Assembly (NCBI RefSeq): GCF_006974105.1
Contig: NZ_CP036282.1
Coordinates: 2,790,001-2,854,000 of the forward strand
Source of the DNA: Rhodoferax aquaticus
Lineage (GTDB): Bacteria > Pseudomonadota > Gammaproteobacteria > Burkholderiales > Burkholderiaceae_C
DNA: 64,000 nt
Reading direction: 5' to 3'
Part shown: piece by piece, positions 1 through 64,000 of the stretch
How the letters are laid out: each line of letters opens with the position of its first letter
Numbering within the stretch: the stretch's first letter is position 1
The notes under the pieces: model-generated
Databases searched by the model: none
Told to the model about the DNA's origin: nothing
Seen by the model: only the letters and a program-made list of their open reading frames with translations
Translations under genes and position numbers: made by a program

Positions 1-84
1 GGCAGCGCATTCATCTAAGGCAAAAGTCTGATCAATGGTTGCCTGGCTTGTGGCCAACAACGCCTCAACATGACACCAAATTGC
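1..84. other. Window edge, no assignable gene
   Basis: No complete gene is present. On the minus strand one frame stays open to the window edge from a TTG codon near position 58 and reads LATSQATIDQTFALDE. This could be the start of a gene lying mostly to the left, preceded by a weak GAGG. It is too short to call. Confidence 0.3.
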
Positions 85-108
85 AAAACTTGGCTCGAGC
101 CAAGTTTT
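85..108. terminator. 24-bp perfect palindrome at the 3' end of umuC
   Basis: AAAACTTGGCTC is followed directly by its exact reverse complement, and the palindrome overlaps the umuC stop codon. On RNA it forms a GC-centred hairpin ending in four U residues, compatible with a bidirectional terminator. The same palindrome, one base longer on each side, lies between umuD and umuC at 9820-9845. The pairing and the copy are seen directly; the terminator role is inferred. Confidence 0.65.
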
Positions 109-1099
109 ATGCACGGGCTACCGGCATGTCATCCCACTCGGTCGTGTAGGCCGGTGTTCTGCGCTCCTGCTTCATCGTCCAATCCTTCGGGGCCTTGCCA
201 AATTTAGCACTCCCGATCTTGACTGTTCCTCTCCCCCACCGATCATTCACGGCATCCAAAGCAAGCATCAAACGATTGCGATCCCGTTCCGACTCTGGCT
301 CACCTAAGTCGAGCTCAATCTGCTCCACCGCACTGCTGGATAAATCCAAAAGCATCACCCCGGCCTTGGCATATTGAAATCCCGGCTTGTAGATGGCTTT
401 AAGGCCCATGATCGCGGCTCCTGCAATGCTTGCTGTGTCACTGCAAGGACGCCTTAGTGGCACAACGATGGAACGTGAATACTGGGGCGTTTTGCGAAAC
501 GGGCTTGTTCTTACAAACACCAAGACTGAACCCGTCACTCCATCTTGTGAACGCAGCTTCTCGGCAGCACGAGATGCGAACTCGCTGACTGCCTCAATCA
601 AGGGCCTGAGTGACTCCACAGGGTGCCCAAAGGAGCGTGTGCAAGCAATCTGCTTTTTGTTGGCAGGAGCCTCTTCAAATCCAATGCATGGCGTGCCTTG
701 CAGCTCACGCACTGTGCGCTCAAGAACCACCGACCAGCCACGCTTTACCGTAGCCGGATCCATTGACGCCAGTTCAAAAGCGTTTTGAACGCCTGCCGCC
801 TGCAACTGCTTACTGATCTGACGACCGACTCCCCAAATCTCACCTACTTCAGTCGCACGCAAAAGCTCCGCAAGCTCTTGCTGAGTTAGCACGGAGAGAT
901 CGCACACCTGAGCATGCTGGACCGGATAAATTCCGGGCTTTCTCTCACTGCTTTTGGCCACATGATTGGCAAACTTCGCCAGTGTTTTTGTGGGGCCAAT
1001 GCCAATGCTGCTGGGAATTCCAATCCAGCGCAGCACCCGATCTCTGATGGCAAAGGATCGCTTCTTCAAATCTCCCCGCACACCATCGAGACCTATGAA
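107..1099 (-). pseudogene. umuC: umuC, 3' fragment (Y-family DNA polymerase V catalytic subunit)
   Basis: This is the C-terminal three quarters of a UmuC translesion polymerase, about 330 residues. It starts in the middle of the palm domain (IGLDGVRGDL) and continues through the helix-hairpin-helix thumb (IGIGPTKTLAKFANHVAK and WGVGRQIS) and the little-finger domain (VLERTVRELQGTPC, SFGHPVESL) to the C-terminus. The first about 104 residues, with the catalytic acidic residues, lie 8.4 kb away at 9498-9806 because a mercury-resistance element has inserted. Joining base 1099 to base 9498 gives SIDESFIGLDG in frame with no lost codon. A GTG codon at 1081 could start an internal product, but without the palm acidic residues it should have no polymerase activity. 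Confidence 0.93.
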
Positions 1100-1134
1100 G
1101 CACTCTTCTGGGGCTTGCCATCCGTTAGGATGGC
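1100..1134. repeat. Left end of the mer element: core imprint, terminal repeat and stem-loop
   Basis: On the minus strand the bases next to the umuC junction read GAAGAGTGCTTC (codons E-E-C-F), close to the intact GATGAATCATTC (D-E-S-F) preserved at the other junction. Further in are GGGGCTT (1110-1116) and CCGTTAG (1122-1128), matched in inverted orientation at the right end. Positions 1117-1134 also form a perfect 7-bp stem with a GTTA loop. These are probably recombinase-binding sites. Confidence 0.7.
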
Positions 1135-1198
1135 TGTAGACTTTCCCCTGTCTCTTTGAGACGAGTAGCAGAAGGGGGTCTGGGGGAGGATGGCGTCT

Positions 1199-1489
1199 GT
1201 GGATAACTCTGTTTTGATGCGTTGGCGTGCGATGGATTCGTCCTTTTGCTTAAAGGCGCTGGCAGATCACGCCAAGGAAGATCGCAGCTTTCAACCTCGA
1301 TCTGACCCGCGCACCTCGCGGTGGCATGCCTATGTCGCAGGCCAGGATGTCGAGTTGCTTTGCACTGGTCCGAAGTTCTGGGACTCCCGCGCAGAACATG
1401 GCGGTGGAGGCGCAGTGGATCTCGTCATGCACCTTTTTGGACTGAATTTCAAGCAGGCAGTCGCAATGCTCAAGGACCGAGGCCTTTGA
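1199..1489 (+). CDS. Small primase CHC2-like protein without zinc ligands
   Basis: A small protein of about 96 residues. The C-terminal segment GGGGAVDLVMHLFGLNFKQAVAML matches the pattern of the second half of DnaG-type CHC2 zinc-finger domains (GGDxIDFVM..GLSFxEAVxxL), but the Cys/His zinc ligands are absent. An upstream ATG at 1190 touches the GGGGGAGG ribosome-binding site. GTG at 1199 has proper spacing (9 nt) and is preferred. It is the first gene inside the mer element and lies 24 bp before the recombinase genes in the same direction, so it is probably co-transcribed. Function unknown; a DNA-binding accessory role in transposition is only a guess. Confidence 0.6.
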   Translation: MDNSVLMRWRAMDSSFCLKALADHAKEDRSFQPRSDPRTSRWHAYVAGQDVELLCTGPKFWDSRAEHGGGGAVDLVMHLFGLNFKQAVAMLKDRGL

Positions 1490-1513
1490 TGCGCCTCACC
1501 AGATAAGAGGCTC

Positions 1514-2653
1514 ATGGAACTTGTTTACTCCACCGAAGATTTCTTGCTCAAGGGGCAGCCCTATCCTGGGTTCCCCATTCTTTTGCATGACTCGATGGAA
1601 AGCTGCGTCCACGCGAACAGCTTCATGCGGCATTACCTTCTGCGCGGCACGATTGGATCAAAGCGCTCGTGGCCAAGCACTGGACGGGCCATGTATGACT
1701 ATTTCAGCTTTCTCCAGGTCCACGAATTGAATTGGGATGACGTTCAACGTGGTGAGGAACACAGCCTCGTCGCAGCATACCGGGACTACTGTCTGGACAC
1801 GATTGGGCTCGCGCGCAGCACGGTGAACCAGCGCCTGCTGTATGTCTGTGAGTTCTACAAATACGCGCTCAAAGAGGGCTGGGTAGACGCTATTCCATTT
1901 GGTTATGAGGAGCGCAATATCAGCCGGACTGGCTATCTTGCCCATGTCGACGCCTCTGGCGGGAAAACGATGGCGAGGGACGTCAGCCTAAAAAAACACC
2001 GCGCGCTTCCGAAATTCCTGTCCAAAGACGAAATTAAGGCATTGATTGCCGCTGCAAACAATCAGCATCACCGGCTCCTGATTCGTTTCGCCTTGCAAAC
2101 AGGCCTGCGTCGGGAGGAAATCGCCACGTTCCCATTGTCGTATGTAATGGCGGCCAATCTCGCCGCGAACGTTGAGGCCAATATTCGCATCCGACTCGAC
2201 CCTCGCGATGGGCATGGAATCCGAACGAAAGGATCAAAGCCTCGCGACATCTATGTCAGTCGACGGCTTATGAAAGACCTGCATCACTACGCCGTCCACA
2301 CGCGGGGGCAGCGCGCCTGTCTGAGTGAGGTGAAGCATCCTCAGCTTTTCCTCAATCAACGTGGCGAGAAATTCTCGGAGGATGGCAAGCGGATTGAACG
2401 AATCGTGCGTGATACAGGCGCGAGAGTCGGTATCCAAGTTCACCCCCACATGCTGCGTCATACCTACGCCACTCACACGCTCTGCGCCATGCAGCGGTCC
2501 AACTCGGGCATTGACCCATTGGTGTTTGTTCAGCGTCAACTCGGACACTCGTCGATTCAGACGACCGTGGTCTATCTGCACTTGGTCAACGAACGCGCGG
2601 ACGAAGCGGTGTTGGCCTACGACGATGAACTCAACGACTGGATGGATGCCTGA
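1514..2653 (+). CDS. Tyrosine recombinase 1 (TnpA-like)
   Basis: A 379-residue tyrosine recombinase with an N-terminal SAM-like core-binding domain (about 30-140) and a C-terminal catalytic domain. The catalytic set is complete: Arg in TGLRREEI, HMLRH (His-x-x-Arg box), His in LGHSSIQTT and the nucleophilic Tyr in VVYLHLV. It is the most canonical of the three recombinases in this element and the most likely to perform strand exchange. The stop codon shares one base with the ATG of the next gene (TGATG), so the genes are translationally coupled. Its size and position match TnpA of Tn554-type elements. Confidence 0.88.
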   Translation: MELVYSTEDFLLKGQPYPGFPILLHDSMESCVHANSFMRHYLLRGTIGSKRSWPSTGRAMYDYFSFLQVHELNWDDVQRGEEHSLVAAYRDYCLDTIGLARSTVNQRLLYVCEFYKYALKEGWVDAIPFGYEERNISRTGYLAHVDASGGKTMARDVSLKKHRALPKFLSKDEIKALIAAANNQHHRLLIRFALQTGLRREEIATFPLSYVMAANLAANVEANIRIRLDPRDGHGIRTKGSKPRDIYVSRRLMKDLHHYAVHTRGQRACLSEVKHPQLFLNQRGEKFSEDGKRIERIVRDTGARVGIQVHPHMLRHTYATHTLCAMQRSNSGIDPLVFVQRQLGHSSIQTTVVYLHLVNERADEAVLAYDDELNDWMDA

Positions 2654-4320
2654 TGGGGATAAAGAAGGTCTTCGTCAAAACGGACTTGACGATCCCGAAG
2701 GTTGAGCAGATTCGCAATCCCGTGGGTCAGAATGTCATTGCGCTGGAGGCCATCCCCCCAGCCATCACCATGGTCCGCTTTCCTGCCGAATGCAATGCCA
2801 GCAGCAATCGTAGCTTCGATTTTGGCAGGTGGTATGGCTCAGGGGCAGACGAAATAATTTATGCCTGCCAGCGACAAATCGAAAGGTTTTTGACCACTCA
2901 CGACGGTGATAAGTCGGCAGCTTCTGTGGTTTCCTATTGCCTGAATGGACTCAATACCTACTTCGACTATTTACTCCTCCGCAGCGTCGCAGAAGACCGC
3001 TCCCTTAAGTTGGTGGACATCAACAGAAATTTGATCGACGGATTTTTGGTGTTTCTTGATGATGGAAAAACCTCGGCGGTTACGCAAAGCACGCGATTTC
3101 AGGCCATCAAGGCAGTGCTTGTAGCGCTTGGGCAGAGAGGCTTGATTCAAATTGTCAAAACTGGTGACAACGCAACTTTTCCAAGGAATGCCTTTCCAAA
3201 CATTCATCGAAGACGCCAAGGCGAGAGTCCCATGCAAAGGGGACACCGGCAGGCCTTTGCTGCGGCGGTGAAAAGTGCAGTCATGCCAATCTTCCAAGAT
3301 GGTGCTCAACCGACACGCGAGCTTCTTTCTTATGCGTTGTTGACCATCGCGCTTCATACAGGGCGCAACACCACGCCTCTGCTGGAAATGGGGCCGGATT
3401 GCCTACGGTCGCATCCAAAGGACAAGCTGGAGTTTCTCGTCGTCTATAAGCGCCGTAGTCGCCAAAACTCGACGGTCATTTTGGGTTCGGAAAAAATGAT
3501 CGAGTCCATGCCCACGGTCTTTCCATCCGTCGCTCGACTCATTCGCCGCATCATTGAACTGACGCAGCCGTTGCGCGAACAGGCGCCAGGCTATTTGAAG
3601 CAAAGGGTGTGGCTATATCCAAGTCAGAGCAACCCCAGGGCCGGAGAAATTTGGGCGCTAAGTCCCAGCATGGTAGGTCTGACTGTCAAAAAGCTGGTCA
3701 AGGACTTTAATCTGCGCGATGCGAACGGAGACCCATTGCGAATCAATATCTCACGCCTTCGAAAGACGTTCATCAACCGTATCAATGAAATTCTTGGCGA
3801 TGATCTCGTGGCCACTGCCGTGGCCGCCGGCAATACGCCGCAGGTCACCGGCAATATCTACCTCCGTCCTGGCGAGGGCTCTAAGAAGAATTGGAAGTTC
3901 ATGGGCGTGGCGCTGACGAGAGAGCTTCTATCGGCCACCCTTGGCGAGACTGAAAAAACTCCCACTGGAGGCTGCACCGACACCAAGATTGGGCAGTTCG
4001 CACCCAAGCGCGATGGTGCGACCTGCATGAATTTTCTCGATTGTGTTCGATGCCGGAACTACGTGGTGACCGGGGACGATCTGTATCGACTGTTCTCGTT
4101 CTATTGGCGAATCTACAGCGAGCGTGGCCGCATGGACAAGAGAAAGTGGGAGCGCCACTACGCTCACATCCTGCGGCTGATCGACCGCGATGTTGTTCAG
4201 GCCGGAATGCAAAAAAAGGCTTTCACCCAGTCGGAAGTGGCTGCCGCGCGCGAGCGGGCCAGAATTGATCCTCATCCATTTTGGAGCTCCAATGATCCAT
4301 TGGGAGGTTTTAAGTTATGA
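2653..4320 (+). CDS. Tyrosine recombinase 2 (TnpB-like), divergent active site
   Basis: A 555-residue protein with the integrase fold: an N-terminal helical domain, Arg in LHTGRNTTPLLEM, Arg in SRLRKTFINR and a candidate Tyr in GNIYLRPG. The two histidines usual in tyrosine recombinases are not visible: the HxxR position reads SxxR, and the LGH box reads AAGNT. The C-terminal 120 residues hold a Cys pair (CMNFLDCVRCRNY), possibly metal binding. It overlaps both neighbours by 1-4 bases. Length and order fit TnpB of Tn554-type elements. The altered box suggests a supporting or half-site-specific role; this is inference. Confidence 0.8.
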   Translation: MGIKKVFVKTDLTIPKVEQIRNPVGQNVIALEAIPPAITMVRFPAECNASSNRSFDFGRWYGSGADEIIYACQRQIERFLTTHDGDKSAASVVSYCLNGLNTYFDYLLLRSVAEDRSLKLVDINRNLIDGFLVFLDDGKTSAVTQSTRFQAIKAVLVALGQRGLIQIVKTGDNATFPRNAFPNIHRRRQGESPMQRGHRQAFAAAVKSAVMPIFQDGAQPTRELLSYALLTIALHTGRNTTPLLEMGPDCLRSHPKDKLEFLVVYKRRSRQNSTVILGSEKMIESMPTVFPSVARLIRRIIELTQPLREQAPGYLKQRVWLYPSQSNPRAGEIWALSPSMVGLTVKKLVKDFNLRDANGDPLRINISRLRKTFINRINEILGDDLVATAVAAGNTPQVTGNIYLRPGEGSKKNWKFMGVALTRELLSATLGETEKTPTGGCTDTKIGQFAPKRDGATCMNFLDCVRCRNYVVTGDDLYRLFSFYWRIYSERGRMDKRKWERHYAHILRLIDRDVVQAGMQKKAFTQSEVAAARERARIDPHPFWSSNDPLGGFKL

Positions 4321-6182
4321 GCGTTCTGCAAACCGTGGAGGCTCAACCCGCCGATGTTCGCAATCTTCTCGATGCTCAGCGAGATCGGCTCATCATCTCC
4401 TTTATCAACGTTGACGGGCATTGGCAAGCGCTGAGCCATTATGGAGATGATCGGTGGCGCCTCGTTGACACAACGACCAACCGATCAGCGGCAAGTGCAG
4501 TCTTGAGTTTTTCTAGGCTTCCAGCCGCGTTCAGGGGTGTCATGAAAGCCGTGATTTATCGTTATCTCGTTCGCGGACGTGATGGCCAAGTGCGGCCCAA
4601 ATCAAGCAGCGTTAGTTCATTTTTCCTTTATGCCAGCTCTTTTCTACGCCATTTGGAGGAGCTGCATATTCCTCGACTGAGTGAAGCGACGCCGTTGGTA
4701 TGCAAACTTTATGTCGACTCTGCCAAGCAAGCCTTATCAAAAAGAAGTGGCGAACCTATCAAGGCAACGACTCTCATGCTGCGATTCCTGGCGGTCGAGG
4801 CTCTTTACGAATTGAGCCAATATACCGATGAGCCAATGACGATTGAGCCGTGGCCAGGCGCTTCCGCCCAGTTGCTGGCAGGCCTACGCGGCGATGCCAG
4901 GGCCGCCTTGCTAGCAGAGGGACGGACACCTCTCATTCCAGATGACGTGTTCGCAAGTATCTTCCAAATTGCATGGAGGAATGTGTTGGGCATTGACAAG
5001 CTGCTGGACCTGCGCGATGGGCTGGACCGAATTGATGCGGAACGCATAGGGCAACAGGCAAGGACCATCTCAGGTGCCAAACGCCAGTATCTGATCCATA
5101 ACAACTGGGAAGGCGGACTGACGACATTCAACCAAGCGCTCCTTGATGTTCGCACTGCCTGCTACATTGTGGTTGCCAGCCTCACAGGCTGTCGCAATCA
5201 CGAAATTGCGTTCATTGAATCGGACGCTTGTTATCGCGCACAGGATGATGATGGCGAGATCTATTGGTGGATGAGATCTCGTTCCACCAAGACGGGCGAA
5301 GGAAATACAGAATGGCTGGCCCCTGAGGCGGTAGTCACCGCGCTTCGAGGCATGGATAGATGGGCGAAACCCTATCAAGAAGCCATCGAATTGGAAATCG
5401 TCCAGCGGCGGGCGGTTGATCCATCCGACCCTGAAATTTCGGTGTGTCAGAGGCACAAAAACGCCGTTTTCTTGAGCGGAACCCAGGCCAATGACGCCCA
5501 TGTCCGAACTATGACGGCTGGAGCGTGGGGCAGCGAGCTCAAAGCATTTATGGCCCGCCACGGCATAGACTGGAAGCTTAGCACCCATCAATTCCGCCGC
5601 AAATTTGCCAACTATGCAGCCCGCAGCCAATTCGGCGATCTTCGGTATCTCAGGGACCACTATAAGCATTGGTCGATGGACATGACCCTTGGCTACGCGC
5701 TCAATGAGTCTCAGGAACTATCGCTTTTTCACGAAATTCAAGACGAACTCGATGACATCAAAAGCGGAGTCGTCGAACAATGGTTTCAACCAAACGAACC
5801 ACTTGCTGGCGGATATGGGCAAGGCATCATGAATTGGCGCCATGGCACCGACGTGACTATATTCAAGGATCGTAGTGCCATGATCAAAGCGATCTCCGAC
5901 AGCACCGCGATTCGCAGCAATGGCCATGCGTGGTGCACAGCTGACGACAACCTCTGTGTCGGAAACGGCGGCCTTGAGACCACTCGTTGCGCGAGTTGCA
6001 ATAATGCTGTGATTGGACGCGCCCACGCGCGGCTCTACCAAGGCCTTTATGACCAACTCAAGGAGATACTTGGTTGCGCAGACATTGGCGAGGCCGGTAT
6101 GGCGCGTGTTCGTCGCGACATAGCCCGTTGTCGCGACGTCCTCGCTGCTTTGGGCTATGAGCCCGTGGAGCGATTGGTGTGA
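4317..6182 (+). CDS. Tyrosine recombinase 3
   Basis: A 621-residue protein starting at an ATGA overlap with the preceding gene. The catalytic domain shows Arg in LTGCRNHEIAF, a His-x-x-Arg box in THQFRRKF, His in HYKHWS and Tyr in LGYALNES. A Cys-rich tail follows (CTADDNLCVGN...CASCNNAV), resembling that of recombinase 2. Three recombinases in a row plus a small coiled-coil gene exceeds the two-recombinase Tn554 plan and recalls recombinase-in-trio elements, although it has far more accessory sequence than those. Its exact contribution to transposition is unknown. Confidence 0.82.
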   Translation: MSVLQTVEAQPADVRNLLDAQRDRLIISFINVDGHWQALSHYGDDRWRLVDTTTNRSAASAVLSFSRLPAAFRGVMKAVIYRYLVRGRDGQVRPKSSSVSSFFLYASSFLRHLEELHIPRLSEATPLVCKLYVDSAKQALSKRSGEPIKATTLMLRFLAVEALYELSQYTDEPMTIEPWPGASAQLLAGLRGDARAALLAEGRTPLIPDDVFASIFQIAWRNVLGIDKLLDLRDGLDRIDAERIGQQARTISGAKRQYLIHNNWEGGLTTFNQALLDVRTACYIVVASLTGCRNHEIAFIESDACYRAQDDDGEIYWWMRSRSTKTGEGNTEWLAPEAVVTALRGMDRWAKPYQEAIELEIVQRRAVDPSDPEISVCQRHKNAVFLSGTQANDAHVRTMTAGAWGSELKAFMARHGIDWKLSTHQFRRKFANYAARSQFGDLRYLRDHYKHWSMDMTLGYALNESQELSLFHEIQDELDDIKSGVVEQWFQPNEPLAGGYGQGIMNWRHGTDVTIFKDRSAMIKAISDSTAIRSNGHAWCTADDNLCVGNGGLETTRCASCNNAVIGRAHARLYQGLYDQLKEILGCADIGEAGMARVRRDIARCRDVLAALGYEPVERLV

Positions 6183-6583
6183 GTGAAGAACGCAAGACGG
6201 CTGGGGTTCGCGATAGAGAGCTGCGCTTGGCGATCACGCGAATCGAAAAGGGTCGCTCCAAAGCTAACGAAAGCAATCTCACGATAGCCGCTGTTGCACG
6301 AGAGGCCGGTGTAAGCACCGCACTCATTCACAACTGCCACCCGGACATTGCAGAACTGATTCGCCAATCCCAGGGGCGCTCCAGTCGTGCTCAACGTGAC
6401 GCAAAGCAGCTGGAACTCAAGGCTGAGCGTGAGAAGACTCGGGAGCTGCGGTTGGAAATCACGCTTTTGAAATCCAAAGTCGCAACGCTCGCCTCGATCA
6501 ACGAAGTATTGCTGGACGAAAACAGAACGCTGAAATCTCGATTGGGTGACCCAAAGGTCGTTGGTATCCCAAAGCGCTCATAA
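6179..6583 (+). CDS. TnpC-like small coiled-coil transposition protein
   Basis: A 134-residue basic protein. The first 60 residues resemble a helix-turn-helix (LTIAAVAREAGVSTALIHNC), and residues 65-125 form a heptad-rich coiled coil ending in LLDENRTLKSRL. This layout is typical of the TnpC proteins found after tyrosine recombinases in Tn554-like elements, where they affect orientation and efficiency. It starts with GTG in a GTGA overlap with recombinase 3 and ends 7 bp before the convergent merA stop codon, so it closes the transposition operon. Confidence 0.75.
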   Translation: MSEERKTAGVRDRELRLAITRIEKGRSKANESNLTIAAVAREAGVSTALIHNCHPDIAELIRQSQGRSSRAQRDAKQLELKAEREKTRELRLEITLLKSKVATLASINEVLLDENRTLKSRLGDPKVVGIPKRS

Positions 6584-6590
6584 CCTTCAT

Positions 6591-8520
<1,930 letters not shown>

Positions 8521-8533
8521 GATCAGCTCCTAA

Positions 8534-8884
8534 TCAGTAAAAAAACGGGACGACATAGGGAAAACCCAGCGCGATGAGCACCAGCGCCGCAACCACCCAA
8601 AAAATTTGCTTGTAGGCCGTGCGCGCTTGCGGAATCGCGCAAACCTCGCCCGGCTTGCAGTCCTGCGAAGGCCGAAATATTCTTCGGCCCGCAAAGAACA
8701 TGGCGACCAGAGCCAAGCCGATAAAGATTGGACGATAGGGCTCTAGGGCAGTCAGGTTGCCGATCCATGCGCCGCTGACGCCCAGTCCAATAAGGACTAG
8801 CGGCCCGAGGCAACACGTAGAGGCGAGGATGGCCGCGATGCCACCTGCCAAAAGCGCGCTGCGGCTGATCTTTGGTTCGTTCAT
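8534..8884 (-). CDS. merT: Mercuric ion transporter MerT
   Basis: A 116-residue inner-membrane protein with three transmembrane helices. The vicinal cysteines Cys24-Cys25 in helix 1 (ASTCCLGPLV) and a second Cys pair in the cytoplasmic loop (DCKPGEVC) form the uptake relay that delivers Hg(II) to MerA. It is the first gene of the minus-strand operon, directly behind the MerR-controlled promoter. The operon has no merC, merD or merE, so it is a minimal merTPA set. Confidence 0.97.
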   Translation of the reverse strand: MNEPKISRSALLAGGIAAILASTCCLGPLVLIGLGVSGAWIGNLTALEPYRPIFIGLALVAMFFAGRRIFRPSQDCKPGEVCAIPQARTAYKQIFWVVAALVLIALGFPYVVPFFY

Positions 8885-8914
8885 GGATCTTTCCTTTTTA
8901 GTTCCAATGCCGTA

Positions 8915-8945
8915 AGCTTACTTCCGTAGTTAGATACGGAGTCAA
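8915..8945 (-). promoter_or_regulatory. mer promoter-operator (MerR-activated)
   Basis: On the minus strand, TTGACT (-35, 8940-8945) and TAAGCT (-10, 8915-8920) are separated by exactly 19 bp, the over-long spacer typical of MerR-activated promoters. The spacer contains the dyad CCGTA-N6-TACGG to which MerR binds. Hg-bound MerR would untwist this site to activate merTPA and repress its own divergent gene. Confidence 0.93.
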
Positions 8946-8950
8946 GGGGT

Positions 8951-9361
8951 ATGGAAAAAATAGTTTCAACTTTCACGATCGGCACTTTCGCTGATGCTGG
9001 CGGTGTCAATGTTGAGACCATCCGGTTTTATCAACGTAAGGGTTTGCTGACCGAACCGGAAAGACCTCTCGGCGGCATTCGGCGGTATGGGCCGGAGGAC
9101 GTGACCCGCGTGCGCTTCATCAAGTCCGCCCAGCGCCTTGGTTTCAGCTTGGATGAGATCGCCGAGCTTCTCAGGCTTGAAGATGGAACGCATTGCCAGG
9201 AGGCGAGCAGCCTCGCGACACGCAAGCTCACGGACGTGCGCGAAAGGCTTGCGGACTTGTCTCGGATGGAGAAAGTTCTTTCAGAGCTTGTCGGCGCGTG
9301 CAATTCTCGCAGCGGCAATGTGACTTGCCCGCTAATCGCTTCATTGCAAGAAGGGACTTAG
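8951..9361 (+). CDS. merR: Mercury-responsive regulator MerR
   Basis: A 136-residue MerR-family dimeric activator/repressor with an N-terminal winged helix ([20 protein letters not shown]), a dimerisation helix and a C-terminal metal loop. The three Hg-binding cysteines fall at 82, 117 and 126, the positions of the classical MerR proteins, which supports the ATG at 8951 as the start. It is divergent from merT and shares the operator region. Confidence 0.97.
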
Positions 9362-9424
9362 CTTGTCCGACGAACGCGTGGAACTGCGATGGACAAATGA
9401 CTACAAATTATTCAAAAAAAGTCC

Positions 9425-9497
9425 AAAACCGTTAGTGACCGTAGCTTGTGGATTTTTCTGTGAAATTTCAATACTAACGGTTATAAAAGCCCCGGAA
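9425..9497. repeat. Right end of the mer element with paired recombinase-type repeats
   Basis: CTAACGG (9474-9480) and AAGCCCC (9487-9493) mirror the left-end CCGTTAG and GGGGCTT with nearly the same spacing (6 versus 5 bp). A further ACCGTTAGT lies inward at about 9428-9436, forming an inverted pair with ACTAACGGT at 9473-9481. The umuC codons resume immediately after at AATGATTC (9496-9503). Confidence 0.7.
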
Positions 9498-9806
9498 TGA
9501 TTCATCAATGGAGTAAATCTCTTGTGTGGGTCCTAGTCCGGCTGCCAGGCTCATCATGCGATCTGACATGTCACCGTATAGAGCGAAGTTGGCTGAGAGT
9601 GCAACGACACCGGCTTCCTCCACTAGGTGTTTAACCTCAAACCAGGGCTGCCCCATTTTGATGCCCAGTGCTTTGGCTTCGTTTGAGCGCGCGATGGCAC
9701 ATCCATCATTGTTGGAAAGCACCACCAAAGGCACATGCTCGAGCGAGGGACGAAACACCCGCTCACAGCTTGCATAGAAGTTATTGCCGTCCAAAAGAGC
9801 GATCAC
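9498..9806 (-). pseudogene. umuC: umuC, 5' fragment (catalytic palm, N-terminus)
   Basis: The first 103-104 residues of UmuC, starting at a GTG preceded by AGGAGG. It includes the first catalytic acidic site ([13 protein letters not shown]), the steric-gate region ([23 protein letters not shown]) and the second catalytic acidic pair in IYSIDESF. The frame then enters the mer element, reads six foreign residues (RGFYNR) and stops at 9474. The truncated product lacks fingers, thumb and little finger and cannot be a polymerase. Together with 107-1099 it reconstructs a normal UmuC of about 430 residues. Confidence 0.93.
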
Positions 9807-9819
9807 AAGTTCCTCCTAG

Positions 9820-9845
9820 AAAAACTTGGCTCGAGCCAAGTTTTT
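9820..9845. repeat. 26-bp perfect palindrome between umuD and umuC
   Basis: AAAAACTTGGCTC followed by its exact reverse complement lies in the 44-bp gap between the umuD stop and the umuC start, just upstream of the umuC ribosome-binding site. It is a second copy of the palindrome at 85-108. A hairpin here could cause partial termination or processing and so lower UmuC relative to UmuD; this is inference. Confidence 0.7.
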
Positions 9846-9850
9846 GCTTT

Positions 9851-10300
9851 TCAGACTGGCATGGCCTTGATGGCATAGGTCACAACCCCCCAAACTTCTA
9901 CGGTTTGACCATCTTTAGGCACGATGTCGGCGTAGCAAGGATTGGCTGCTTTGAGCTTCATACGCCCTGCCCTGACCGACAAGGTCTTGCAGACAAACTC
10001 CCCATCCACCACTGCAATCACCACATGCCGATTGGCTGGCCGAATCGCGCGGTCAACGATGAGCACATCCTGATCGGCAATGCCCACACCCATCATGGAG
10101 TCCCCTGTTGCTCGTATCAAAAACGTGGCTTGTGGGTGTTTAACCAGTTTGGCTGATAGATCTATGCGCTTAGCCCCCAAGTCCTCTGCAGGTGACGGAA
10201 AACCCGCCTTTACTGACGCCAAACACTCTGCGATAGGCATCGGACTCACATCCACCTGGACGACCTGAAAGTCGGGGTTACTTGCTAGAACACTGGACAT
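9851..10300 (-). CDS. umuD: UmuD, self-cleaving subunit of DNA polymerase V
   Basis: A LexA/UmuD-type S24 peptidase of 149 residues. RecA-stimulated self-cleavage would occur at Ala32-Gly33 (KAG-FPSP). The catalytic dyad is Ser68 (GDSM) and Lys105 (VCK), 37 residues apart as in E. coli UmuD (60 and 97). Cleaved UmuD' normally joins UmuC to form the error-prone polymerase; here the partner gene is broken, so UmuD may be idle or pair with another UmuC. The frame extends upstream to an ATG at 10321, but a -10-like TATACT at 10307-10312 and an SOS box overlapping the ATG at 10300 favour the shorter start, possibly leaderless. Confidence 0.9.
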   Translation of the reverse strand: MSSVLASNPDFQVVQVDVSPMPIAECLASVKAGFPSPAEDLGAKRIDLSAKLVKHPQATFLIRATGDSMMGVGIADQDVLIVDRAIRPANRHVVIAVVDGEFVCKTLSVRAGRMKLKAANPCYADIVPKDGQTVEVWGVVTYAIKAMPV

Positions 10301-10310
10301 GCATACAGTA
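10291..10310 (-). promoter_or_regulatory. Probable LexA (SOS) box overlapping the umuD start
   Basis: TACTGTATGCATGTCCAGTG on the minus strand matches the palindromic consensus TACTGT-(AT)4-ACAGTA at 15 of 20 positions and retains CTGT in one half-site. It lies on the umuD start codon and touches TATACT (-10), as expected for LexA repression of a SOS mutagenesis operon. Confidence 0.6.
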
Positions 10311-10374
10311 TACCCAAGCATGACTGTTTTTTGTTCTCCAAGCTGCAGAACAAACGTTAGGTAGGATCAAGAGC

Positions 10375-11058
10375 ATGTGTGCCCACTACGAAGGGATCAA
10401 AGATCCCAAGGCTTATGCAGAGCATTTTTCAGCCACTGCACCTGCAAGCGAGGTGAAGGTTGACTTGTGGCCAGGCTACGTCGGGGCATTTATTCGGCGC
10501 CATCCCCACGCTGATGTTGGGGATGAGGCTGTGCCGCAGTGTGAGGCTGTTGCTGGTGTGTTCGGACTCGTCCCGCATTGGGCGACTGACCTGAAGCTAG
10601 CACGCAGCACCTACAACGCTCGCAGTGAGACCGTGGCCAGCAAGCCAAGCTTTCGAGACGCATGGAAAAAGGCCTGCCATTGCATCATCCCTGCCAATGC
10701 CATCTATGAACCCGATTGGCGCAGTGGCAAGGCCGTGCCCACGCGCATCACGCGAGCTGATGGGCAACCGATGGGCATTGCTGGACTTTGGGACTCATGG
10801 AAGCAGCCAGATGGTCAGTGGATCCATAGCTTCACCATGCTCACCATCAACGCGGACCAGCATGAGCTGATGAATCAGTTTCACAAACCCACTGATGAAA
10901 AACGCATGGTGGTTGTCCTGTCCGAAGAGCATTACGGTGATTGGCTTTCAGCTCCAATGGAGTCGAGCACGAATTTCCTTCGACCATACCGCGCAGATAA
11001 ACTGATCGCAGCCCAATCCAACCTGCAGGCGATTGGGCAAACAACAGGACAGAGTTGA
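10375..11058 (+). CDS. SRAP/HMCES-type abasic-site DNA-protein crosslink protein
   Basis: A 227-residue SRAP-domain protein (YedK/HMCES family), which shields abasic sites in single-stranded DNA by forming a thiazolidine crosslink. The catalytic Cys2 follows Met1 directly (MCAHYEG), fixing the start. Other family marks are NARSET near residue 83, the Glu of AIYEP and the His of NQFHKPTDEKRM. It is divergent from umuD with 74 bp between the starts, so both may share damage-responsive control. SRAP genes beside umuDC-type operons are common on plasmids and integrative elements. Confidence 0.92.
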   Translation: MCAHYEGIKDPKAYAEHFSATAPASEVKVDLWPGYVGAFIRRHPHADVGDEAVPQCEAVAGVFGLVPHWATDLKLARSTYNARSETVASKPSFRDAWKKACHCIIPANAIYEPDWRSGKAVPTRITRADGQPMGIAGLWDSWKQPDGQWIHSFTMLTINADQHELMNQFHKPTDEKRMVVVLSEEHYGDWLSAPMESSTNFLRPYRADKLIAAQSNLQAIGQTTGQS

Positions 11059-11083
11059 TCAACCCAGCTATTGGCTTAATCAG

Positions 11084-12508
11084 TTATATCCAACCTTTTT
11101 TGCTTTTACCTTCGCTCTCAGAAGCTGCGTCTCCGGCCAAAAGCGTTGAAATCTGTTGCTTCTCAATCTCACTCTGTCTTGCTTCTATAAGTGCAGCAGC
11201 CTTAACGTTTTGACACCGCAATGCAATGTTAAGAGGGAGGTCTCCTGCATCATCTTTGATGAACGGATCAGCTCCAGCCTCGATAAGGTATTCCAACATG
11301 GGAAGCAATTGCACATCCTCTGCGGCAAGGTGCAAAGGAGTTTGTCCATCCGGCCCCTTAAAGTCGATTTCCAGGCCAGATTCGACCATGAGTCGTGCAC
11401 ATTGCGGTCTGTCCGAATAGATGGCGGCATGAAGTGCTGACATTTTTAGATCGTTCAGGCGACGCGCATCTGCACCTTTGAGGAGTAAAAACTCAACGAC
11501 TTTGAGTTCACCGCAGTTGGCCGCCCACATCAGCGGTGTCGTGCCTCTTTCTGTGGGACCATCAATGTCGGCGCCTAATCGAAGCAATGAGTCGACCATT
11601 TCCAGATACCCCTTCTTGCACGCAAGAACAAGAGCTGTTTCGCCATCACCCGTCTTTGACTCTACGTCTACGCCCATTTCTAAGAGAGCCTCCACGGTCT
11701 TTACGTGCTTACTTTCAGCGCATCGATGCAGAGGGCTTTTAAGATTCTTGTCGAAAGCCAACAAATCGACTTTCTCGTGATAAATGAGGGCCAAGGCCAA
11801 ATCAGGCAATCGAATCTCGAGGCTTGCGTCCAACATAGAAAAGTCACCGTCATCACAGACAGGATGTCGTAAATACTGCTCCCATATCCAGTCAACCAAA
11901 TCTCGTTCACACAATCCAGAAAACAGTCGCTTATCTTTATTCTGCAAAATCTCAAAGAGAAATCTAAAGCTCCCTGAGCTTGAGTCAAAGGCATTCGTCT
12001 CTTTTAAGAGATAGGGAAAAGTCAAATTTCCGCCGCCAAAGTAAGCATTCTTGGTGACCACTTTGATATCAAATGCTTCTTGCCCAAAGTAGTTTAAAAA
12101 AGCCTTCACGTGCTCAACTTCATTAGTGACAGCAGCCAATTCAAAACTTTCACTAAGCATGCCGAGGTTATAGCCACTCAAACATGCTAGATCAGGATCA
12201 ACGACATAACCCAGTTTCGTTTTGGCTGCATCTGAGATTGAATTCAGCATGCCTCTTTGAGCCACAAATTCATGATTAGCCAAAAGCTCAGCAACTGAGA
12301 CTCCAGTTGAGCTCTTTGCTTTCACGTCTGCGCCTGCCTCGATTAACACGTTGACCATTCGGCCATAGCCACCAAGACAGGCTTTTACTAAAGCAGTCTC
12401 TCCGTCTTGATCTTTCTCCTCCAAATTGCAAACACCTTTACTTAGCTTGTGTTCCACAACTGCCAACATGGCAGCCACGATAAGTTGATCGGGATCAGTT
12501 GTGGGCAT
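11084..12508 (-). CDS. Ankyrin-repeat protein
   Basis: A 474-residue protein made mostly of ankyrin repeats. Clear units are DQDGETALVKACLGGYGRMV near the N-terminus and at least five in the C-terminal half (KSPLHRCAESKHVKTVEALL, GETALVLACKKGYLEMVDSL, TTPLMWAANCGELKVVEFLL, and two more). The middle 180 residues have weaker helical repeats. No signal peptide or enzyme domain is seen. The frame opens with TTG at 12547; the ATG at 12508 with an upstream AGGTAG is preferred. It is one of three or more ankyrin-type genes in this accessory region. Role unknown. Confidence 0.8.
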   Translation of the reverse strand: MPTTDPDQLIVAAMLAVVEHKLSKGVCNLEEKDQDGETALVKACLGGYGRMVNVLIEAGADVKAKSSTGVSVAELLANHEFVAQRGMLNSISDAAKTKLGYVVDPDLACLSGYNLGMLSESFELAAVTNEVEHVKAFLNYFGQEAFDIKVVTKNAYFGGGNLTFPYLLKETNAFDSSSGSFRFLFEILQNKDKRLFSGLCERDLVDWIWEQYLRHPVCDDGDFSMLDASLEIRLPDLALALIYHEKVDLLAFDKNLKSPLHRCAESKHVKTVEALLEMGVDVESKTGDGETALVLACKKGYLEMVDSLLRLGADIDGPTERGTTPLMWAANCGELKVVEFLLLKGADARRLNDLKMSALHAAIYSDRPQCARLMVESGLEIDFKGPDGQTPLHLAAEDVQLLPMLEYLIEAGADPFIKDDAGDLPLNIALRCQNVKAAALIEARQSEIEKQQISTLLAGDAASESEGKSKKGWI

Positions 12509-12682
12509 AGCGCGGTTCACTACCTGGAGAAAGATATTGGCGCTCAATCTTGGGCGGCAATTTCATCCAGAATATTTGAGACTCCAGGCAAAGCCAACAC
12601 CGCTAGTCGCCTACATGGATTAACCGACCAAAATGACTCATTTTGCAGCCATCAAAAACGTATGGCCGACTAACAATACTGG

Positions 12683-13384
12683 TCAGGTTGCGTATCCTGC
12701 CACGCAGTCACCGCACATCCATTCGCCATCGTCGTAAATTCCTCCACTCATGTCTTTTTTCTGATTGCACCAGCCACATGTGGGAAGATTTCTTCGGTAG
12801 CGCTGCTCCTCCAGCAGATCCTGCAGTGGGGTGGTGCGCCGCTCGTTGATGCCAAGTTTGGCGGAAGGCAACTGACTGGGGTCTGGGCGCACCGCAAACG
12901 AACCGCAGTTGGAGCACCAGCGTCCTCCGTGATGCTCAATGGTGCTGGCCTTGTGGCACATGGGGCAAACCGTCCTCTCAGGATCATTAGCTTGAATTGA
13001 ACCAATCGGCTCAAGACTTGCAACCAAATCAGCCATGGACTTCACGCGCCGACACACCAGGCCATTCTTGTTCAAATGAGCCAAAAGAGGATCAAAGCCT
13101 TTGTCCCCTGAGAGAACCACGCACTCGGTTTCTGGGGCAGTCTCAATGGTGCGCCCAAGCTGAAACGCAATATGAAAGTCGAGCGCGTTCTTCCCGGAGC
13201 CTTCAATTTTTTGAAAATCAACCCGTTCAAAGCGGTGAGCTGTCGCTTGCTTCTTAGCTGCTTTGGGCGGATTTTGTTTGGCCCCCACGAAAATGATCGC
13301 CCGATAGCTCTCATCAAGCAATGAGAGATCAATCTTCTGGACGTTCTCTAAGTCCACCAGCAGTAGTTTCTTGGTCATTGCCAT
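12683..13384 (-). CDS. NYN/PIN-type nuclease-like protein with zinc ribbons
   Basis: A 233-residue protein. The first 130 residues match the NYN/PIN-like fold: an N-terminal acidic strand (LLLVDLENV), KNALDFHIAFQLG and SGDKGFDPLL, which place the Asp/Asn residues expected to bind metal for RNA or DNA cleavage. The C-terminal half holds two CxxC pairs in each of two ribbon-like segments (CPMCH...CSNC and CGWC...CGDC), probably binding zinc. The target is unknown. It lies alone between an ankyrin gene and a divergent secreted nuclease. Confidence 0.75.
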   Translation of the reverse strand: MAMTKKLLLVDLENVQKIDLSLLDESYRAIIFVGAKQNPPKAAKKQATAHRFERVDFQKIEGSGKNALDFHIAFQLGRTIETAPETECVVLSGDKGFDPLLAHLNKNGLVCRRVKSMADLVASLEPIGSIQANDPERTVCPMCHKASTIEHHGGRWCSNCGSFAVRPDPSQLPSAKLGINERRTTPLQDLLEEQRYRRNLPTCGWCNQKKDMSGGIYDDGEWMCGDCVAGYAT

Positions 13385-13441
13385 GGATTATTTCATTGGT
13401 GCAAAGAGTTCAAGGCAAAAGCCAGGCCTAAACTGCTTGTC

Positions 13442-13939
13442 ATGACATTTGTGCGCCACATCTTTACAGCCGTGATCATCTATGCGGGCATGAATGTTTT
13501 GCACGCTGACACCATCACGGGCAAGGTTGTAGCGGTCAAAGATGGTGACACCATCGTGGTCTTAGTAGATCGGCGTGAAGTAGTTGTTCGAGTGGCAGGC
13601 ATTGACGCACCAGAGAAAAAACAGCCTTTTGGAGACCGCTCAAAACAAGCGATGTCTGAATGCGCCTTTTCAATGCAAGCCATCATTGAATGGAAAAAGA
13701 CCGATCGGTATGGGCGCGCCATTGGTAAGGTCAACGTGGATGGCGTTGACTGTGGCCTTCAGATCATCGAAAAAGGACTGGCATGGCATTACAAGGCCTA
13801 TGCCAAGGAGCAATCAGAAGTTGATCGCATCAGCTACGCTCTAGCCGAAGAGAGTGCCCGTAGTGCTGGGATTGGACTCTGGGTTGACTCCTCCCCTACC
13901 GCCCCATGGCTCTTCAGGCACCCGAGCCATCAAAAGTAA
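13442..13939 (+). CDS. Secreted thermonuclease (SNase-like)
   Basis: A 165-residue staphylococcal-nuclease-type protein. A signal peptide ends near residue 22 (VLHA-DT). The SNase core follows with DGDTI, RVAGIDAPE (catalytic Arg, Ca-binding Asp and Glu) and YGRAIGKV (second catalytic Arg), then the C-terminal ESARSAGIGLW signature. It should degrade DNA or RNA in the periplasm or outside the cell. Small SNase genes like this are frequent on conjugative plasmids and islands. Confidence 0.9.
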   Translation: MTFVRHIFTAVIIYAGMNVLHADTITGKVVAVKDGDTIVVLVDRREVVVRVAGIDAPEKKQPFGDRSKQAMSECAFSMQAIIEWKKTDRYGRAIGKVNVDGVDCGLQIIEKGLAWHYKAYAKEQSEVDRISYALAEESARSAGIGLWVDSSPTAPWLFRHPSHQK

Positions 13940-13995
13940 TTGGTCACGCAGGAGAGTTTGCATGGTCACCCAAACCATTCACTATCAACGGTGCC

Positions 13996-14829
13996 TTACT
14001 TCCTTGGCACTTTCTTCTTACCGGCTTTGACGTCTTTCAGGCCTAGGCTCTTGAGCGACGGAGCATAGTAATTAAAGTCAGCCGGCGACTTGGGGGAGAC
14101 CGAAGTGTCGTTGACCCTCCTGAATACACACCGATATGCACACAAGTCTCCATCAAGTTCGCTGACCTCGAACTCAAACACGAACAACTCTGGGTCCTTG
14201 AGAGCTTCCTTCACCTTCTCAATGGAGCAAGGATACCTCTTTGAGTGTGAAAAGCTATGTTTGCCAGGACGGTCTACAGTAAAGTCGTGTCCCTTTTGAG
14301 CCGTAAGCCAGACATTGGACTCAGTCGTTCCAAGCGCTGGAGGGAAGACCATGGAGGCGGCGCGCATCTCAAGTTGCTTTTGTTCTTCTTCCAACGCCAG
14401 TCTCTTACGGTCTGCTTGGTAAGCGACGATCATGGCCTTGCAGCAATCGAAAAGTGACGCCTCGGCAACCTTGGGTTTGTAGTCGGATTGGGCAGCCCAC
14501 TGCTCAACCTCCTGCCGATACTCCTGCACTGATTCAAGATCAAAATTTGAAAAGAACATGGTTTCGACTTTGTGCTGCTCCTGATCAACCTCGTGAGCAT
14601 GTCGATGAAACCGCCAAACGTAGCAGTCTTCAGTGCGATTGAACTTCACATCATGTTCGTAACCCGGCCAATGCCGCACCATCGAATACGCAACAGCATC
14701 GGACATGTCCAATCTGGAATCCTTCTTACCTTTTCGCAAAGGGGTAAGACTTGTTGCACTCGGCTCAACCAAACGAGGATACCTTCCAAAAGCAAAGGCG
14801 AAGGCTAAGGTCACAACATCGATGGTCAT
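13996..14829 (-). CDS. Uncharacterised protein, fourth gene of the DUF1156 defence operon
   Basis: A 277-residue protein with no recognised domain. Visible features are a hydrophobic first 15 residues, a charged helical centre (about 100-160, including KRLALEEEQKQLEMRAA) and a C-terminal beta-rich segment (LFVFEFEVSELDGDLCAYRCVFRRV) with a Lys-rich tail. It starts 41 bp after the DUF499 gene, in the same direction and with a good ribosome-binding site (AGGGAG), so it is probably co-transcribed with the methylase-helicase-ATPase set. DUF3780 often accompanies this set elsewhere, but this sequence does not obviously match it. Confidence 0.6.
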   Translation of the reverse strand: MTIDVVTLAFAFAFGRYPRLVEPSATSLTPLRKGKKDSRLDMSDAVAYSMVRHWPGYEHDVKFNRTEDCYVWRFHRHAHEVDQEQHKVETMFFSNFDLESVQEYRQEVEQWAAQSDYKPKVAEASLFDCCKAMIVAYQADRKRLALEEEQKQLEMRAASMVFPPALGTTESNVWLTAQKGHDFTVDRPGKHSFSHSKRYPCSIEKVKEALKDPELFVFEFEVSELDGDLCAYRCVFRRVNDTSVSPKSPADFNYYAPSLKSLGLKDVKAGKKKVPRK

Positions 14830-14870
14830 ACGACTCCCTATCTACGAAATGAAAACTTTAGGCCACCTAA

Positions 14871-17753
14871 TCAATCAAAGTCATGGTTTTTAAACTTCAA
14901 TTGATTGCAGTTCTCGCGCACTGATCTTTGCACACCGTCATCAAAGCCAGAAGGCAGCTCGGCCTCAACCTCGACCGATACGCGCAGCTTGACGTTAGGG
15001 TTTTGTGCAAACAACATGATCACTTCGTCAGCCACTTCAGAGAATTGCAGCTTTGCTTTTCGAGCGTCGAGCTCCACCGAACCAAAGAACACGGTCTTTT
15101 TGGCCACCGTGGCTGCTGAGCCCGACTTACCCGATCCAGAGCTTGAGCCAGTGCCTGCCGAACCTGCCCCTGTGGTCGTGGATGAGGCCCCACCAGTGGA
15201 CTCGGCCTTAGAACCTCCTGCTGTCGATGACGCTGGGTTCTCTTTTCCCTTGGCTTCGGCCTCACGATCAGCCGCTTCTTGTGCCAAGGTTGCAGCAAAG
15301 GATGAAGCCGCCTTAGGCTCAATCAGCAAGAGGGCATCATCAAGGATGGGCGTGGTGCTTTGGGCGAAGTGAAAGCCCTGGAAACGACTTCCTTCACGCC
15401 CGTAGGCAATCCCATAGAAATCACGGGAGGAAACGCCTGCTGCAATCGTTGCTCGAAGGGTGTCAGCCTCGCGCAGTCGTGGGAGGTAGAGGTAGCAGCA
15501 CGTCTTTTGCCAAGTCTCCAAGGCCCCCACTGCGGTGGCGTCATCTTTCCAAAACCATGTTTGGAGCATTTTGGCCAAGTGAATAGGTGCCCACTCGGTG
15601 ATGAGAAGTTCGTGCTCTTTGAGCACTTTCTCAATTTCCTCAGTGCGATTGACTGCTGCAGGGTTGATCAGGAAGTGGTCCCACTGAATCTCACCAATGC
15701 CCTTGCCGGGTTTGGCCTCCTGCAAAGGAGCCAGTAGCCACTTGAATGTCTCACGCACCATGCGACCGAGGGCCTCATTGGCTTGATCAAGACTGGCTGA
15801 GGCCTGTTTGGTTTGAAGCCCATCCAGATTCAAGCGCCCTTCTTTGACGTCATCCACGATGGACTTCCAAGCGAGTGAAGAAGTCACTTGGTCCTTGAGT
15901 CGCGCAATGCTGTCTGTGTCAGGAGCAAGGAAAATCAAACGGTTTTGCTTTTGACGTGGCTGCTCACCACGGCTCTTCAAAATGGCAGTAGCAGCATCAA
16001 TTGCTGGCGACTGTGCGCCTTTGCTAAAGGTAGCCTCTGGTGGCAGCACCACCAATCTCAATTGCCAGTCATCCGGCACATCCGACGATGGGGTGAAGAC
16101 ATGAACGCCCCCAAATACACCACTGGCAAAACGCAGTTTGTCTTTGATGAAGGGATAGACATCCTCGCGCAGATCAAAGCGGCGCTTGCGGTCCTCCATT
16201 TCCCGACGCAGGTTAGGTCGGGTATCAAACCAGTAGCGGTTATTGGCACTGTTGAGGTATTGCAGCTTGTCCACCATGGCTCGAACGCCATCTTTGTAGT
16301 GCCCAATCACTTGCCCTGGTTGCACGCATCCCAATAGGAGTCGCTCAAGCTCAATGCCTCGGTGGTGTTTGGCACCACCAACGGCTCCTGCGTCCGGTGC
16401 TGAGCCCAAAAATACGGAGCGCGCAATGCGCCTGCAGGCGTGAATGGAACCAAAGAGAGGGCGAGCGTTATCAAGTTCGGTAGTTGCTGCACGCTCACCA
16501 TCAATGTCCCGATCAAGCACTGGATCCCAACCTTGCTCAAGGTAGTAGATGGCTTCATTCCGGGTGTCAGAGTCAAACAGGGGAAGACTGCCGGGTTGAA
16601 TCATCAACTCGTTGTTACCTGTGGTCCACAGGCGATGGATGACCTTGGCCATCAACTTCAAAACCCCACGTGTGCGCTGGAAGTTGGGAAGCGTTGACCA
16701 GTCTTCGTAGAGCCGATCAAACACCTCTGGGTGAATGGGATAAGAGTGCTTGAGTCGCTCAAGATAATTGCTCTCTTGCGTCTCTGGAGGAAGATCCGAG
16801 GAGTTGGCCGCGTAGTAATCGGCGTAGGCACGACATACCTCTTCTGCAGCAAGTCGGTTGCTAACAGTCTCAAAGAGGCGTCTGCGGACAATCTCAAAAG
16901 CCTCTTCAGTGGCCACTGGCTTCCACAACGCTTGGACTCGTCCAAAGTAATGCTCCAGTGCACGCAAAGCCTTGATACCTTGCTGACTACCTGCTTCACG
17001 ATCCGAATAGGGCAATGAAGCCAACAGAATGGCGTTGGGGACACCTTTGAGGGCTTCAGTGAGCGACTGGATGAAGGAAAGCTGGGTGTCATACGTGCCA
17101 CCCGAGAGTGTCTTGCCTTCCTCGAACTGAGAAACGTAACGCACCAGCTCATCCATCAAGATAATGCAAGGAGCACTGTCTGCAATGATTTCGGCCAACA
17201 CGGTTTTGCCTGGTGCAGTGCCATCACGATCAGCTTCTGCTACTTTGGCAAAAGCAGACTCTCCTCCTAGCTGCCAAGCCAGCTCACCCCATACGGTTTT
17301 AACAGTGGTCTTTCCATACACGCGCGGTTTACTGGCCAGATCAAGCAGCTCCACGCCATCAAGGACCGCAACACGGGCCTTAGGTAGCTCAGTAATTCCG
17401 GCTGCGTCAAGAATGGGAGAAATGCCTTGCATCTTGCTGGCAGCCGTTACCCCTTGCGCCAAGTGATACACGGCCAACAACGTATGGGTTTTGCCTCCAC
17501 CAAAGGCGGTTTGCAATTGGACGACAGGGTCGCCCCCTTTGCCAGCTAACCTTTTGACGACGGAGTCCAGTAGCAATCGCATGCCTTCGGTGATGAAGGT
17601 GCGCTGAAAGAACAAGGCCGCATCCTGATATTCAAGCGTAGCTGTCCCTTGGTGCACTTTGGAGATATCAGCGGCAAACTCAGCCTGCTGGAAAGTGCCC
17701 TTAAGGACATCTTCGTGAGGAATAGCGATCTCACGCCATGGTTTAAGACTCAT
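14871..17753 (-). CDS. DUF499 family ATPase of a predicted defence system
   Basis: A 960-residue P-loop ATPase. It has a Walker A at about residues 83-90 ([11 protein letters not shown]) and a Walker B at about 195 (IILMDE). The long helical middle follows the DUF499 pattern. A low-complexity Ser/Gly/Thr linker near residue 880 leads to a final domain of about 80 residues ([12 protein letters not shown]). DUF499 proteins are known as neighbours of DUF1156 methylases in defence islands; their mechanism is not established. The ATG follows GGGAG and lies 12 bp after the methylase gene. Confidence 0.88.
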
Positions 17754-17765
17754 TTTTATTACTCC

Positions 17766-20624
17766 CTAAATATCGAGTTTGGTTTGCGATCCAAAATGTC
17801 CCGCTTGATGAGAGGCGGACTCAATGCTTGTCCAGGACCCAATAAGTTCGTTGTAGGCCCGTGCATCTTCCGCCCAGCCTTTGCGCTCACACAAGGTGTA
17901 GAGCCGATAGGCTAAATTCCGTATTGGCTCTGCTCTTTGAGGCATCCCTGCAAGTAACCGGCCAGCGTCCGATTCCCCCGAAGCTCGAAGCTCACGAATC
18001 AACTGATGCAACGCTTCCCAAACAGGAGTGTTGTTATCACTCTCAGGATGCCAATCTGCTGGATACTCAGCAGGTTTTAACAGTCGAACCTTGCCAGAAG
18101 AAGACTCGACAACACCGGCTTCACGCACATGCTCAACACTTGTTCCCTTTGCACGAGTCAAGACATCGGCCTTACCAAACTCACCTGCTGACCAACCTTG
18201 TTCATCAAACCAACCGAGACAGAATTGTGTGTCTGCATCAAAGTCATCAACGCCTTCAGTAAGCATCCTATTGATGAGTGTCAGTGCGGAGTGAACGGTC
18301 ATGGGGCTTCCATCCGCCTCGAGCACCGACGAATACTTTGAGAAAATTGCCATGCCAGGACCAATAACGGCCTGAGCAAGATCGACTGGTGCTACAGGAG
18401 ATATGCCATCCGTTCCTCCAATCATTGCATCCAAGGCTTCTACCAACTCTTCTTTCAGTTCACGCAAGAACTCTCGCCTTGATATTGAAGAAGCATCAGC
18501 CGCGCGCGGACGACAGACCAAAACAATTGATGAAGCCAATGCATTGGCCCCCATACCTATCATCCGATTGCTGAGCTCAGTGCGCATGGGCCACGTCCCT
18601 GTAATCGAAAAACCAGCGCGCAAAACGGCTTCAAGAAAAGTTTCCCAACCCGTGTTTCCGGTGCCGACATCAGTAGTGTCAGATTGCTTGAACGCGTAAT
18701 AGATCGTCGCAGGAAAGGCAGGATGAGTTTGCTTAGCCAATTGACCCATTGCATCCGTCATGCCTGCTAGAAAGAAAGCCTCAGCACTATCTTTACCACC
18801 ATGTCGGTATGCAGTTGCAACGAGTTCTTCGTCTTTTGGCACCGCCATTGTTGTGAACACTGAGGGATATATGGTCCTTAAGGACCTCCTAAGCCATACG
18901 TAGAAAAAGTCAGACAAGTCTGCATATGCAATGTTGTCGTAGTAAGGAGGATCAGTTGAGATCACCTTGTTCATACTGACCGTTTGGCGCTGCGCATCTT
19001 GCTGTGTTGCCTCTCCAAAGCCTCTGCCAGGCATCACGTCCAACGCGCGCGTTAAATTCGATAGGCTAATGGCGTAGTCTCCAGCGGCATCGCCAAATAC
19101 ATTGTTCTCAGCAAAATCCCACAACATTGGGATAGATTGACGGCCAAAGAGATTTCGGACTTGGGTTTTTGTGTTCTCCCACCTGCACAACGAATTGCAT
19201 ATATCAGTGAGTCGACTCAGGCCCATTCCTAAGTAGACTGCGACTGCATCCGCATATGCCGTTGCAGCAGATCCACCTGACTCAAGCGACAACCCATCGT
19301 CAGACATTCCCGCACTTATCGCATCCTTTTTTATTTGTGCTCTGACATCAATTACCAACTCTGAAAATGTATTCAGTGCTACTAATTGGCGGTCGGTAAA
19401 AAGATCACCCCACTCTTTTAAGCCGTAAGGAACGCATGTTCCTCCAGTTAATCTTGCGGGAACGTCCCCGCTTGGTCGCCACTCGGGTCTGGCCCCTTTC
19501 GCGAGAGCTTCGGCCTCTTCGGTTGGAGCTAAATAAATACGGCTTCTCCCACCATCAACCACAACTGCCATCATCCGTGCTCCCAGCCTACCCGCTGTGC
19601 CTTCAGCTTTGATGTAGTCCCCACTTATCGGAGTGCCAGATAACAAGCAAATAAAGTTTGCCCCCCGTCCGGGGGCCTTAGTCCCATTGACCAAGTGCTC
19701 AGGTGTTTTTCCTTTGCGAATATGAAATTGATACGTGTCTTTGGACACCTTGGGTTCAATGTAGAACTCAGCGCCTGGCTTGCTTGACAGGATAAATGTT
19801 GAGGCAAGAGGAACATCCACATGTGAATACATTGGATTCGGGCTTTTAACTGTTCTTGCCCATAGCCAAGCGATTACACGGCCTTTGCCGCCCCCAGCAT
19901 CTTTTGGCAAATCTGCTTCTGGATAAAGGTGACCAATGCGCCTAAACGCCTCATTTCTTATCCATTCGCCGTAGCGCCTCACATCAATCGCGAGCCCCTT
20001 TGCCCCACTCCAATCGTTGACCATCTTTAGCTGTCGGTCACCTGCAGGTAACGGTCCAACAGGAGCTCTCCCAGAGAAACGTGTAGGGATGTCAATGGTT
20101 GCTTTGTTGATTAATACGGCAACTGGATTTAGATCAGATGCATAGCTATCCAAACCAAGCCGTTGGGCTTCAAGCGGTATTGCGCCACCACCAGCAAATG
20201 GATCATGCAGTCCAGGAATTATTTCAGGATTAAAAATTTCAGCAGCCTGCGGGTGCCCTTTATTCAGCTCACATGTTTCCCGCCAGCTCTTTTTGATTTC
20301 TTCTAAAGCTTCGGCAAACAGAGCCGTATCAGATGTGTTCTCCCACAAAACAAGGCGTCTAATGATTTCAAAGAGTCGCTGCCTTTCAAGTTTTGCTTTC
20401 TCCTTATTTACTCCACGCCCCAAAGCTCTTTCGAAACCTGGATCATTGACCATTTGCGAAAAAATAACTGCTCGTGCTGCAGCAAGTGGGCGCCGGGCCC
20501 ACCACAAATGAAGTGTCGATGGATGTCCAAAACGAATTGACTTTTCTTTCGTGCACGCCTCATTGATTAGGTCGAGAGGCAGTGCTACTTCGATTAGTTT
20601 TTTTGGGGTTTTTACTTTGATCAT
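17766..20624 (-). CDS. DUF1156 adenine-specific DNA methyltransferase
   Basis: A 952-residue protein. The N-terminal DUF1156 segment ([23 protein letters not shown]) is followed by SAM-binding DPFAGGG near residue 140 and catalytic DPPYYDN near 557. The order FxGxG, then a long insert, then DPPY fits amino-methyltransferases with the target-recognition region in between. The product is probably N6-methyladenine that marks host DNA as self. The start overlaps the helicase stop (ATGA) and the DUF499 gene follows after 12 bp, so the three are one operon. Confidence 0.9.
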
Positions 20625-23600
20625 TGTTTTTCAGCCCTTACGAGCAAGGACGCCAGGTCCAAGTTGATGCTGGTCACTGCCCAATCCGGCTCTTGAGTAA
20701 ATGGGTTGCGCACATAGTGGGGACCTTCATGCTCGTCTCCATCGACGATCACAATGGCCAGGATAAATTTGTCGGATTGGTTTAGCCCGTAGAGAATTTC
20801 ATTTCGAGTCACTGTGATCGTTGACTGCCCTTTTGAGCGGCCTTTCACTTCAATGTGACGAGCTTGAGGCAGCTTGCCTTCAGCCACAGGCACGATGGCT
20901 GTGAGATCCCATCCACACTTCTCCGCTGAGACATCAATCACCTGATGTCCTCTTGCCTCTTCTGCCTTGCGAACCGCTTCCATGGCTATGCGCTCAACCC
21001 GAGCTCTGGCTTGTGCATCAGCACTCCAAGTTGGGCCTTCAGCCTCGCCACCCTTCATGGCTATGAGACCAGCCGGAATGACCAACGCACCGCCAACCAC
21101 AATGGGCATGCTGGAGACCACGTGACGAGCCTCTTGAAGGGTCTTAGTGCGGGTTTCAAGTCGCACTGTGAGCTCATCAATGGTGCGGCGGACGTTCTCC
21201 AAAGTCAGGCGCACATCTTTACCAGCGGAAAGATCTGTCTTAAGCTTTTCATGACGATCTGACCAGTAGTCAATTTCTTTAATTAGACGTTCATAGATTG
21301 CTGCAAGGTTCTTGTCGATCTGACGTTCACGGCGCTCTTTGATTTCTTCAAAATGTTCTGGCACCAGTTTGTCAGAGGCATGCGCGAGAGCAGCCTGTTC
21401 CAAGTCCTTCTTAATCCAGTCGGCATCGATCTCTGCGGCCACCATGGCGCGTTGATCAGGCTCAATTGGATTTAAGTCAAGGTGAGGAGCCCAGCCTGCA
21501 TTGCAAATCTGGCCATGCTTGTCGATGGTGACAAATTGCAAACGGCGTGAGACCACAACCCCAGACTCACCCCCTTCACGCACTGAGTGATCCAACAAGA
21601 ACAAGAGCTTGGGATCTATGCTCTCATCATTGGGATCCACCAGCACGGCCCCTTGCTTGAGCTTGCCTCGGTGCTGCTCAATCATCAGATCCACCACCGA
21701 CTGCATCAAGGGATGTGCAGGATGGATCAAGCTGGCCACTGCCTCATTGGGCTTGTCTTCCACGCGCACTTTGTTTTTCTCGAAACACACACGCTCGTAT
21801 TTGGTGACCACGGGGTTCATGTTTCTGCGATCACGTCCTGAGATCTGCCTATCCCGCTCACGGATGGTCGCCGGAACGAACGTGATCTCATATCGGCCAG
21901 AGCCACGTTGGCGCAGATCTCCCCCAAGTCGCTCAAAAGCTTGAGCAAAGAAAGAACGGATGAAATAGGGCTGCAGCTTTCTGGCTTCAGCTTTCTCCAT
22001 CTCTTCCTTCAAGGCAAAGAGTCGCTCTTCACTCATGACCTCTTCAGCCAGAGCATTGCGCTTGATGATCTCGCGTAGCTTTTCGGTCTCTAGTGCACTT
22101 GCCACCACTTCACGCAAATGAACCTTGCGTGCTGGATCTTCTCCGTAGCGAATCGCTTCAATGAGTAGGTCCTTGAGCTTCACGCCATCAAAGACCTCAC
22201 CCAAGATATCGAACACACGACCACCCAGAGCCTTGCGCTCAATCTCAATCTTGTCGAAGAGCTTTTGAAAGACATCGCCTTCACGGGTCTCATTGGCCAC
22301 CATGTTCCACAAGTGACAAACCTGCGTTTGACCGATACGGTGAATGCGGCCAAAGCGCTGCTCTAAGCGATTGGGGTTCCACGGCAAGTCGTAGTTCACC
22401 ATTAGGTGAGCGTTTTGCAAGTTCACACCCTCGCCTGCAGCGTCCGTGGCAAGAAGCACCCGTGTGTCCTTGTCATTGCGAAAGAGCTCCTGGACTTTGC
22501 GCCGATCTTCACGGTGCACACCACCATGGATCATGACTACCGCTTCGAACTTGCCCAGCAATCCACGAATGCGATCAGCCAGGTAATTGAGCGTGTCTTT
22601 GTGCTCGGTGAAGATGATGAGCTTGCGCTGCAAGCCATCTGGGCCACGCATCTCAGGAGTGTTTTGCAACAACTCACGCAACTCTTCCCATTTACGGTCT
22701 TGACCAGAGTGAACCAGCGTTTTGGCTTGCTCTTCCAGGTGCCCAAGTGTGAAGACTTCTGTTTCGAGTTCAGCAATGGTTTGGGCTGCAGTCGCCTGAT
22801 CGACCACTTCCTCTTCAAACTCTTCAAAGTCTTCTGGGGCCATGTCATCAGCGGTCTCCCAGATGTCCTCTGAAGCTTTGGCCTCATAGGTCTCAGAAAG
22901 AATGCGTCCGCCACCACGTTGGCGGATCTTCTCTTCTTCAATACGCCGCTTGAGCTTTTCACGCCTACGTTTGAGTGACTGGTAGATCGCTTCAGGGCTT
23001 GAGGCTAAGCGACGTTGCAATGCTGTAAGAGCAAAACCAACAGTGCCCTTGCGTTTGCCATCAAGTTGATCCGCCCTGTTCATTTCCTCTTTGACGTAGG
23101 TCGTCACGTCGTTGTAGAGCTGAGCCTCAGCTTCAGAGAGCTTGTAGTTGGCGGTATAGGCCACACGCTCAGGAAAAAGTCGTGTGCCATCAAACTTCAA
23201 CAGGTCTTCCTTGACCATGCGGCGCATCAAGTCGTTCACATCGACCTTGTGGGCACCATCGCGGAACTTGCCATAAAAGCGATCCGAGTCCAACAGTGAC
23301 ATGAAGAGCTGAAAGTCTTCCTCTTTGCCGTTGTGAGGAGTAGCCGTCATCAGCAAGAAATGACGCGTCACTGAACCGAGCAGTTGCCCAAGCTTGAAGC
23401 GCTTGGTTTCATTGATCTTGGTGCCAAACCATGTGGCTGAGAGCTTATGAGCTTCATCCACCACGATCAGGTCCCAGCGCGAGTTCATGATCTTCTCTTG
23501 CAACTCCTCGCTGCGAGAGAGTTGATCGAGCCTAGCCACCAGAAGATCATGGTCATCAAACGGATTTCCACTTCGGCTTTGATCCACCATCTCACGCGAG

Positions 23601-24142
23601 AAGAGATTAAAGGAGAGCCCAAACTTCTCAAAGAGCTCGTCTTGCCACTGCTCCACCAGACTTCCAGGAGAGACGATAAGAATGCGGGCCGCGTCTGCGC
23701 GCATGAGCAGCTCACGAATGAGAAGACCGGCCATGATGGTCTTACCGGCACCGGGGTCATCAGCAAGCACGTAACGCAGCGGTTGACGCGGGAGCATCGA
23801 CTCGTAGACAGCAGTGATCTGGTGAGGTAGAGGTTCCACATTGGAGGTGTGAACTGCCATCATGGGATCGAACAGATGGGCTAAATTGATCCGGTAGGCT
23901 TCAGCGGCCAACTTGAAGTCAGCTCCATCGGCATCAAAGCTCCAAGGCCTGCCAGCCGAAGCAATCTGCAGCTCTGACTCGTTTGAGCGAAACAGCACCC
24001 GCTCACCTAAACGACCATCATCGGCCTTGTAAACGACTGTTACTGCATTTTCACCAAGCGGGTCAGCACTAACCACGCGCACGACCTTGCCCGGTTCAAT
24101 GCCGGAGATCTGTGCACCTTTTGATATCTGTTCTAGTTTCAT
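20621..24142 (-). CDS. SNF2-type helicase with a C-terminal DUF3883 domain
   Basis: A 1173-residue superfamily-2 ATPase. Walker A is DPGAGKT near residue 126, the DEAH box is VVDEAHKLS near 226, and the helicase C-terminal half shows [15 protein letters not shown] and [12 protein letters not shown] long acidic insertion lies near 400-480. The last 100 residues are DUF3883, with GWDLTAIV and HIEVKGR, an Asp...Glu-x-Lys set like that of PD-(D/E)XK nucleases. The frame extends to 24220, but the ATG at 24142 has AGGGAAG upstream and clears the regulator gene. It probably translocates on DNA and may cleave unmethylated invaders. Confidence 0.9.
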
Positions 24143-24158
24143 TCGTCTTCCCTGAGTC

Positions 24159-25052
24159 CTATGCTGGAGCCTTCTGACTCTCGATGTATCCAGGAGCAAG
24201 AGTGGCACTCTCAACTCCATAAAGCGTTTGAGGATTGCGCAGCCACAAATGGTGAGCAGCAGGATCCAGTCGGTGATCTATGGAGGAGTCGATTGACCAA
24301 CGCCGAAGGACATACCCCGCCAGTGCTGCACGAGTTTTCAATCTGAGCACTCCATCGGTCATGGCGTAGTCAGCCTCCACCGCCTTTGGCCACTGAACGC
24401 TAGGGTGAGCTGCTAGCTCCAAATCAACAATCCTTGCCCACTGCTCATCGGCTCCAAGCCTCTCGTGATCGGCTACCGAGTCACTGAGCTCCACTGCCTT
24501 GGTGATGCGCGTTAGCACAAAGTCTGAAAATCGCCCCCGCTCACGATCAAATGCCCGCACGTGCCAACGCAAGCCGTTATCCGCCAAGGCCACGGGCACA
24601 ATTTCACGACGCTTTGAACCAGAAGAGAGCGAGAGATAGGTGATACGCAGAGCCGTCTTTGCACACAAGGCTCGGGTGACCGCTCCAAGCACCTCTAAAT
24701 CCGGCTTTACAAGGTGCCCTGGCCCCTCACACGGTGCAGCCTGCTTGATGCCCAAATCCAGCCCATCCCCGAAGCCTTCAAGCAACCAAGTGAGAACACG
24801 CTCAGGTTGAAAATCAAAGAGAGGTTTGAAGACATCGGTTGGGCGATAGCAGCGCGATGCCTGGTCGTAATCCAGATTGGAGGGAGCCGCCTCTCTGTAG
24901 GCACTCAAATCCCTTGAGGCTGCTGCCGGTTTGATTCCGAATCGCGACTCAATGTCACCACGGCGCAGCTCCCCCGTGAAAAAGGCACGCATTTCTAGGA
25001 ACGCTAGCCGCTCTCGCTGTGTCTGGGTAAACCCTGCAACAATGGGCTTCAA
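24159..25052 (-). CDS. WYL-domain regulator of the defence operon (BrxR/CapW-like)
   Basis: A 297-residue protein with an N-terminal winged helix ([30 protein letters not shown]), a WYL-type sensor domain in the middle ([37 protein letters not shown]) and a C-terminal WCX-like extension. This is the layout of BrxR and CapW, which repress BREX or CBASS loci until infection. It starts with TTG after AGGAG. It is the first gene of the minus-strand defence operon, 16 bp before the helicase, and faces the divergent HipA-like pair, so one regulator may control both. Confidence 0.88.
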
Positions 25053-25135
25053 ACGGGGCTCCTAGGGGTGTGTTTAGGCCGCATGGGCACTCCACCCCCA
25101 CAGCGAACAGAAGAATACCACGCGCCCTCATCATT

Positions 25136-25164
25136 TTGATGCGCTATGCTATGCCTTCTTTAAA
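25136..25164 (+). promoter_or_regulatory. Likely sigma-70 promoter of the HipA-like pair
   Basis: TTGATG (25136-25141) and TTTAAA (25159-25164) are separated by 17 bp and lie 57 bp before the ATG at 25221. They sit in the 168-bp region shared with the divergent WYL regulator gene, the natural place for its operator. Confidence 0.5.
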
Positions 25165-25220
25165 CAGATGCCCAAATTTGTTCGACACAAGAGCCCTAAC
25201 GGCCAAAGGGAGAATTTTTG

Positions 25221-26024
25221 ATGAGCGTGCCCATTCTTGATGCCTCGGCTTGGCGTGAATTTCGAGGAAAACCGGCCAACTCTGGCATCAACCAGACAAC
25301 CCACATGGCCAAAGTGGCCGACACCCAAGGCAAACTGCGCGACTGCTTTGTGAAGCTTTTGCCTACGGACACGCCAGCTCTACTCTGTGAAGCTATTGGA
25401 TGGCTACTGGCACGTAAAAGTGATGTGGCGTGCCCCGCCTTTGGAGCTATCTTGCTGGTTCCGGTTGAAGAGCTTCGCAAGTGCACCCCACTGCCACCCG
25501 AATTTAATGGAATGACACTATGCCCAGCATGGTGCAGTGAAGTGGTGGCTGGCAAAACCGTCAAACAGATTCACTCCATGGCCTACTTTGTGGCCAAGAA
25601 GAATTGTCTGCGCAGCAAAGACGCAAGAAAGATCGCCGCGTTTGATCAGTGGGGGGACCTGCGGGATCGCAACTTTGGCAACGTCATTGCTTCAAGCAAA
25701 GGCGGCTATGTCGCCATTGACCACGAAACCTTGCTTCATGACCTTTTGTGGATCCCGGCTGGGCGTAACTACCTCGAGTGGAGTCTTCTTAAAGAGGCCC
25801 AGAGCACGCTGGACGCCGCAGGCATCAAGAAGTTTCAAGTGGACATGGCCAACGCTGCCAAGGGACACGCCAAGGCTCTGGTGGACGCGGCTGCCGACTT
25901 GGCCGCCATCGTTGCACAATTGCAGCCTGGAAACGCCGCTGCCCTGAGTCAGAGCATTCATCAGACCTTGGATGCCCGCTCACAGCCAGACTGGCTATCC
26001 AATAAACTGGGGGTGATCGCATGA
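25221..26024 (+). CDS. HipA-like kinase-fold protein
   Basis: A 267-residue protein related to the HipA_2 group. The kinase-like centre shows QWGDLRDRNFGNVIA (catalytic-loop Asp with Asn) and GYVAIDHETLLHDLL (metal-binding Asp), equivalent to the HipA catalytic and Mg sites, while the N-terminal half has ADTQGKLRDCFVKLLP as the likely nucleotide-binding sheet. HipA-type kinases inactivate cellular targets such as tRNA synthetases by phosphorylation; the substrate here is unknown. TTG at 25218 is possible but ATG at 25221 has better spacing from AAGGGAG. The end overlaps the next gene (ATGA). Confidence 0.72.
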   Translation: MSVPILDASAWREFRGKPANSGINQTTHMAKVADTQGKLRDCFVKLLPTDTPALLCEAIGWLLARKSDVACPAFGAILLVPVEELRKCTPLPPEFNGMTLCPAWCSEVVAGKTVKQIHSMAYFVAKKNCLRSKDARKIAAFDQWGDLRDRNFGNVIASSKGGYVAIDHETLLHDLLWIPAGRNYLEWSLLKEAQSTLDAAGIKKFQVDMANAAKGHAKALVDAAADLAAIVAQLQPGNAAALSQSIHQTLDARSQPDWLSNKLGVIA

Positions 26025-26938
26025 ACAGCCCAACATCGCTTTTTAGCGGCATAGACACCAACCATCTAAGCCGCATCGCCACAGCGACGCCAAAGCCGTC
26101 GTTTGCTGGTGCGTGGACAACGGTGGAACTACAGCCCGATGTCTTTGTCCCTCAACGGTTCACCATTGGCGTGGTTGTTCAGTCTCCAGGTGACCGCTTG
26201 CACTTTAAGTTACTGGACGACTTTAAAAAGTTTGAGTGCTTTTATCACGATCAGTTTCCGCAGAAGTCTGTGCGCGAGATCTTGGCCTATGCCTACGAAG
26301 CTTTGACCAAGGCATCCAAGGCAAAAACGGCTATCCCTGAAATTCGCTTCGACACTCACTGCCTAAGCCTAGCCGCACCAAGTTACACATCAGGTGATGA
26401 TCGTGAAGCTACGGTGGAGCGTTTGTATTCCGAAGTGGTTGTCATGGCTCCATCTAGAAAGCGCAAGGTCGGGGAGTTTGAGTTCATCGACACCCCAGCA
26501 GCACGGCTGATGGTGAACAAACGGCTTAAAGAAATTGCCAAGATGGACTTTGAGAAGATCGTGCCATCTGAAGGACAAGGCCTGCTTTTGGATTTTGAAG
26601 GTCAAAAGCACTTCTTGGATCTCAACATTTTGACTTCTGGGGCCTGTGGCAGTGTGACCTCCGTTGCCTACAAGTCTCCGCAAACAGTAGAAATCAACCT
26701 TCTCAAGTCCAGTCGTGACTTGACCACCTACTCGCGCGTAAAGCAGATGGACAACATTGGCTTATTTCTCTTAATGCCTCAAGCCGATCTGATGGAGCCC
26801 AAAGAATTCAAGAAGATCGAAGAGACGATTGAAGAGCACGAGTGGAAGCTTGAGCGAGACGGGTTCAGGGTGGTAACTCACGCTTCACCGGATGATCTCG
26901 CTCAAGACATTTACGACTGGGCACTTCCGTCACTCTAA
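26021..26938 (+). CDS. DUF3037-like partner of the HipA-like protein
   Basis: A 305-residue protein. The first 100 residues (AWTTVELQPDVFVPQRFTIGVVVQSP, then FKLLDDFKKFECFY) resemble DUF3037, a family commonly encoded beside HipA_2 proteins. The C-terminal 160 residues have a mixed alpha/beta look (LDLNILTSGACGSVTSVAYKSP) and no recognised motif. Translation is coupled to the kinase-like gene by ATGA, so a toxin-partner or complex is plausible. The family match is tentative. Confidence 0.6.
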   Translation: MNSPTSLFSGIDTNHLSRIATATPKPSFAGAWTTVELQPDVFVPQRFTIGVVVQSPGDRLHFKLLDDFKKFECFYHDQFPQKSVREILAYAYEALTKASKAKTAIPEIRFDTHCLSLAAPSYTSGDDREATVERLYSEVVVMAPSRKRKVGEFEFIDTPAARLMVNKRLKEIAKMDFEKIVPSEGQGLLLDFEGQKHFLDLNILTSGACGSVTSVAYKSPQTVEINLLKSSRDLTTYSRVKQMDNIGLFLLMPQADLMEPKEFKKIEETIEEHEWKLERDGFRVVTHASPDDLAQDIYDWALPSL

Positions 26939-26942
26939 AAAA

Positions 26943-27398
26943 CTAAACCACTTTTTTTACTTGTTCAACCAATTTATCAAATTCAGACCAGTCTGTAAGT
27001 GTTGACACGCATACTGAACCCTCAACTTCAATAAGTTTCCAAACATCGAGCACTCCTCTTTTCTCAGAAACAATCGTCATCGTATTTGGCTTTGAGAGTT
27101 TGTTTTTCTTTGCGTCTTCAGCGAGGAAATCAATTCCCACCCTGAACAACTCCAGTAATAGTCGCAGTTTCCAATCATATTTATTTGGATCAGACATCAA
27201 CCAGTTTTCATAATCAATAAGCAGGCCAATCTTGCTTTTGCTTGATGGCGGATAAAAGTAATTGTCACTTTTTGTATTCACCTTATTGTTTTCAATGATA
27301 GAAGGATGAACACTACTCAGAATTCCAAAAATTTGATCAGGTGTATATGATATTTTTAGAAAATCATATAGAGCCAATGAGTTCATTATGTTTTGCAT
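26943..27398 (-). CDS. Uncharacterised AT-rich gene at the end of the hsd operon
   Basis: A 151-residue protein with no recognised domain; it has a Leu/Ile-rich alpha-helical look and ends WSEFDKLVEQVKKVV. It starts 19 bp after the hsdR stop, with its own strong ribosome-binding site (GGGAGAAAGCT before ATG), and ends 4 bp from the convergent DUF3037-like gene. Its base composition is clearly more AT-rich than hsdR, which points to a separate origin. It may be an accessory or anti-restriction gene carried with the RM operon; this is inference. Confidence 0.6.
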   Translation of the reverse strand: MQNIMNSLALYDFLKISYTPDQIFGILSSVHPSIIENNKVNTKSDNYFYPPSSKSKIGLLIDYENWLMSDPNKYDWKLRLLLELFRVGIDFLAEDAKKNKLSKPNTMTIVSEKRGVLDVWKLIEVEGSVCVSTLTDWSEFDKLVEQVKKVV

Positions 27399-27417
27399 AG
27401 CTTTCTCCCTTTTGTTA

Positions 27418-30400
27418 TTAAATCGTCTTCTTGTTTGATATGTAGTGGTCGTAATCGTCCATGAGCATTTCGGAGCGCTTGGACAATGCCGTGAGGGCTA
27501 CTCGCGCGAAGTCACTGGTAGTGAACTTCGCACTGGAACGTGCCTTGTTAAACAGCCTGTTGAATTGCTGCAGTCGGTCATCCCACGGAAAGTCAGACTT
27601 ACCTTCAAGCCAAGCCGTGAGAGCCTTACGGTAAAAGCCGGAATTTCCAACACGATCGTCCTTTGCTCCGCAGGCTTCAATTTCTATGAAGAGGCCATGA
27701 ACAAAGTCGCGCAGAGCCTGAATGGCTTGAGCCTTTTTGGTCTCCTCAAGCTCAAGCACACGCAATATGTCGATGACTTCAAGGGAGGACTCAATGTCTG
27801 TAATGGCCAGCCCATTAGCGTCAATCGAGGCTTGGCGCTTGGAATCATGAGACTCTTGGGGACCGCTCTCACCCAGCACATCAAGCTCATAGGTCTCTGT
27901 CTGCTCTACTTGGATGACGTCGAATAGGACATCTATGGATTCATCTTCGGCCTTGCCCTTGGCGGCCAAGTGCTTGACCACTTGCTGGACGAAATCCACC
28001 TGACGCTGATCCTTGTGCTTTGTTAAGCCTTGACGATCAAAATCCAGCAAGGCCATGAGCTTTTCACGACTGCCCACCCAAGCAGCTCCTGCCTTTTTGA
28101 GAAGCAGGGCTCTAGACTTGTCCGATTGCACAAGTTGATCAAGCCAATCTGAGAGCTTTACTGCACCGTGGTGATCTTTACCACCGGCAAGGGTGGCCTT
28201 CCAGGTTTGAAAATGGGAGTTAATGTCTTTGTCACCGAAGAACGCTTTCCACGCCGCGTCCATCTTTTCATTCATGTGCATCGCATCGAGTGCTGAGACG
28301 GTTAACCCACCGTATTTGGCAAACACCAATGGCAAGTTCTTAGAGACCACACCCTCACGCGAAAAGTCAACAATCAGGCAATCGTGCTTGTTTTTGTTGG
28401 TGCGGTTGATCCGGCAGGCCGCTTGAAAGAGGGCAACATCATCAAGGTTTCTGTTGATGAAGAGTGTGTGGAGTGTCTTTTCATCGAAGCCCGTGAGCAA
28501 CATGTCCACCACGATGATGATGGCGTTGCGGCACTTGATCTTTCCGGGCTCATTGATTTCTTCAACACCCTTGCGCCGAAACTCATCCAAGATCGCCTTT
28601 TGACTCTTGCCACCATTGAGCTGAGAGCATGGGGTCTCCCCTTGCTTGTCACTGTAGAGAATCAAAACGGGACAGGCTGCAATGTGAGCTGAGCGATCCT
28701 TGTAGGCTGGATCATTGGCAAGGGTTTGCATGGCCTCTTTAAGGTAAGCCTGCATTGCGACCGCTGCCTTGATTGATGCACAAGCGACCATGGCTTTGCC
28801 CTCTCCCACTAACAGTCCACGGCGACGAATAGCCATCATGGTCTTTGAGACAAAGATGCCTGCGATCTTCTCAGCCACGAGTCTTTGCCGTGATGGGTTC
28901 TCATACACGGCGTCCGATGTAGGCGCCTTGAGTGCACTGGCCGTAAGGCCCTTGGCGTCCACGGATGATTGGATCTCACCAAGGTCATACACAAGCTCAT
29001 CAGAGAACTTGAAGATGCTTTGAATGGGGTTGAGCACCACTCCGTCTTTAATGGCCTGTGCCATGGAATAGGAAGCAAAGGGAGCCCAGCGATATCGGTC
29101 ACCAGGGGCAGCGGGCCTGCGCCACTCACCAAAGCTTGCAAGGGCCTCGTCTTTTGGCGTGGCGGTCAGACCAATGATGAGGTTGCGCTTGTTGTCATCA
29201 GGCGTGAGGCTGTTCCAGTCGTTAAAAAGCTCAAGGGTTGCGTCATGCATGACCCCGTTTTGGCTGCGATGAACCTCATCAATGAGGATGGCTACGCGTT
29301 TACTGCGAAGCAGTGCTGAGAGCGTTGCGTCTTCTTGGGCGAGCTTGCTGAGCGAGGCAAACTTTTGGATGTTGACCACCACAATGCGATTGGTCCCGGC
29401 TTCAACGATGCGGCGCAGATCGGCAAAAGTCTCAGCCTCTTCAATGATTTTGCTGGTGGATCCCAAATTGGCCGCATCTTTGGCAATGTTGGCCCGCAGC
29501 TCAGTGCGATCAGTCAGAAGAATGATTTGGTCAAAAAGTGGCTGATAGCCATGCCCCTTGGCGTCATTCATCTCATACAAGGCTTGTGCCAACCAGACAA
29601 TGAGATAGGTCTTGCCAAGTCCTGCTGCTCCTTGCAAAAGCACTGAGTGACTTTTGGCCCCGTTTTTGTATTTGAGACTCTCTTCCACAATCTCATCGAC
29701 TTCTTTGGCTGAGAGACCCTGCGACATCAACGCCAGCTCTTGGCGAATGTCCGATTCACTGATCTTGGGCTTACATTCATTGGCATAGAGCTCACGGACA
29801 CGCTTAACGGTGCGATGGAGCATGATGCGCTGCGCTGGTCGTGGCTTTAGCGGTTCACTTTGCTTATTGCTGGAATTGGGCGACCAGGTTTGATTAAAGT
29901 AGAACGCTTCGCGATCAACCCCATCACGCAGGGAATACAAACTCTCCAAGTGCTCAGTGATGGTTTCAAAGGGGGTCATGCCCATGATCTCAGGAGCCCT
30001 GCTGATCTTGTCGACCACACGCTCTGAAAGCTTTGAGAACTCCATGGCTTGGTTTTGACCGCTTAAGATGCGATCCACATCGGCCACCACCCACTCAAGG
30101 TCGGAAGTCACATATAGCGCGCCCATGTCGACGGCCACCACATGGCAAGCTTTAATGTAAACCGCACAGTCCACGTCAATCTTGTTTCGAATGACTGCTG
30201 GCAGCTTATCGCTGGCATAACCAGGCCAAGGTGCGGCACTGGTTTGGTTCCAGAGTGCACGAGCCTCTTTAAGAGCCATTTGAGCGAGCTCGATCAGATC
30301 GTGAGCAATCTTCTTTCGGCCATTGACTCCCGCTGACTGCCCTGTTTGGGCGGTTTTGAGCTCAGCAGCGCCTAGGTAGATGCCATTGACAAAGAAGGTG

Positions 30401-30888
30401 GCGTCAGGCCTGCGATTGAAACGAAGACCGGCATTGGTGAATGTGCGCTCAAACGAGAGCTCGGTAAAAACACGCCCTCGGTTTTTGAGGAAATCCAGCT
30501 TCTGTGTTTCGTTTTGGCCTACCTTGGGTGCCTCATTCCAGAGCCGAAACTGAACATCACGAAAGCCAATGGTTTCACGCAAAAGGCGTGCAGCATTTCC
30601 AGAAGAAGCGACCTTAGGTAGAAGCGACTCATTAAGGAAGGACTCAAACAGGTCAGCTTCGTCCTTGAACTGGGGCAATAGCTGTTTGAAGGCTTCAGCG
30701 TTACGCTCATTGCCTTCACGGATAAAGTGCAAGAGATCTTCGGAGCAAATCCAGCGTGCCCGATCTGCACCGGACATGCGCATCTGATCCCCTTTGATCC
30801 AGCTTAAGCCCAAATCCGGATTGCTTGTGAGAAATGGGACGAACATCCCATGCTGAAAATCGTTCTCGATAAAACCTTGCTTTGCCAT
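27418..30888 (-). CDS. hsdR: Type I restriction enzyme, HsdR subunit
   Basis: A 1156-residue motor-nuclease. The N-terminal endonuclease has PDATFF and AAELKT (Asp...Glu-x-Lys) near residues 160-178. Superfamily-2 translocase motifs follow: Walker A AAGLGKTYLI near 419, LIDEVHRSQ near 531, GLTATPKDEA, and the motif VI-like QAACRINRTNKN. A C-terminal helical domain binds the methylase core. It cuts DNA unmethylated at the HsdS target after translocation. It lies downstream of hsdM, hsdS and a small ORF in one operon. Confidence 0.96.
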   Translation of the reverse strand: MAKQGFIENDFQHGMFVPFLTSNPDLGLSWIKGDQMRMSGADRARWICSEDLLHFIREGNERNAEAFKQLLPQFKDEADLFESFLNESLLPKVASSGNAARLLRETIGFRDVQFRLWNEAPKVGQNETQKLDFLKNRGRVFTELSFERTFTNAGLRFNRRPDATFFVNGIYLGAAELKTAQTGQSAGVNGRKKIAHDLIELAQMALKEARALWNQTSAAPWPGYASDKLPAVIRNKIDVDCAVYIKACHVVAVDMGALYVTSDLEWVVADVDRILSGQNQAMEFSKLSERVVDKISRAPEIMGMTPFETITEHLESLYSLRDGVDREAFYFNQTWSPNSSNKQSEPLKPRPAQRIMLHRTVKRVRELYANECKPKISESDIRQELALMSQGLSAKEVDEIVEESLKYKNGAKSHSVLLQGAAGLGKTYLIVWLAQALYEMNDAKGHGYQPLFDQIILLTDRTELRANIAKDAANLGSTSKIIEEAETFADLRRIVEAGTNRIVVVNIQKFASLSKLAQEDATLSALLRSKRVAILIDEVHRSQNGVMHDATLELFNDWNSLTPDDNKRNLIIGLTATPKDEALASFGEWRRPAAPGDRYRWAPFASYSMAQAIKDGVVLNPIQSIFKFSDELVYDLGEIQSSVDAKGLTASALKAPTSDAVYENPSRQRLVAEKIAGIFVSKTMMAIRRRGLLVGEGKAMVACASIKAAVAMQAYLKEAMQTLANDPAYKDRSAHIAACPVLILYSDKQGETPCSQLNGGKSQKAILDEFRRKGVEEINEPGKIKCRNAIIIVVDMLLTGFDEKTLHTLFINRNLDDVALFQAACRINRTNKNKHDCLIVDFSREGVVSKNLPLVFAKYGGLTVSALDAMHMNEKMDAAWKAFFGDKDINSHFQTWKATLAGGKDHHGAVKLSDWLDQLVQSDKSRALLLKKAGAAWVGSREKLMALLDFDRQGLTKHKDQRQVDFVQQVVKHLAAKGKAEDESIDVLFDVIQVEQTETYELDVLGESGPQESHDSKRQASIDANGLAITDIESSLEVIDILRVLELEETKKAQAIQALRDFVHGLFIEIEACGAKDDRVGNSGFYRKALTAWLEGKSDFPWDDRLQQFNRLFNKARSSAKFTTSDFARVALTALSKRSEMLMDDYDHYISNKKTI

Positions 30889-30952
30889 CCCTGACGCCTT
30901 TATTGTTGGGTTGCCCTTCTACCGAGCGTGCTCGGTGGTGAAAATGTGCTCA

Positions 30953-31195
30953 TCACGTCTTCTCGTAAATCGTTTGCCCAATCAAGACCAAGTGTCTGAA
31001 AGGGGTGCAAGCAGAGTCATCAGGATCGGCCAAACTGGCTTTGATGTTGGTGGCCTGCTTGTATTGGATGAGATCAACCATCACGGTTTGCTGCACGTTG
31101 TCGTGAGGACGGCATGCCACGCCATCTGCACGCAAGCCAAACCGCTGAGCCAAAACCATGTTGGGAACTGTTGACTTTTGGGAGGCTTGACTCAT
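30953..31195 (-). CDS. Small ORF translationally coupled to hsdS
   Basis: An 80-residue protein whose ATG overlaps the hsdS stop (ATGA), the same coupling used elsewhere in this region, and which ends 64 bp before hsdR. It is neutral to basic, has no signal peptide or transmembrane segment, and includes GLRADGVACRPHDNVQQTVMVDLIQY. I do not recognise a family. Its place between the specificity and restriction subunits suggests a role in restriction control or a small protein expressed with HsdS. Confidence 0.55.
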   Translation of the reverse strand: MSQASQKSTVPNMVLAQRFGLRADGVACRPHDNVQQTVMVDLIQYKQATNIKASLADPDDSACTPFRHLVLIGQTIYEKT

Positions 31196-32529
31196 GCGGC
31201 CTCCTGTTGCGGCTGCGCATACGAAGGAACGCCTTTGGTCACGGCTTCATGAATGACGCTGGTGCGCAATTGTGTAAGAGCGTCAAGCTTTCTATTGATC
31301 AGCCGAACATTCCGGTCAACCAGTTCGGTTGCTCTATCAAGATATTCTGCAATAGCGACTTGCTCGGGCATTGGAGGAAGTGCGATTTCATAATCCTGAA
31401 TCACTTTCAACCCAAGAGCAGGCAGTGCAGTTTGAATGATCTTCGACTCAAAATTAAGAGAATTCAATAACCAAAAACAAAGTCGAGTATTTAAGTTTTT
31501 CCTATTAATCACACATGCAAGATGACTGACAACAGCCATATCCCTTGCAAGAACGGCACGAACATTACTTCGAATGGATTCGCCACTCTTTGGAAAAACA
31601 AATGTTCCTGCTTTCCAAACCTTAAGCCCAAGGTTTTCGGGGTTTTTAACTTTATCTTTCGATACTGAACAAAATCCGTTTTTAGCCGAAGACAAATCAG
31701 ACACTCGGAGAAATGGAACATCAGATTCGTTTTCACTAAGTAGATCGGGTAGCGGCGCTGGATTTCCTGCACCAACCTTTGTTACGTCCTTCAGACGGCC
31801 AATTTCCCATCCATTAGGCACATCCCCAATCCAGTCCACCCCGCTTGCCTTCATAGGCACGCTAGAGTCGAGCCCCTTGGTCACCGCTTCATGGATGAGT
31901 GACTTTTTGTGCTCTTGGAGCAAGGCTTTTTTGCGTTCGAGCAGTGCGCGCTGCTTATCAATCAAAGCTGTCGTTTTATCGAGGTAGTCCGCGATGGTGA
32001 TTTGCTCGGGGAGAGGGGGGAGAGGAATGTAAAGCTTCTCAAGAACCCCCATTCCTATATTTTGTTGAGTTCCAAAGCTCCAATAATACTCAATCATGCC
32101 TCTAAATATGGATGATGATACAAAGTGAAACCCAAACCTTGGATTAACAATATCACCATTGCAACGCAACGCAGCCAAGGGAGACCAAATATTAAATATT
32201 CTGTCAGTATCTACAAATGCAGCAACACCAGTTGTGGCACCAGATTTAACTATAAAAATGTCGTTTCTTTTAGGGATAAATTTTCTAGAAAATCTCCTAT
32301 GTTCAGCATGAGATATATAACCCCTTACTTTTTCGAAATTTAGCTTACCTGACGAAACTGCTTCGGCCGAAACAAAAGGCACGCCTTCAGATTCATCAAC
32401 GAATACAGGTGTTTCGTGTGGTCCATCCGTCACTTTAGTTTTTACAACATCCTTAACTCTCGCAACTGACCAGCCTAACGGAATTGTCTCGATCCAACTT
32501 GTAACACTATTGTTTTTTTTATTTTTCAT
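31192..32529 (-). CDS. hsdS: Type I restriction system specificity subunit HsdS
   Basis: A 445-residue protein with the usual two halves: target-recognition domain 1 (about 1-170, starting IPLGWSVARVKDVV), a conserved coiled coil (LPPLPEQITIADYLDKTTALIDKQRALLERKKALLQ), domain 2 (about 225-390, VPNGWEIGRLKDVT) and a second coiled coil (PPMPEQVAIAEYLDRATELVDR). The recognition domains are AT-rich, as is usual for recently exchanged specificity segments. It sets the bipartite DNA sequence that is methylated or cut. Confidence 0.95.
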   Translation of the reverse strand: MKNKKNNSVTSWIETIPLGWSVARVKDVVKTKVTDGPHETPVFVDESEGVPFVSAEAVSSGKLNFEKVRGYISHAEHRRFSRKFIPKRNDIFIVKSGATTGVAAFVDTDRIFNIWSPLAALRCNGDIVNPRFGFHFVSSSIFRGMIEYYWSFGTQQNIGMGVLEKLYIPLPPLPEQITIADYLDKTTALIDKQRALLERKKALLQEHKKSLIHEAVTKGLDSSVPMKASGVDWIGDVPNGWEIGRLKDVTKVGAGNPAPLPDLLSENESDVPFLRVSDLSSAKNGFCSVSKDKVKNPENLGLKVWKAGTFVFPKSGESIRSNVRAVLARDMAVVSHLACVINRKNLNTRLCFWLLNSLNFESKIIQTALPALGLKVIQDYEIALPPMPEQVAIAEYLDRATELVDRNVRLINRKLDALTQLRTSVIHEAVTKGVPSYAQPQQEAA

Positions 32530-32534
32530 AATAT

Positions 32535-34955
32535 TTACTTTGACTTCGTTAGGAATTTGGACATTTCTTCCTCAATAGCACGAAGAGATTCATCAACAAG
32601 AGCTATCTCTAGCAGCAAATCTTTTGATGCGCGGATTTGTGCAAGTTTTGGAAATACGCGATTGAAGTTGATCTCTGAGCCCACACTCTTGGCTTTAATG
32701 GTCGATGGATCGCGCACCCACTTGGCAATGAAATCGGCAATGAGCTTGTCATTGAGTGAATTACCGTGTTCGTCTTTCCTGGATGAATAGGGGATGGTTT
32801 CGGTATCAGACTCCATAAAGGGGTCCACCGAGATATCCCAGCGAATGTTCTCTCCCGCCTTGGACTTAGCGACCTTGGCCTTAACCGAGAGCACTCCAAG
32901 CCCATGCTCATTCACCACACCACCGGCTTTGGCTTCTTGGATGCGGTGCTCTTCACGGTTCATCGTCCACACCGAGCCATCGAGAAGTTCAATGGAGAGG
33001 GCCTCTGAAGACCGAACCTTTCCATTGAAGTCATCGACAAACACTTTGGCAGAACCATCTGTGGAATCAACTGGGGCCGTTAAAGGGCCTGAAGAAGAAC
33101 CAGTTGAGCCAGAAGGGCCAACATTTGAGCTAGCACTCTGCTGCACACCGCCAGTCGCGGTTGAGTAGTGCATGCCATCGACCACGATCGATTTGACTTT
33201 GGCCGCATCAATGGCAGTGCTCTTTTGAATGGCACGCCCCTCTTCGTCATGGCGATGCAGCTCAAGACTGACCTTGTTGTAGAGCAGATCATCCACGTCC
33301 ATCACTCGCGAGATGTCTGAATCAGTGAATGACTTGAAGCAATCCAAAATCCGAGTGCGATTGGCCGGGTCAATCTCACAGTTCTTCATGTTGAGATTCT
33401 TCTTGAGCTTTTTGAAGCACGTTTCAGCATTGATCAGCAACACCTTGCCTTTGCGGGACTCAGGCTTGTTGCGATTCAAAATCCAAAGGTAGGTCGCAAT
33501 GCCGGTATTGAAGAACTCATTCTTGGGAAGCTGAACAATGGCCTCCACAACGTCTTGCTCTTGGAAAAGCCAACGACGCGTCTCCGACTCCCCTCCTCCA
33601 GCATCACCAGAGAAAAGCGTTGAGCCAGAGTGAACGATTGCACCTACGCCGTTCTCTTCGAGGTGAAAGACCGCATGCTGCAAAAACAGCAACTGACCAT
33701 CAGAGGTAGGTGGCATGCGCGAGGCATCAAAGCGACCGCAATTGCTTGTTTTGATGGTGGCCGCAAACGCTTTCCAATCCACACCGTAGGGAGGATTGGC
33801 CACGATGAAGCCTGACTTGTAGGCTAAGTAGTGGTCATGGGTGAGCGTGTTGCCCCAAGCAATCTGTGCATCTGGCCGAAAGCGAGCTTCAAGAGCCGCC
33901 AGAGCGTAGAGAGCATCATTGAGCTCTTGACCGCGCACACGGACCGAAAGCCCTGGGAACTCCTTGCGCAGAGCCTCCTCAGCAGCAAACAAGAAGTTTC
34001 CACCACCGCAAGCCATGTCATAAACGTCACAGATCTGTGAGGAGTTGGTGTTGGGACGCCGAGCTTCAATGCCAAGTGCACAAGCCAGTGCGATCAGATC
34101 CTTAGGCGTGTATTGCTCACCGGCAGTCTCGGCAGAGATATCAGCCCACATCCGCTTGATGTGCTCTTCAAGTGTGGTGACCTCTGAGTTGTCAAATTCC
34201 ACCAAGTCCACATGAGCCCAACCGGGCGTGTCACCCGCACCAGCACAGAAGGTAAACAATGGATCGTTGGGGCGACTTGAGAGGTCAAGTGCAATGCCCT
34301 TAATGTCCAAGAACTTCGGCTGGCCTGGAGCATAGTCAACGCCAAGCAGACGCTTTGTCTCTGGATCAAACTGCTTTAGGAACGATTCGACCTGAACATA
34401 GAAGTTTCCAGTCTTGACCTTAACCAGTTCAGCAAGACCAACACCTAACTGAGCAATATCGGGGTGATAACCGTATCCTTCATTCTGAATGTTTATTTGA
34501 AGCCATTGAATGTGATTGGCATCAGCTTGATTGAATGGTGTGCCTGTCTCACTTTCAAATTCAGCCATCTTTTCAGTGCGCAGTCGCTTAATTCGAGACT
34601 CCACCAAGGCCAATGCAAAGAACGGAGCCATGTAGCTGGGGTAGTCGCTCTCTTTGACCCCAGTGCCCCTAAGCGTGTCGGCTGTGCGCCAGATCAGCGA
34701 TTTGTATTTAAGAACTCCAGCACCAATGGCTTGACCCACATCCTCATCAGAGGAAATTGAAGCACTGTTATCAGAAGACTGCCCGTTTACTGCCTCTAAC
34801 CGTTTGATAGCCGGTTGCGATGTCTTTGTGGTTGGCCCAGTAAGAGACGCACTATTGCTTGAAGTGCTTGGAAACTTATGACCAAAAACTGCGTTATTGA
34901 ATTGCTCGTGACCCTGTTCTGTTTCAAATGTTTTATCGTTAAATTCTTCTGCCAT
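32535..34955 (-). CDS. hsdM: Type I restriction system methyltransferase HsdM
   Basis: An 806-residue N6-adenine methyltransferase, longer than the usual 500-600. It has a helical N-terminal domain, SAM-binding DMACGGGNFLFAAEEAL, catalytic NPPYGVDW and a C-terminal extension of over 200 residues. A Ser/Gly/Pro-rich linker near residue 610 precedes that extension, which includes a beta-rich part (VFVDDFNGKVRSSEALSIELLDGSVWTMNREEH) and a final helical piece. The start follows AGTCAGGGA. With two HsdM and one HsdS it forms the protective methylase. Confidence 0.94.
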   Translation of the reverse strand: MAEEFNDKTFETEQGHEQFNNAVFGHKFPSTSSNSASLTGPTTKTSQPAIKRLEAVNGQSSDNSASISSDEDVGQAIGAGVLKYKSLIWRTADTLRGTGVKESDYPSYMAPFFALALVESRIKRLRTEKMAEFESETGTPFNQADANHIQWLQINIQNEGYGYHPDIAQLGVGLAELVKVKTGNFYVQVESFLKQFDPETKRLLGVDYAPGQPKFLDIKGIALDLSSRPNDPLFTFCAGAGDTPGWAHVDLVEFDNSEVTTLEEHIKRMWADISAETAGEQYTPKDLIALACALGIEARRPNTNSSQICDVYDMACGGGNFLFAAEEALRKEFPGLSVRVRGQELNDALYALAALEARFRPDAQIAWGNTLTHDHYLAYKSGFIVANPPYGVDWKAFAATIKTSNCGRFDASRMPPTSDGQLLFLQHAVFHLEENGVGAIVHSGSTLFSGDAGGGESETRRWLFQEQDVVEAIVQLPKNEFFNTGIATYLWILNRNKPESRKGKVLLINAETCFKKLKKNLNMKNCEIDPANRTRILDCFKSFTDSDISRVMDVDDLLYNKVSLELHRHDEEGRAIQKSTAIDAAKVKSIVVDGMHYSTATGGVQQSASSNVGPSGSTGSSSGPLTAPVDSTDGSAKVFVDDFNGKVRSSEALSIELLDGSVWTMNREEHRIQEAKAGGVVNEHGLGVLSVKAKVAKSKAGENIRWDISVDPFMESDTETIPYSSRKDEHGNSLNDKLIADFIAKWVRDPSTIKAKSVGSEINFNRVFPKLAQIRASKDLLLEIALVDESLRAIEEEMSKFLTKSK

Positions 34956-35031
34956 TCCCTGACTCCGATTTGTGGAGTCTTATTCCTCTCAAATTGCAAG
35001 AGTGAAGTCAATTGAATTGCGAACAAAAATT

Positions 35032-35072
35032 ACACAACGAAGAGTTGTGTCGAAACACTCTTTTTGTTGTGT
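35032..35072. promoter_or_regulatory. Operator-like inverted repeat upstream of hsdM
   Basis: ACACAAC (35032-35038) and GTTGTGT (35044-35050) form an inverted repeat with a 5-bp spacer, and another direct GTTGTGT lies at 35066-35072. They sit in the 256-bp gap between hsdM and the divergent gene at 35212. A TTGACT-like -35 follows on the minus strand towards hsdM. A regulator binding site is likely but its protein is not identified. Confidence 0.45.
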
Positions 35073-35211
35073 ATTGCAGTGCGTTGTTATGCGGCACTCA
35101 ATACGGGTCAACTCGATAAATATGGATGCAAGCTTCCAAAACAATTAACACCCGTTTGTTTGACTTCAGTGACGGAAGACGCTTTTATGAAGCTCATACG
35201 TCAAGGATGCC

Positions 35212-36078
35212 ATGCCTCAGAGTCACCTCCCCGTCCAATTAAGCTTCGTGTTTGTCGCGGTGGACTCAGGGCCCAGCCTTGAAGAACTTCACACCGTTGA
35301 AGTCCGAGCACGCCTTGACCATTGGCACCTGGATGCACTTAAGAGTGTTTGTAAAGGCAGCCAACTCAAGCCAAAGACAGTGACCATGGCTGAACTCACG
35401 CAGCAGATTGAAATCCACAGCCAGAGATTCATCAAAAGTGCTTCCTTCAACTACGTTGATATCGTGCTGGAGTGCGAGACAAAGGCCGCCACACAAAACA
35501 TTGCCGCCCAAGGTGGCTCGTTGATCCATGATGTGCAGTGCAGAGCCCAGTTGCCCGAGACACTCATCTTCGATGAGGAAGAGCGCGTGATTCACTTCAT
35601 TGCGGAGCTCTTTGCAGGCTACGCTTATATCGAGATCATTGAGCGCGTTGACGGTGAAGATCACCTCTCTGTCATGACCACGGGCAAAGGGAACGTGGAA
35701 ACCAATCCGTTCTTTGAACAGGAAGAGCTGGAAATCACATTGACAGTGGGGAACACCGCACCGATAACAATGCTCAAGGTTTCGCGCAGCTCTGGCCCCT
35801 TGAATGCATTTTTTGACCAACTCCCTGCCTCATCTCGTTCAACGCCAGGTGAGCGCAGAGACTCCACGATCATGCTTATTGAATCCGAACTGCAAGACGC
35901 CCTTGATGCTCAGGGTCATCCCGATGTGAAGTTTCAGATTGAAGATAGAAGCCATCAGGCTAATCACCCCACGATCGACTTCAAATGCCTTGCACCCATT
36001 AAACCTGCAAGCTTTGACCAACAGATGTTCAAGTCCACCATATTGCAGTCTGGGCTAGGTCTTCTGAAAAGCCCATGA
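35212..36078 (+). CDS. Uncharacterised protein divergent from hsdM
   Basis: A 288-residue acidic protein with no recognised domain. The start follows AAGGA. Beta-rich segments (FNYVDIVLECETK, YAYIEIIERVDGEDHLSVM) dominate the middle, and residues 180-225 are Ser/Pro-rich. There is no signal peptide. It lies across the operator-like repeats from hsdM, and its stop is 1 bp from the convergent gene at 36080. A function cannot be assigned from sequence. Confidence 0.6.
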   Translation: MPQSHLPVQLSFVFVAVDSGPSLEELHTVEVRARLDHWHLDALKSVCKGSQLKPKTVTMAELTQQIEIHSQRFIKSASFNYVDIVLECETKAATQNIAAQGGSLIHDVQCRAQLPETLIFDEEERVIHFIAELFAGYAYIEIIERVDGEDHLSVMTTGKGNVETNPFFEQEELEITLTVGNTAPITMLKVSRSSGPLNAFFDQLPASSRSTPGERRDSTIMLIESELQDALDAQGHPDVKFQIEDRSHQANHPTIDFKCLAPIKPASFDQQMFKSTILQSGLGLLKSP

Positions 36079-36079
36079 C

Positions 36080-36541
36080 TTACTTGGAGCGGCTGCGCTC
36101 CTCAAGAATTTTCAAACCTTTTGCGAGCAATGCGGCCTTAGCTAGGCTTACTTCCTTGCGTCTACCCTCTGCCCTTGCGCTCTCGTTTACGCTGGACTCT
36201 CTCGAAGCACGTTTCGGGCGATCCATTTCACCAACTGGAGGCTTTGGGACCTCTGGTGCAGCACCGAATACCGGCATAGATGACATAGGGGTATTCATCA
36301 TCCACATCACGACATGCACAATCCAAAAGGTATCCCTATTGCCTATGGTTATCACTGGGATCTGTGGCATTTGGCCGCGTGCCTTTAGGTTCCAGACGAA
36401 CTTGACTGGCTTGTTCATGATCTGAGCTAACTGCACTTGACTCAGCAAATCACCAGTGAATCCATGCTCACCCTTAATGCGAGCTACCGCTGCGTTAATT
36501 GCGATCCAATCTGGCTGATGCTTTTGATTCTCCACTTGCAA
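36080..36541 (-). CDS. Putative helix-turn-helix protein
   Basis: A 153-residue basic protein. Residues 25-75 (GDLLSQVQLAQIMNKPVKFVWNLKARGQMPQIPVITIGNRDTFWI) have the look of an AlpA-type helix-turn-helix with a wing, often found beside integrases. The C-terminal 60 residues are Arg/Lys/Glu-rich and probably a coiled coil. It lies just to the left of the attachment site, so it could act as a regulator or directionality factor there. This is inference from pattern and position. Confidence 0.5.
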   Translation of the reverse strand: MQVENQKHQPDWIAINAAVARIKGEHGFTGDLLSQVQLAQIMNKPVKFVWNLKARGQMPQIPVITIGNRDTFWIVHVVMWMMNTPMSSMPVFGAAPEVPKPPVGEMDRPKRASRESSVNESARAEGRRKEVSLAKAALLAKGLKILEERSRSK

Positions 36542-36644
36542 CTAATGCTCCTTTGAGCACTAACTTCGCAAATAAAGCTTTCTGCGTCAAATCAATTTCC
36601 AGACACAAGGCACGCGCTTGGAATGCCCAAAATGTTTCAGAAAA

Positions 36645-36663
36645 ATGGCGCATATTTGGCGCA
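36645..36663 (+). repeat. Arm-type repeat left of the attachment core
   Basis: ATGGCGCATATTTGGCGCA. It matches 36906-36924 at 18 of 19 positions, and the two copies sit about 110 bp on either side of the tRNA-derived core. This is the arrangement expected for arm-binding sites of a tyrosine integrase. Confidence 0.55.
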
Positions 36664-36775
36664 GTCGTATTGAGTAGTCGTGAGCACTGGCGAGCACTAA
36701 ATGCCGTTAAACATCTACATAACGATATTTAATGTGAGCGCATTTCATATCTTTTGCTGCTCAATCACACATCAG

Positions 36776-36804
36776 TGGTGCCTCGAGCCGGAATCGAACC
36801 GGCA
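36776..36804 (-). other. tRNA 3'-end fragment, integrase attachment core
   Basis: The minus strand reads as a T-arm (GCCGG-TTCGATT-CCGGC), an acceptor 3' strand (TCGAGGC), then ACCA. No D-arm, anticodon arm or 5' acceptor strand is present next to it, so it is a fragment rather than a gene. The pattern suggests a tRNA-Leu-type donor. Such fragments mark integration of islands into the 3' end of tRNA genes, and an integrase starts 140 bp away. The intact tRNA is not in the window. Confidence 0.75.
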
Positions 36805-36905
36805 TTCAGCAGGAACCGAACCGATCTAAATCTTGCCATTAACTCCTCTGAAAATCAGTTACATCTGACCAAAGGCCATTCCTGTTTTGCCGCGCCAAAT
36901 GCAAT

Positions 36906-36924
36906 ATGGCGCATATATGGCGCA
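36906..36924 (+). repeat. Arm-type repeat right of the attachment core
   Basis: ATGGCGCATATATGGCGCA, one base different from the copy at 36645. It lies in the leader of the integrase gene, so integrase binding here could also control its own transcription. An inverted GCGCCAAAT half-copy precedes it at 36892-36900. Confidence 0.55.
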
Positions 36925-36944
36925 ATAAGAAGAGAGGAGAAGAC

Positions 36945-38021
36945 ATGCCAATAAGAGCAAGAAAAGGAAAGTCTGGAAGCGTTACCTACCAGGTAACTAT
37001 AAGAATCAAGAGCCAACCAACACTCACAGAGTCGTTTAACACAAAGGCTGAAGCAGAACGCTGGGAGGATGCGATGAAAACCGCAGCACGTGACTCAGTG
37101 AAGACGATGCCAGACACAAAGCGCTATCGCCGCACCACAATTAAAGAAGCTTCACAGGCGTATCAACTATCTCTCAAATGTAAAAGAACCACGATTCAAA
37201 ATCTCAAGATTCTGGAGCGTGAGGTGGGCTCTACCGCTCTTGCCAATATCACCACAGAGTTCCTTAACGACTACGTTACACACATGTGTGCAACCAATTC
37301 TCAATATGGACGACCCTACACAAAGGCAACCATTGCAAAGCAAATTCAGGCGCTTAGGGGACTGGTCCGTTTTCAAGCCGAGTCGTTGCGAGTTGAGCCA
37401 CCGCTATCAGCTATCACCATATCGGTATTGGGTGATGGATGGGATAACGAACGAACCCGACTATTAGAGCCACACGAGGAAGATGCCCTGCGCACAGAGT
37501 TCAAAAATTGTGTCAATGACGAGCACTGGCCACTTTTGATGACTATCGCGCTAGAAACAGGAGCGCGGCAAGCGGAGATCGTTATGGCTGAACAAAAAGA
37601 ATTTGATCTCAACGAAAAAGTGTGGATCATCCCGGCTGCACACACCAAGGTCAAAAAAACGCGGCAAGTTCCGCTGTCTAAAGTTGCACATGCGGCAGCC
37701 AAGAAGCTCATCAAACTGCTAGATGAAGAAAATGAACGTCTCTTGGCTGCTGACCCCAAAGCAAAGAGACTGACTCGTGTGTTTTGGCCTTTCTCAACTC
37801 CCAGCTCGGTGAGTTCAGGCTTTCGAAAGTTGACCAGGAAGCTGCGCATTGATGACCTTCATTTCCATGACCTGCGCCACACCGCGATTACCCGGATGGT
37901 TCTCACTAAACGCAAGCTGAGTGTTTATGAGATCATGAAAATTGTGGGCCACACCACGTTAAAGATGCTGGATCGTTACGCCAATTTAAGGGGAGGAGAT
38001 CTGGTCGACAGGATGGAGTAA
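36945..38021 (+). CDS. Tyrosine integrase of an island or prophage
   Basis: A 358-residue phage-type integrase with an arm-binding N-terminus (RKGKSGSVTYQVTIRIK), a SAM-like core-binding domain (about 60-160) and a catalytic domain with Arg in ETGARQAEIV, HDLRHTAITR, His in VGHTTLKM and Tyr in LDRYANL. The ATG at 36945 has GAGGAG at the right distance; the frame itself extends 13 codons further into the arm repeat. It lies directly beside the tRNA-derived core and is most likely the enzyme that uses it. Confidence 0.92.
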   Translation: MPIRARKGKSGSVTYQVTIRIKSQPTLTESFNTKAEAERWEDAMKTAARDSVKTMPDTKRYRRTTIKEASQAYQLSLKCKRTTIQNLKILEREVGSTALANITTEFLNDYVTHMCATNSQYGRPYTKATIAKQIQALRGLVRFQAESLRVEPPLSAITISVLGDGWDNERTRLLEPHEEDALRTEFKNCVNDEHWPLLMTIALETGARQAEIVMAEQKEFDLNEKVWIIPAAHTKVKKTRQVPLSKVAHAAAKKLIKLLDEENERLLAADPKAKRLTRVFWPFSTPSSVSSGFRKLTRKLRIDDLHFHDLRHTAITRMVLTKRKLSVYEIMKIVGHTTLKMLDRYANLRGGDLVDRME

Positions 38022-38080
38022 TCACCAGCCTAGTCTTTAGCGGCAAATTGGATTTACTCAAAATAGCGTGAGGTCGAGCT

Positions 38081-38386
38081 GTGGAGCCCATTGCCCTGCG
38101 CAGAGAAGCGCCTCCAAATGATCCTGACGATGATGTGCCTAACTCGATCAATAAAGCCAAGGTCTATGAATCCGAGATGCTCGCGCTGGCTTTAAACAAG
38201 GGCCACGGCTTTAATGATCGCCCAAACGCCGCTCGAGTCACCGCAGCTCAATCCGCCCGAGCTCGTGGAGCCATTGAAATCGCCTCGCGTTTAGACGCCA
38301 TCACCTGCGCCATTGAGGAGCGTGAAGAGTATGAGGCTTTCATCCCTGCGGTGAAGCCCTCCAAGCGAGCTGTGCGCGCTTTGTAA
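38081..38386 (+). pseudogene. C-terminal remnant of a paralogue of the 38422-39900 protein
   Basis: The 101 residues from the GTG align with the tail of the next gene: VEPIALRREA versus VAPIALRRDKA, then KVYESEMLALALNKGHG versus KVYYSQMLALALQKDHG. The preceding about 390 residues of such a protein are missing, and the end diverges (a run of Ala/Arg). It is probably a leftover from a duplication or recombination next to the integrase. Confidence 0.7.
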
Positions 38387-38421
38387 TGCGCCGCTAGAAT
38401 TCTTCTAAGAGAGGGTATTTC

Positions 38422-39900
38422 ATGGCAACACAAACACTAAACAAGCAGGCTTTGAGCGACATTGCCTCTTTGCAATCTTATGCACCGCGCCAGGCCGCGC
38501 TGGATTTGTTGGCACAAGGGTGCATGGAGGAGTTTCTGGATTGGGAGCTTGGTGAGGGTTACGTTGCTGCCAACGGAGAACCCAAGCAGGTTGAAGAGCG
38601 TTTTGCGGTGGCGACGCGGCGTCAAGCCCTTCTCAATGAGCTTGCCCTGGACGGGGCTCTTTACGGTCGAATCTCTGATGTCGCGCAAGGCAAGGAAGAG
38701 GACGCGTTACTTCGTTTGGCCCTCGAGCGCATCCCTTATCTTTTTGCTTCGCCTCTTGAAATTGCTCTGCGCACCGCTCCGATCGAAGCCTTTGAGAAAA
38801 CCCTTTTATCTTGGAGCTCCCCGGAGCGCCGTTTTTTCGGGATCGACGGCTCGAGCAAAGATGGGCATGGCTGGCAAAGTTTTTCCATCCGATCGAGCAT
38901 TCTTGATAAGAAACAGAGCTCACGCGCACTGTTCGACATTGGTCAACGTTTGAAGCGCCATAGTTTGCTCACACTCGCGCTTCTTTTAGGCAAAACAGAG
39001 CACGCCGTGGCCCTGTGTCGCCATGGATTGCGCCCTGATTCGCAAAATGAGTGGGACGATGTATTTAGTGCTCTTCAATCCTTCAAGGGCCTCACACCGG
39101 ATCAGCAAACATGGCTTACCGGATGCGTTGAACCAAAAACTATTCAAGCGATTGAGTGGCTCATTGAGCAGGACAACCTTTTTAATGCGATGGAAGAGGC
39201 CGCCGAAGAGCTTGAGGCTCCTCAAGGTATTCCCAAGCTTGGTGAGCTCTTGGACCAAGGAGCCAGCTTTAGCTACTACCCGATGATTAAGGCCATGGAG
39301 TGGGGACAACTTGATTTGCTGGAGCGGATGTTTAAATCCGGTGGCAACCCGAATGTCACCTACAAGAGCGGGGCCCCGCTTATGGCACGCATAGCCGGTG
39401 ACGAGTATTTTACGCTTGAAGCACTTGATCTTTTCTTGAAATACGGGACCAACCCGACCATGGGTGAAGGTGCCGAGAGTTATTTCGGGGATGGATGGAA
39501 TCTCTCTGCACTGGCTTCATTTGTTTGGTCTGGGCGTTTTGAGCATCTTAAAAAAGCGTGTGATGGACCTGTAGCGCCCATCGCACTTCGGCGCGACAAG
39601 GCGGGCTATGAGCCTTCCTTTGGGGACACCAAGAAGAAATCCAAGAAGCCTAAGGTTTACTACTCCCAGATGCTCGCTTTAGCTCTGCAAAAAGATCATG
39701 GCGCAATGGCTGCGTGGATGATCCAAAAGCACGGTTGCCGGCTGGATGACCTTGAGCCAGAAAATGGTGAGCCATGTTCCGCGTTCGGTCAGGGCGACAC
39801 GATTGAAGAAGCGAAAGCTGCACAACTGCAAGCTGAAATGAAAGCAAGTCTTCCCAAGCCGGAGCTTAGGACGACCTCTTCATTGGCAAATACTCCATGA
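38422..39900 (+). CDS. Ankyrin-like helical-repeat protein
   Basis: A 492-residue protein with weak ankyrin-type repeats: TLALLLGKTEHAVALCRHGL, PMIKAMEWGQLDLLERMFKSGGNPNV, TLEALDLFLKYGTNPTM, ALASFVWSGRFEHLKKACDG. No enzyme motif, signal peptide or transmembrane helix is seen. The last 90 residues are duplicated in the truncated copy just upstream. The ATG follows AGAGAGGG. Island-borne ankyrin-like proteins of this type usually have no known role. Confidence 0.7.
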   Translation: MATQTLNKQALSDIASLQSYAPRQAALDLLAQGCMEEFLDWELGEGYVAANGEPKQVEERFAVATRRQALLNELALDGALYGRISDVAQGKEEDALLRLALERIPYLFASPLEIALRTAPIEAFEKTLLSWSSPERRFFGIDGSSKDGHGWQSFSIRSSILDKKQSSRALFDIGQRLKRHSLLTLALLLGKTEHAVALCRHGLRPDSQNEWDDVFSALQSFKGLTPDQQTWLTGCVEPKTIQAIEWLIEQDNLFNAMEEAAEELEAPQGIPKLGELLDQGASFSYYPMIKAMEWGQLDLLERMFKSGGNPNVTYKSGAPLMARIAGDEYFTLEALDLFLKYGTNPTMGEGAESYFGDGWNLSALASFVWSGRFEHLKKACDGPVAPIALRRDKAGYEPSFGDTKKKSKKPKVYYSQMLALALQKDHGAMAAWMIQKHGCRLDDLEPENGEPCSAFGQGDTIEEAKAAQLQAEMKASLPKPELRTTSSLANTP

Positions 39901-40013
39901 GCAGAGCGAGTAACCACCGAAGCAATTTTGAAAGTTGATTAGTGGCATGAGTGAACCGTCAGTCTTGCCTGCGAATTAGCCCCACCGATTGGCGAGCAGT
40001 GCACAGCAGAGCA

Positions 40014-40032
40014 CCCCACGCATTGCGTGGGG
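40014..40032. terminator. Hairpin between convergent genes
   Basis: CCCCACGC-ATT-GCGTGGGG is a perfect 8-bp stem with a 3-base loop. It lies between the convergent ends of the ankyrin-like gene (39900) and the ParA-like gene (40042). No U-run follows on either strand, so termination is likely but not certain. Confidence 0.5.
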
Positions 40033-40041
40033 CTATAACTC

Positions 40042-40839
40042 CTAATTGATTAATTCAAGGCTGCTAAAGCACGTCTCTGTCTGTTTTAGGAATCCTTCAA
40101 TTTTGGTCAAACGAATCCTCCAACCTGTAAGTATTCCGCGCTGGCTCAAAAGTCTAGGTATAGCTTGACTGAACGTTACCAACCATTTATCCACCAAGGC
40201 AAAAGTTCCGTGATCAAGTGCAGGAAAGCTTATGATTTTCCCACCTGCAGCCAGGACTTTGGCTGCCGGATTACCAAACTGTGTTGCTAGTTCACCATCA
40301 AAGAAATAGAAATCCTCATCATTTCCAAAGCTTTGGTTCTTGGCTACAACATAGGTCACATCATCTCCCCAGATATCCATCACCTTCGTTACGCTAGCCC
40401 CGGAAGCTTGAACTTGCGTAATGACACACAACACAACGATTTCGTAACCTTCTTGACGATACTGATCTTTGAAAGATTTCATGTCGCCATAGACATAACT
40501 TAGATCAATCAAGCCACCTGGAAGATCCATTAAGACAATGTCAGCATCAGTATCTAAAGTGTCACCAAATTTGTCGGCGTCAGACTTTGCATCAAACATC
40601 AAGACCCCGGCATCTGGCCTATTGTTGTTTTCAATGACGTCATACTCCCCCTCTTTGTCTTTCAAACCGTATGCCAATGCTAATTGGCCCACATTGGGAT
40701 CGGTGTCGTATGCATGCACTCTGACTGCAGTCCCGTCCTTCTTCTTTTGATTTCTCAAATACTCAAGCAGTGCCTTTGCTACTGTGGATTTTCCTACGCC
40801 TCCTTTTGCGGATGCAATAAATATTGCTTTCTTCTTCAT
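40042..40839 (-). CDS. ParA-like ATPase
   Basis: A 265-residue MinD/ParA-type ATPase with the deviant Walker A KGGVGKST at the N-terminus, Asp in AYDTDPNVGQLAL and Walker B-like IVLMDLPGG. The frame extends upstream to 40908, but ATG at 40839 has AAAGGAG and opens directly on MKKKAIFIASAKGG. Such proteins segregate plasmids or position conjugation and chromosome structures. It is the second gene of an operon whose first gene encodes a likely DNA-binding protein, with a tandem-repeat array upstream, the layout of a partition locus. Confidence 0.85.
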   Translation of the reverse strand: MKKKAIFIASAKGGVGKSTVAKALLEYLRNQKKKDGTAVRVHAYDTDPNVGQLALAYGLKDKEGEYDVIENNNRPDAGVLMFDAKSDADKFGDTLDTDADIVLMDLPGGLIDLSYVYGDMKSFKDQYRQEGYEIVVLCVITQVQASGASVTKVMDIWGDDVTYVVAKNQSFGNDEDFYFFDGELATQFGNPAAKVLAAGGKIISFPALDHGTFALVDKWLVTFSQAIPRLLSQRGILTGWRIRLTKIEGFLKQTETCFSSLELIN

Positions 40840-40877
40840 ACCTTCTCCTTTTTGGTTGTTGTTTATCCATTTGTTTT

Positions 40878-41681
40878 TTAGCGGTATTTTTCCCAAAGCT
40901 CTGCCCAACTTTTTATCTTCCCTTCAATTAAATCTCTGTGATACCTAAGCGGAACTTCGATCCTATCGTCAGGTGGAAACTTCAATGTTGATCGAGGTCG
41001 TTCTGTATGCGCCATCTCCCAAACCGCTTTTCGCAAAGCTGCAAATGAGCAAGGCGTTCCACCAAACATCGTGTGAATGTCATTCTCTTCACCATCAACC
41101 TCATTGAACACCAGTGGTTGGTCTTTAATAGTGACCCGGCTCGGCGGGGTCCGAATGTTAGGTCTTGATCTTTGCTCAACTGAAACAGTGGAGGAGCTAA
41201 GGGCAGCTATTTCGCTTGGCTCAACAGTTTTTGGAACTGCTGCAGGGCTCTCTCTTTTTGCGTCTGACGGTGCACTACGGACTCGTTTTTTCTTCGTCGA
41301 CTTTGCACTTTCCTTTGAACTTGGAGTGGCATCTTCAGCCGTAAGCCAAACGGGATTTACCTTTTGAATTTTTGCTTTGAATAGTGCATCCCTCACTGCC
41401 TTCGCTTCAGCTAATGTCGTCAGACTTTTTGCCAGAGTATGAAGCTTTGCCATATGTATGGCGGAGACTGAAAAGCCAAGCCGTCTGACGGCAAGAGCCA
41501 TTTCGGCGTGTGTGTAACCAGCAAGTTTCCAGCCAACTATTAGTTGGGGCTTGGATCGCACAAAATGTATTGCGTCGCGTTTGGAATTTCCAGATACAGC
41601 GTCGACACCGAAAATCATCTCAGCTTCGGCATTGCAATCTGTATCGTCACTTAAGTTACTCATTTTGTAATCACTTATCAT
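40878..41681 (-). CDS. Putative DNA-binding partner of the ParA-like ATPase
   Basis: A 267-residue protein. Residues 45-80 (VGWKLAGYTHAEMALAVRRLGFSVSAIHMAKL) read as a helix-turn-helix. A long Lys/Ser/Pro-rich disordered centre (about 115-195) follows, then a conserved-looking C-terminus (MFGGTPCSFAALRKAVWEMAHTERPR). The start follows AAGGTG. It lies 38 bp before the ParA-like gene and 350 bp downstream of the 64-bp repeat array, so it is a candidate centromere-binding protein. No ParB homology is visible; the assignment is contextual. Confidence 0.55.
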   Translation of the reverse strand: MISDYKMSNLSDDTDCNAEAEMIFGVDAVSGNSKRDAIHFVRSKPQLIVGWKLAGYTHAEMALAVRRLGFSVSAIHMAKLHTLAKSLTTLAEAKAVRDALFKAKIQKVNPVWLTAEDATPSSKESAKSTKKKRVRSAPSDAKRESPAAVPKTVEPSEIAALSSSTVSVEQRSRPNIRTPPSRVTIKDQPLVFNEVDGEENDIHTMFGGTPCSFAALRKAVWEMAHTERPRSTLKFPPDDRIEVPLRYHRDLIEGKIKSWAELWEKYR

Positions 41682-42032
41682 TTATTCACCTTCAAAAGGG
41701 TGGGCTTCGATAAGTCACAGTCTCATTCCAAAAATCGATGAGCAATACAAAACGAAAAGTATTTACTTGAGCGGTCGATATGACCCGCCAGAAGGTATCA
41801 AAAAGGGCTTGTTTTTACTTGCACTCTAGAGTAGAAACGGTAAAGTTATCCGTTTTTATTCATATCAATCGCAATCTGAGACTTGTAAATAAATTACATT
41901 TCTCCAGCATGTGCCGTTACTCTCTTTAATTCAAAGGTTAGGTGCTGCTTAAACGCTCATGAGAAGCGGCCTCTCGACTGGTTGATTTACGACCTCTTCA
42001 AAGACTAGGCAATCGGGAAGTATTCGAGCATC
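41682..42032. other. Non-coding leader between repeat array and ParA operon
   Basis: No plausible gene on either strand. It is AT-rich next to the operon start and probably holds the operon promoter. I could not pick a single -35/-10 pair with confidence. Confidence 0.4.
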
Positions 42033-42606
42033 TAGTTGAACCACTTACGCATGAACCACACACCATGTTGGGATAGCCGCGCATCATTGACACACCAAGT
42101 CCAAACGCTCACGCACTAACCACACACCATGTTGCGATAGCCGCGCATCATTGGCACACCAAGATCAACAGCCTACGCACTAACCACGCACCATGTTGCG
42201 ATAGCCGCGCATCATTGGCACACCAAGATCAACAGCCTACGCACTAACCACGCACCATGTTGCGATAGCCGCGCATCATTGACACACCAAGTTCAACCGC
42301 TTACGCACTAACCACACACCATGTTGCTATAGCTACGCATCATTGGCACACCAAGTTCAACCGCTTACGCACTAACCACACACCATGTTGCTATAGCTAC
42401 GCATCATTGGCACACCAAGTTCAACCGCTTACGCACTAACCACACACCATGTTGCTATAGCTACGCATCATTGGCACACCAAGATCAACAGCCTACGCAC
42501 TAACCACACACCATGTTGCGATAGTTACGGAGCATTGGCACACTAATTTAAACCACTTACACATGAGCCACAAGCCAGGTTGCGACAGTTTCGCGACATG
42601 GGCACT
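42033..42606. repeat. 64-bp tandem repeat array built from 32-bp half-repeats
   Basis: The motif CCATGTTG starts at 42063, 42127, 42191, 42255, 42319, 42383, 42447 and 42511, and a degenerate copy (CCAGGTTG) lies at 42575: an exact 64-bp period over about nine units. Each unit also holds CACACCAAG exactly 32 bp after CRCACCATG (for example 42123, 42155, 42187), and the sequence before both motifs is related (AGC-TACGCA). So the array is about 18 half-repeats spaced by 32 bp, close to three helical turns. There are no unique spacers, so it is not CRISPR. It resembles iterons or a partition centromere. Confidence 0.9.
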
Positions 42607-43347
42607 GGAGGCAGTCGTGAAAACCGTATCTCTAGGTGCTTAAGCCCTAACTAACCAGCGTTACAAGCTAGCAATCTGAATCCAGCATCCACGTCGACGT
42701 TGCCAATCTGGCATATTAAATGTGCCCTTTTTGACCGATTCGTTTTGTGTTTGGTGTGGAGATAGTCGTTATGTGTTTTTTAGGCAGGAATTGGTGTGTG
42801 TGGCGCTGATTTGAGATTTATAGACCATTGCCCTCCCGGCGGGGTGTTTAGAACCTTTTTGAGCTCTTTTCCCTCTGAAACGATGCGCTTTTTGCGTGTT
42901 ACCAAATGGCTAACAAATTCGAGCAAAAAAACGTCACCTTTTTTTTGATTTCTCCTCTGAAAACAGCGTTCTAACACCTTTGCTACCACCATTTTTTCAA
43001 GATATTGAAAAAGGCTACAACTTGGTAATGCTTATTGAATTCAATCGTCAGCCGTGTCTGGTCGACTCCTCTGCGCTCAAGTCGGTCATGCCTATGTGCC
43101 GGAAGGTTAGAGCTCACATCAATCCCGGCATGGCTATATCAACCTAGCACTTGATGACCGACGATGCCGGATTCATGGTCATCAATGCCACTAAAACTGC
43201 GGAAATAGGGCCGATTCAAGGGAGGTAGTATGCAGCTTAGCCATCATAGAATAACTCATTGATTTGATTGAATATTTTCCTGCAACTGCACGTTTTTTAG
43301 GCGCATTTCCACCGAATGATGATGGACACCGCGCATACTACGTGCAC
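42607..43347. other. Non-coding stretch right of the repeat array
   Basis: Only a weak 70-codon frame (minus strand, 42780-42992) without a convincing start. The stretch 43020-43250 looks like decayed coding sequence, but I cannot identify a source. No RNA gene is recognised. Confidence 0.4.
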
Positions 43348-43370
43348 AAAAAAGGGGCCTCAGGCCCCTT
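43348..43370 (-). terminator. Rho-independent terminator of the gene at 43391
   Basis: On the minus strand, AAGGGGCCT and its complement form a 9-bp GC-rich stem with a minimal loop followed by TTTTTT. It lies 20 bp after the stop codon of the ankyrin-like gene. Confidence 0.85.
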
Positions 43371-43390
43371 AAGTAAGTGAGTTGAAACCG

Positions 43391-44452
43391 TTACAGGCGG
43401 TTACTCATCTGGGCATTCGCCGCCGGTTCTGGCATCGGAATAAAGCACTCTAGGCCCTCCTGCTCATGCTCAGCAATGCATTCTTGTGCCATGGTTTTGA
43501 AGATGGCCGAGGCGGTGGGGACAAGCTTTTTGATTGGGCTTTGTTCACCCATGAGAAATTTGGCTTCATCCAGAGTCAAGGGATGAAATATTGACTCCAT
43601 GCTGTCTTGAAACTTCAGGAGCGATGTGGGCGTCTGGTCTTTGGGTGCTGAGGCATTCATGAACTCGATGGATGCCACGTCATTCAATAAAATCCCCTTA
43701 CGAAATAGCACCTCAATGACAGCGTCTGCGCGATTGAGCGCCGCTGCTGCTATCGGGGGCAAAAACAATGGGGTCGGAGCTTGAGGCAATTCCACTTCAA
43801 GAATGATTTCAAAAATGTCCAATCCATTTTTCTCAAATGCTGCTTGGGCGATCACCAAGTCATCCTTTGTGTTGCACTGAATCGCATCCGCAAGGATCAA
43901 TTTCATGGCCGCAATTTGCCCCAACTTAAGCGTGCGCGGCGTGAACTCCACCGGCACTTCTTCATTGCACAAGCTAACAAGGTTCATTGCGACGGCCTTG
44001 TCCATGTGACGCAAAGCCAAGCTGACATACACCCCCTCAAAGTTCTCCCAAGGGTCTTCACCGCGATCGTTGAGCTCATAGGTCATCACCTTAGTCAGAC
44101 CATCAAAGGTTGCACGCTCCAACTTAGGCTTCTCTTGACCAGCCTTTTCCATCATGAAAAAGAAGGCGTCAGGTGCGCTGCATGACACCGCATAGGCAGG
44201 CATGTGTTGCGGAGCGGAGCAACCCTCAGGAGTGATGACGATGTCAAACAAGCTCTCACCGCGCTTTTCCAACTCCAAGCATAGCTTGGACAAAGCCTCA
44301 GCATCATTGGACTCGATGGCCTTGAAGATGCGAGGAGCCAAAGCTGTATTTGATTTACAGCCCTGGACTTTTTTGACACCTTTTGCCTTATTTGCGCGCT
44401 GCTTTTTGCATGCCTTTTTGTAGCTCACCGACTCTTTTGCCGCCTTTGTCAT
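43391..44452 (-). CDS. Ankyrin-like protein with a basic N-terminus
   Basis: A 353-residue protein. The first 30 residues are very Lys-rich (KKACKKQRANKAKGVKK). They are followed by weak helical repeats such as IFKAIESNDAEALSKLCLELEKRG, FEKNGLDIFEIILEVELP and AAALNRADAVIEVLFRKGILLND. The frame extends upstream to 44521, but ATG at 44452 has AAAGGA upstream. No catalytic motif is seen. It resembles the other two ankyrin-type genes of the region only in general plan. Confidence 0.65.
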   Translation of the reverse strand: MTKAAKESVSYKKACKKQRANKAKGVKKVQGCKSNTALAPRIFKAIESNDAEALSKLCLELEKRGESLFDIVITPEGCSAPQHMPAYAVSCSAPDAFFFMMEKAGQEKPKLERATFDGLTKVMTYELNDRGEDPWENFEGVYVSLALRHMDKAVAMNLVSLCNEEVPVEFTPRTLKLGQIAAMKLILADAIQCNTKDDLVIAQAAFEKNGLDIFEIILEVELPQAPTPLFLPPIAAAALNRADAVIEVLFRKGILLNDVASIEFMNASAPKDQTPTSLLKFQDSMESIFHPLTLDEAKFLMGEQSPIKKLVPTASAIFKTMAQECIAEHEQEGLECFIPMPEPAANAQMSNRL

Positions 44453-44644
44453 CTTCAATTTCCTTTCATTGAAACAAGCCCAATTGCTTGCGAGAGGCGC
44501 AGTGTGAGACAGCTTGATCACTTTGTTTCACCGCAAGCCTTGGTATCAGGTTCAATCAGGTTTAATCAGGCTGGATGCGCGCAATAGTCGAAAGTATTCA
44601 AGAGGGAAAACCTGTCAGAATTCATTGCACTTTTTGGAGAGGCA

Positions 44645-45289
44645 ATGGCCAATACGGGAAAAAGGCATCGCTTGAAGGATCTAGATGAGCGGATTGAGCT
44701 TGTTAGAACGCTCAACAGCATGTCGGTGAAAGAGCTGAAGACGACATTGCTCTCACCTGTTCACGTCAGCATTGCTACGGGTCGTGAGACCTCCACGTTG
44801 GAAGCGGACCGTGCAAAGCGGCGCAAAGCGTTAAAGGCTAATCCCCCTACTCCAATTCCAGGCAACTCACCCCTATCACTTGAGTTCATAGAGCCTGCAG
44901 AAGGCTATCGCGAAGTGCAATACCGAGCCTACGACTTGCTTGGATACCTCAACCGTCTAAGTGAATCGGCCATCCCAAAGATAAACCAGCCAAAGTCTGC
45001 GATAGCTGCAACTCAAATGCGGGGGTTCCAATCCTGGCTCTCGACGGCCATGCCCATGGATGACTGGCCCTTTGTGATTCAAGAAGATGGACGCCCGATC
45101 AGTTTTGCCCAAGCACTGATCACCGGCACGCTCACTGAGAACTGCAAACGACTTACTCTTAGTGAGTTCACCTACGAGCTCATGCACGCATCCAACAAGG
45201 CGTTTTCAAAGTTTGAACAAGCGGAGATAGAGAGGACTGCCAAGAAGCCTGTGCGTAAGGCTTCTGCTGGAAAGAGAGCCCCGCTCTAA
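44645..45289 (+). CDS. Putative AlpA/excisionase-type helix-turn-helix protein
   Basis: A 214-residue protein. Residues 35-105 follow the HTH_17 pattern: LLSPVHVSIATGRETSTLEADRAKRR, then a Pro-rich wing and EVQYRAYDLLGYLNRL. The rest is of unknown fold, with a basic C-terminus. It starts after GGAGAGGCA. It is convergent with the gene at 45303, which carries the same domain plan, and both lie beside a large integrase. A role in regulating excision is plausible. Confidence 0.55.
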   Translation: MANTGKRHRLKDLDERIELVRTLNSMSVKELKTTLLSPVHVSIATGRETSTLEADRAKRRKALKANPPTPIPGNSPLSLEFIEPAEGYREVQYRAYDLLGYLNRLSESAIPKINQPKSAIAATQMRGFQSWLSTAMPMDDWPFVIQEDGRPISFAQALITGTLTENCKRLTLSEFTYELMHASNKAFSKFEQAEIERTAKKPVRKASAGKRAPL

Positions 45290-45302
45290 TGTGCTGAACC
45301 CT

Positions 45303-46118
45303 TTAAAGGGACTTGCTAGCCTTCTTAGGGTCTTTCTCACTGGCTACGGCAGCAATCTCGGTGGCCTCGATTGAAGCTTTTACTTCATTGACCTCCCCCT
45401 TTAGGATTGCCAGCCAAGGTTTTGCAAACTTCTTGTGTTCAGACTCCTTTAGCCAAATGGAGTGAACAGCTTGCACTGGGGTCAACCAAACACACCTTAG
45501 CTTGCCGAAATGAGCCGCAACGCACAGCTTCTCCATCTCAGGCAAGTCCATGCCCCAACCCTTGCAATGAAGAGTGTGGCGCCCCCTTCGATCCGTCTTT
45601 GGTGAAGCAAAGAACGGCACCGGCTGAGACACCCAACCGAGCAAGCCAGCAGAGGCAAGTTTCACTTCAAAAGTGCTGTAGCCAGCATTCTCTTTCTGGA
45701 ATCTTCTGAGGTCGCCCATCAAATAGGTGACCGGTTGATTTGACCCTATGGCGCCCTTCTCGGCTATCTTGATCATTCGCAAACCCTTGGGCTTTGCGTC
45801 TTGATCATCTGAAGGTTTGGGCTTTCGTCCAGCAGCCTTAGCAGCATCATCGGCTGCCTTCTTTAGTCTGGCCGCCTGCTTGTCTTCTTCGCTAGGCAGC
45901 CCACTGTTGCGCAGCTCCCGTAATTGAGAGACGGAAATGATGAGATAAAAGGCTGCAAGTTCGGCTTCAACTGCCGTGTCATCACTGAGCACTGCCAATC
46001 GACTACGACGTTCGGCATCTGCGATCATTTCGTCAAGAGACTTCTTGGCCTTGCGACCTCCAGTCTTTATCCTCTTCGCGCTATTGTCTTGGTCGGCCAA
46101 ATCGACTGCTTTTGCCAT
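45303..46118 (-). CDS. Helix-turn-helix partner of the large integrase
   Basis: A 271-residue protein. Residues 50-140 again suggest an HTH_17-type fold (LAAFYLIISVSQLRELRNSGLP, a charged insert, then NQPVTYLMGDLRRFQ). The N-terminus is Lys/Arg-rich, and the C-terminal half (GWGMDLPEMEKLCVAAHFGKLRCVW) has no known match. It starts 22 bp after the integrase stop in the same direction, so the two are probably one operon and this may be the directionality factor. Confidence 0.55.
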   Translation of the reverse strand: MAKAVDLADQDNSAKRIKTGGRKAKKSLDEMIADAERRSRLAVLSDDTAVEAELAAFYLIISVSQLRELRNSGLPSEEDKQAARLKKAADDAAKAAGRKPKPSDDQDAKPKGLRMIKIAEKGAIGSNQPVTYLMGDLRRFQKENAGYSTFEVKLASAGLLGWVSQPVPFFASPKTDRRGRHTLHCKGWGMDLPEMEKLCVAAHFGKLRCVWLTPVQAVHSIWLKESEHKKFAKPWLAILKGEVNEVKASIEATEIAAVASEKDPKKASKSL

Positions 46119-46140
46119 GCTGCCCCCAGGTTTTTAATGA

Positions 46141-47718
46141 TTATGACTTTGTCTTTCTAGTCTTGCGTGCTGGGCCAGTCCGGATGATCTGTTCATCTTC
46201 CTCAGGCAATTCCGGCTCCTTGGCTGGTCTTAGTGCGTTGTAAAGGGAAGGGGCTGACTTCAGGATAAGCTTTTCAATCTTGACCATGCGCTCCATGTGA
46301 TCCTTCCACTCTGGTGCGGTGTAGCGACCAAGAGTCTCGCCTCCACCCACTGCATGTCCGAGCATGCGTTTAACTTGGCGATCGATGAGGCCTAGTTTTT
46401 CACAAGCTGCACCGAATGTTCTACGCAGATCATGGCCCCTCACAGCCTTAATACCTGCCCTCTTACGCACGGTATCCATGGCTACAGATGGATCTGCGTA
46501 GTGACCTACCTTGCATGGGATTCTTGAAGGAAGTAACCACTGCCCTCCTGCGTTCTCTGGTTCCTTATGGTCCACTTCTTTGCCATCTTTGATGTAGACC
46601 AGTCCTTGGCGGCTGCTGGGCATTTTTGACTCAAAAAGCCAAGGGATGCCTTTGCGTCGATCAAACTTTCTAAGCTTTAAGAGTGCCAAAGCCATTGGGC
46701 CAATCGGAAACTCGTGATCGCCGCGATTCTTTCCGTCGTAGATGAAGACCACTTTGTTCTTCAAATCCACCCAGCGCTCAATGTGAGCTTTTTCATCCGG
46801 AATATCTTCACGCCATTTGAGACTCCGACACTCGTCACCGCGCAAACCCCACAACAGATCAAGGATCAAGAAGTCGGCACCACGTGGGTTCTCTTTGCGA
46901 TATTCCCATGCCGCCTCCAAGAAGGGTCCAATGGACTCAGAAAATGAGAGCGGGTTTCGGACCCCTTTTGTTTTGTAGTCACTCTCAAGCTGATTGCGAT
47001 CTCGATACTTTTTCTTGGTCAGCAATATCGTGAATGGGTTGTAGACCAACGTCGGCTCTCGCCTTGCTGCATGGGCGTTGTGGATTTCGTTTTGAATGGC
47101 GTTGTTGACTGCGGCTGTTGCCCATCGCCCCATGGCCTCAGCGGCGGTCCTGTGCTGCTTTGTCACCGCATGCAGATCAAATCGATCAAGCACTTCTTGC
47201 CCAGTGATCAATCGAACCTTACGGTCCTCCCAGTCTTCAAACTTATCCCGAGCCTTGTTGACCGAGTCCAATGAGTTCTTTTTTATAGGACGAGCCCGCC
47301 CTTTAAGGTCGGCGATATATCGGTCCCAAACCATGCCGAAGGTCAATTCGGATGCTTCAATTTCGTCAGCGATTCGATTCGGGTTGGTTCCATGCTTGAT
47401 GGCAATTGCGATTTTGTCTCGGGCAAGCTCTCTAGCCTTGTCGATTGAGATAGGCTTTTCTGCCCCACGCTTACCCCAAGCCAAGCAGACATCGATCTTC
47501 ATCTTCTTTTTCTTGATCATCTTCTCAACAAGATAGATCGAGCCCCGAGCACCTACCCGGACTGCGAATCCAGGAGGAGCCTTACGGTGGGTGTCATAGA
47601 CGAGATAATTAGGCTTGTCTGTCTTTTTCCAAACTACCTTTTTTACTTTTTCGTCCCACGTTGGCGCATTGTCGAGGGACAAACTTTGGACGAGGGTGTC
47701 TGTCAGGGCGAGCTTCAT
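46141..47718 (-). CDS. Large tyrosine integrase adjoining mutS
   Basis: A 525-residue integrase. It has an N-terminal arm/DUF4102-like part with VRVGARGSIYLVEKMIKKKKMKIDV, a core-binding domain (about 115-250) and a catalytic domain with Arg in WGLRGDECRSLKW, HDLRRTFGAA, His in MLGHAVGGGE and Tyr in LGRYTAPEW. The frame runs up to 47808, but ATG at 47718 follows GGAG and opens on MKLALTDTLVQSL. It is separate in type from the integrase at 36945 and marks a second mobile element ending at the mutS border. Confidence 0.9.
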   Translation of the reverse strand: MKLALTDTLVQSLSLDNAPTWDEKVKKVVWKKTDKPNYLVYDTHRKAPPGFAVRVGARGSIYLVEKMIKKKKMKIDVCLAWGKRGAEKPISIDKARELARDKIAIAIKHGTNPNRIADEIEASELTFGMVWDRYIADLKGRARPIKKNSLDSVNKARDKFEDWEDRKVRLITGQEVLDRFDLHAVTKQHRTAAEAMGRWATAAVNNAIQNEIHNAHAARREPTLVYNPFTILLTKKKYRDRNQLESDYKTKGVRNPLSFSESIGPFLEAAWEYRKENPRGADFLILDLLWGLRGDECRSLKWREDIPDEKAHIERWVDLKNKVVFIYDGKNRGDHEFPIGPMALALLKLRKFDRRKGIPWLFESKMPSSRQGLVYIKDGKEVDHKEPENAGGQWLLPSRIPCKVGHYADPSVAMDTVRKRAGIKAVRGHDLRRTFGAACEKLGLIDRQVKRMLGHAVGGGETLGRYTAPEWKDHMERMVKIEKLILKSAPSLYNALRPAKEPELPEEDEQIIRTGPARKTRKTKS

Positions 47719-47737
47719 TCGGACTCCTTGGCTGGCT

Positions 47738-47829
47738 CTTGGCGGAGTCAAAATGGTTGCTCCGCCAGGATGTGGCAATTTTAGGCTAAAACTGGAACTT
47801 GGCGGCAACTTGGCGGATTACTTGGCGGA
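47738..47829. repeat. CTTGGCGG direct repeats at the integrase-mutS border
   Basis: CTTGGCGG occurs at 47738, 47798, 47809 and 47821; the last three are spaced 11 and 12 bp apart. They lie just upstream of the integrase start and 55 bp before the mutS start. Spacing of about one helical turn suggests arm-binding or autoregulatory sites for the integrase, and the element end should be here. Confidence 0.6.
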
Positions 47830-47883
47830 TCGATGTGGCTTAATAGAGGTGCAACACAGGACAACATGGCGCGTTAGACATTT

Positions 47884-50544
47884 ATGAACTCTCCCTCTGA
47901 AAACAACGAAAAACAGCCCGCTTCCCAGAGGGAAAAGCAAGATTTTGGATCGCACACCCCCATGATGGCCCAGTACCTTGGGCTCAAGGCAGACCACCCC
48001 CACACACTTTTGTTCTACCGCATGGGGGATTTTTACGAGCTCTTTTATGCGGATGCAGAAAAAGCAGCACGTTTGCTCAACATCACCCTGACCCAACGGG
48101 GCCAGTCTGGTGGGCAACCTGTGGTGATGGCGGGGGTGCCGTTTCACTCCGTAGAAACCTACTTGGCGCGGCTTATCAAATTGGGCGAGTCGGTTGCGAT
48201 TTGCGAGCAGGTGGGCGAAGTCACCGGCAAAGGCCCGGTCGAGCGCAAAGTGGTGCGCGTGGTCACGCCCGGCACGCTCACTGACATGGAGCTGCTCAGC
48301 GACAAAACAGAGTCCATGCTTTTGGTGGTGCACCAAGGCCCACGCAATGCCTGTGGCTTGGCGTGGATGAGCGTGACCCAAGGCGAGGTGTTTTTGGCCG
48401 AATGCACGCCCGATGAACTGGGCGAATGGGTGGCCCGCGTGAGCCCTGGTGAGCTCTTGTTCAGCGCGGGGGCAACGCCCGCGTTTGAAGCCCGCCTGCG
48501 CAGCTTGCACCCCGGCAACACCATGAGCATTTCAGCCCGGCCGGACTGGCAATTTGATGCTGCCTTGGGTGAACGTAAATTGCTAGAACACCTGCATGCC
48601 GCAAGCCTCGCCCCTTGGGGTGCGAATGAACTCACGCTCGCACATGCAGCCGCTGCCGCCTTGCTGGGCTATGCGGAGCACACGCAAGGGCGCGCCCTCA
48701 CCCATGTGCACAGCGTGCGGGTGCAGCGCAACGATGAACTGATCGACCTGCCCCAAACCACTCGGCGCAACCTGGAGCTGACCCAAACCCTGCGTGGCGA
48801 AGAAAAACCCACTTTGTTTTCGCTCTTAGACACCTGCATGACCGGCATGGGTAGCCGCTTGCTCAAGAGCTGGCTGCTCACCCCACGCCGTGAACGCACC
48901 GTGGCGCAGCAGCGGCTATCGGCCATTACGGCGTTGCGCTCTGCCACCAACGCCAGCCACCAGCCCGCTTGGGCGCAGCTGCGCGACGGACTCAAGGGTT
49001 GCAGTGACGTAGAACGCATTACCGCCCGCATTGCCCTGCGCCAAGTGCGCCCGCGCGAGCTGGTTGCGCTGCAGCAAACACTACAAAAATCAGAGCTGCT
49101 TGCGCATATTCCACGGGCGCTAGAGGCCTATTTGGCTGAAATTTCTGGCCATTTGCAGCCGCCACCGGCGTGCGCCGCCTTACTGGCTTGCGCCATTCAC
49201 CCCGAGCCTGCGGTCTTGGTGCGCGATGGCGGGGTGATTGCCAGCGGTTTTGATGCCGAGCTCGACGAGCTGCGGGCCATCCAAACCAACTGCGACAGCT
49301 TTTTGCTTGACCTTGAAGTGCGTGAAAAAGCCCGCACCGGCATTGCCAACTTGCGCGTGCAATACAACAAAGTGCATGGCTTTTTCATTGAAGTCACGCA
49401 AGGCCAAATCGACAAAGTGCCTGAGGACTACCGCCGCCGCCAAACCCTCAAAAACGCCGAGCGCTTCATCACGCCCGAGCTCAAGGCATTTGAAGACAAG
49501 GCCTTGAGCGCCCAAGAGCGCGCGTTGGCGCGCGAGAAATGGCTGTACGAGCAAGTGCTAGACCAGCTGCAGGCCTTTGTGCCTGTGCTGACCCAGCTGG
49601 CGCGCGCCTTGGCCACCTTGGATGCGCTGTGCGCCTTGACCGAGCGCTCGCTCACCCTGGAATGGTGTGCGCCCCAGTTTGTCAAAGAGCCTTGCCTAGA
49701 TATCACCCAAGGCCGTCACCCCGTGGTGCAGGCCCGCCTGGCAGAAACCAGCAGCGGCGCCTTTATTGCCAATGACACGCGCTTGGGCACCAAGCAGCGC
49801 ATGCAAATCATTACCGGCCCCAATATGGGTGGTAAGTCCACCTATATGCGCCAGATCGCGGTGATTGTGCTGCTGGCCAGCATGGGCAGCTACGTGCCGG
49901 CGCAGGCCTGCCGCTTGGGGCCGATCGATGCCATCCACACCCGGATTGGCGCGGCTGACGATTTAGCCAACGCCCAGTCCACCTTCATGCTGGAAATGCT
50001 GGAGGGCGCGCAGATTTTGCACAGCGCCACGCCCCACTCGCTGGTGCTCATGGATGAAATTGGCCGTGGTACCAGCACCTTTGACGGCTTGGCGCTGGCC
50101 TCGGCCATAGCCACGCAGCTGCACGACAAAACCCAGGCCTTCACGCTGTTTGCCACCCACTACTTTGAGTTGACCGAGTTCCCGGCCAAGCACCATGGGG
50201 CCGTGAACGTGCATGTCAGCGCCACCGAATCGGGCCGCGACATTGTGTTTTTGCATGAAATCCAAAGTGGCCCCGCGAGCCGCAGCTACGGCATCCAGGT
50301 CGCACGCTTGGCAGGCATGCCCGCTGCGGTGGTCAACCAAGCACGCCACACACTTGAGGCCCTAGAGGCCCAAGCGTCAGAGAGCAATGCCCAGGTGGAC
50401 CTATTTGCAGCGCCACCCGCTACTGAAACCATAGCTAGCAGCGCCATAGATACGGCGCTTGCGGCCATTAACCCCGATGCGCTGAGCCCCCGCGAGGCCT
50501 TGGACGCTTTGTACCAACTCAAAGCACTGGCCGCGAAAGCCTAG
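47884..50544 (+). CDS. mutS: DNA mismatch repair protein MutS
   Basis: A full-length 886-residue MutS that recognises mismatches and recruits MutL. The mismatch-binding Phe-x-Glu lies in GDFYELF. Connector, lever and clamp domains follow, and the ATPase has GPNMGGKST near residue 645, [16 protein letters not shown] and [11 protein letters not shown]. The C-terminal tetramerisation segment is present ([15 protein letters not shown]). No ribosome-binding site precedes the ATG at 47884, and mobile DNA ends just upstream, so the native leader may have been replaced; an internal start at the MMAQYL segment is possible. Confidence 0.97.
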
Positions 50545-50558
50545 TGCGCTCAGGGCTG

Positions 50559-50582
50559 GTGCTGCACGCCCTAGTGCAGCAC
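50559..50582. terminator. Hairpin after mutS
   Basis: GTGCTGCAC-N6-GTGCAGCAC is a perfect 9-bp stem 15 bp after the mutS stop. No U-run follows, so it may be a weak terminator or an mRNA-stabilising hairpin. Confidence 0.5.
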
Positions 50583-50643
50583 AGGCCCATTGCATTTTCA
50601 CCTGCCCCGCTACACTTGGCCTTTTGCGCCACTCCACAGAACC

Positions 50644-51471
50644 ATGACCTACTGCGTCGCTATCAAACTCAATGCCGGACTGGTGTTTCTCTCGGACTCT
50701 CGCACCAACGCGGGCCTGGACCAGATCAATACCTTTCGAAAAATGATCGTCTACGAGAAGGCCGACGACCGTTTCATGGTCTTGCTGTCGGCGGGTAACC
50801 TGAGCATTTCGCAGTCGGTGCGTGAGATTTTGCAAATCGAAAAACTCAAAGACTCCAAGAACGACGAAGGCACCACCATTTGGAACGCCACCAGCATGTT
50901 TGATGCTGCGCGGGTGCTGGGTGCCGCCATCCGCCGCGTGCATGAGCGTGATGCAGCGTCCTTGCAGCAATCGGGCGTGGACTTCAACGTGTCGCTGATT
51001 TTTGGTGGCCAGATCAAGGGCGAAGGCATGCGCCTGTTTCAAGTCTACTCCGCGGGCAACTTCATTGAGGCCACGCCGGAGACGCCCTACTTCCAAATTG
51101 GTGAATCCAAGTACGGCAAACCCGTGCTGGACCGCGTGATCACGCCCGAGACTCCGCTGGACGAGGCCGCCAAGTGCGCGCTGGTGTCTATGGACTCCAC
51201 GCTCAAATCCAACCTCTCCGTTGGGCTGCCGCTGGACATGGTCGTGTATGAGGTCAACCAGTTCCAAACCAATAAGGTGGTCTGCATTGACGAGCAAAAT
51301 CCCTATTTCAAGATGCTGCACAACAGCTGGGGCCAAAAGCTGCGCGAGGTGTTTGACAGCATTGAAGACCCCATGTGGAACGGCGAGTCGACCACCGTGC
51401 CGCTGATGAGTCAGTCATCGCGCAACATGCCCTTGAAGAAGATCAGCACCCCAGAAGACAAGCTTATTTGA
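50644..51471 (+). CDS. Anbu, proteasome-related Ntn-hydrolase peptidase
   Basis: A 275-residue protein opening with MTYCVAIKLNAGLVFLSDSRTNAG, the hallmark of Anbu (ancestral beta subunit); removal of Met exposes the catalytic Thr. The Asp of SDSR and a Lys near residue 32 (FRKM) complete the Ntn active-site region. It assembles into helical or ring-like oligomers in studied species; substrates are unknown. The frame extends to 50590, but the conserved start is at 50644. The usual Anbu partners (ATP-grasp, alpha-E, transglutaminase) are not adjacent. Confidence 0.9.
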   Translation: MTYCVAIKLNAGLVFLSDSRTNAGLDQINTFRKMIVYEKADDRFMVLLSAGNLSISQSVREILQIEKLKDSKNDEGTTIWNATSMFDAARVLGAAIRRVHERDAASLQQSGVDFNVSLIFGGQIKGEGMRLFQVYSAGNFIEATPETPYFQIGESKYGKPVLDRVITPETPLDEAAKCALVSMDSTLKSNLSVGLPLDMVVYEVNQFQTNKVVCIDEQNPYFKMLHNSWGQKLREVFDSIEDPMWNGESTTVPLMSQSSRNMPLKKISTPEDKLI

Positions 51472-51485
51472 GGGCCAACGCCGCC

Positions 51486-52301
51486 ATGACGCCCCTCATT
51501 TTTTCGCATGCCAACAGCTTTGGCGCTAGCACCTATGCGGTGCTGTTTGATAGCCTGCGTGCCCGTGGTTTCTCGGTGGATGCGATCGAACGGTTTGGCC
51601 ACGATGCCAAATACCCCGTCACAGACAACTGGCCCCACTTGGTGCAGCAGCTCATTGACTTTGCGCAGGCACGCTTTGATGCCACAGGCCAAGCGCACTT
51701 TTTGGTTGGCCACTCGTTTGGGGGCTTTGTCAGCCTCATGGCCGCCGCACAGGCCCCCCACCTCGCACGCGGGGTGGTGCTGGTGGACTCCCCCATCTTG
51801 GGTGGCTGGCGCGCCACCACCTTTAGCGTGATGAAAACCACGCAAATCGTGGGAGCGGTATCACCGGGCGCGGTAAGTCGCACGCGGCGCAACAGTTGGC
51901 CCAGCCAAGACGCAGCGTTCGAGCACTTTCGCCACAAAAAGGCCTTTGCCAAATGGGACGAACGCGTGCTGCGCGACTACATTGCCCACGGCACACACGA
52001 CGAGGGCAAAGGTAGCGACAAGAAACGCATGCTGAGCTTTGACCGTGCCGTCGAAACCCAGATTTACAACACGGTGCCAGACAACTTGGACCGGCTACTC
52101 AAACGCCACCCACTCAAATGCCCCGTCGCATTCATTGGGGGCCGCAGTTCGGTAGAGATGAAGCAAGTCGGCATGGGAATGACTGAAAAAGTCACCAAAG
52201 GTCGCATAATGATGCTGGATGGCAGTCACCTTTTCCCCATGGAAAAGCCGCTGGCCACAGCAGCTGCGTTGGAGGCTGCCCTGCGCAATATGGAGACCTA
52301 A
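51486..52301 (+). CDS. Alpha/beta-hydrolase
   Basis: A 271-residue hydrolase with the nucleophile elbow GHSFGG, an oxyanion segment near IFSHANSFGAS at the N-terminus, an Asp in VLVDSPIL and the late catalytic His in DGSHLFPME. The substrate is not predictable. It starts 14 bp after the Anbu gene and ends 8 bp before the histidine kinase, so it probably belongs to the same transcription unit. Confidence 0.88.
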   Translation: MTPLIFSHANSFGASTYAVLFDSLRARGFSVDAIERFGHDAKYPVTDNWPHLVQQLIDFAQARFDATGQAHFLVGHSFGGFVSLMAAAQAPHLARGVVLVDSPILGGWRATTFSVMKTTQIVGAVSPGAVSRTRRNSWPSQDAAFEHFRHKKAFAKWDERVLRDYIAHGTHDEGKGSDKKRMLSFDRAVETQIYNTVPDNLDRLLKRHPLKCPVAFIGGRSSVEMKQVGMGMTEKVTKGRIMMLDGSHLFPMEKPLATAAALEAALRNMET

Positions 52302-52309
52302 GACCTGCC

Positions 52310-54112
52310 ATGAGCCACAGTGATGACCTGCAACACCAGCTTGATACCTTACGCAAGCAACACCAGGCATTGCAAGTCGAACATGTGGCACTCCAGCAGA
52401 GCATTGAGAAGCAAGCCATTGCGCTGGAATCATGGATGGAGCAGCGCACCAGCGAAATCAAAGCAGAGGCAGCGGAACAGCGAAAAGCGGAAGCCCTGCA
52501 GCGGGTGCTGTACCGCATGGCCGAACGCTCGGCGGCTGACCTTAGCTTTTATGACTTCTTGCGCGCACTGCATGGCATGCTCAACGAGGTGCTGTATGCG
52601 AAAAACTGTTACGTGGCCTTGGCCAACCTCTCGCGACAGACCATCAATTTTCCCTACTATGTAGACGAGCGCGATGGCGACATCATGCAGGCGGATGATG
52701 TGCCCATGCGCCAAGGACTCACTGAGTACGTGCTGAGCACTGGTCAGGCACAACTCATTGACGCCCCCCGTTTTGCCCAACTCCAAGCCAGTGGCCACAT
52801 CACCCAAGCGACTGGGGACCTCAGCTTCACGACCTGGTTGGGCGTGCCCTTGCGCATGCGCGGTGAAGTGCTGGGCGCGCTGGTGGTGCAAAGCTATGAA
52901 GGCGGCATCCACTACACGCGCAATGACGAAGACGTGCTGTCCTTTGTCGCCCACCATGTGAGCGCTGCGATTGAGCGCCACCAAGCCTTGGACGACTTGC
53001 GCAAGTCCGAAGCACGCTACCGAACAGTCATTGAACAAGTCGGGGTCGGCGTGGTGGTGGTGCAAGACGGCAAGATGGTGTTTGCCAACCCGGCTTTGGT
53101 GCGCATCGTAGGGCACCCCTTGAGCTATTTGTTGGCTAAGCCCTTCACCGCAACCATTCATCCGGACGATGTGCCAGGGGTTGTAGATCGGCACATGAGG
53201 CGCTTGCGCGGTGAGTCGGTGGATGCCTTCTATGGTTTTCGCGTGATCACACAGGCGGGTGAAGTGCGTTCTCTGGAGCTATCTGCGGTCAAGATTGAGT
53301 GGGGCAAGCGAGATGCCACCTTGTTGTTCGTGGTGGATGGCACGGCCCGCTTGGAAACCGAGCGCAACCAGCGTATTGCCCTGGAAAAGCAAGTGGAGCT
53401 CAACGACATGAAGTCGCGCTTTATCTCCATGGCCTCGCACGAATTCAGAACCCCGTTGGCCACCATCCACGGATCGGTAGAGTTGCTCCAACACTATGGC
53501 GAGCGCATGCCCGCTGAGAAAAAGCAGCTCACGCTGCAAAAGATTGACGACTCCGTTGCGCGCATGACCCACATGCTGGAGAACGTGCTCATCATCGGAC
53601 AGGCCAACGCTGGACAATTGGAATGCAAACCACAGCCCTTGGCGATTGCCGCTTTTTGCCTAGGGCTGCTCGACGAAACGCGCAGTGCACTCAGCAAGCA
53701 GTACGAGTTGGTCCACATGAAACTGCAACTGCCAGAGGCACAGCAGCACTACCTGCTAGACGACACCTTGATTCGCAACATGGTGGGCAACCTGCTGAGC
53801 AATGCCATTAAGTACTCGCCCCTAGGCGGTGAAGTCAGCCTCAGTGTCTTCGAGCAAGCGCAGGCCTTGGTCATCCGCATTGCTGACCAAGGCATAGGCA
53901 TCCCCTCGGCCGATATGCCGCACCTGTTTGACAGCTTTCACCGCGCCAGCAACGTGGGCACCATTGCGGGCACGGGGCTGGGCCTGTCCATCGTCAAAGA
54001 TGCAGTAGATTGCCATGGCGGCACAATCGCGGTACAAAGCGAGGCTGGCAAAGGGAGCTGTTTTACGATCACCTTACCTTTGCAAAGAGTGCCCACGCCA
54101 ACCCAAAGGTAA
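52310..54112 (+). CDS. Sensor histidine kinase (GAF-PAS-HisKA-HATPase)
   Basis: A 600-residue cytoplasmic kinase without transmembrane helices. It has an N-terminal coiled coil (5-75), a GAF domain (about 80-225), a PAS domain (about 240-350, [24 protein letters not shown]), HisKA with the phospho-His in [10 protein letters not shown] near residue 375, and an HATPase with [19 protein letters not shown] and [10 protein letters not shown]. It senses an internal signal and should phosphorylate the response regulator whose gene starts 2 bp after its stop codon. Confidence 0.95.
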
Positions 54113-54114
54113 GC

Positions 54115-55833
54115 ATGAAAATCCTCATCGCCGAAGACGAGCCCTCACTGCAGCAAAACCTGCAGTGGATGCTAGAAATGGAAGGTTATGAGGTTATAGC
54201 GGCCAATGACGGGCAAGATGCCTACGCCAAGGCTTGCACACAGCACCCGGCGCTCGTCATTACCGACGTCATGATGCCTCTCCTGGACGGCTATGGTTTG
54301 GTCAAAGCATTGCGCGAGAACCCTGCCACCTCGGTGATCCCCATTGTGATGCTCTCCGCGAAGGCGGATCGGTCCGACGTGCGGGCGGGCATGAATCTCG
54401 GGGCAGACGACTACCTCACCAAGCCCTACCGCCGTGAAGAACTGCTAGACACCGTGCACGCCCGCATTGCCCGCAGCGCAGGGCTGGCGGATGCAGCCAC
54501 ACGCATTGCGTTAGCGCACGACACGGCAACACAGCTAGACCCCCTGACCTCCCTGCCGAACCGCGACACCTTTGAAAAACAGCTAGAAGCACTGGTCGCC
54601 GCAGAGCAGCCCGGCCGCACCGCCATCATTTGTTTTGGGGTGGACGGTTTTTCCAAAGTCAATGAGTCCCTGGGCAAAGTGGCGGGAGACTGGGTTCTCT
54701 CAGAAGTAGCGATGCGCCTGAGCCTTAACGCATCGACCGACGGTCATGCAATGCTGGAACACCGCGCTGTGAGCCGCATCGCGGGGGACGTGTTCGCCAT
54801 CGCAATTCAAGGCCCGCTAGACGCACAGTCCGTAGAGCAACACGCACAAGGGTATTTGGCTGTGTTGGCCAAACCCTACCAAGTGCAAGGCCAAGAACTT
54901 TTCTTGACTGCATGCGCGGGGGCTTGCCTGCAGTCGCAAGACCGCGCGGCGCCCTTGCTCATGCAGGCGGAATCAGCCCTGCACCATGCCAAGCCTGCGG
55001 GCCCCGGCAGCTACCTGCTGTTTGATAACGCCATGACCCAACAGGTCATGCGCAGGTTGAATATCCACAACGAGCTGCACCGAGCTCTAGACAACGGCGA
55101 GTTGCAACTCTTCTACCAGCCCCAAGTCTGCGCACGCACCGGTGCGCTCAAAGGCTTTGAGGCCTTGCTACGGTGGCAGCACCCCCGCCTGGGCTGGGTA
55201 TCGCCCGCAGAGTTCATACCCATTGCGGAGGACAGCGGCATCATTGTGCGTATTGGTGAGTGGGTCATGCGCACGGCTGCAACCCAGGCGGCTGCTTGGG
55301 TCGCCATGGGGCACAGCGACTTTCGCATGGCGGTCAACCTGTCCGTGCGCCAATTCGCTGGCAGCAAACTACCCAGTGTGGTCGAGCGGGTACTGCAAGA
55401 GACCGGGCTTGCGCCCCACATCTTGGAGCTGGAGGTCACGGAGAGCATGGCGCTGCAGAGTGTGGCTTCGACCTTGAGCACTTTGCACGCCTGCAAAGCC
55501 TTGGGCGTAAAGCTCTCCATGGACGACTTCGGTACAGGCTACTCCAGCTTGGCCTACCTCAAGCGCTACCCCCTCAACGCGCTAAAAATAGACCAATCGT
55601 TTGTGCGCAATATCACCCAAGATACGGGCGACGCGGCCATCACCCGTGCCATTGTGGCCATGGCCCACAGCTTTGGCATGTCGGTCATCGCGGAAGGCGT
55701 AGAAACAAAAGCCCAGCTGGCGTTCTTGCGCGAGCTGGGCTGTGAAGAGTTTCAGGGCTACTTGTTCAGCCGCCCCGTGCCTGCACCAGAGGCCATCAAG
55801 TGTTTTGCGGGCTATACAGACGCAAGCGACTAA
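54115..55833 (+). CDS. Response regulator with degenerate GGDEF and intact EAL
   Basis: A 572-residue REC-GGDEF-EAL protein. REC has phospho-acceptor Asp51 in VITDVMMP and Lys in YLTKPY. The GGDEF domain is degenerate (RIAGDVF in place of GGDEF), so it should lack cyclase activity. The EAL domain keeps FEALLRW near residue 347, [28 protein letters not shown] and AEGVET, and is probably an active c-di-GMP phosphodiesterase. The frame extends back into the kinase gene; ATG at 54115 is the true start. With the kinase it links an internal signal to c-di-GMP breakdown. Confidence 0.95.
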
Positions 55834-55854
55834 ACCCGGGGGTTGAAGCGCTCT

Positions 55855-56688
55855 TTATTCGGCCCACACCACGGTGCCGGTCCATGCGGTCAGCAGCACC
55901 ACCACGCCAAACACAATGCGGTAGTAGGCAAAACCCACAAAGCTATGGGTCGCAATAAAGCGCAGCAACCAACGCACACACACCCAGGCACTCAAAAACG
56001 AGAACACCAGCCCCACGCCAAACATGGGTACGTCCGCCATGCTGAGCAAGGCACGTTCTTTGTACAAGCTGTACACGCCCGCACCGATCAGCGTGGGAAT
56101 GGCCAGGTAGAACGAAAAGTCAGTCGCAGCCTTGCGTGACAGGCCCAAAAACATACCGCCAATGATGGTGGCGCCGCTGCGGCTGGTCCCCGGCACCATG
56201 GCCAAGCACTGCACCAAGCCGACCTTGAGAGCGTCCAAGGCGGTCATGGCCTCCACACTGTCGATGCGTACCGCGCCAGCCATCGTTTGTTGACGGCGCT
56301 CTGCCCACAAAATGATGAAGCCCCCAATAATGAAGGTGCTGGCCACCACGGTCGGCGTAAACAAATGCGCTTTGATGGCCTTGCCAAACAACAAACCCAG
56401 CACCACGGCCGGCACGAAGGCAATGAACACATTCAAGGCAAACTGCTGGGCTTGCTTCTCAGTGGGCAGGGCCACCAGCGTGTCCCGAATCTTTTGCCAG
56501 TACACCAAGATCACGGCGAAGATGGCACCCGTTTGGATTGCAATATCAAAGACCTTGGCCTTTTCGTCGTCAAACCCCAACAGCGCACCCGCCAGAATCA
56601 AATGCCCGGTCGATGAAATCGGCAAAAACTCGGTAAAGCCCTCAACCACGCCCATGATGGCGGCTTTGATTAACAATGCAATATCCAA
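55855..56688 (-). CDS. uppP: Undecaprenyl-diphosphatase UppP
   Basis: A 277-residue inner-membrane enzyme that recycles undecaprenyl diphosphate for cell-wall and polysaccharide synthesis; also called BacA. It has about eight transmembrane helices and the active-site motifs [15 protein letters not shown] at the N-terminus and [10 protein letters not shown] near residue 170. It is monocistronic, convergent with the EAL gene. Confidence 0.97.
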
Positions 56689-56746
56689 AACACACTCCTA
56701 AGTAAAAACGGTGCGAGCACCCACGCCTATTGCGCAGACAGCTCAC

Positions 56747-57978
<1,232 letters not shown>

Positions 57979-57982
<4 letters not shown>

Positions 57983-58797
57983 ACCTTTGCTCCCGCAGCC
58001 TGTTGCGCAGGCACTTGCTCACTAGGCACTGGAGCCAAGACAGCGCGCTCCGTGTCCTCGACGATTTGGCCGTCTTTGAATACCAGCTTACGCCTCGCCC
58101 AAGCCGCAATGTCGGCCTCGTGGGTCACGATCACAATGGTGATGCCTTGCTGGTTCAGCGCGGTGAGCAGTTGCATGATGTCTTCGCTGGTTTGAGAGTC
58201 CAGCGCGCCCGTAGGCTCATCAGCCAAGATCAGCTGCGGGTTGTTGACCAGCGCCCGGGCAATCGCTACCCGCTGCTGTTGCCCACCCGAGAGTTCAGCG
58301 GGCGTGTGGTCACAGCGCGCACCGAGTCCCACGCGCTCTAAGGCGATGCGCGCTTTTTCACTGCGCTGCGCCGCCTTGACGCCGGAGTACACCATGGGTA
58401 GTTCCACGTTTTCCAGCGCCGAGGTGCGGGGCAGCAGGTTGAACTGCTGGAACACAAAACCAATGCGCCGGTTGCGTATGGACGCCAATTGGTCCCGGCC
58501 CATGCGCTCTACCGCTTCGCCCGCCAAGTGGTACTCGCCGGACGTGGGCTGGTCTAGGCAGCCCAAAATGTTCATCAAGGTGGACTTGCCAGACCCAGAG
58601 GCACCCATGATGGCCACAAAGTCCCCCTGCGCAATGCGCAGCGACACGCCCCGCAGGGCGTGCACCGTTTGGCCGCCACCAGATGCCTTCTGCGCGGGCG
58701 TCCCCATCCAGTACACCTTGCTGAGCTCCCGCGCTTCGATCAAGGGCGCGGCAGCGCCTTGCGCGGCAAGGGTTTGAGGGCTAGGTACCATGCTCAA
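57979..58797 (-). CDS. MacB-type ABC transporter ATPase
   Basis: A 272-residue ATPase of the LolD/MacB class: Walker A GASGSGKST, Q-loop VFQQFNLLP, signature LSGGQQQRVAIARAL, Walker B LILADEPTGAL and the H-loop VIVTHE. It drives the FtsX-type permease encoded next. The start overlaps the adaptor stop (ATGA). The C-terminal extension after residue 240 is Ala/Pro-rich. Confidence 0.95.
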
Positions 58798-60419
58798 AAC
58801 GGGGGCCTAGGGCCCGCAGCGCGCGGCTTGTTGGCGGCACCACCTGCGCCTTGGCTGTTGCCTATGATGACTTCATCACCTTCTTTGAGGGCTTGCGTCT
58901 GTGCATTGCGGTCTGGCAAGACTTCGGTCATCGAGCCGTCGGATATTCCCAAACGCACGTTCAGCGCTTTGACCTTGCCTTGCGCATCCACGGTGTACAC
59001 CCGCCCACGGGTGCTGGCGCTGCTGCCACGGTTGGCAGCCTCAGCCACCAAGGCGCTGTACTGTGTTTTCTGCTCGGCAGACAACACATCGGCAATGCGG
59101 GCGCGCAGGTCCGCAGAGACACGTTCGCGGGCTTTAGGTCGTTCCTCTGCGGGTACCTCTCGCAAGGCCGCAAACTTAGGTGCCAAGTCGGCATAAATGG
59201 CATCGACCTTGGTCGTTTGCTCTGCCGTGAGCTTGAGTTCTGCCACCAAGCGATTACGAAACTCGGTCATGCCACGCGCAGCCCCGCCGCCGGCTTTGGC
59301 ATCTGAGGGGGCTTCAGGTTTGGTTTCTGGCTTGCCATCGGCTTTGGCATCCGGCTTGACCTCTTTTTCGGGCTCAACGCCCGCAATACGCATGCGCAAT
59401 GCCGCATTGGGCACTTTCAGCACCTCATTGCGCTGGTCCGTAACGATGCGCACATTGGCGGTCATTCCGGGCAAGAGCTTGCCACCCACGTTGGAAAAAC
59501 CCACCACCGCCACATAGGTCACCACATTGGCCACGTTTTGCGCCGCCTTGCGCACTTGGCGAATCTCGCCGTCAAAGGTCTGCCCCGGATAGGCGTCCAC
59601 CGTGAAGCTGGCTTTTTGGCCGGTGCGCAGTCGGCCCACATCGCTCTCATCAATAGCGGCTTCTACCTGCATATCGGAGAGGTTTTGCGCAATCACAAAC
59701 AACTCAGGCGCTTGCAAGCTGCTGGCCACCGTTTGCCCGCGCTCTATCGCACGCTTGATGACCATGCCGTTGACTGGCGAGGTGATCTTGGTGCGCGCCA
59801 GGTCAATGCGGGCCTGCGCCAAACTTGCTTGGCGTTGCGCAACATTAGCCTGTGCCGTCTTCACCTGGGCCTGTGCGACACCCACTTGGGCCTGCACCGC
59901 CTTCAAGGATTCCATGCTGGTATTGACCAGCGCGCGCGCCTTGTCGGCCTCGCTTTGGGCGATGAACTGCTTTTCAACGAGCATTTGCTTGCGTTCAAAG
60001 TCGCGCCGGGCCTCGTCCAGGTCCACTTGCGCCCGCGAGACCTGGGCCTGTGCCGCAGTCACGTTGGCCTGCGCGGTCATCACCGCAGCTTGGGCTGCGT
60101 CTACATCGGCTTGGGAAGAGCGCACGCGGTACTCAAAGGTCTCGGGGTCAATTTGCGCCAGTAGCTGACCGGCCTTCACTTCCGAGTTGAAGTCGACCAA
60201 GAGGTCGCGTATTTGCCCACTCACCTGGGTGCCCACGGACACCTGCGACACCGGGTTCACCGCTCCACTGGCCGCCACTGTCGCTTGCAGCTTGCCGACT
60301 TCTAGCTTGCCGAATCGGTATTGCGCGTCACTGGCAGCGCTCCCTTGGGTCCACCACCACGCGCCTGCCGCCAACAAACCCACACCCACAACCCCCACCG
60401 ACCAATAAATCTTTTTCAT
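58794..60419 (-). CDS. MacA-type periplasmic adaptor with an inserted LTxxQ-like segment
   Basis: A 541-residue membrane-fusion protein, about 170 longer than E. coli MacA. It has an N-terminal membrane anchor, a lipoyl half (SGQIRDLLVDFNSEVKAGQLLAQIDP), a long alpha-helical hairpin (residues 90-210, rich in AQAQV repeats) and a beta-barrel. Residues about 345-463 are an unusual insertion: a Lys/Pro-rich tether, then a helical segment with LTAEQTTKVDAIY and LSAEQKTQYSAL that resembles the LTxxQ motifs of Spy/CpxP proteins. The membrane-proximal part resumes at RVYTVDAQGK. It links the ABC exporter to an outer-membrane channel not encoded here. Confidence 0.92.
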   Translation of the reverse strand: MKKIYWSVGVVGVGLLAAGAWWWTQGSAASDAQYRFGKLEVGKLQATVAASGAVNPVSQVSVGTQVSGQIRDLLVDFNSEVKAGQLLAQIDPETFEYRVRSSQADVDAAQAAVMTAQANVTAAQAQVSRAQVDLDEARRDFERKQMLVEKQFIAQSEADKARALVNTSMESLKAVQAQVGVAQAQVKTAQANVAQRQASLAQARIDLARTKITSPVNGMVIKRAIERGQTVASSLQAPELFVIAQNLSDMQVEAAIDESDVGRLRTGQKASFTVDAYPGQTFDGEIRQVRKAAQNVANVVTYVAVVGFSNVGGKLLPGMTANVRIVTDQRNEVLKVPNAALRMRIAGVEPEKEVKPDAKADGKPETKPEAPSDAKAGGGAARGMTEFRNRLVAELKLTAEQTTKVDAIYADLAPKFAALREVPAEERPKARERVSADLRARIADVLSAEQKTQYSALVAEAANRGSSASTRGRVYTVDAQGKVKALNVRLGISDGSMTEVLPDRNAQTQALKEGDEVIIGNSQGAGGAANKPRAAGPRPPF

Positions 60420-60636
60420 GCGGCCTATTGTAGAAAGCCAGTGCGACAGCCGTATTGCTGCTCTGTAAAGCTGCTCGCCGCTGCCAAATGAAGCTAAAGA
60501 CTATTCATTCGCACCTTGTAGCGGCATTTGGCGCTGTTTTTGCGCCATTTGGTCGTAAACGGCTGTGCAGCTGGCCTGGTGTTTGGCACAGTCACGCCAT
60601 TCACACCGAACACCACTCGCCTACCAGGAGCCCTTT

Positions 60637-60798
60637 ATGCGCAACGCACTGATTCATAAAACACCCGCCTGGTTGTGGGCTTTGTCGGCATGTGCCCTGC
60701 TGAGCACCCTGACGCTGTTGGGCGCCTCCATGTTTACGCTGTTAGTCTGCGCAAAAGCGACCCTTACCTTGGCCCTGTGGGTATGGCGTACCGCATAA
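60637..60798 (+). CDS. Small membrane protein
   Basis: A 53-residue protein with two hydrophobic stretches (WLWALSACALLSTLTLLGASM and FTLLVCAKATLTLALWVW). AGGAG lies 7 bp before the ATG. It precedes a DUF2306-type membrane protein by 39 bp in the same direction. Function unknown. Confidence 0.6.
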   Translation: MRNALIHKTPAWLWALSACALLSTLTLLGASMFTLLVCAKATLTLALWVWRTA

Positions 60799-60837
60799 AC
60801 CGCAGCACAAGCAACCACAATTACTCCAGAGACTGCC

Positions 60838-61251
60838 ATGACACTCACCCCCTTAGTTGCTGTTCACTTAAGCACCGCTCTGGCCGCTGTAGCCGTGGGT
60901 CCCATTGCCCTGTGGGCACGAAAAGGCGCCTCGCAACGCCCCCGCCTGCACCGTGCGTTTGGCTATGCCTGGGTCACGCTCATGCTGATGACGGCGGTCT
61001 CGGCCAGCTTTATCCGAGACTTTGCTTTGCCCAACCTCGCGGGTTTCACGCCTATTCACCTGCTGGTGCCGTTTACCTTGTTCAGCTTGTTCGGCGCGTT
61101 TTATTACCTGTTTCATGGCAACATCCGCCTCCACAGCAGAATCATGCAAGGCACTTATGTCGGGGCATGCTTGGTGGCTGGTGGGTTTACCTTGCTCCCC
61201 CACCGCTACTTGGGCCAACTGGTTTGGGGCCAGTGGCTGGGTTTGTTGTAA
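60838..61251 (+). CDS. DUF2306-type membrane protein
   Basis: A 137-residue inner-membrane protein with four predicted transmembrane helices. It matches DUF2306 in layout (LHRAFGYAWVTLMLMTAVSASFI, HLLVPFTLFSLF, RIMQGTYVGACLVAGGFTLLP, with His residues at membrane borders). No function is established for the family. Confidence 0.8.
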   Translation: MTLTPLVAVHLSTALAAVAVGPIALWARKGASQRPRLHRAFGYAWVTLMLMTAVSASFIRDFALPNLAGFTPIHLLVPFTLFSLFGAFYYLFHGNIRLHSRIMQGTYVGACLVAGGFTLLPHRYLGQLVWGQWLGLL

Positions 61252-61285
61252 TGCCCTATTGCGTCTCTTTCACCAAAAACACACC

Positions 61286-61582
61286 ATGCCGACCCCTTTA
61301 AGCACAGAAGACATTGACCGCATTGCCCGCAAACGCGCCGGGGCCAAGCTGGGCTGGTACCTCCATGCCTTGGTGTTCGTCTTGGTGAACTTAGGCTTGT
61401 ACTTGGCTTCCGACATGGCGTGGGGCACGCGAGCCTGGTCGGTCAAGCCCTTGCTGGGCTGGGGACTGGGTCTATTCCTGCATGGCGTGTCAGTCTGGTT
61501 GGTGGGTGACACCAGTGGCTTGCGTGAGCGCATGGTGCAAAAAGAAAGAGAACGCTTGCTACGCCAAAACGACAAGCCCTGA
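61286..61582 (+). CDS. 2TM-domain protein
   Basis: A 98-residue protein with a short charged N-terminus (IDRIARKRAGAKLGW), two transmembrane helices (HALVFVLVNLGLYLA and LLGWGLGLFLHGVSVWL) and a charged C-terminal helix (RERMVQKERERLLRQ). This 2TM domain is often encoded next to or fused with LytS-type kinases. Its stop overlaps the ATG of the LytS-like gene, so the two are coupled. Confidence 0.85.
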   Translation: MPTPLSTEDIDRIARKRAGAKLGWYLHALVFVLVNLGLYLASDMAWGTRAWSVKPLLGWGLGLFLHGVSVWLVGDTSGLRERMVQKERERLLRQNDKP

Positions 61583-62658
61583 TGTACCCCCGCTTACACA
61601 CCATTAACTGGAACGCCAAGCTCAGCGGCTTTTTGCAGACCATGGCGTTCTGCCTGGCGATCACAGCGCTGAACTACAGCTTGCGGCCCCACGACGACTA
61701 CGCCACACCGCTGACCTACTCCGTACTGATTGGCTTTTTCTCATGGGGCCTCATCAGCTTTGGCGCGGAGTTTTTCCCCTCGGCAGCCGAAACTGGCTTT
61801 CCCAAGGGTTGGCAGGGTCTCTTCCTTTCTGCGGGCGGCATTGTGGGGGGCTGTACGCTGGGCTGGCTGAGTGCAAGCCTACTCTTGGGCAAGCCCTTGT
61901 CAGGGTCTATTCCCCAAAAGCACCTGCTCCCTGAAGCGGTGATGAGCATCGTAATAGGCATCATCATCACCTTCTATTTTTATAGCCGCGGCAAGAGCTC
62001 TCACTTGGAAGGTCGCATCAAAGAAGTGCGCCACCAAGCATCCGAGGCGCAACTCAAGCTGCTCCAAACCCAGCTAGAGCCGCATATGCTCTTTAACACC
62101 TTGGCCAACTTGCGAGCCTTGATCAGCGTAGACCCTGCGCGGGCGCAAACGATGCTGGACCATATGGTGGCCTACCTACGTGCCACTTTGAATGCGTCGA
62201 GGGCTACCGCCCACCCCTTGCAAGCGGAGTTTCAACGGCTGCGTGACTACTTAGAGCTCATGGCCGTTCGCATGGGCCCCCGTTTGCGCTATACCTTGGA
62301 CCTCCCCGCAGAGCTGGAACAATTGGCCGTGCCCACCCTGCTCTTGCAACCCTTGGTCGAGAATGCCATCAAGCACGGCCTTGAGCCCCAGGTGGCCGGT
62401 GGCAGCATCCTGGTACGCGCGCGGCAACACCAAGGGGTGGTAACGCTTGAGGTGACCGACACCGGCGTAGGCTTGTCAAACAGCGCCCCTCAGCTGACGT
62501 CTAACGACACAAGCAGCCCCGGCACTGGCTTTGGTTTAGCCCAAGTGCATGAGCGCCTAGCCACCGTCTACGGGCCGCGGGCTGCTATGCAAATAGAAGC
62601 AGTACCCACAGGTGGCACGCGCGTGAGCGTGACATTTCCCAGCCCTTCCACTCCCTGA
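61582..62658 (+). CDS. LytS/YehU-type sensor histidine kinase
   Basis: A 358-residue kinase with four transmembrane helices in the first 135 residues, a linker helix and the His_kinase domain with the phospho-His in LEPHMLFNTLANL near residue 166. A HATPase domain follows (LLQPLVENAIKHGLEP, VTDTGVGL, GTGFGLAQVHERL). The signal is unknown. The cognate regulator starts 9 bp downstream. Confidence 0.94.
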   Translation: MYPRLHTINWNAKLSGFLQTMAFCLAITALNYSLRPHDDYATPLTYSVLIGFFSWGLISFGAEFFPSAAETGFPKGWQGLFLSAGGIVGGCTLGWLSASLLLGKPLSGSIPQKHLLPEAVMSIVIGIIITFYFYSRGKSSHLEGRIKEVRHQASEAQLKLLQTQLEPHMLFNTLANLRALISVDPARAQTMLDHMVAYLRATLNASRATAHPLQAEFQRLRDYLELMAVRMGPRLRYTLDLPAELEQLAVPTLLLQPLVENAIKHGLEPQVAGGSILVRARQHQGVVTLEVTDTGVGLSNSAPQLTSNDTSSPGTGFGLAQVHERLATVYGPRAAMQIEAVPTGGTRVSVTFPSPSTP

Positions 62659-62667
62659 GAGGCGTCC

Positions 62668-63498
62668 ATGAGCCCTTGCGCCCTGATTGCAGAAGACGAA
62701 CCCCTCTTGGCCGCCGCGCTACAAGCCGACTTGTCGCGGGTGTGGCCCGAGCTACGCGTGCTAGGTATTGCTGGCGATGGCGTGAGCGCTGTTGAGCAGG
62801 CCCTCACATTGCGCCCTGACATCCTGTTCTTTGACATTCGCATGCCGGGCCAAACCGGATTGGATGCAGCCATAGAACTGGCCGATCTGTGGGACAGCCA
62901 CGCACCGCAGGGCAAGCCATTTCCGCAGCTGGTGTTTGTCACTGCCTACGACCAGTACGCAGTTCAAGCGTTTGACGCCCAAGCCGTGGACTATCTGCTC
63001 AAACCCGTGCAAGCCGATCGTTTACTCAAAACAGTGCAAAAACTGCAGCTAGCGCTCGTCAAACCTGCGCAAGAAGCTATCAATTTTGAAGCAACCATCC
63101 ATCAGTTGCGCCACCTCATGGGCGCAGGCCTTGGTTCACCCAGCGCGGCCGGTGCCCCCGCCACGGCCACGCCAACGCTGACCGTGATACAGGCCAGTGT
63201 AGGCACCAGTATCCGCATGGTGCCCATCGCCGAGGTGGTGTACTTTGAAGCGGCTGACAAATATGTGCGCGTGCTCACGGCTAGCCAGGAGTACCTGATT
63301 CGCACCCCCCTCAAAGAACTGCTGCCCCAACTGGACAGCCAAGCCTTTTGGCAAATTCACCGCGGCACCGTGGTGAACGCGAGCCAGATTGACGCCGTCC
63401 ACCGTGACGAGGCTGGCAAGTTGCACCTGCGCCTGCGCACTCGCACTGAAAAGCTGACGGTTAGCCGCCTGTACGCGCACTTGTTCAAGGCCATGTAA
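62668..63498 (+). CDS. LytTR-family response regulator
   Basis: A 276-residue regulator. REC has acidic EDE near the start, phospho-acceptor Asp in LFFDIRMPG near residue 55 and Lys in YLLKPV. A Pro/Ala-rich linker follows, then a LytTR DNA-binding domain (about 170-276, VVYFEAADKYVRV, FWQIHRGTVVNAS, VSRLYAHLFKAM). It probably binds direct repeats upstream of its target genes and acts with the LytS-type kinase. Confidence 0.95.
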   Translation: MSPCALIAEDEPLLAAALQADLSRVWPELRVLGIAGDGVSAVEQALTLRPDILFFDIRMPGQTGLDAAIELADLWDSHAPQGKPFPQLVFVTAYDQYAVQAFDAQAVDYLLKPVQADRLLKTVQKLQLALVKPAQEAINFEATIHQLRHLMGAGLGSPSAAGAPATATPTLTVIQASVGTSIRMVPIAEVVYFEAADKYVRVLTASQEYLIRTPLKELLPQLDSQAFWQIHRGTVVNASQIDAVHRDEAGKLHLRLRTRTEKLTVSRLYAHLFKAM

Positions 63499-63575
63499 GC
63501 CTCTGTCACCCACGGCACAGCGGTTTCTGGGATGATGGCGACACCCACACATCCACGCCATTTGCGCAGCCTGCC

Positions 63576-64000
63576 ATGACCGCATTGACCGCTTTGTCTG
63601 ACTTGCCCTTGTTCCCCTTGGGTACGGTGCTGTTTCCTGGCGGGTACCTGCCGCTGCAGATCTTTGAAGTTCGCTACTTGGACATGGTGAAACGTTGCCA
63701 TGCCAACGGCACCCCCTTTGGGATCGTCAGCCTGACCCAAGGGAGTGAAGTACGACGGCGCGACTCCAGTGCCCCCACTGGCGATGGTTTTGCCCATGAG
63801 AAGTTTGAGTCGGTAGGCACCTTGGCGCGCATTGACCGCCTGGACGCGCCCAACCCAGGCCTGCTGGTCATCCAGTGTCGTGGCATGCAACGATTTCGCA
63901 GGCAACAGACAACACAACTCAAACACGGCTTATGGACGGCCCAGGTAGAGCTGCTAGCTGACGACCAACCGGTGCCCATTCCTGAAGATTTGCAGCCCGT
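63576..64000 (+). CDS. LON substrate-binding domain protein, 5' part (runs off the window)
   Basis: The frame from ATG 63576 stays open to the window end (about 141 residues). It begins LSDLPLFPLGTVLFPGGYLPLQIFEVRY, the start of the LON N-terminal substrate-binding domain, followed by FGIVSLTQGSEV and VGTLARIDRLD. Stand-alone proteins of about 200-220 residues with this domain are common in Burkholderiales; full-length Lon protease cannot be excluded from this part alone but is less likely. Confidence 0.88.
   Translation, partial: MTALTALSDLPLFPLGTVLFPGGYLPLQIFEVRYLDMVKRCHANGTPFGIVSLTQGSEVRRRDSSAPTGDGFAHEKFESVGTLARIDRLDAPNPGLLVIQCRGMQRFRRQQTTQLKHGLWTAQVELLADDQPVPIPEDLQP

Follow-up and report, generated by a model that had tools for sequence, protein, structure and literature searches.

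We identified, within a 64,000-nucleotide stretch of the Rhodoferax aquaticus chromosome (hereafter the window), a two-gene operon preceded by an array of direct repeats, and we consider it fairly probable that together they make up a DNA-positioning cassette of stb-like (StbAB/TraKL-like) type, belonging to an integrated mobile element. This cassette has a tyrosine-recombinase gene on either side and is located just upstream of a gene that we take, from its sequence and its neighbours, to be mutS (Table). A sequence-only reading of this DNA had proposed a new type of partition or positioning system. Of that proposal, a positioning or partition-like cassette is what the analysis supports best, while the novelty gave way, since ATPase kinship, gene order and repeat geometry indicate that the arrangement probably has a precedent in StbAB/TraKL. 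Our best reading is thus a relaxase-free stb-like maintenance or positioning module located in a defence island. We see it as a variation on a known kind of system, with a putative function.

Table. Features of the cassette and its surroundings, given as positions in the window.
Feature	Position	Strand	Remarks
Hma defence system, HmaC/HmaB/HmaA	14871-24220	(-)	PADLOC 1444, 1581, 2052 bits
Type I restriction-modification hsdR, hsdS, hsdM	27418-34955	(-)	hsdS by Pfam only
tRNA 3'-end-like remnant, possible att site	36776..36800	(-)	by eye
Tyrosine recombinase (PF00589)	36906..38021	(+)	beside the tRNA 3'-end-like remnant
ParA-superfamily ATPase, TraL/StbB-like, Walker A KGGVGKS, 265 aa	40042..40839	(-)	ORF open from 40908
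267-aa protein, StbA position, otherwise orphan	40878..41681	(-)	N-terminal region predicted helical, low confidence; HTH-like by eye
Spacer between array and operon, 352 bp, presumed promoter region	41682..42033	.	
Array, nine 64-bp units with four 9-bp sites each	42034..42609	(-), the strand of the operon it precedes	repeat and shuffle analysis
Second tyrosine recombinase, adjoining the mutS 5' end	46141..47808	(-)	

Tandem Repeats Finder described the array as 8.6 copies of a 64-bp period (42034-42585, 90% matches, 0% indels) together with a period-32 row at 59% matches, and a decayed ninth unit extends it to 42609. The earlier description of about nine exact-period 64-bp repeats lying 350 bp upstream of a two-gene operon was therefore confirmed, the distance to the ATG at 41681 being 352 bp. 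Three units (42290 to 42481) are identical copies. In units 1-8 adjacent copies are 86-100% alike, so the exact 64-bp period is in part a trace of recent tandem duplication; the lattice inside the unit, more than the period itself, is the informative feature of the array.

Each unit had been described as a diverged pair of 32-bp halves, and shuffles of the consensus unit backed this: a local match of 10 of 11 positions at lag 32 had p = 0.00015 (p = 0.012 when every lag between 8 and 32 is allowed), and the lag-32 total match gave p = 0.008. In units 1-8 the two halves are 44-59% alike. A finer lattice runs through every unit, with four 9-bp sites spaced 11/21/11/21 bp, such that each half holds two sites 11 bp apart. 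With the internal spacing left free (8 to 16), the four-site lattice score was equalled by only one of 20,000 consensus-unit shuffles (p = 5e-5); single lags were weaker (lag 21, p = 0.0044; lag 11, p = 0.14; both uncorrected). The sequence-only reading had counted ~18 sites at 32-bp spacing. Its 32-bp periodicity stood, but the 11/21-bp lattice had been missed, and the array offers ~36 slots in all. Exact matches to YRCAYYAW on the + strand number 30 within the array, on the lattice, and another 30 elsewhere in the window, where no pairs at 11, 21, 22 or 32 bp were found on that strand. The accompanying suggestion that all sites share one face of the helix holds locally but not over the whole array, for which the phase resultant was 0.995 at 10.67 bp per turn and 0.34 at 10.5.

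Open frames across the array are short (maximum 56 codons). Used as a query against its own single-contig 4.74 Mb genome, the array matched itself only; its DNA had no match in plasmids, the 32-bp pattern none in viral contigs, and the DNA of the whole cassette none in E. coli genomes. A scan of 39850-43400 for sigma-70-like sites found none, the average in shuffles being 5.0.

The second gene of the operon encodes the ATPase. Within its ORF (40042-40908) the ATG at 40839 is the preferred start, with an AGGAG-like site ahead of it as judged by eye. The 265-aa product matched CbiA (28.2 bits, cut-off 25.4), and its Walker A motif is of the KGGxxK[T/S] or SGxxGK[T/S] pattern of StbAB/TraKL ATPases. 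TraL NF010461 was matched weakly (residues 31-271, E = 5.9e-5, 22.6 bits against a cut-off of 360), ParA_partition NF041546 was missed (18.9 bits, cut-off 180), and the curated StbB model NF041292 gave no match at E <= 1. The best PHROGs match, phrog_164 'ParA-like partition protein' (37.5 bits, E = 2.9e-9), covers residues 17-134, the N-terminal half. Phage records and viral contigs held no match to the ATPase.

Relatives of the ATPase were found by tblastn in 62 plasmid records, all at below 60% identity; 40 of the 62 records were listed and seven were retrieved, and the annotation ParA stands on 4 of the 40 listed matches. Seven aligned relatives (that of genome G859 excluded) are 29-35% identical to the ATPase, with conserved blocks well outside the P-loop. 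A profile built from seven plasmid relatives, six of them relaxase-linked and the set chosen by similarity to the cassette ATPase itself, scored that ATPase at 138.6 bits; the score was 95.0 bits with a profile from three additional relatives, one of them TraL-like, 23.7 with a three-sequence ParA profile and 1.0 with an R388-type StbB profile. A partition ParA is thus not the closest relative by profile score (23.7 vs 138.6 bits), although the phrog_164 match counts in the opposite direction. A 30-row tree leaves the placement of the ATPase unsettled, with 4 of the 5 nearest rows by path being relaxase-linked. When 399 order-level genomes (its own included) were searched with a profile that included the cassette ATPase, one clear relative emerged, in G859 (220.9 bits; next genome, 91.3). 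Seven order-level P-loop ATPases that start with a GGEKGGVGKS block (L083, L085-L088, L090 and L091) form a tree group of their own. A Limnohabitans match (L035) was rejected; it is a ParA-like gene, and its ORF list has no visible stb context.

A relaxase or MobC/NikA gene adjoins the ATPase relative in 9 of the 11 neighbourhoods inspected (L003-L007, L009, L020, L023, L028, L029 and L082/L093), one of the nine by virtue of a NikA match just below cut-off (25.0 vs 27). This count leaves out ATPase loci L010-L019, L030-L034 and L036-L039, of which L030, L031, L032 and L037 entered a tandem-repeat scan only, and it draws on a plasmid collection biased toward relaxase neighbours. On pMRAD06 (L020) no relaxase was present among the listed genes, in a gene table that is possibly incomplete, and none was seen at L009, a stretch of only 3.6 kb with neighbours unscanned. 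A small gene in the StbA position lies directly upstream of the ATPase in 8 of the 11 neighbourhoods and a third gene lies downstream in 9; the gene order around the plasmid relatives is usually that of the R388 stb operon. The G859 operon likewise encodes a 141-aa StbA-like protein, the ATPase and a third gene, and is divergent from NikA-like and relaxase genes.

The upstream regions of these operons differ in their phasing. R388-type regions showed strong 11/22/33-bp periodicity in all four cases, with 0 of 1000 shuffles as good, and the region upstream of the pTHIMO operon, whose TraL-like ATPase reaches 189.8 of 360 bits, gave p = 0.009 on the three-lag sum. For ten nearer ATPase relatives the three-lag sum ranged from p = 0.003 to 0.8 (p < 0.05 in three), the single-lag score gave p < 0.05 in two, and neither score had a p below 0.001. 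The sequence-only reading had named homologous operons lacking any array as evidence that would tell against it, and here the outcome is divided: R388-type operons were phased in 4/4, whereas the ten closer ATPase relatives are mostly without a phased array. Such an array thus characterises the R388-type operons seen rather than the nearest ATPase kin, and that of the cassette may be an independent elaboration.

The first gene of the operon encodes a 267-aa protein for which Pfam, NCBIfam, PHROGs and the PDB held no match; there was also none in plasmids at E <= 0.01, none in viral contigs and none in 298 other family-level genomes at E <= 0.001. In the same four collections it matched neither the ParB family nor a known centromere-binding partner of ParABS type Ia/Ib, in line with the earlier statement that the DNA-binding gene has no visible ParB relationship. 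In this trait the protein agrees with R388 StbA, for which the portion of the R388 study used here likewise gives no ParB homology (PMC3098194). An order-level draw of 399 genomes returned matches in 83 at E <= 1, the best non-self match having E = 0.002. The loci inspected behind these matches (L040, L041 and L043) have a BtuF-type look and were matched through a KPDLxxGW stretch; judged by eye, we rejected them as chance. Structure predictions had a mean pLDDT of 44.8 for the full protein and 50.4 for its first 114 residues, the latter low-confidence model placing helices between residues 33 and 105. A PDB search with the model of residues 1-114 gave 0 matches at E <= 0.001, which we treat as uninformative.

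Against a StbA HTH profile the 267-aa protein ranked joint first by hhalign score among the 428 open frames of the window, at insignificant values (hmmsearch E = 0.82, hhalign probability 19-43%) that a MerR protein equals. Homology to StbA was pursued with a six-row alignment (12-20% identity), full-length and HTH-only profiles and hhalign, and it was never significant; we therefore limit the claim to position and fold type.

The stbABC operon of the IncW plasmid R388 adjoins oriT. Upstream of stbA lie two sets of five 9-bp repeats (stbDRs), separated by 2-bp gaps, to which StbA binds; the repeat motif is present in further R388 promoters too (PMC3098194). As far as the consulted portion of that study goes, StbA is needed for stability and provides it together with its repeats, StbB is needed for transfer and dispensable for stability, and deletion of stbC had no effect (PMC3098194). 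The same source recognises two groups of StbB relatives, one with KGG (TraL_RP4, MobD) and one with SGxxGK (R388), and describes StbA as poorly conserved and not ParB-like, its kin having required seven PSI-BLAST rounds (PMC3098194). The cassette shares with stbABC the order of array, first protein (the DNA-binding StbA in R388) and ParA-superfamily ATPase, and with the stbDRs the 9-bp direct repeats, the 11-bp basic spacing and the skipped positions. Given that the repeats bound by R388 StbA are 9 bp long and spaced at 11 bp, the geometry, the gene order and the KGGxGKS motif point to a StbAB/TraKL-like module. The cassette departs from R388 in having ~36 slots at 11/21 bp where R388 has two sets of five repeats, a first protein of 267 aa instead of 141 aa, and a Walker A motif of KGG rather than SGxxGK type. 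It is also chromosomal, and neither a relaxase nor a stbC-like third gene was seen, the next large ORF being convergent (38422-39900, +).

In its KGGxGKS type and its weak, near-full-length TraL NF010461 match the ATPase resembles TraL of RP4 and MobD of pTF-FC2, but unlike RP4 TraK/TraL and pTF-FC2 MobC/MobD it falls far below the TraL cut-off and has no adjoining relaxosome gene; both plasmids were compared through the grouping of the R388 paper and the TraL model, not through their own sequences. With the alphaproteobacterial plasmids pAt2, pNYY1_6 and p2METDI, and with G859, the cassette shares ATPase blocks, and those relatives have a small StbA-position gene upstream; they differ from it in possessing a relaxase and a third gene and mostly in having no phased array. 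The srpMRC locus of SXT/R391 is a partition locus on an integrated element, but its ATPase is, in the part of the report drawn on, of actin type and not of ParA type (PMC4489591).

Identity of the site sequences with the stbDRs seemed decisive by eye, as one site per consensus unit contains the GCATCAT of the stbDR (TTGCATCAT), a likeness not above chance. A stbDR weight matrix from four plasmids gave a best site on the array unit of p = 0.46; its phased score on the unit beat mono-shuffles (p = 0.005), but came 4th of 48 under letter permutation. The matrix not being above chance, we dropped the claim of sequence kinship. Since the cassette falls short of the curated cut-offs, no relaxase neighbourhood or third gene was seen, and neither the 267-aa protein nor the sites could be shown to be kin of their stb counterparts, we call it 'stb-like' and not a member of the family. 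As a post hoc, by-eye observation, the array unit resembles MOBF nic regions (TGCGTA).

The Hma and type I restriction-modification systems to the left of the cassette constitute a defence island. In 4-kb bins, GC content is 0.46-0.56 as far as 48 kb and 0.58-0.60 past that point. ARAGORN found no tRNA in the window, and the tRNA 3'-end-like remnant occurs just once in the genome when up to 2 mismatches are allowed, which hints that it was imported from a different host. Among 60 other same-genus genomes, one has a 73% DNA match that spans the N-terminal part of the second recombinase and mutS. Six same-genus flanks have mutS in common with the window and nothing left of about 47951, and the left end of the island was therefore not found; no direct repeat was convincing. 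Rfam gave 0 matches in 36000-48000. No relaxase was found among the island ORFs scanned (Pfam, NCBIfam), several of which matched no family, and TrwC, PF03432 relaxases and VirB4 (PF03135) were absent from a genome search at E <= 0.001. Transfer of the element, if any, would likely need a helper. Two ORFs at 38081-39900 (+) have stretches in common (ALRR, MLALAL; by eye); one of them is maybe a fragment of a duplicate, and the larger gave nothing significant in Pfam or NCBIfam.

In the most likely scheme, the 267-aa protein would occupy 9-bp sites one or two helical turns apart in a cooperative manner, coating the array to form a nucleoprotein filament. The ATPase, on the model of R388, would act on this complex and place the DNA in the cell, and such placement could either prevent loss of an excised or incoming circle or bring the DNA to the transfer machinery of a helper. 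Binding to the array probably also lets the 267-aa protein repress its own operon. A more specific version, which we hold as tentative and somewhat doubtful, is that of a stand-alone chromosomal stb-like system of an integrated element in a defence island. Its phased array is longer than that of any of the other 15 upstream regions in the comparison, and its centromere-like filament would serve excised-state survival or helper-plasmid transfer in the absence of a relaxase or T4SS.

True ParA-driven partition, independent of stb, would instead make the orphan a new centromere-binding protein and the array a centromere, with the ATPase segregating an excised, replicating form. The large phased array next to the gene of a ParA-superfamily ATPase, the PHROGs match to a ParA-like partition protein (E = 2.9e-9) and a 267-aa protein that fits no family searched are consistent with this, and SXT/R391, in the part of the literature drawn on, show that integrated elements can bear partition loci (PMC4489591). 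We nevertheless regard it as rather unlikely, because the nearest ATPase kin are mostly relaxase-linked and no replication gene was recognised among the island ORFs scanned. That the array represents Rep-bound iterons in the replication origin of an excised element is far less probable: the direct repeats in helical phase speak for it, but no Rep-like protein appeared among ten ORFs scanned (Pfam, NCBIfam) and the partner gene encodes a ParA-superfamily ATPase.

The array might also be an operator only, used by the 267-aa protein to repress the operon itself and possibly further genes, the cassette being a decayed plasmid or ICE remnant that is now functionless. This accords with the occurrence of the R388 repeat motif in other R388 promoters (PMC3098194), with the absence of the three conjugation families searched from the genome and with the island ORFs that match no family. 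We regard this reading as unlikely: both cassette genes are open, the units have recently been re-duplicated with the lattice kept, and ~36 sites are far above the number in a usual operator.

The 2011 R388 paper, in the portion consulted, leaves open both the mechanism of StbB-independent stability by StbA and the role of StbB in transfer (PMC3098194). If the stb-like positioning reading is correct, a relaxase-free chromosomal version would let StbA- and StbB-type roles be separated, and integrated elements would be shown able to carry plasmid-type positioning gear. The array of ~36 sites at 11/21 bp would also be a good substrate for the study of filament formation on DNA.

Two further observations concern the left part of the window. 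Three consecutive ORFs at 1514-6182 (+) have integrase-type matches, two of them weak, and resemble a three-recombinase insertion unit. Positions 6591-9361 hold a MerR-family regulator and a gene for a pyridine-nucleotide-disulphide reductase with an HMA domain, which we presume to be mercuric-reductase-like.
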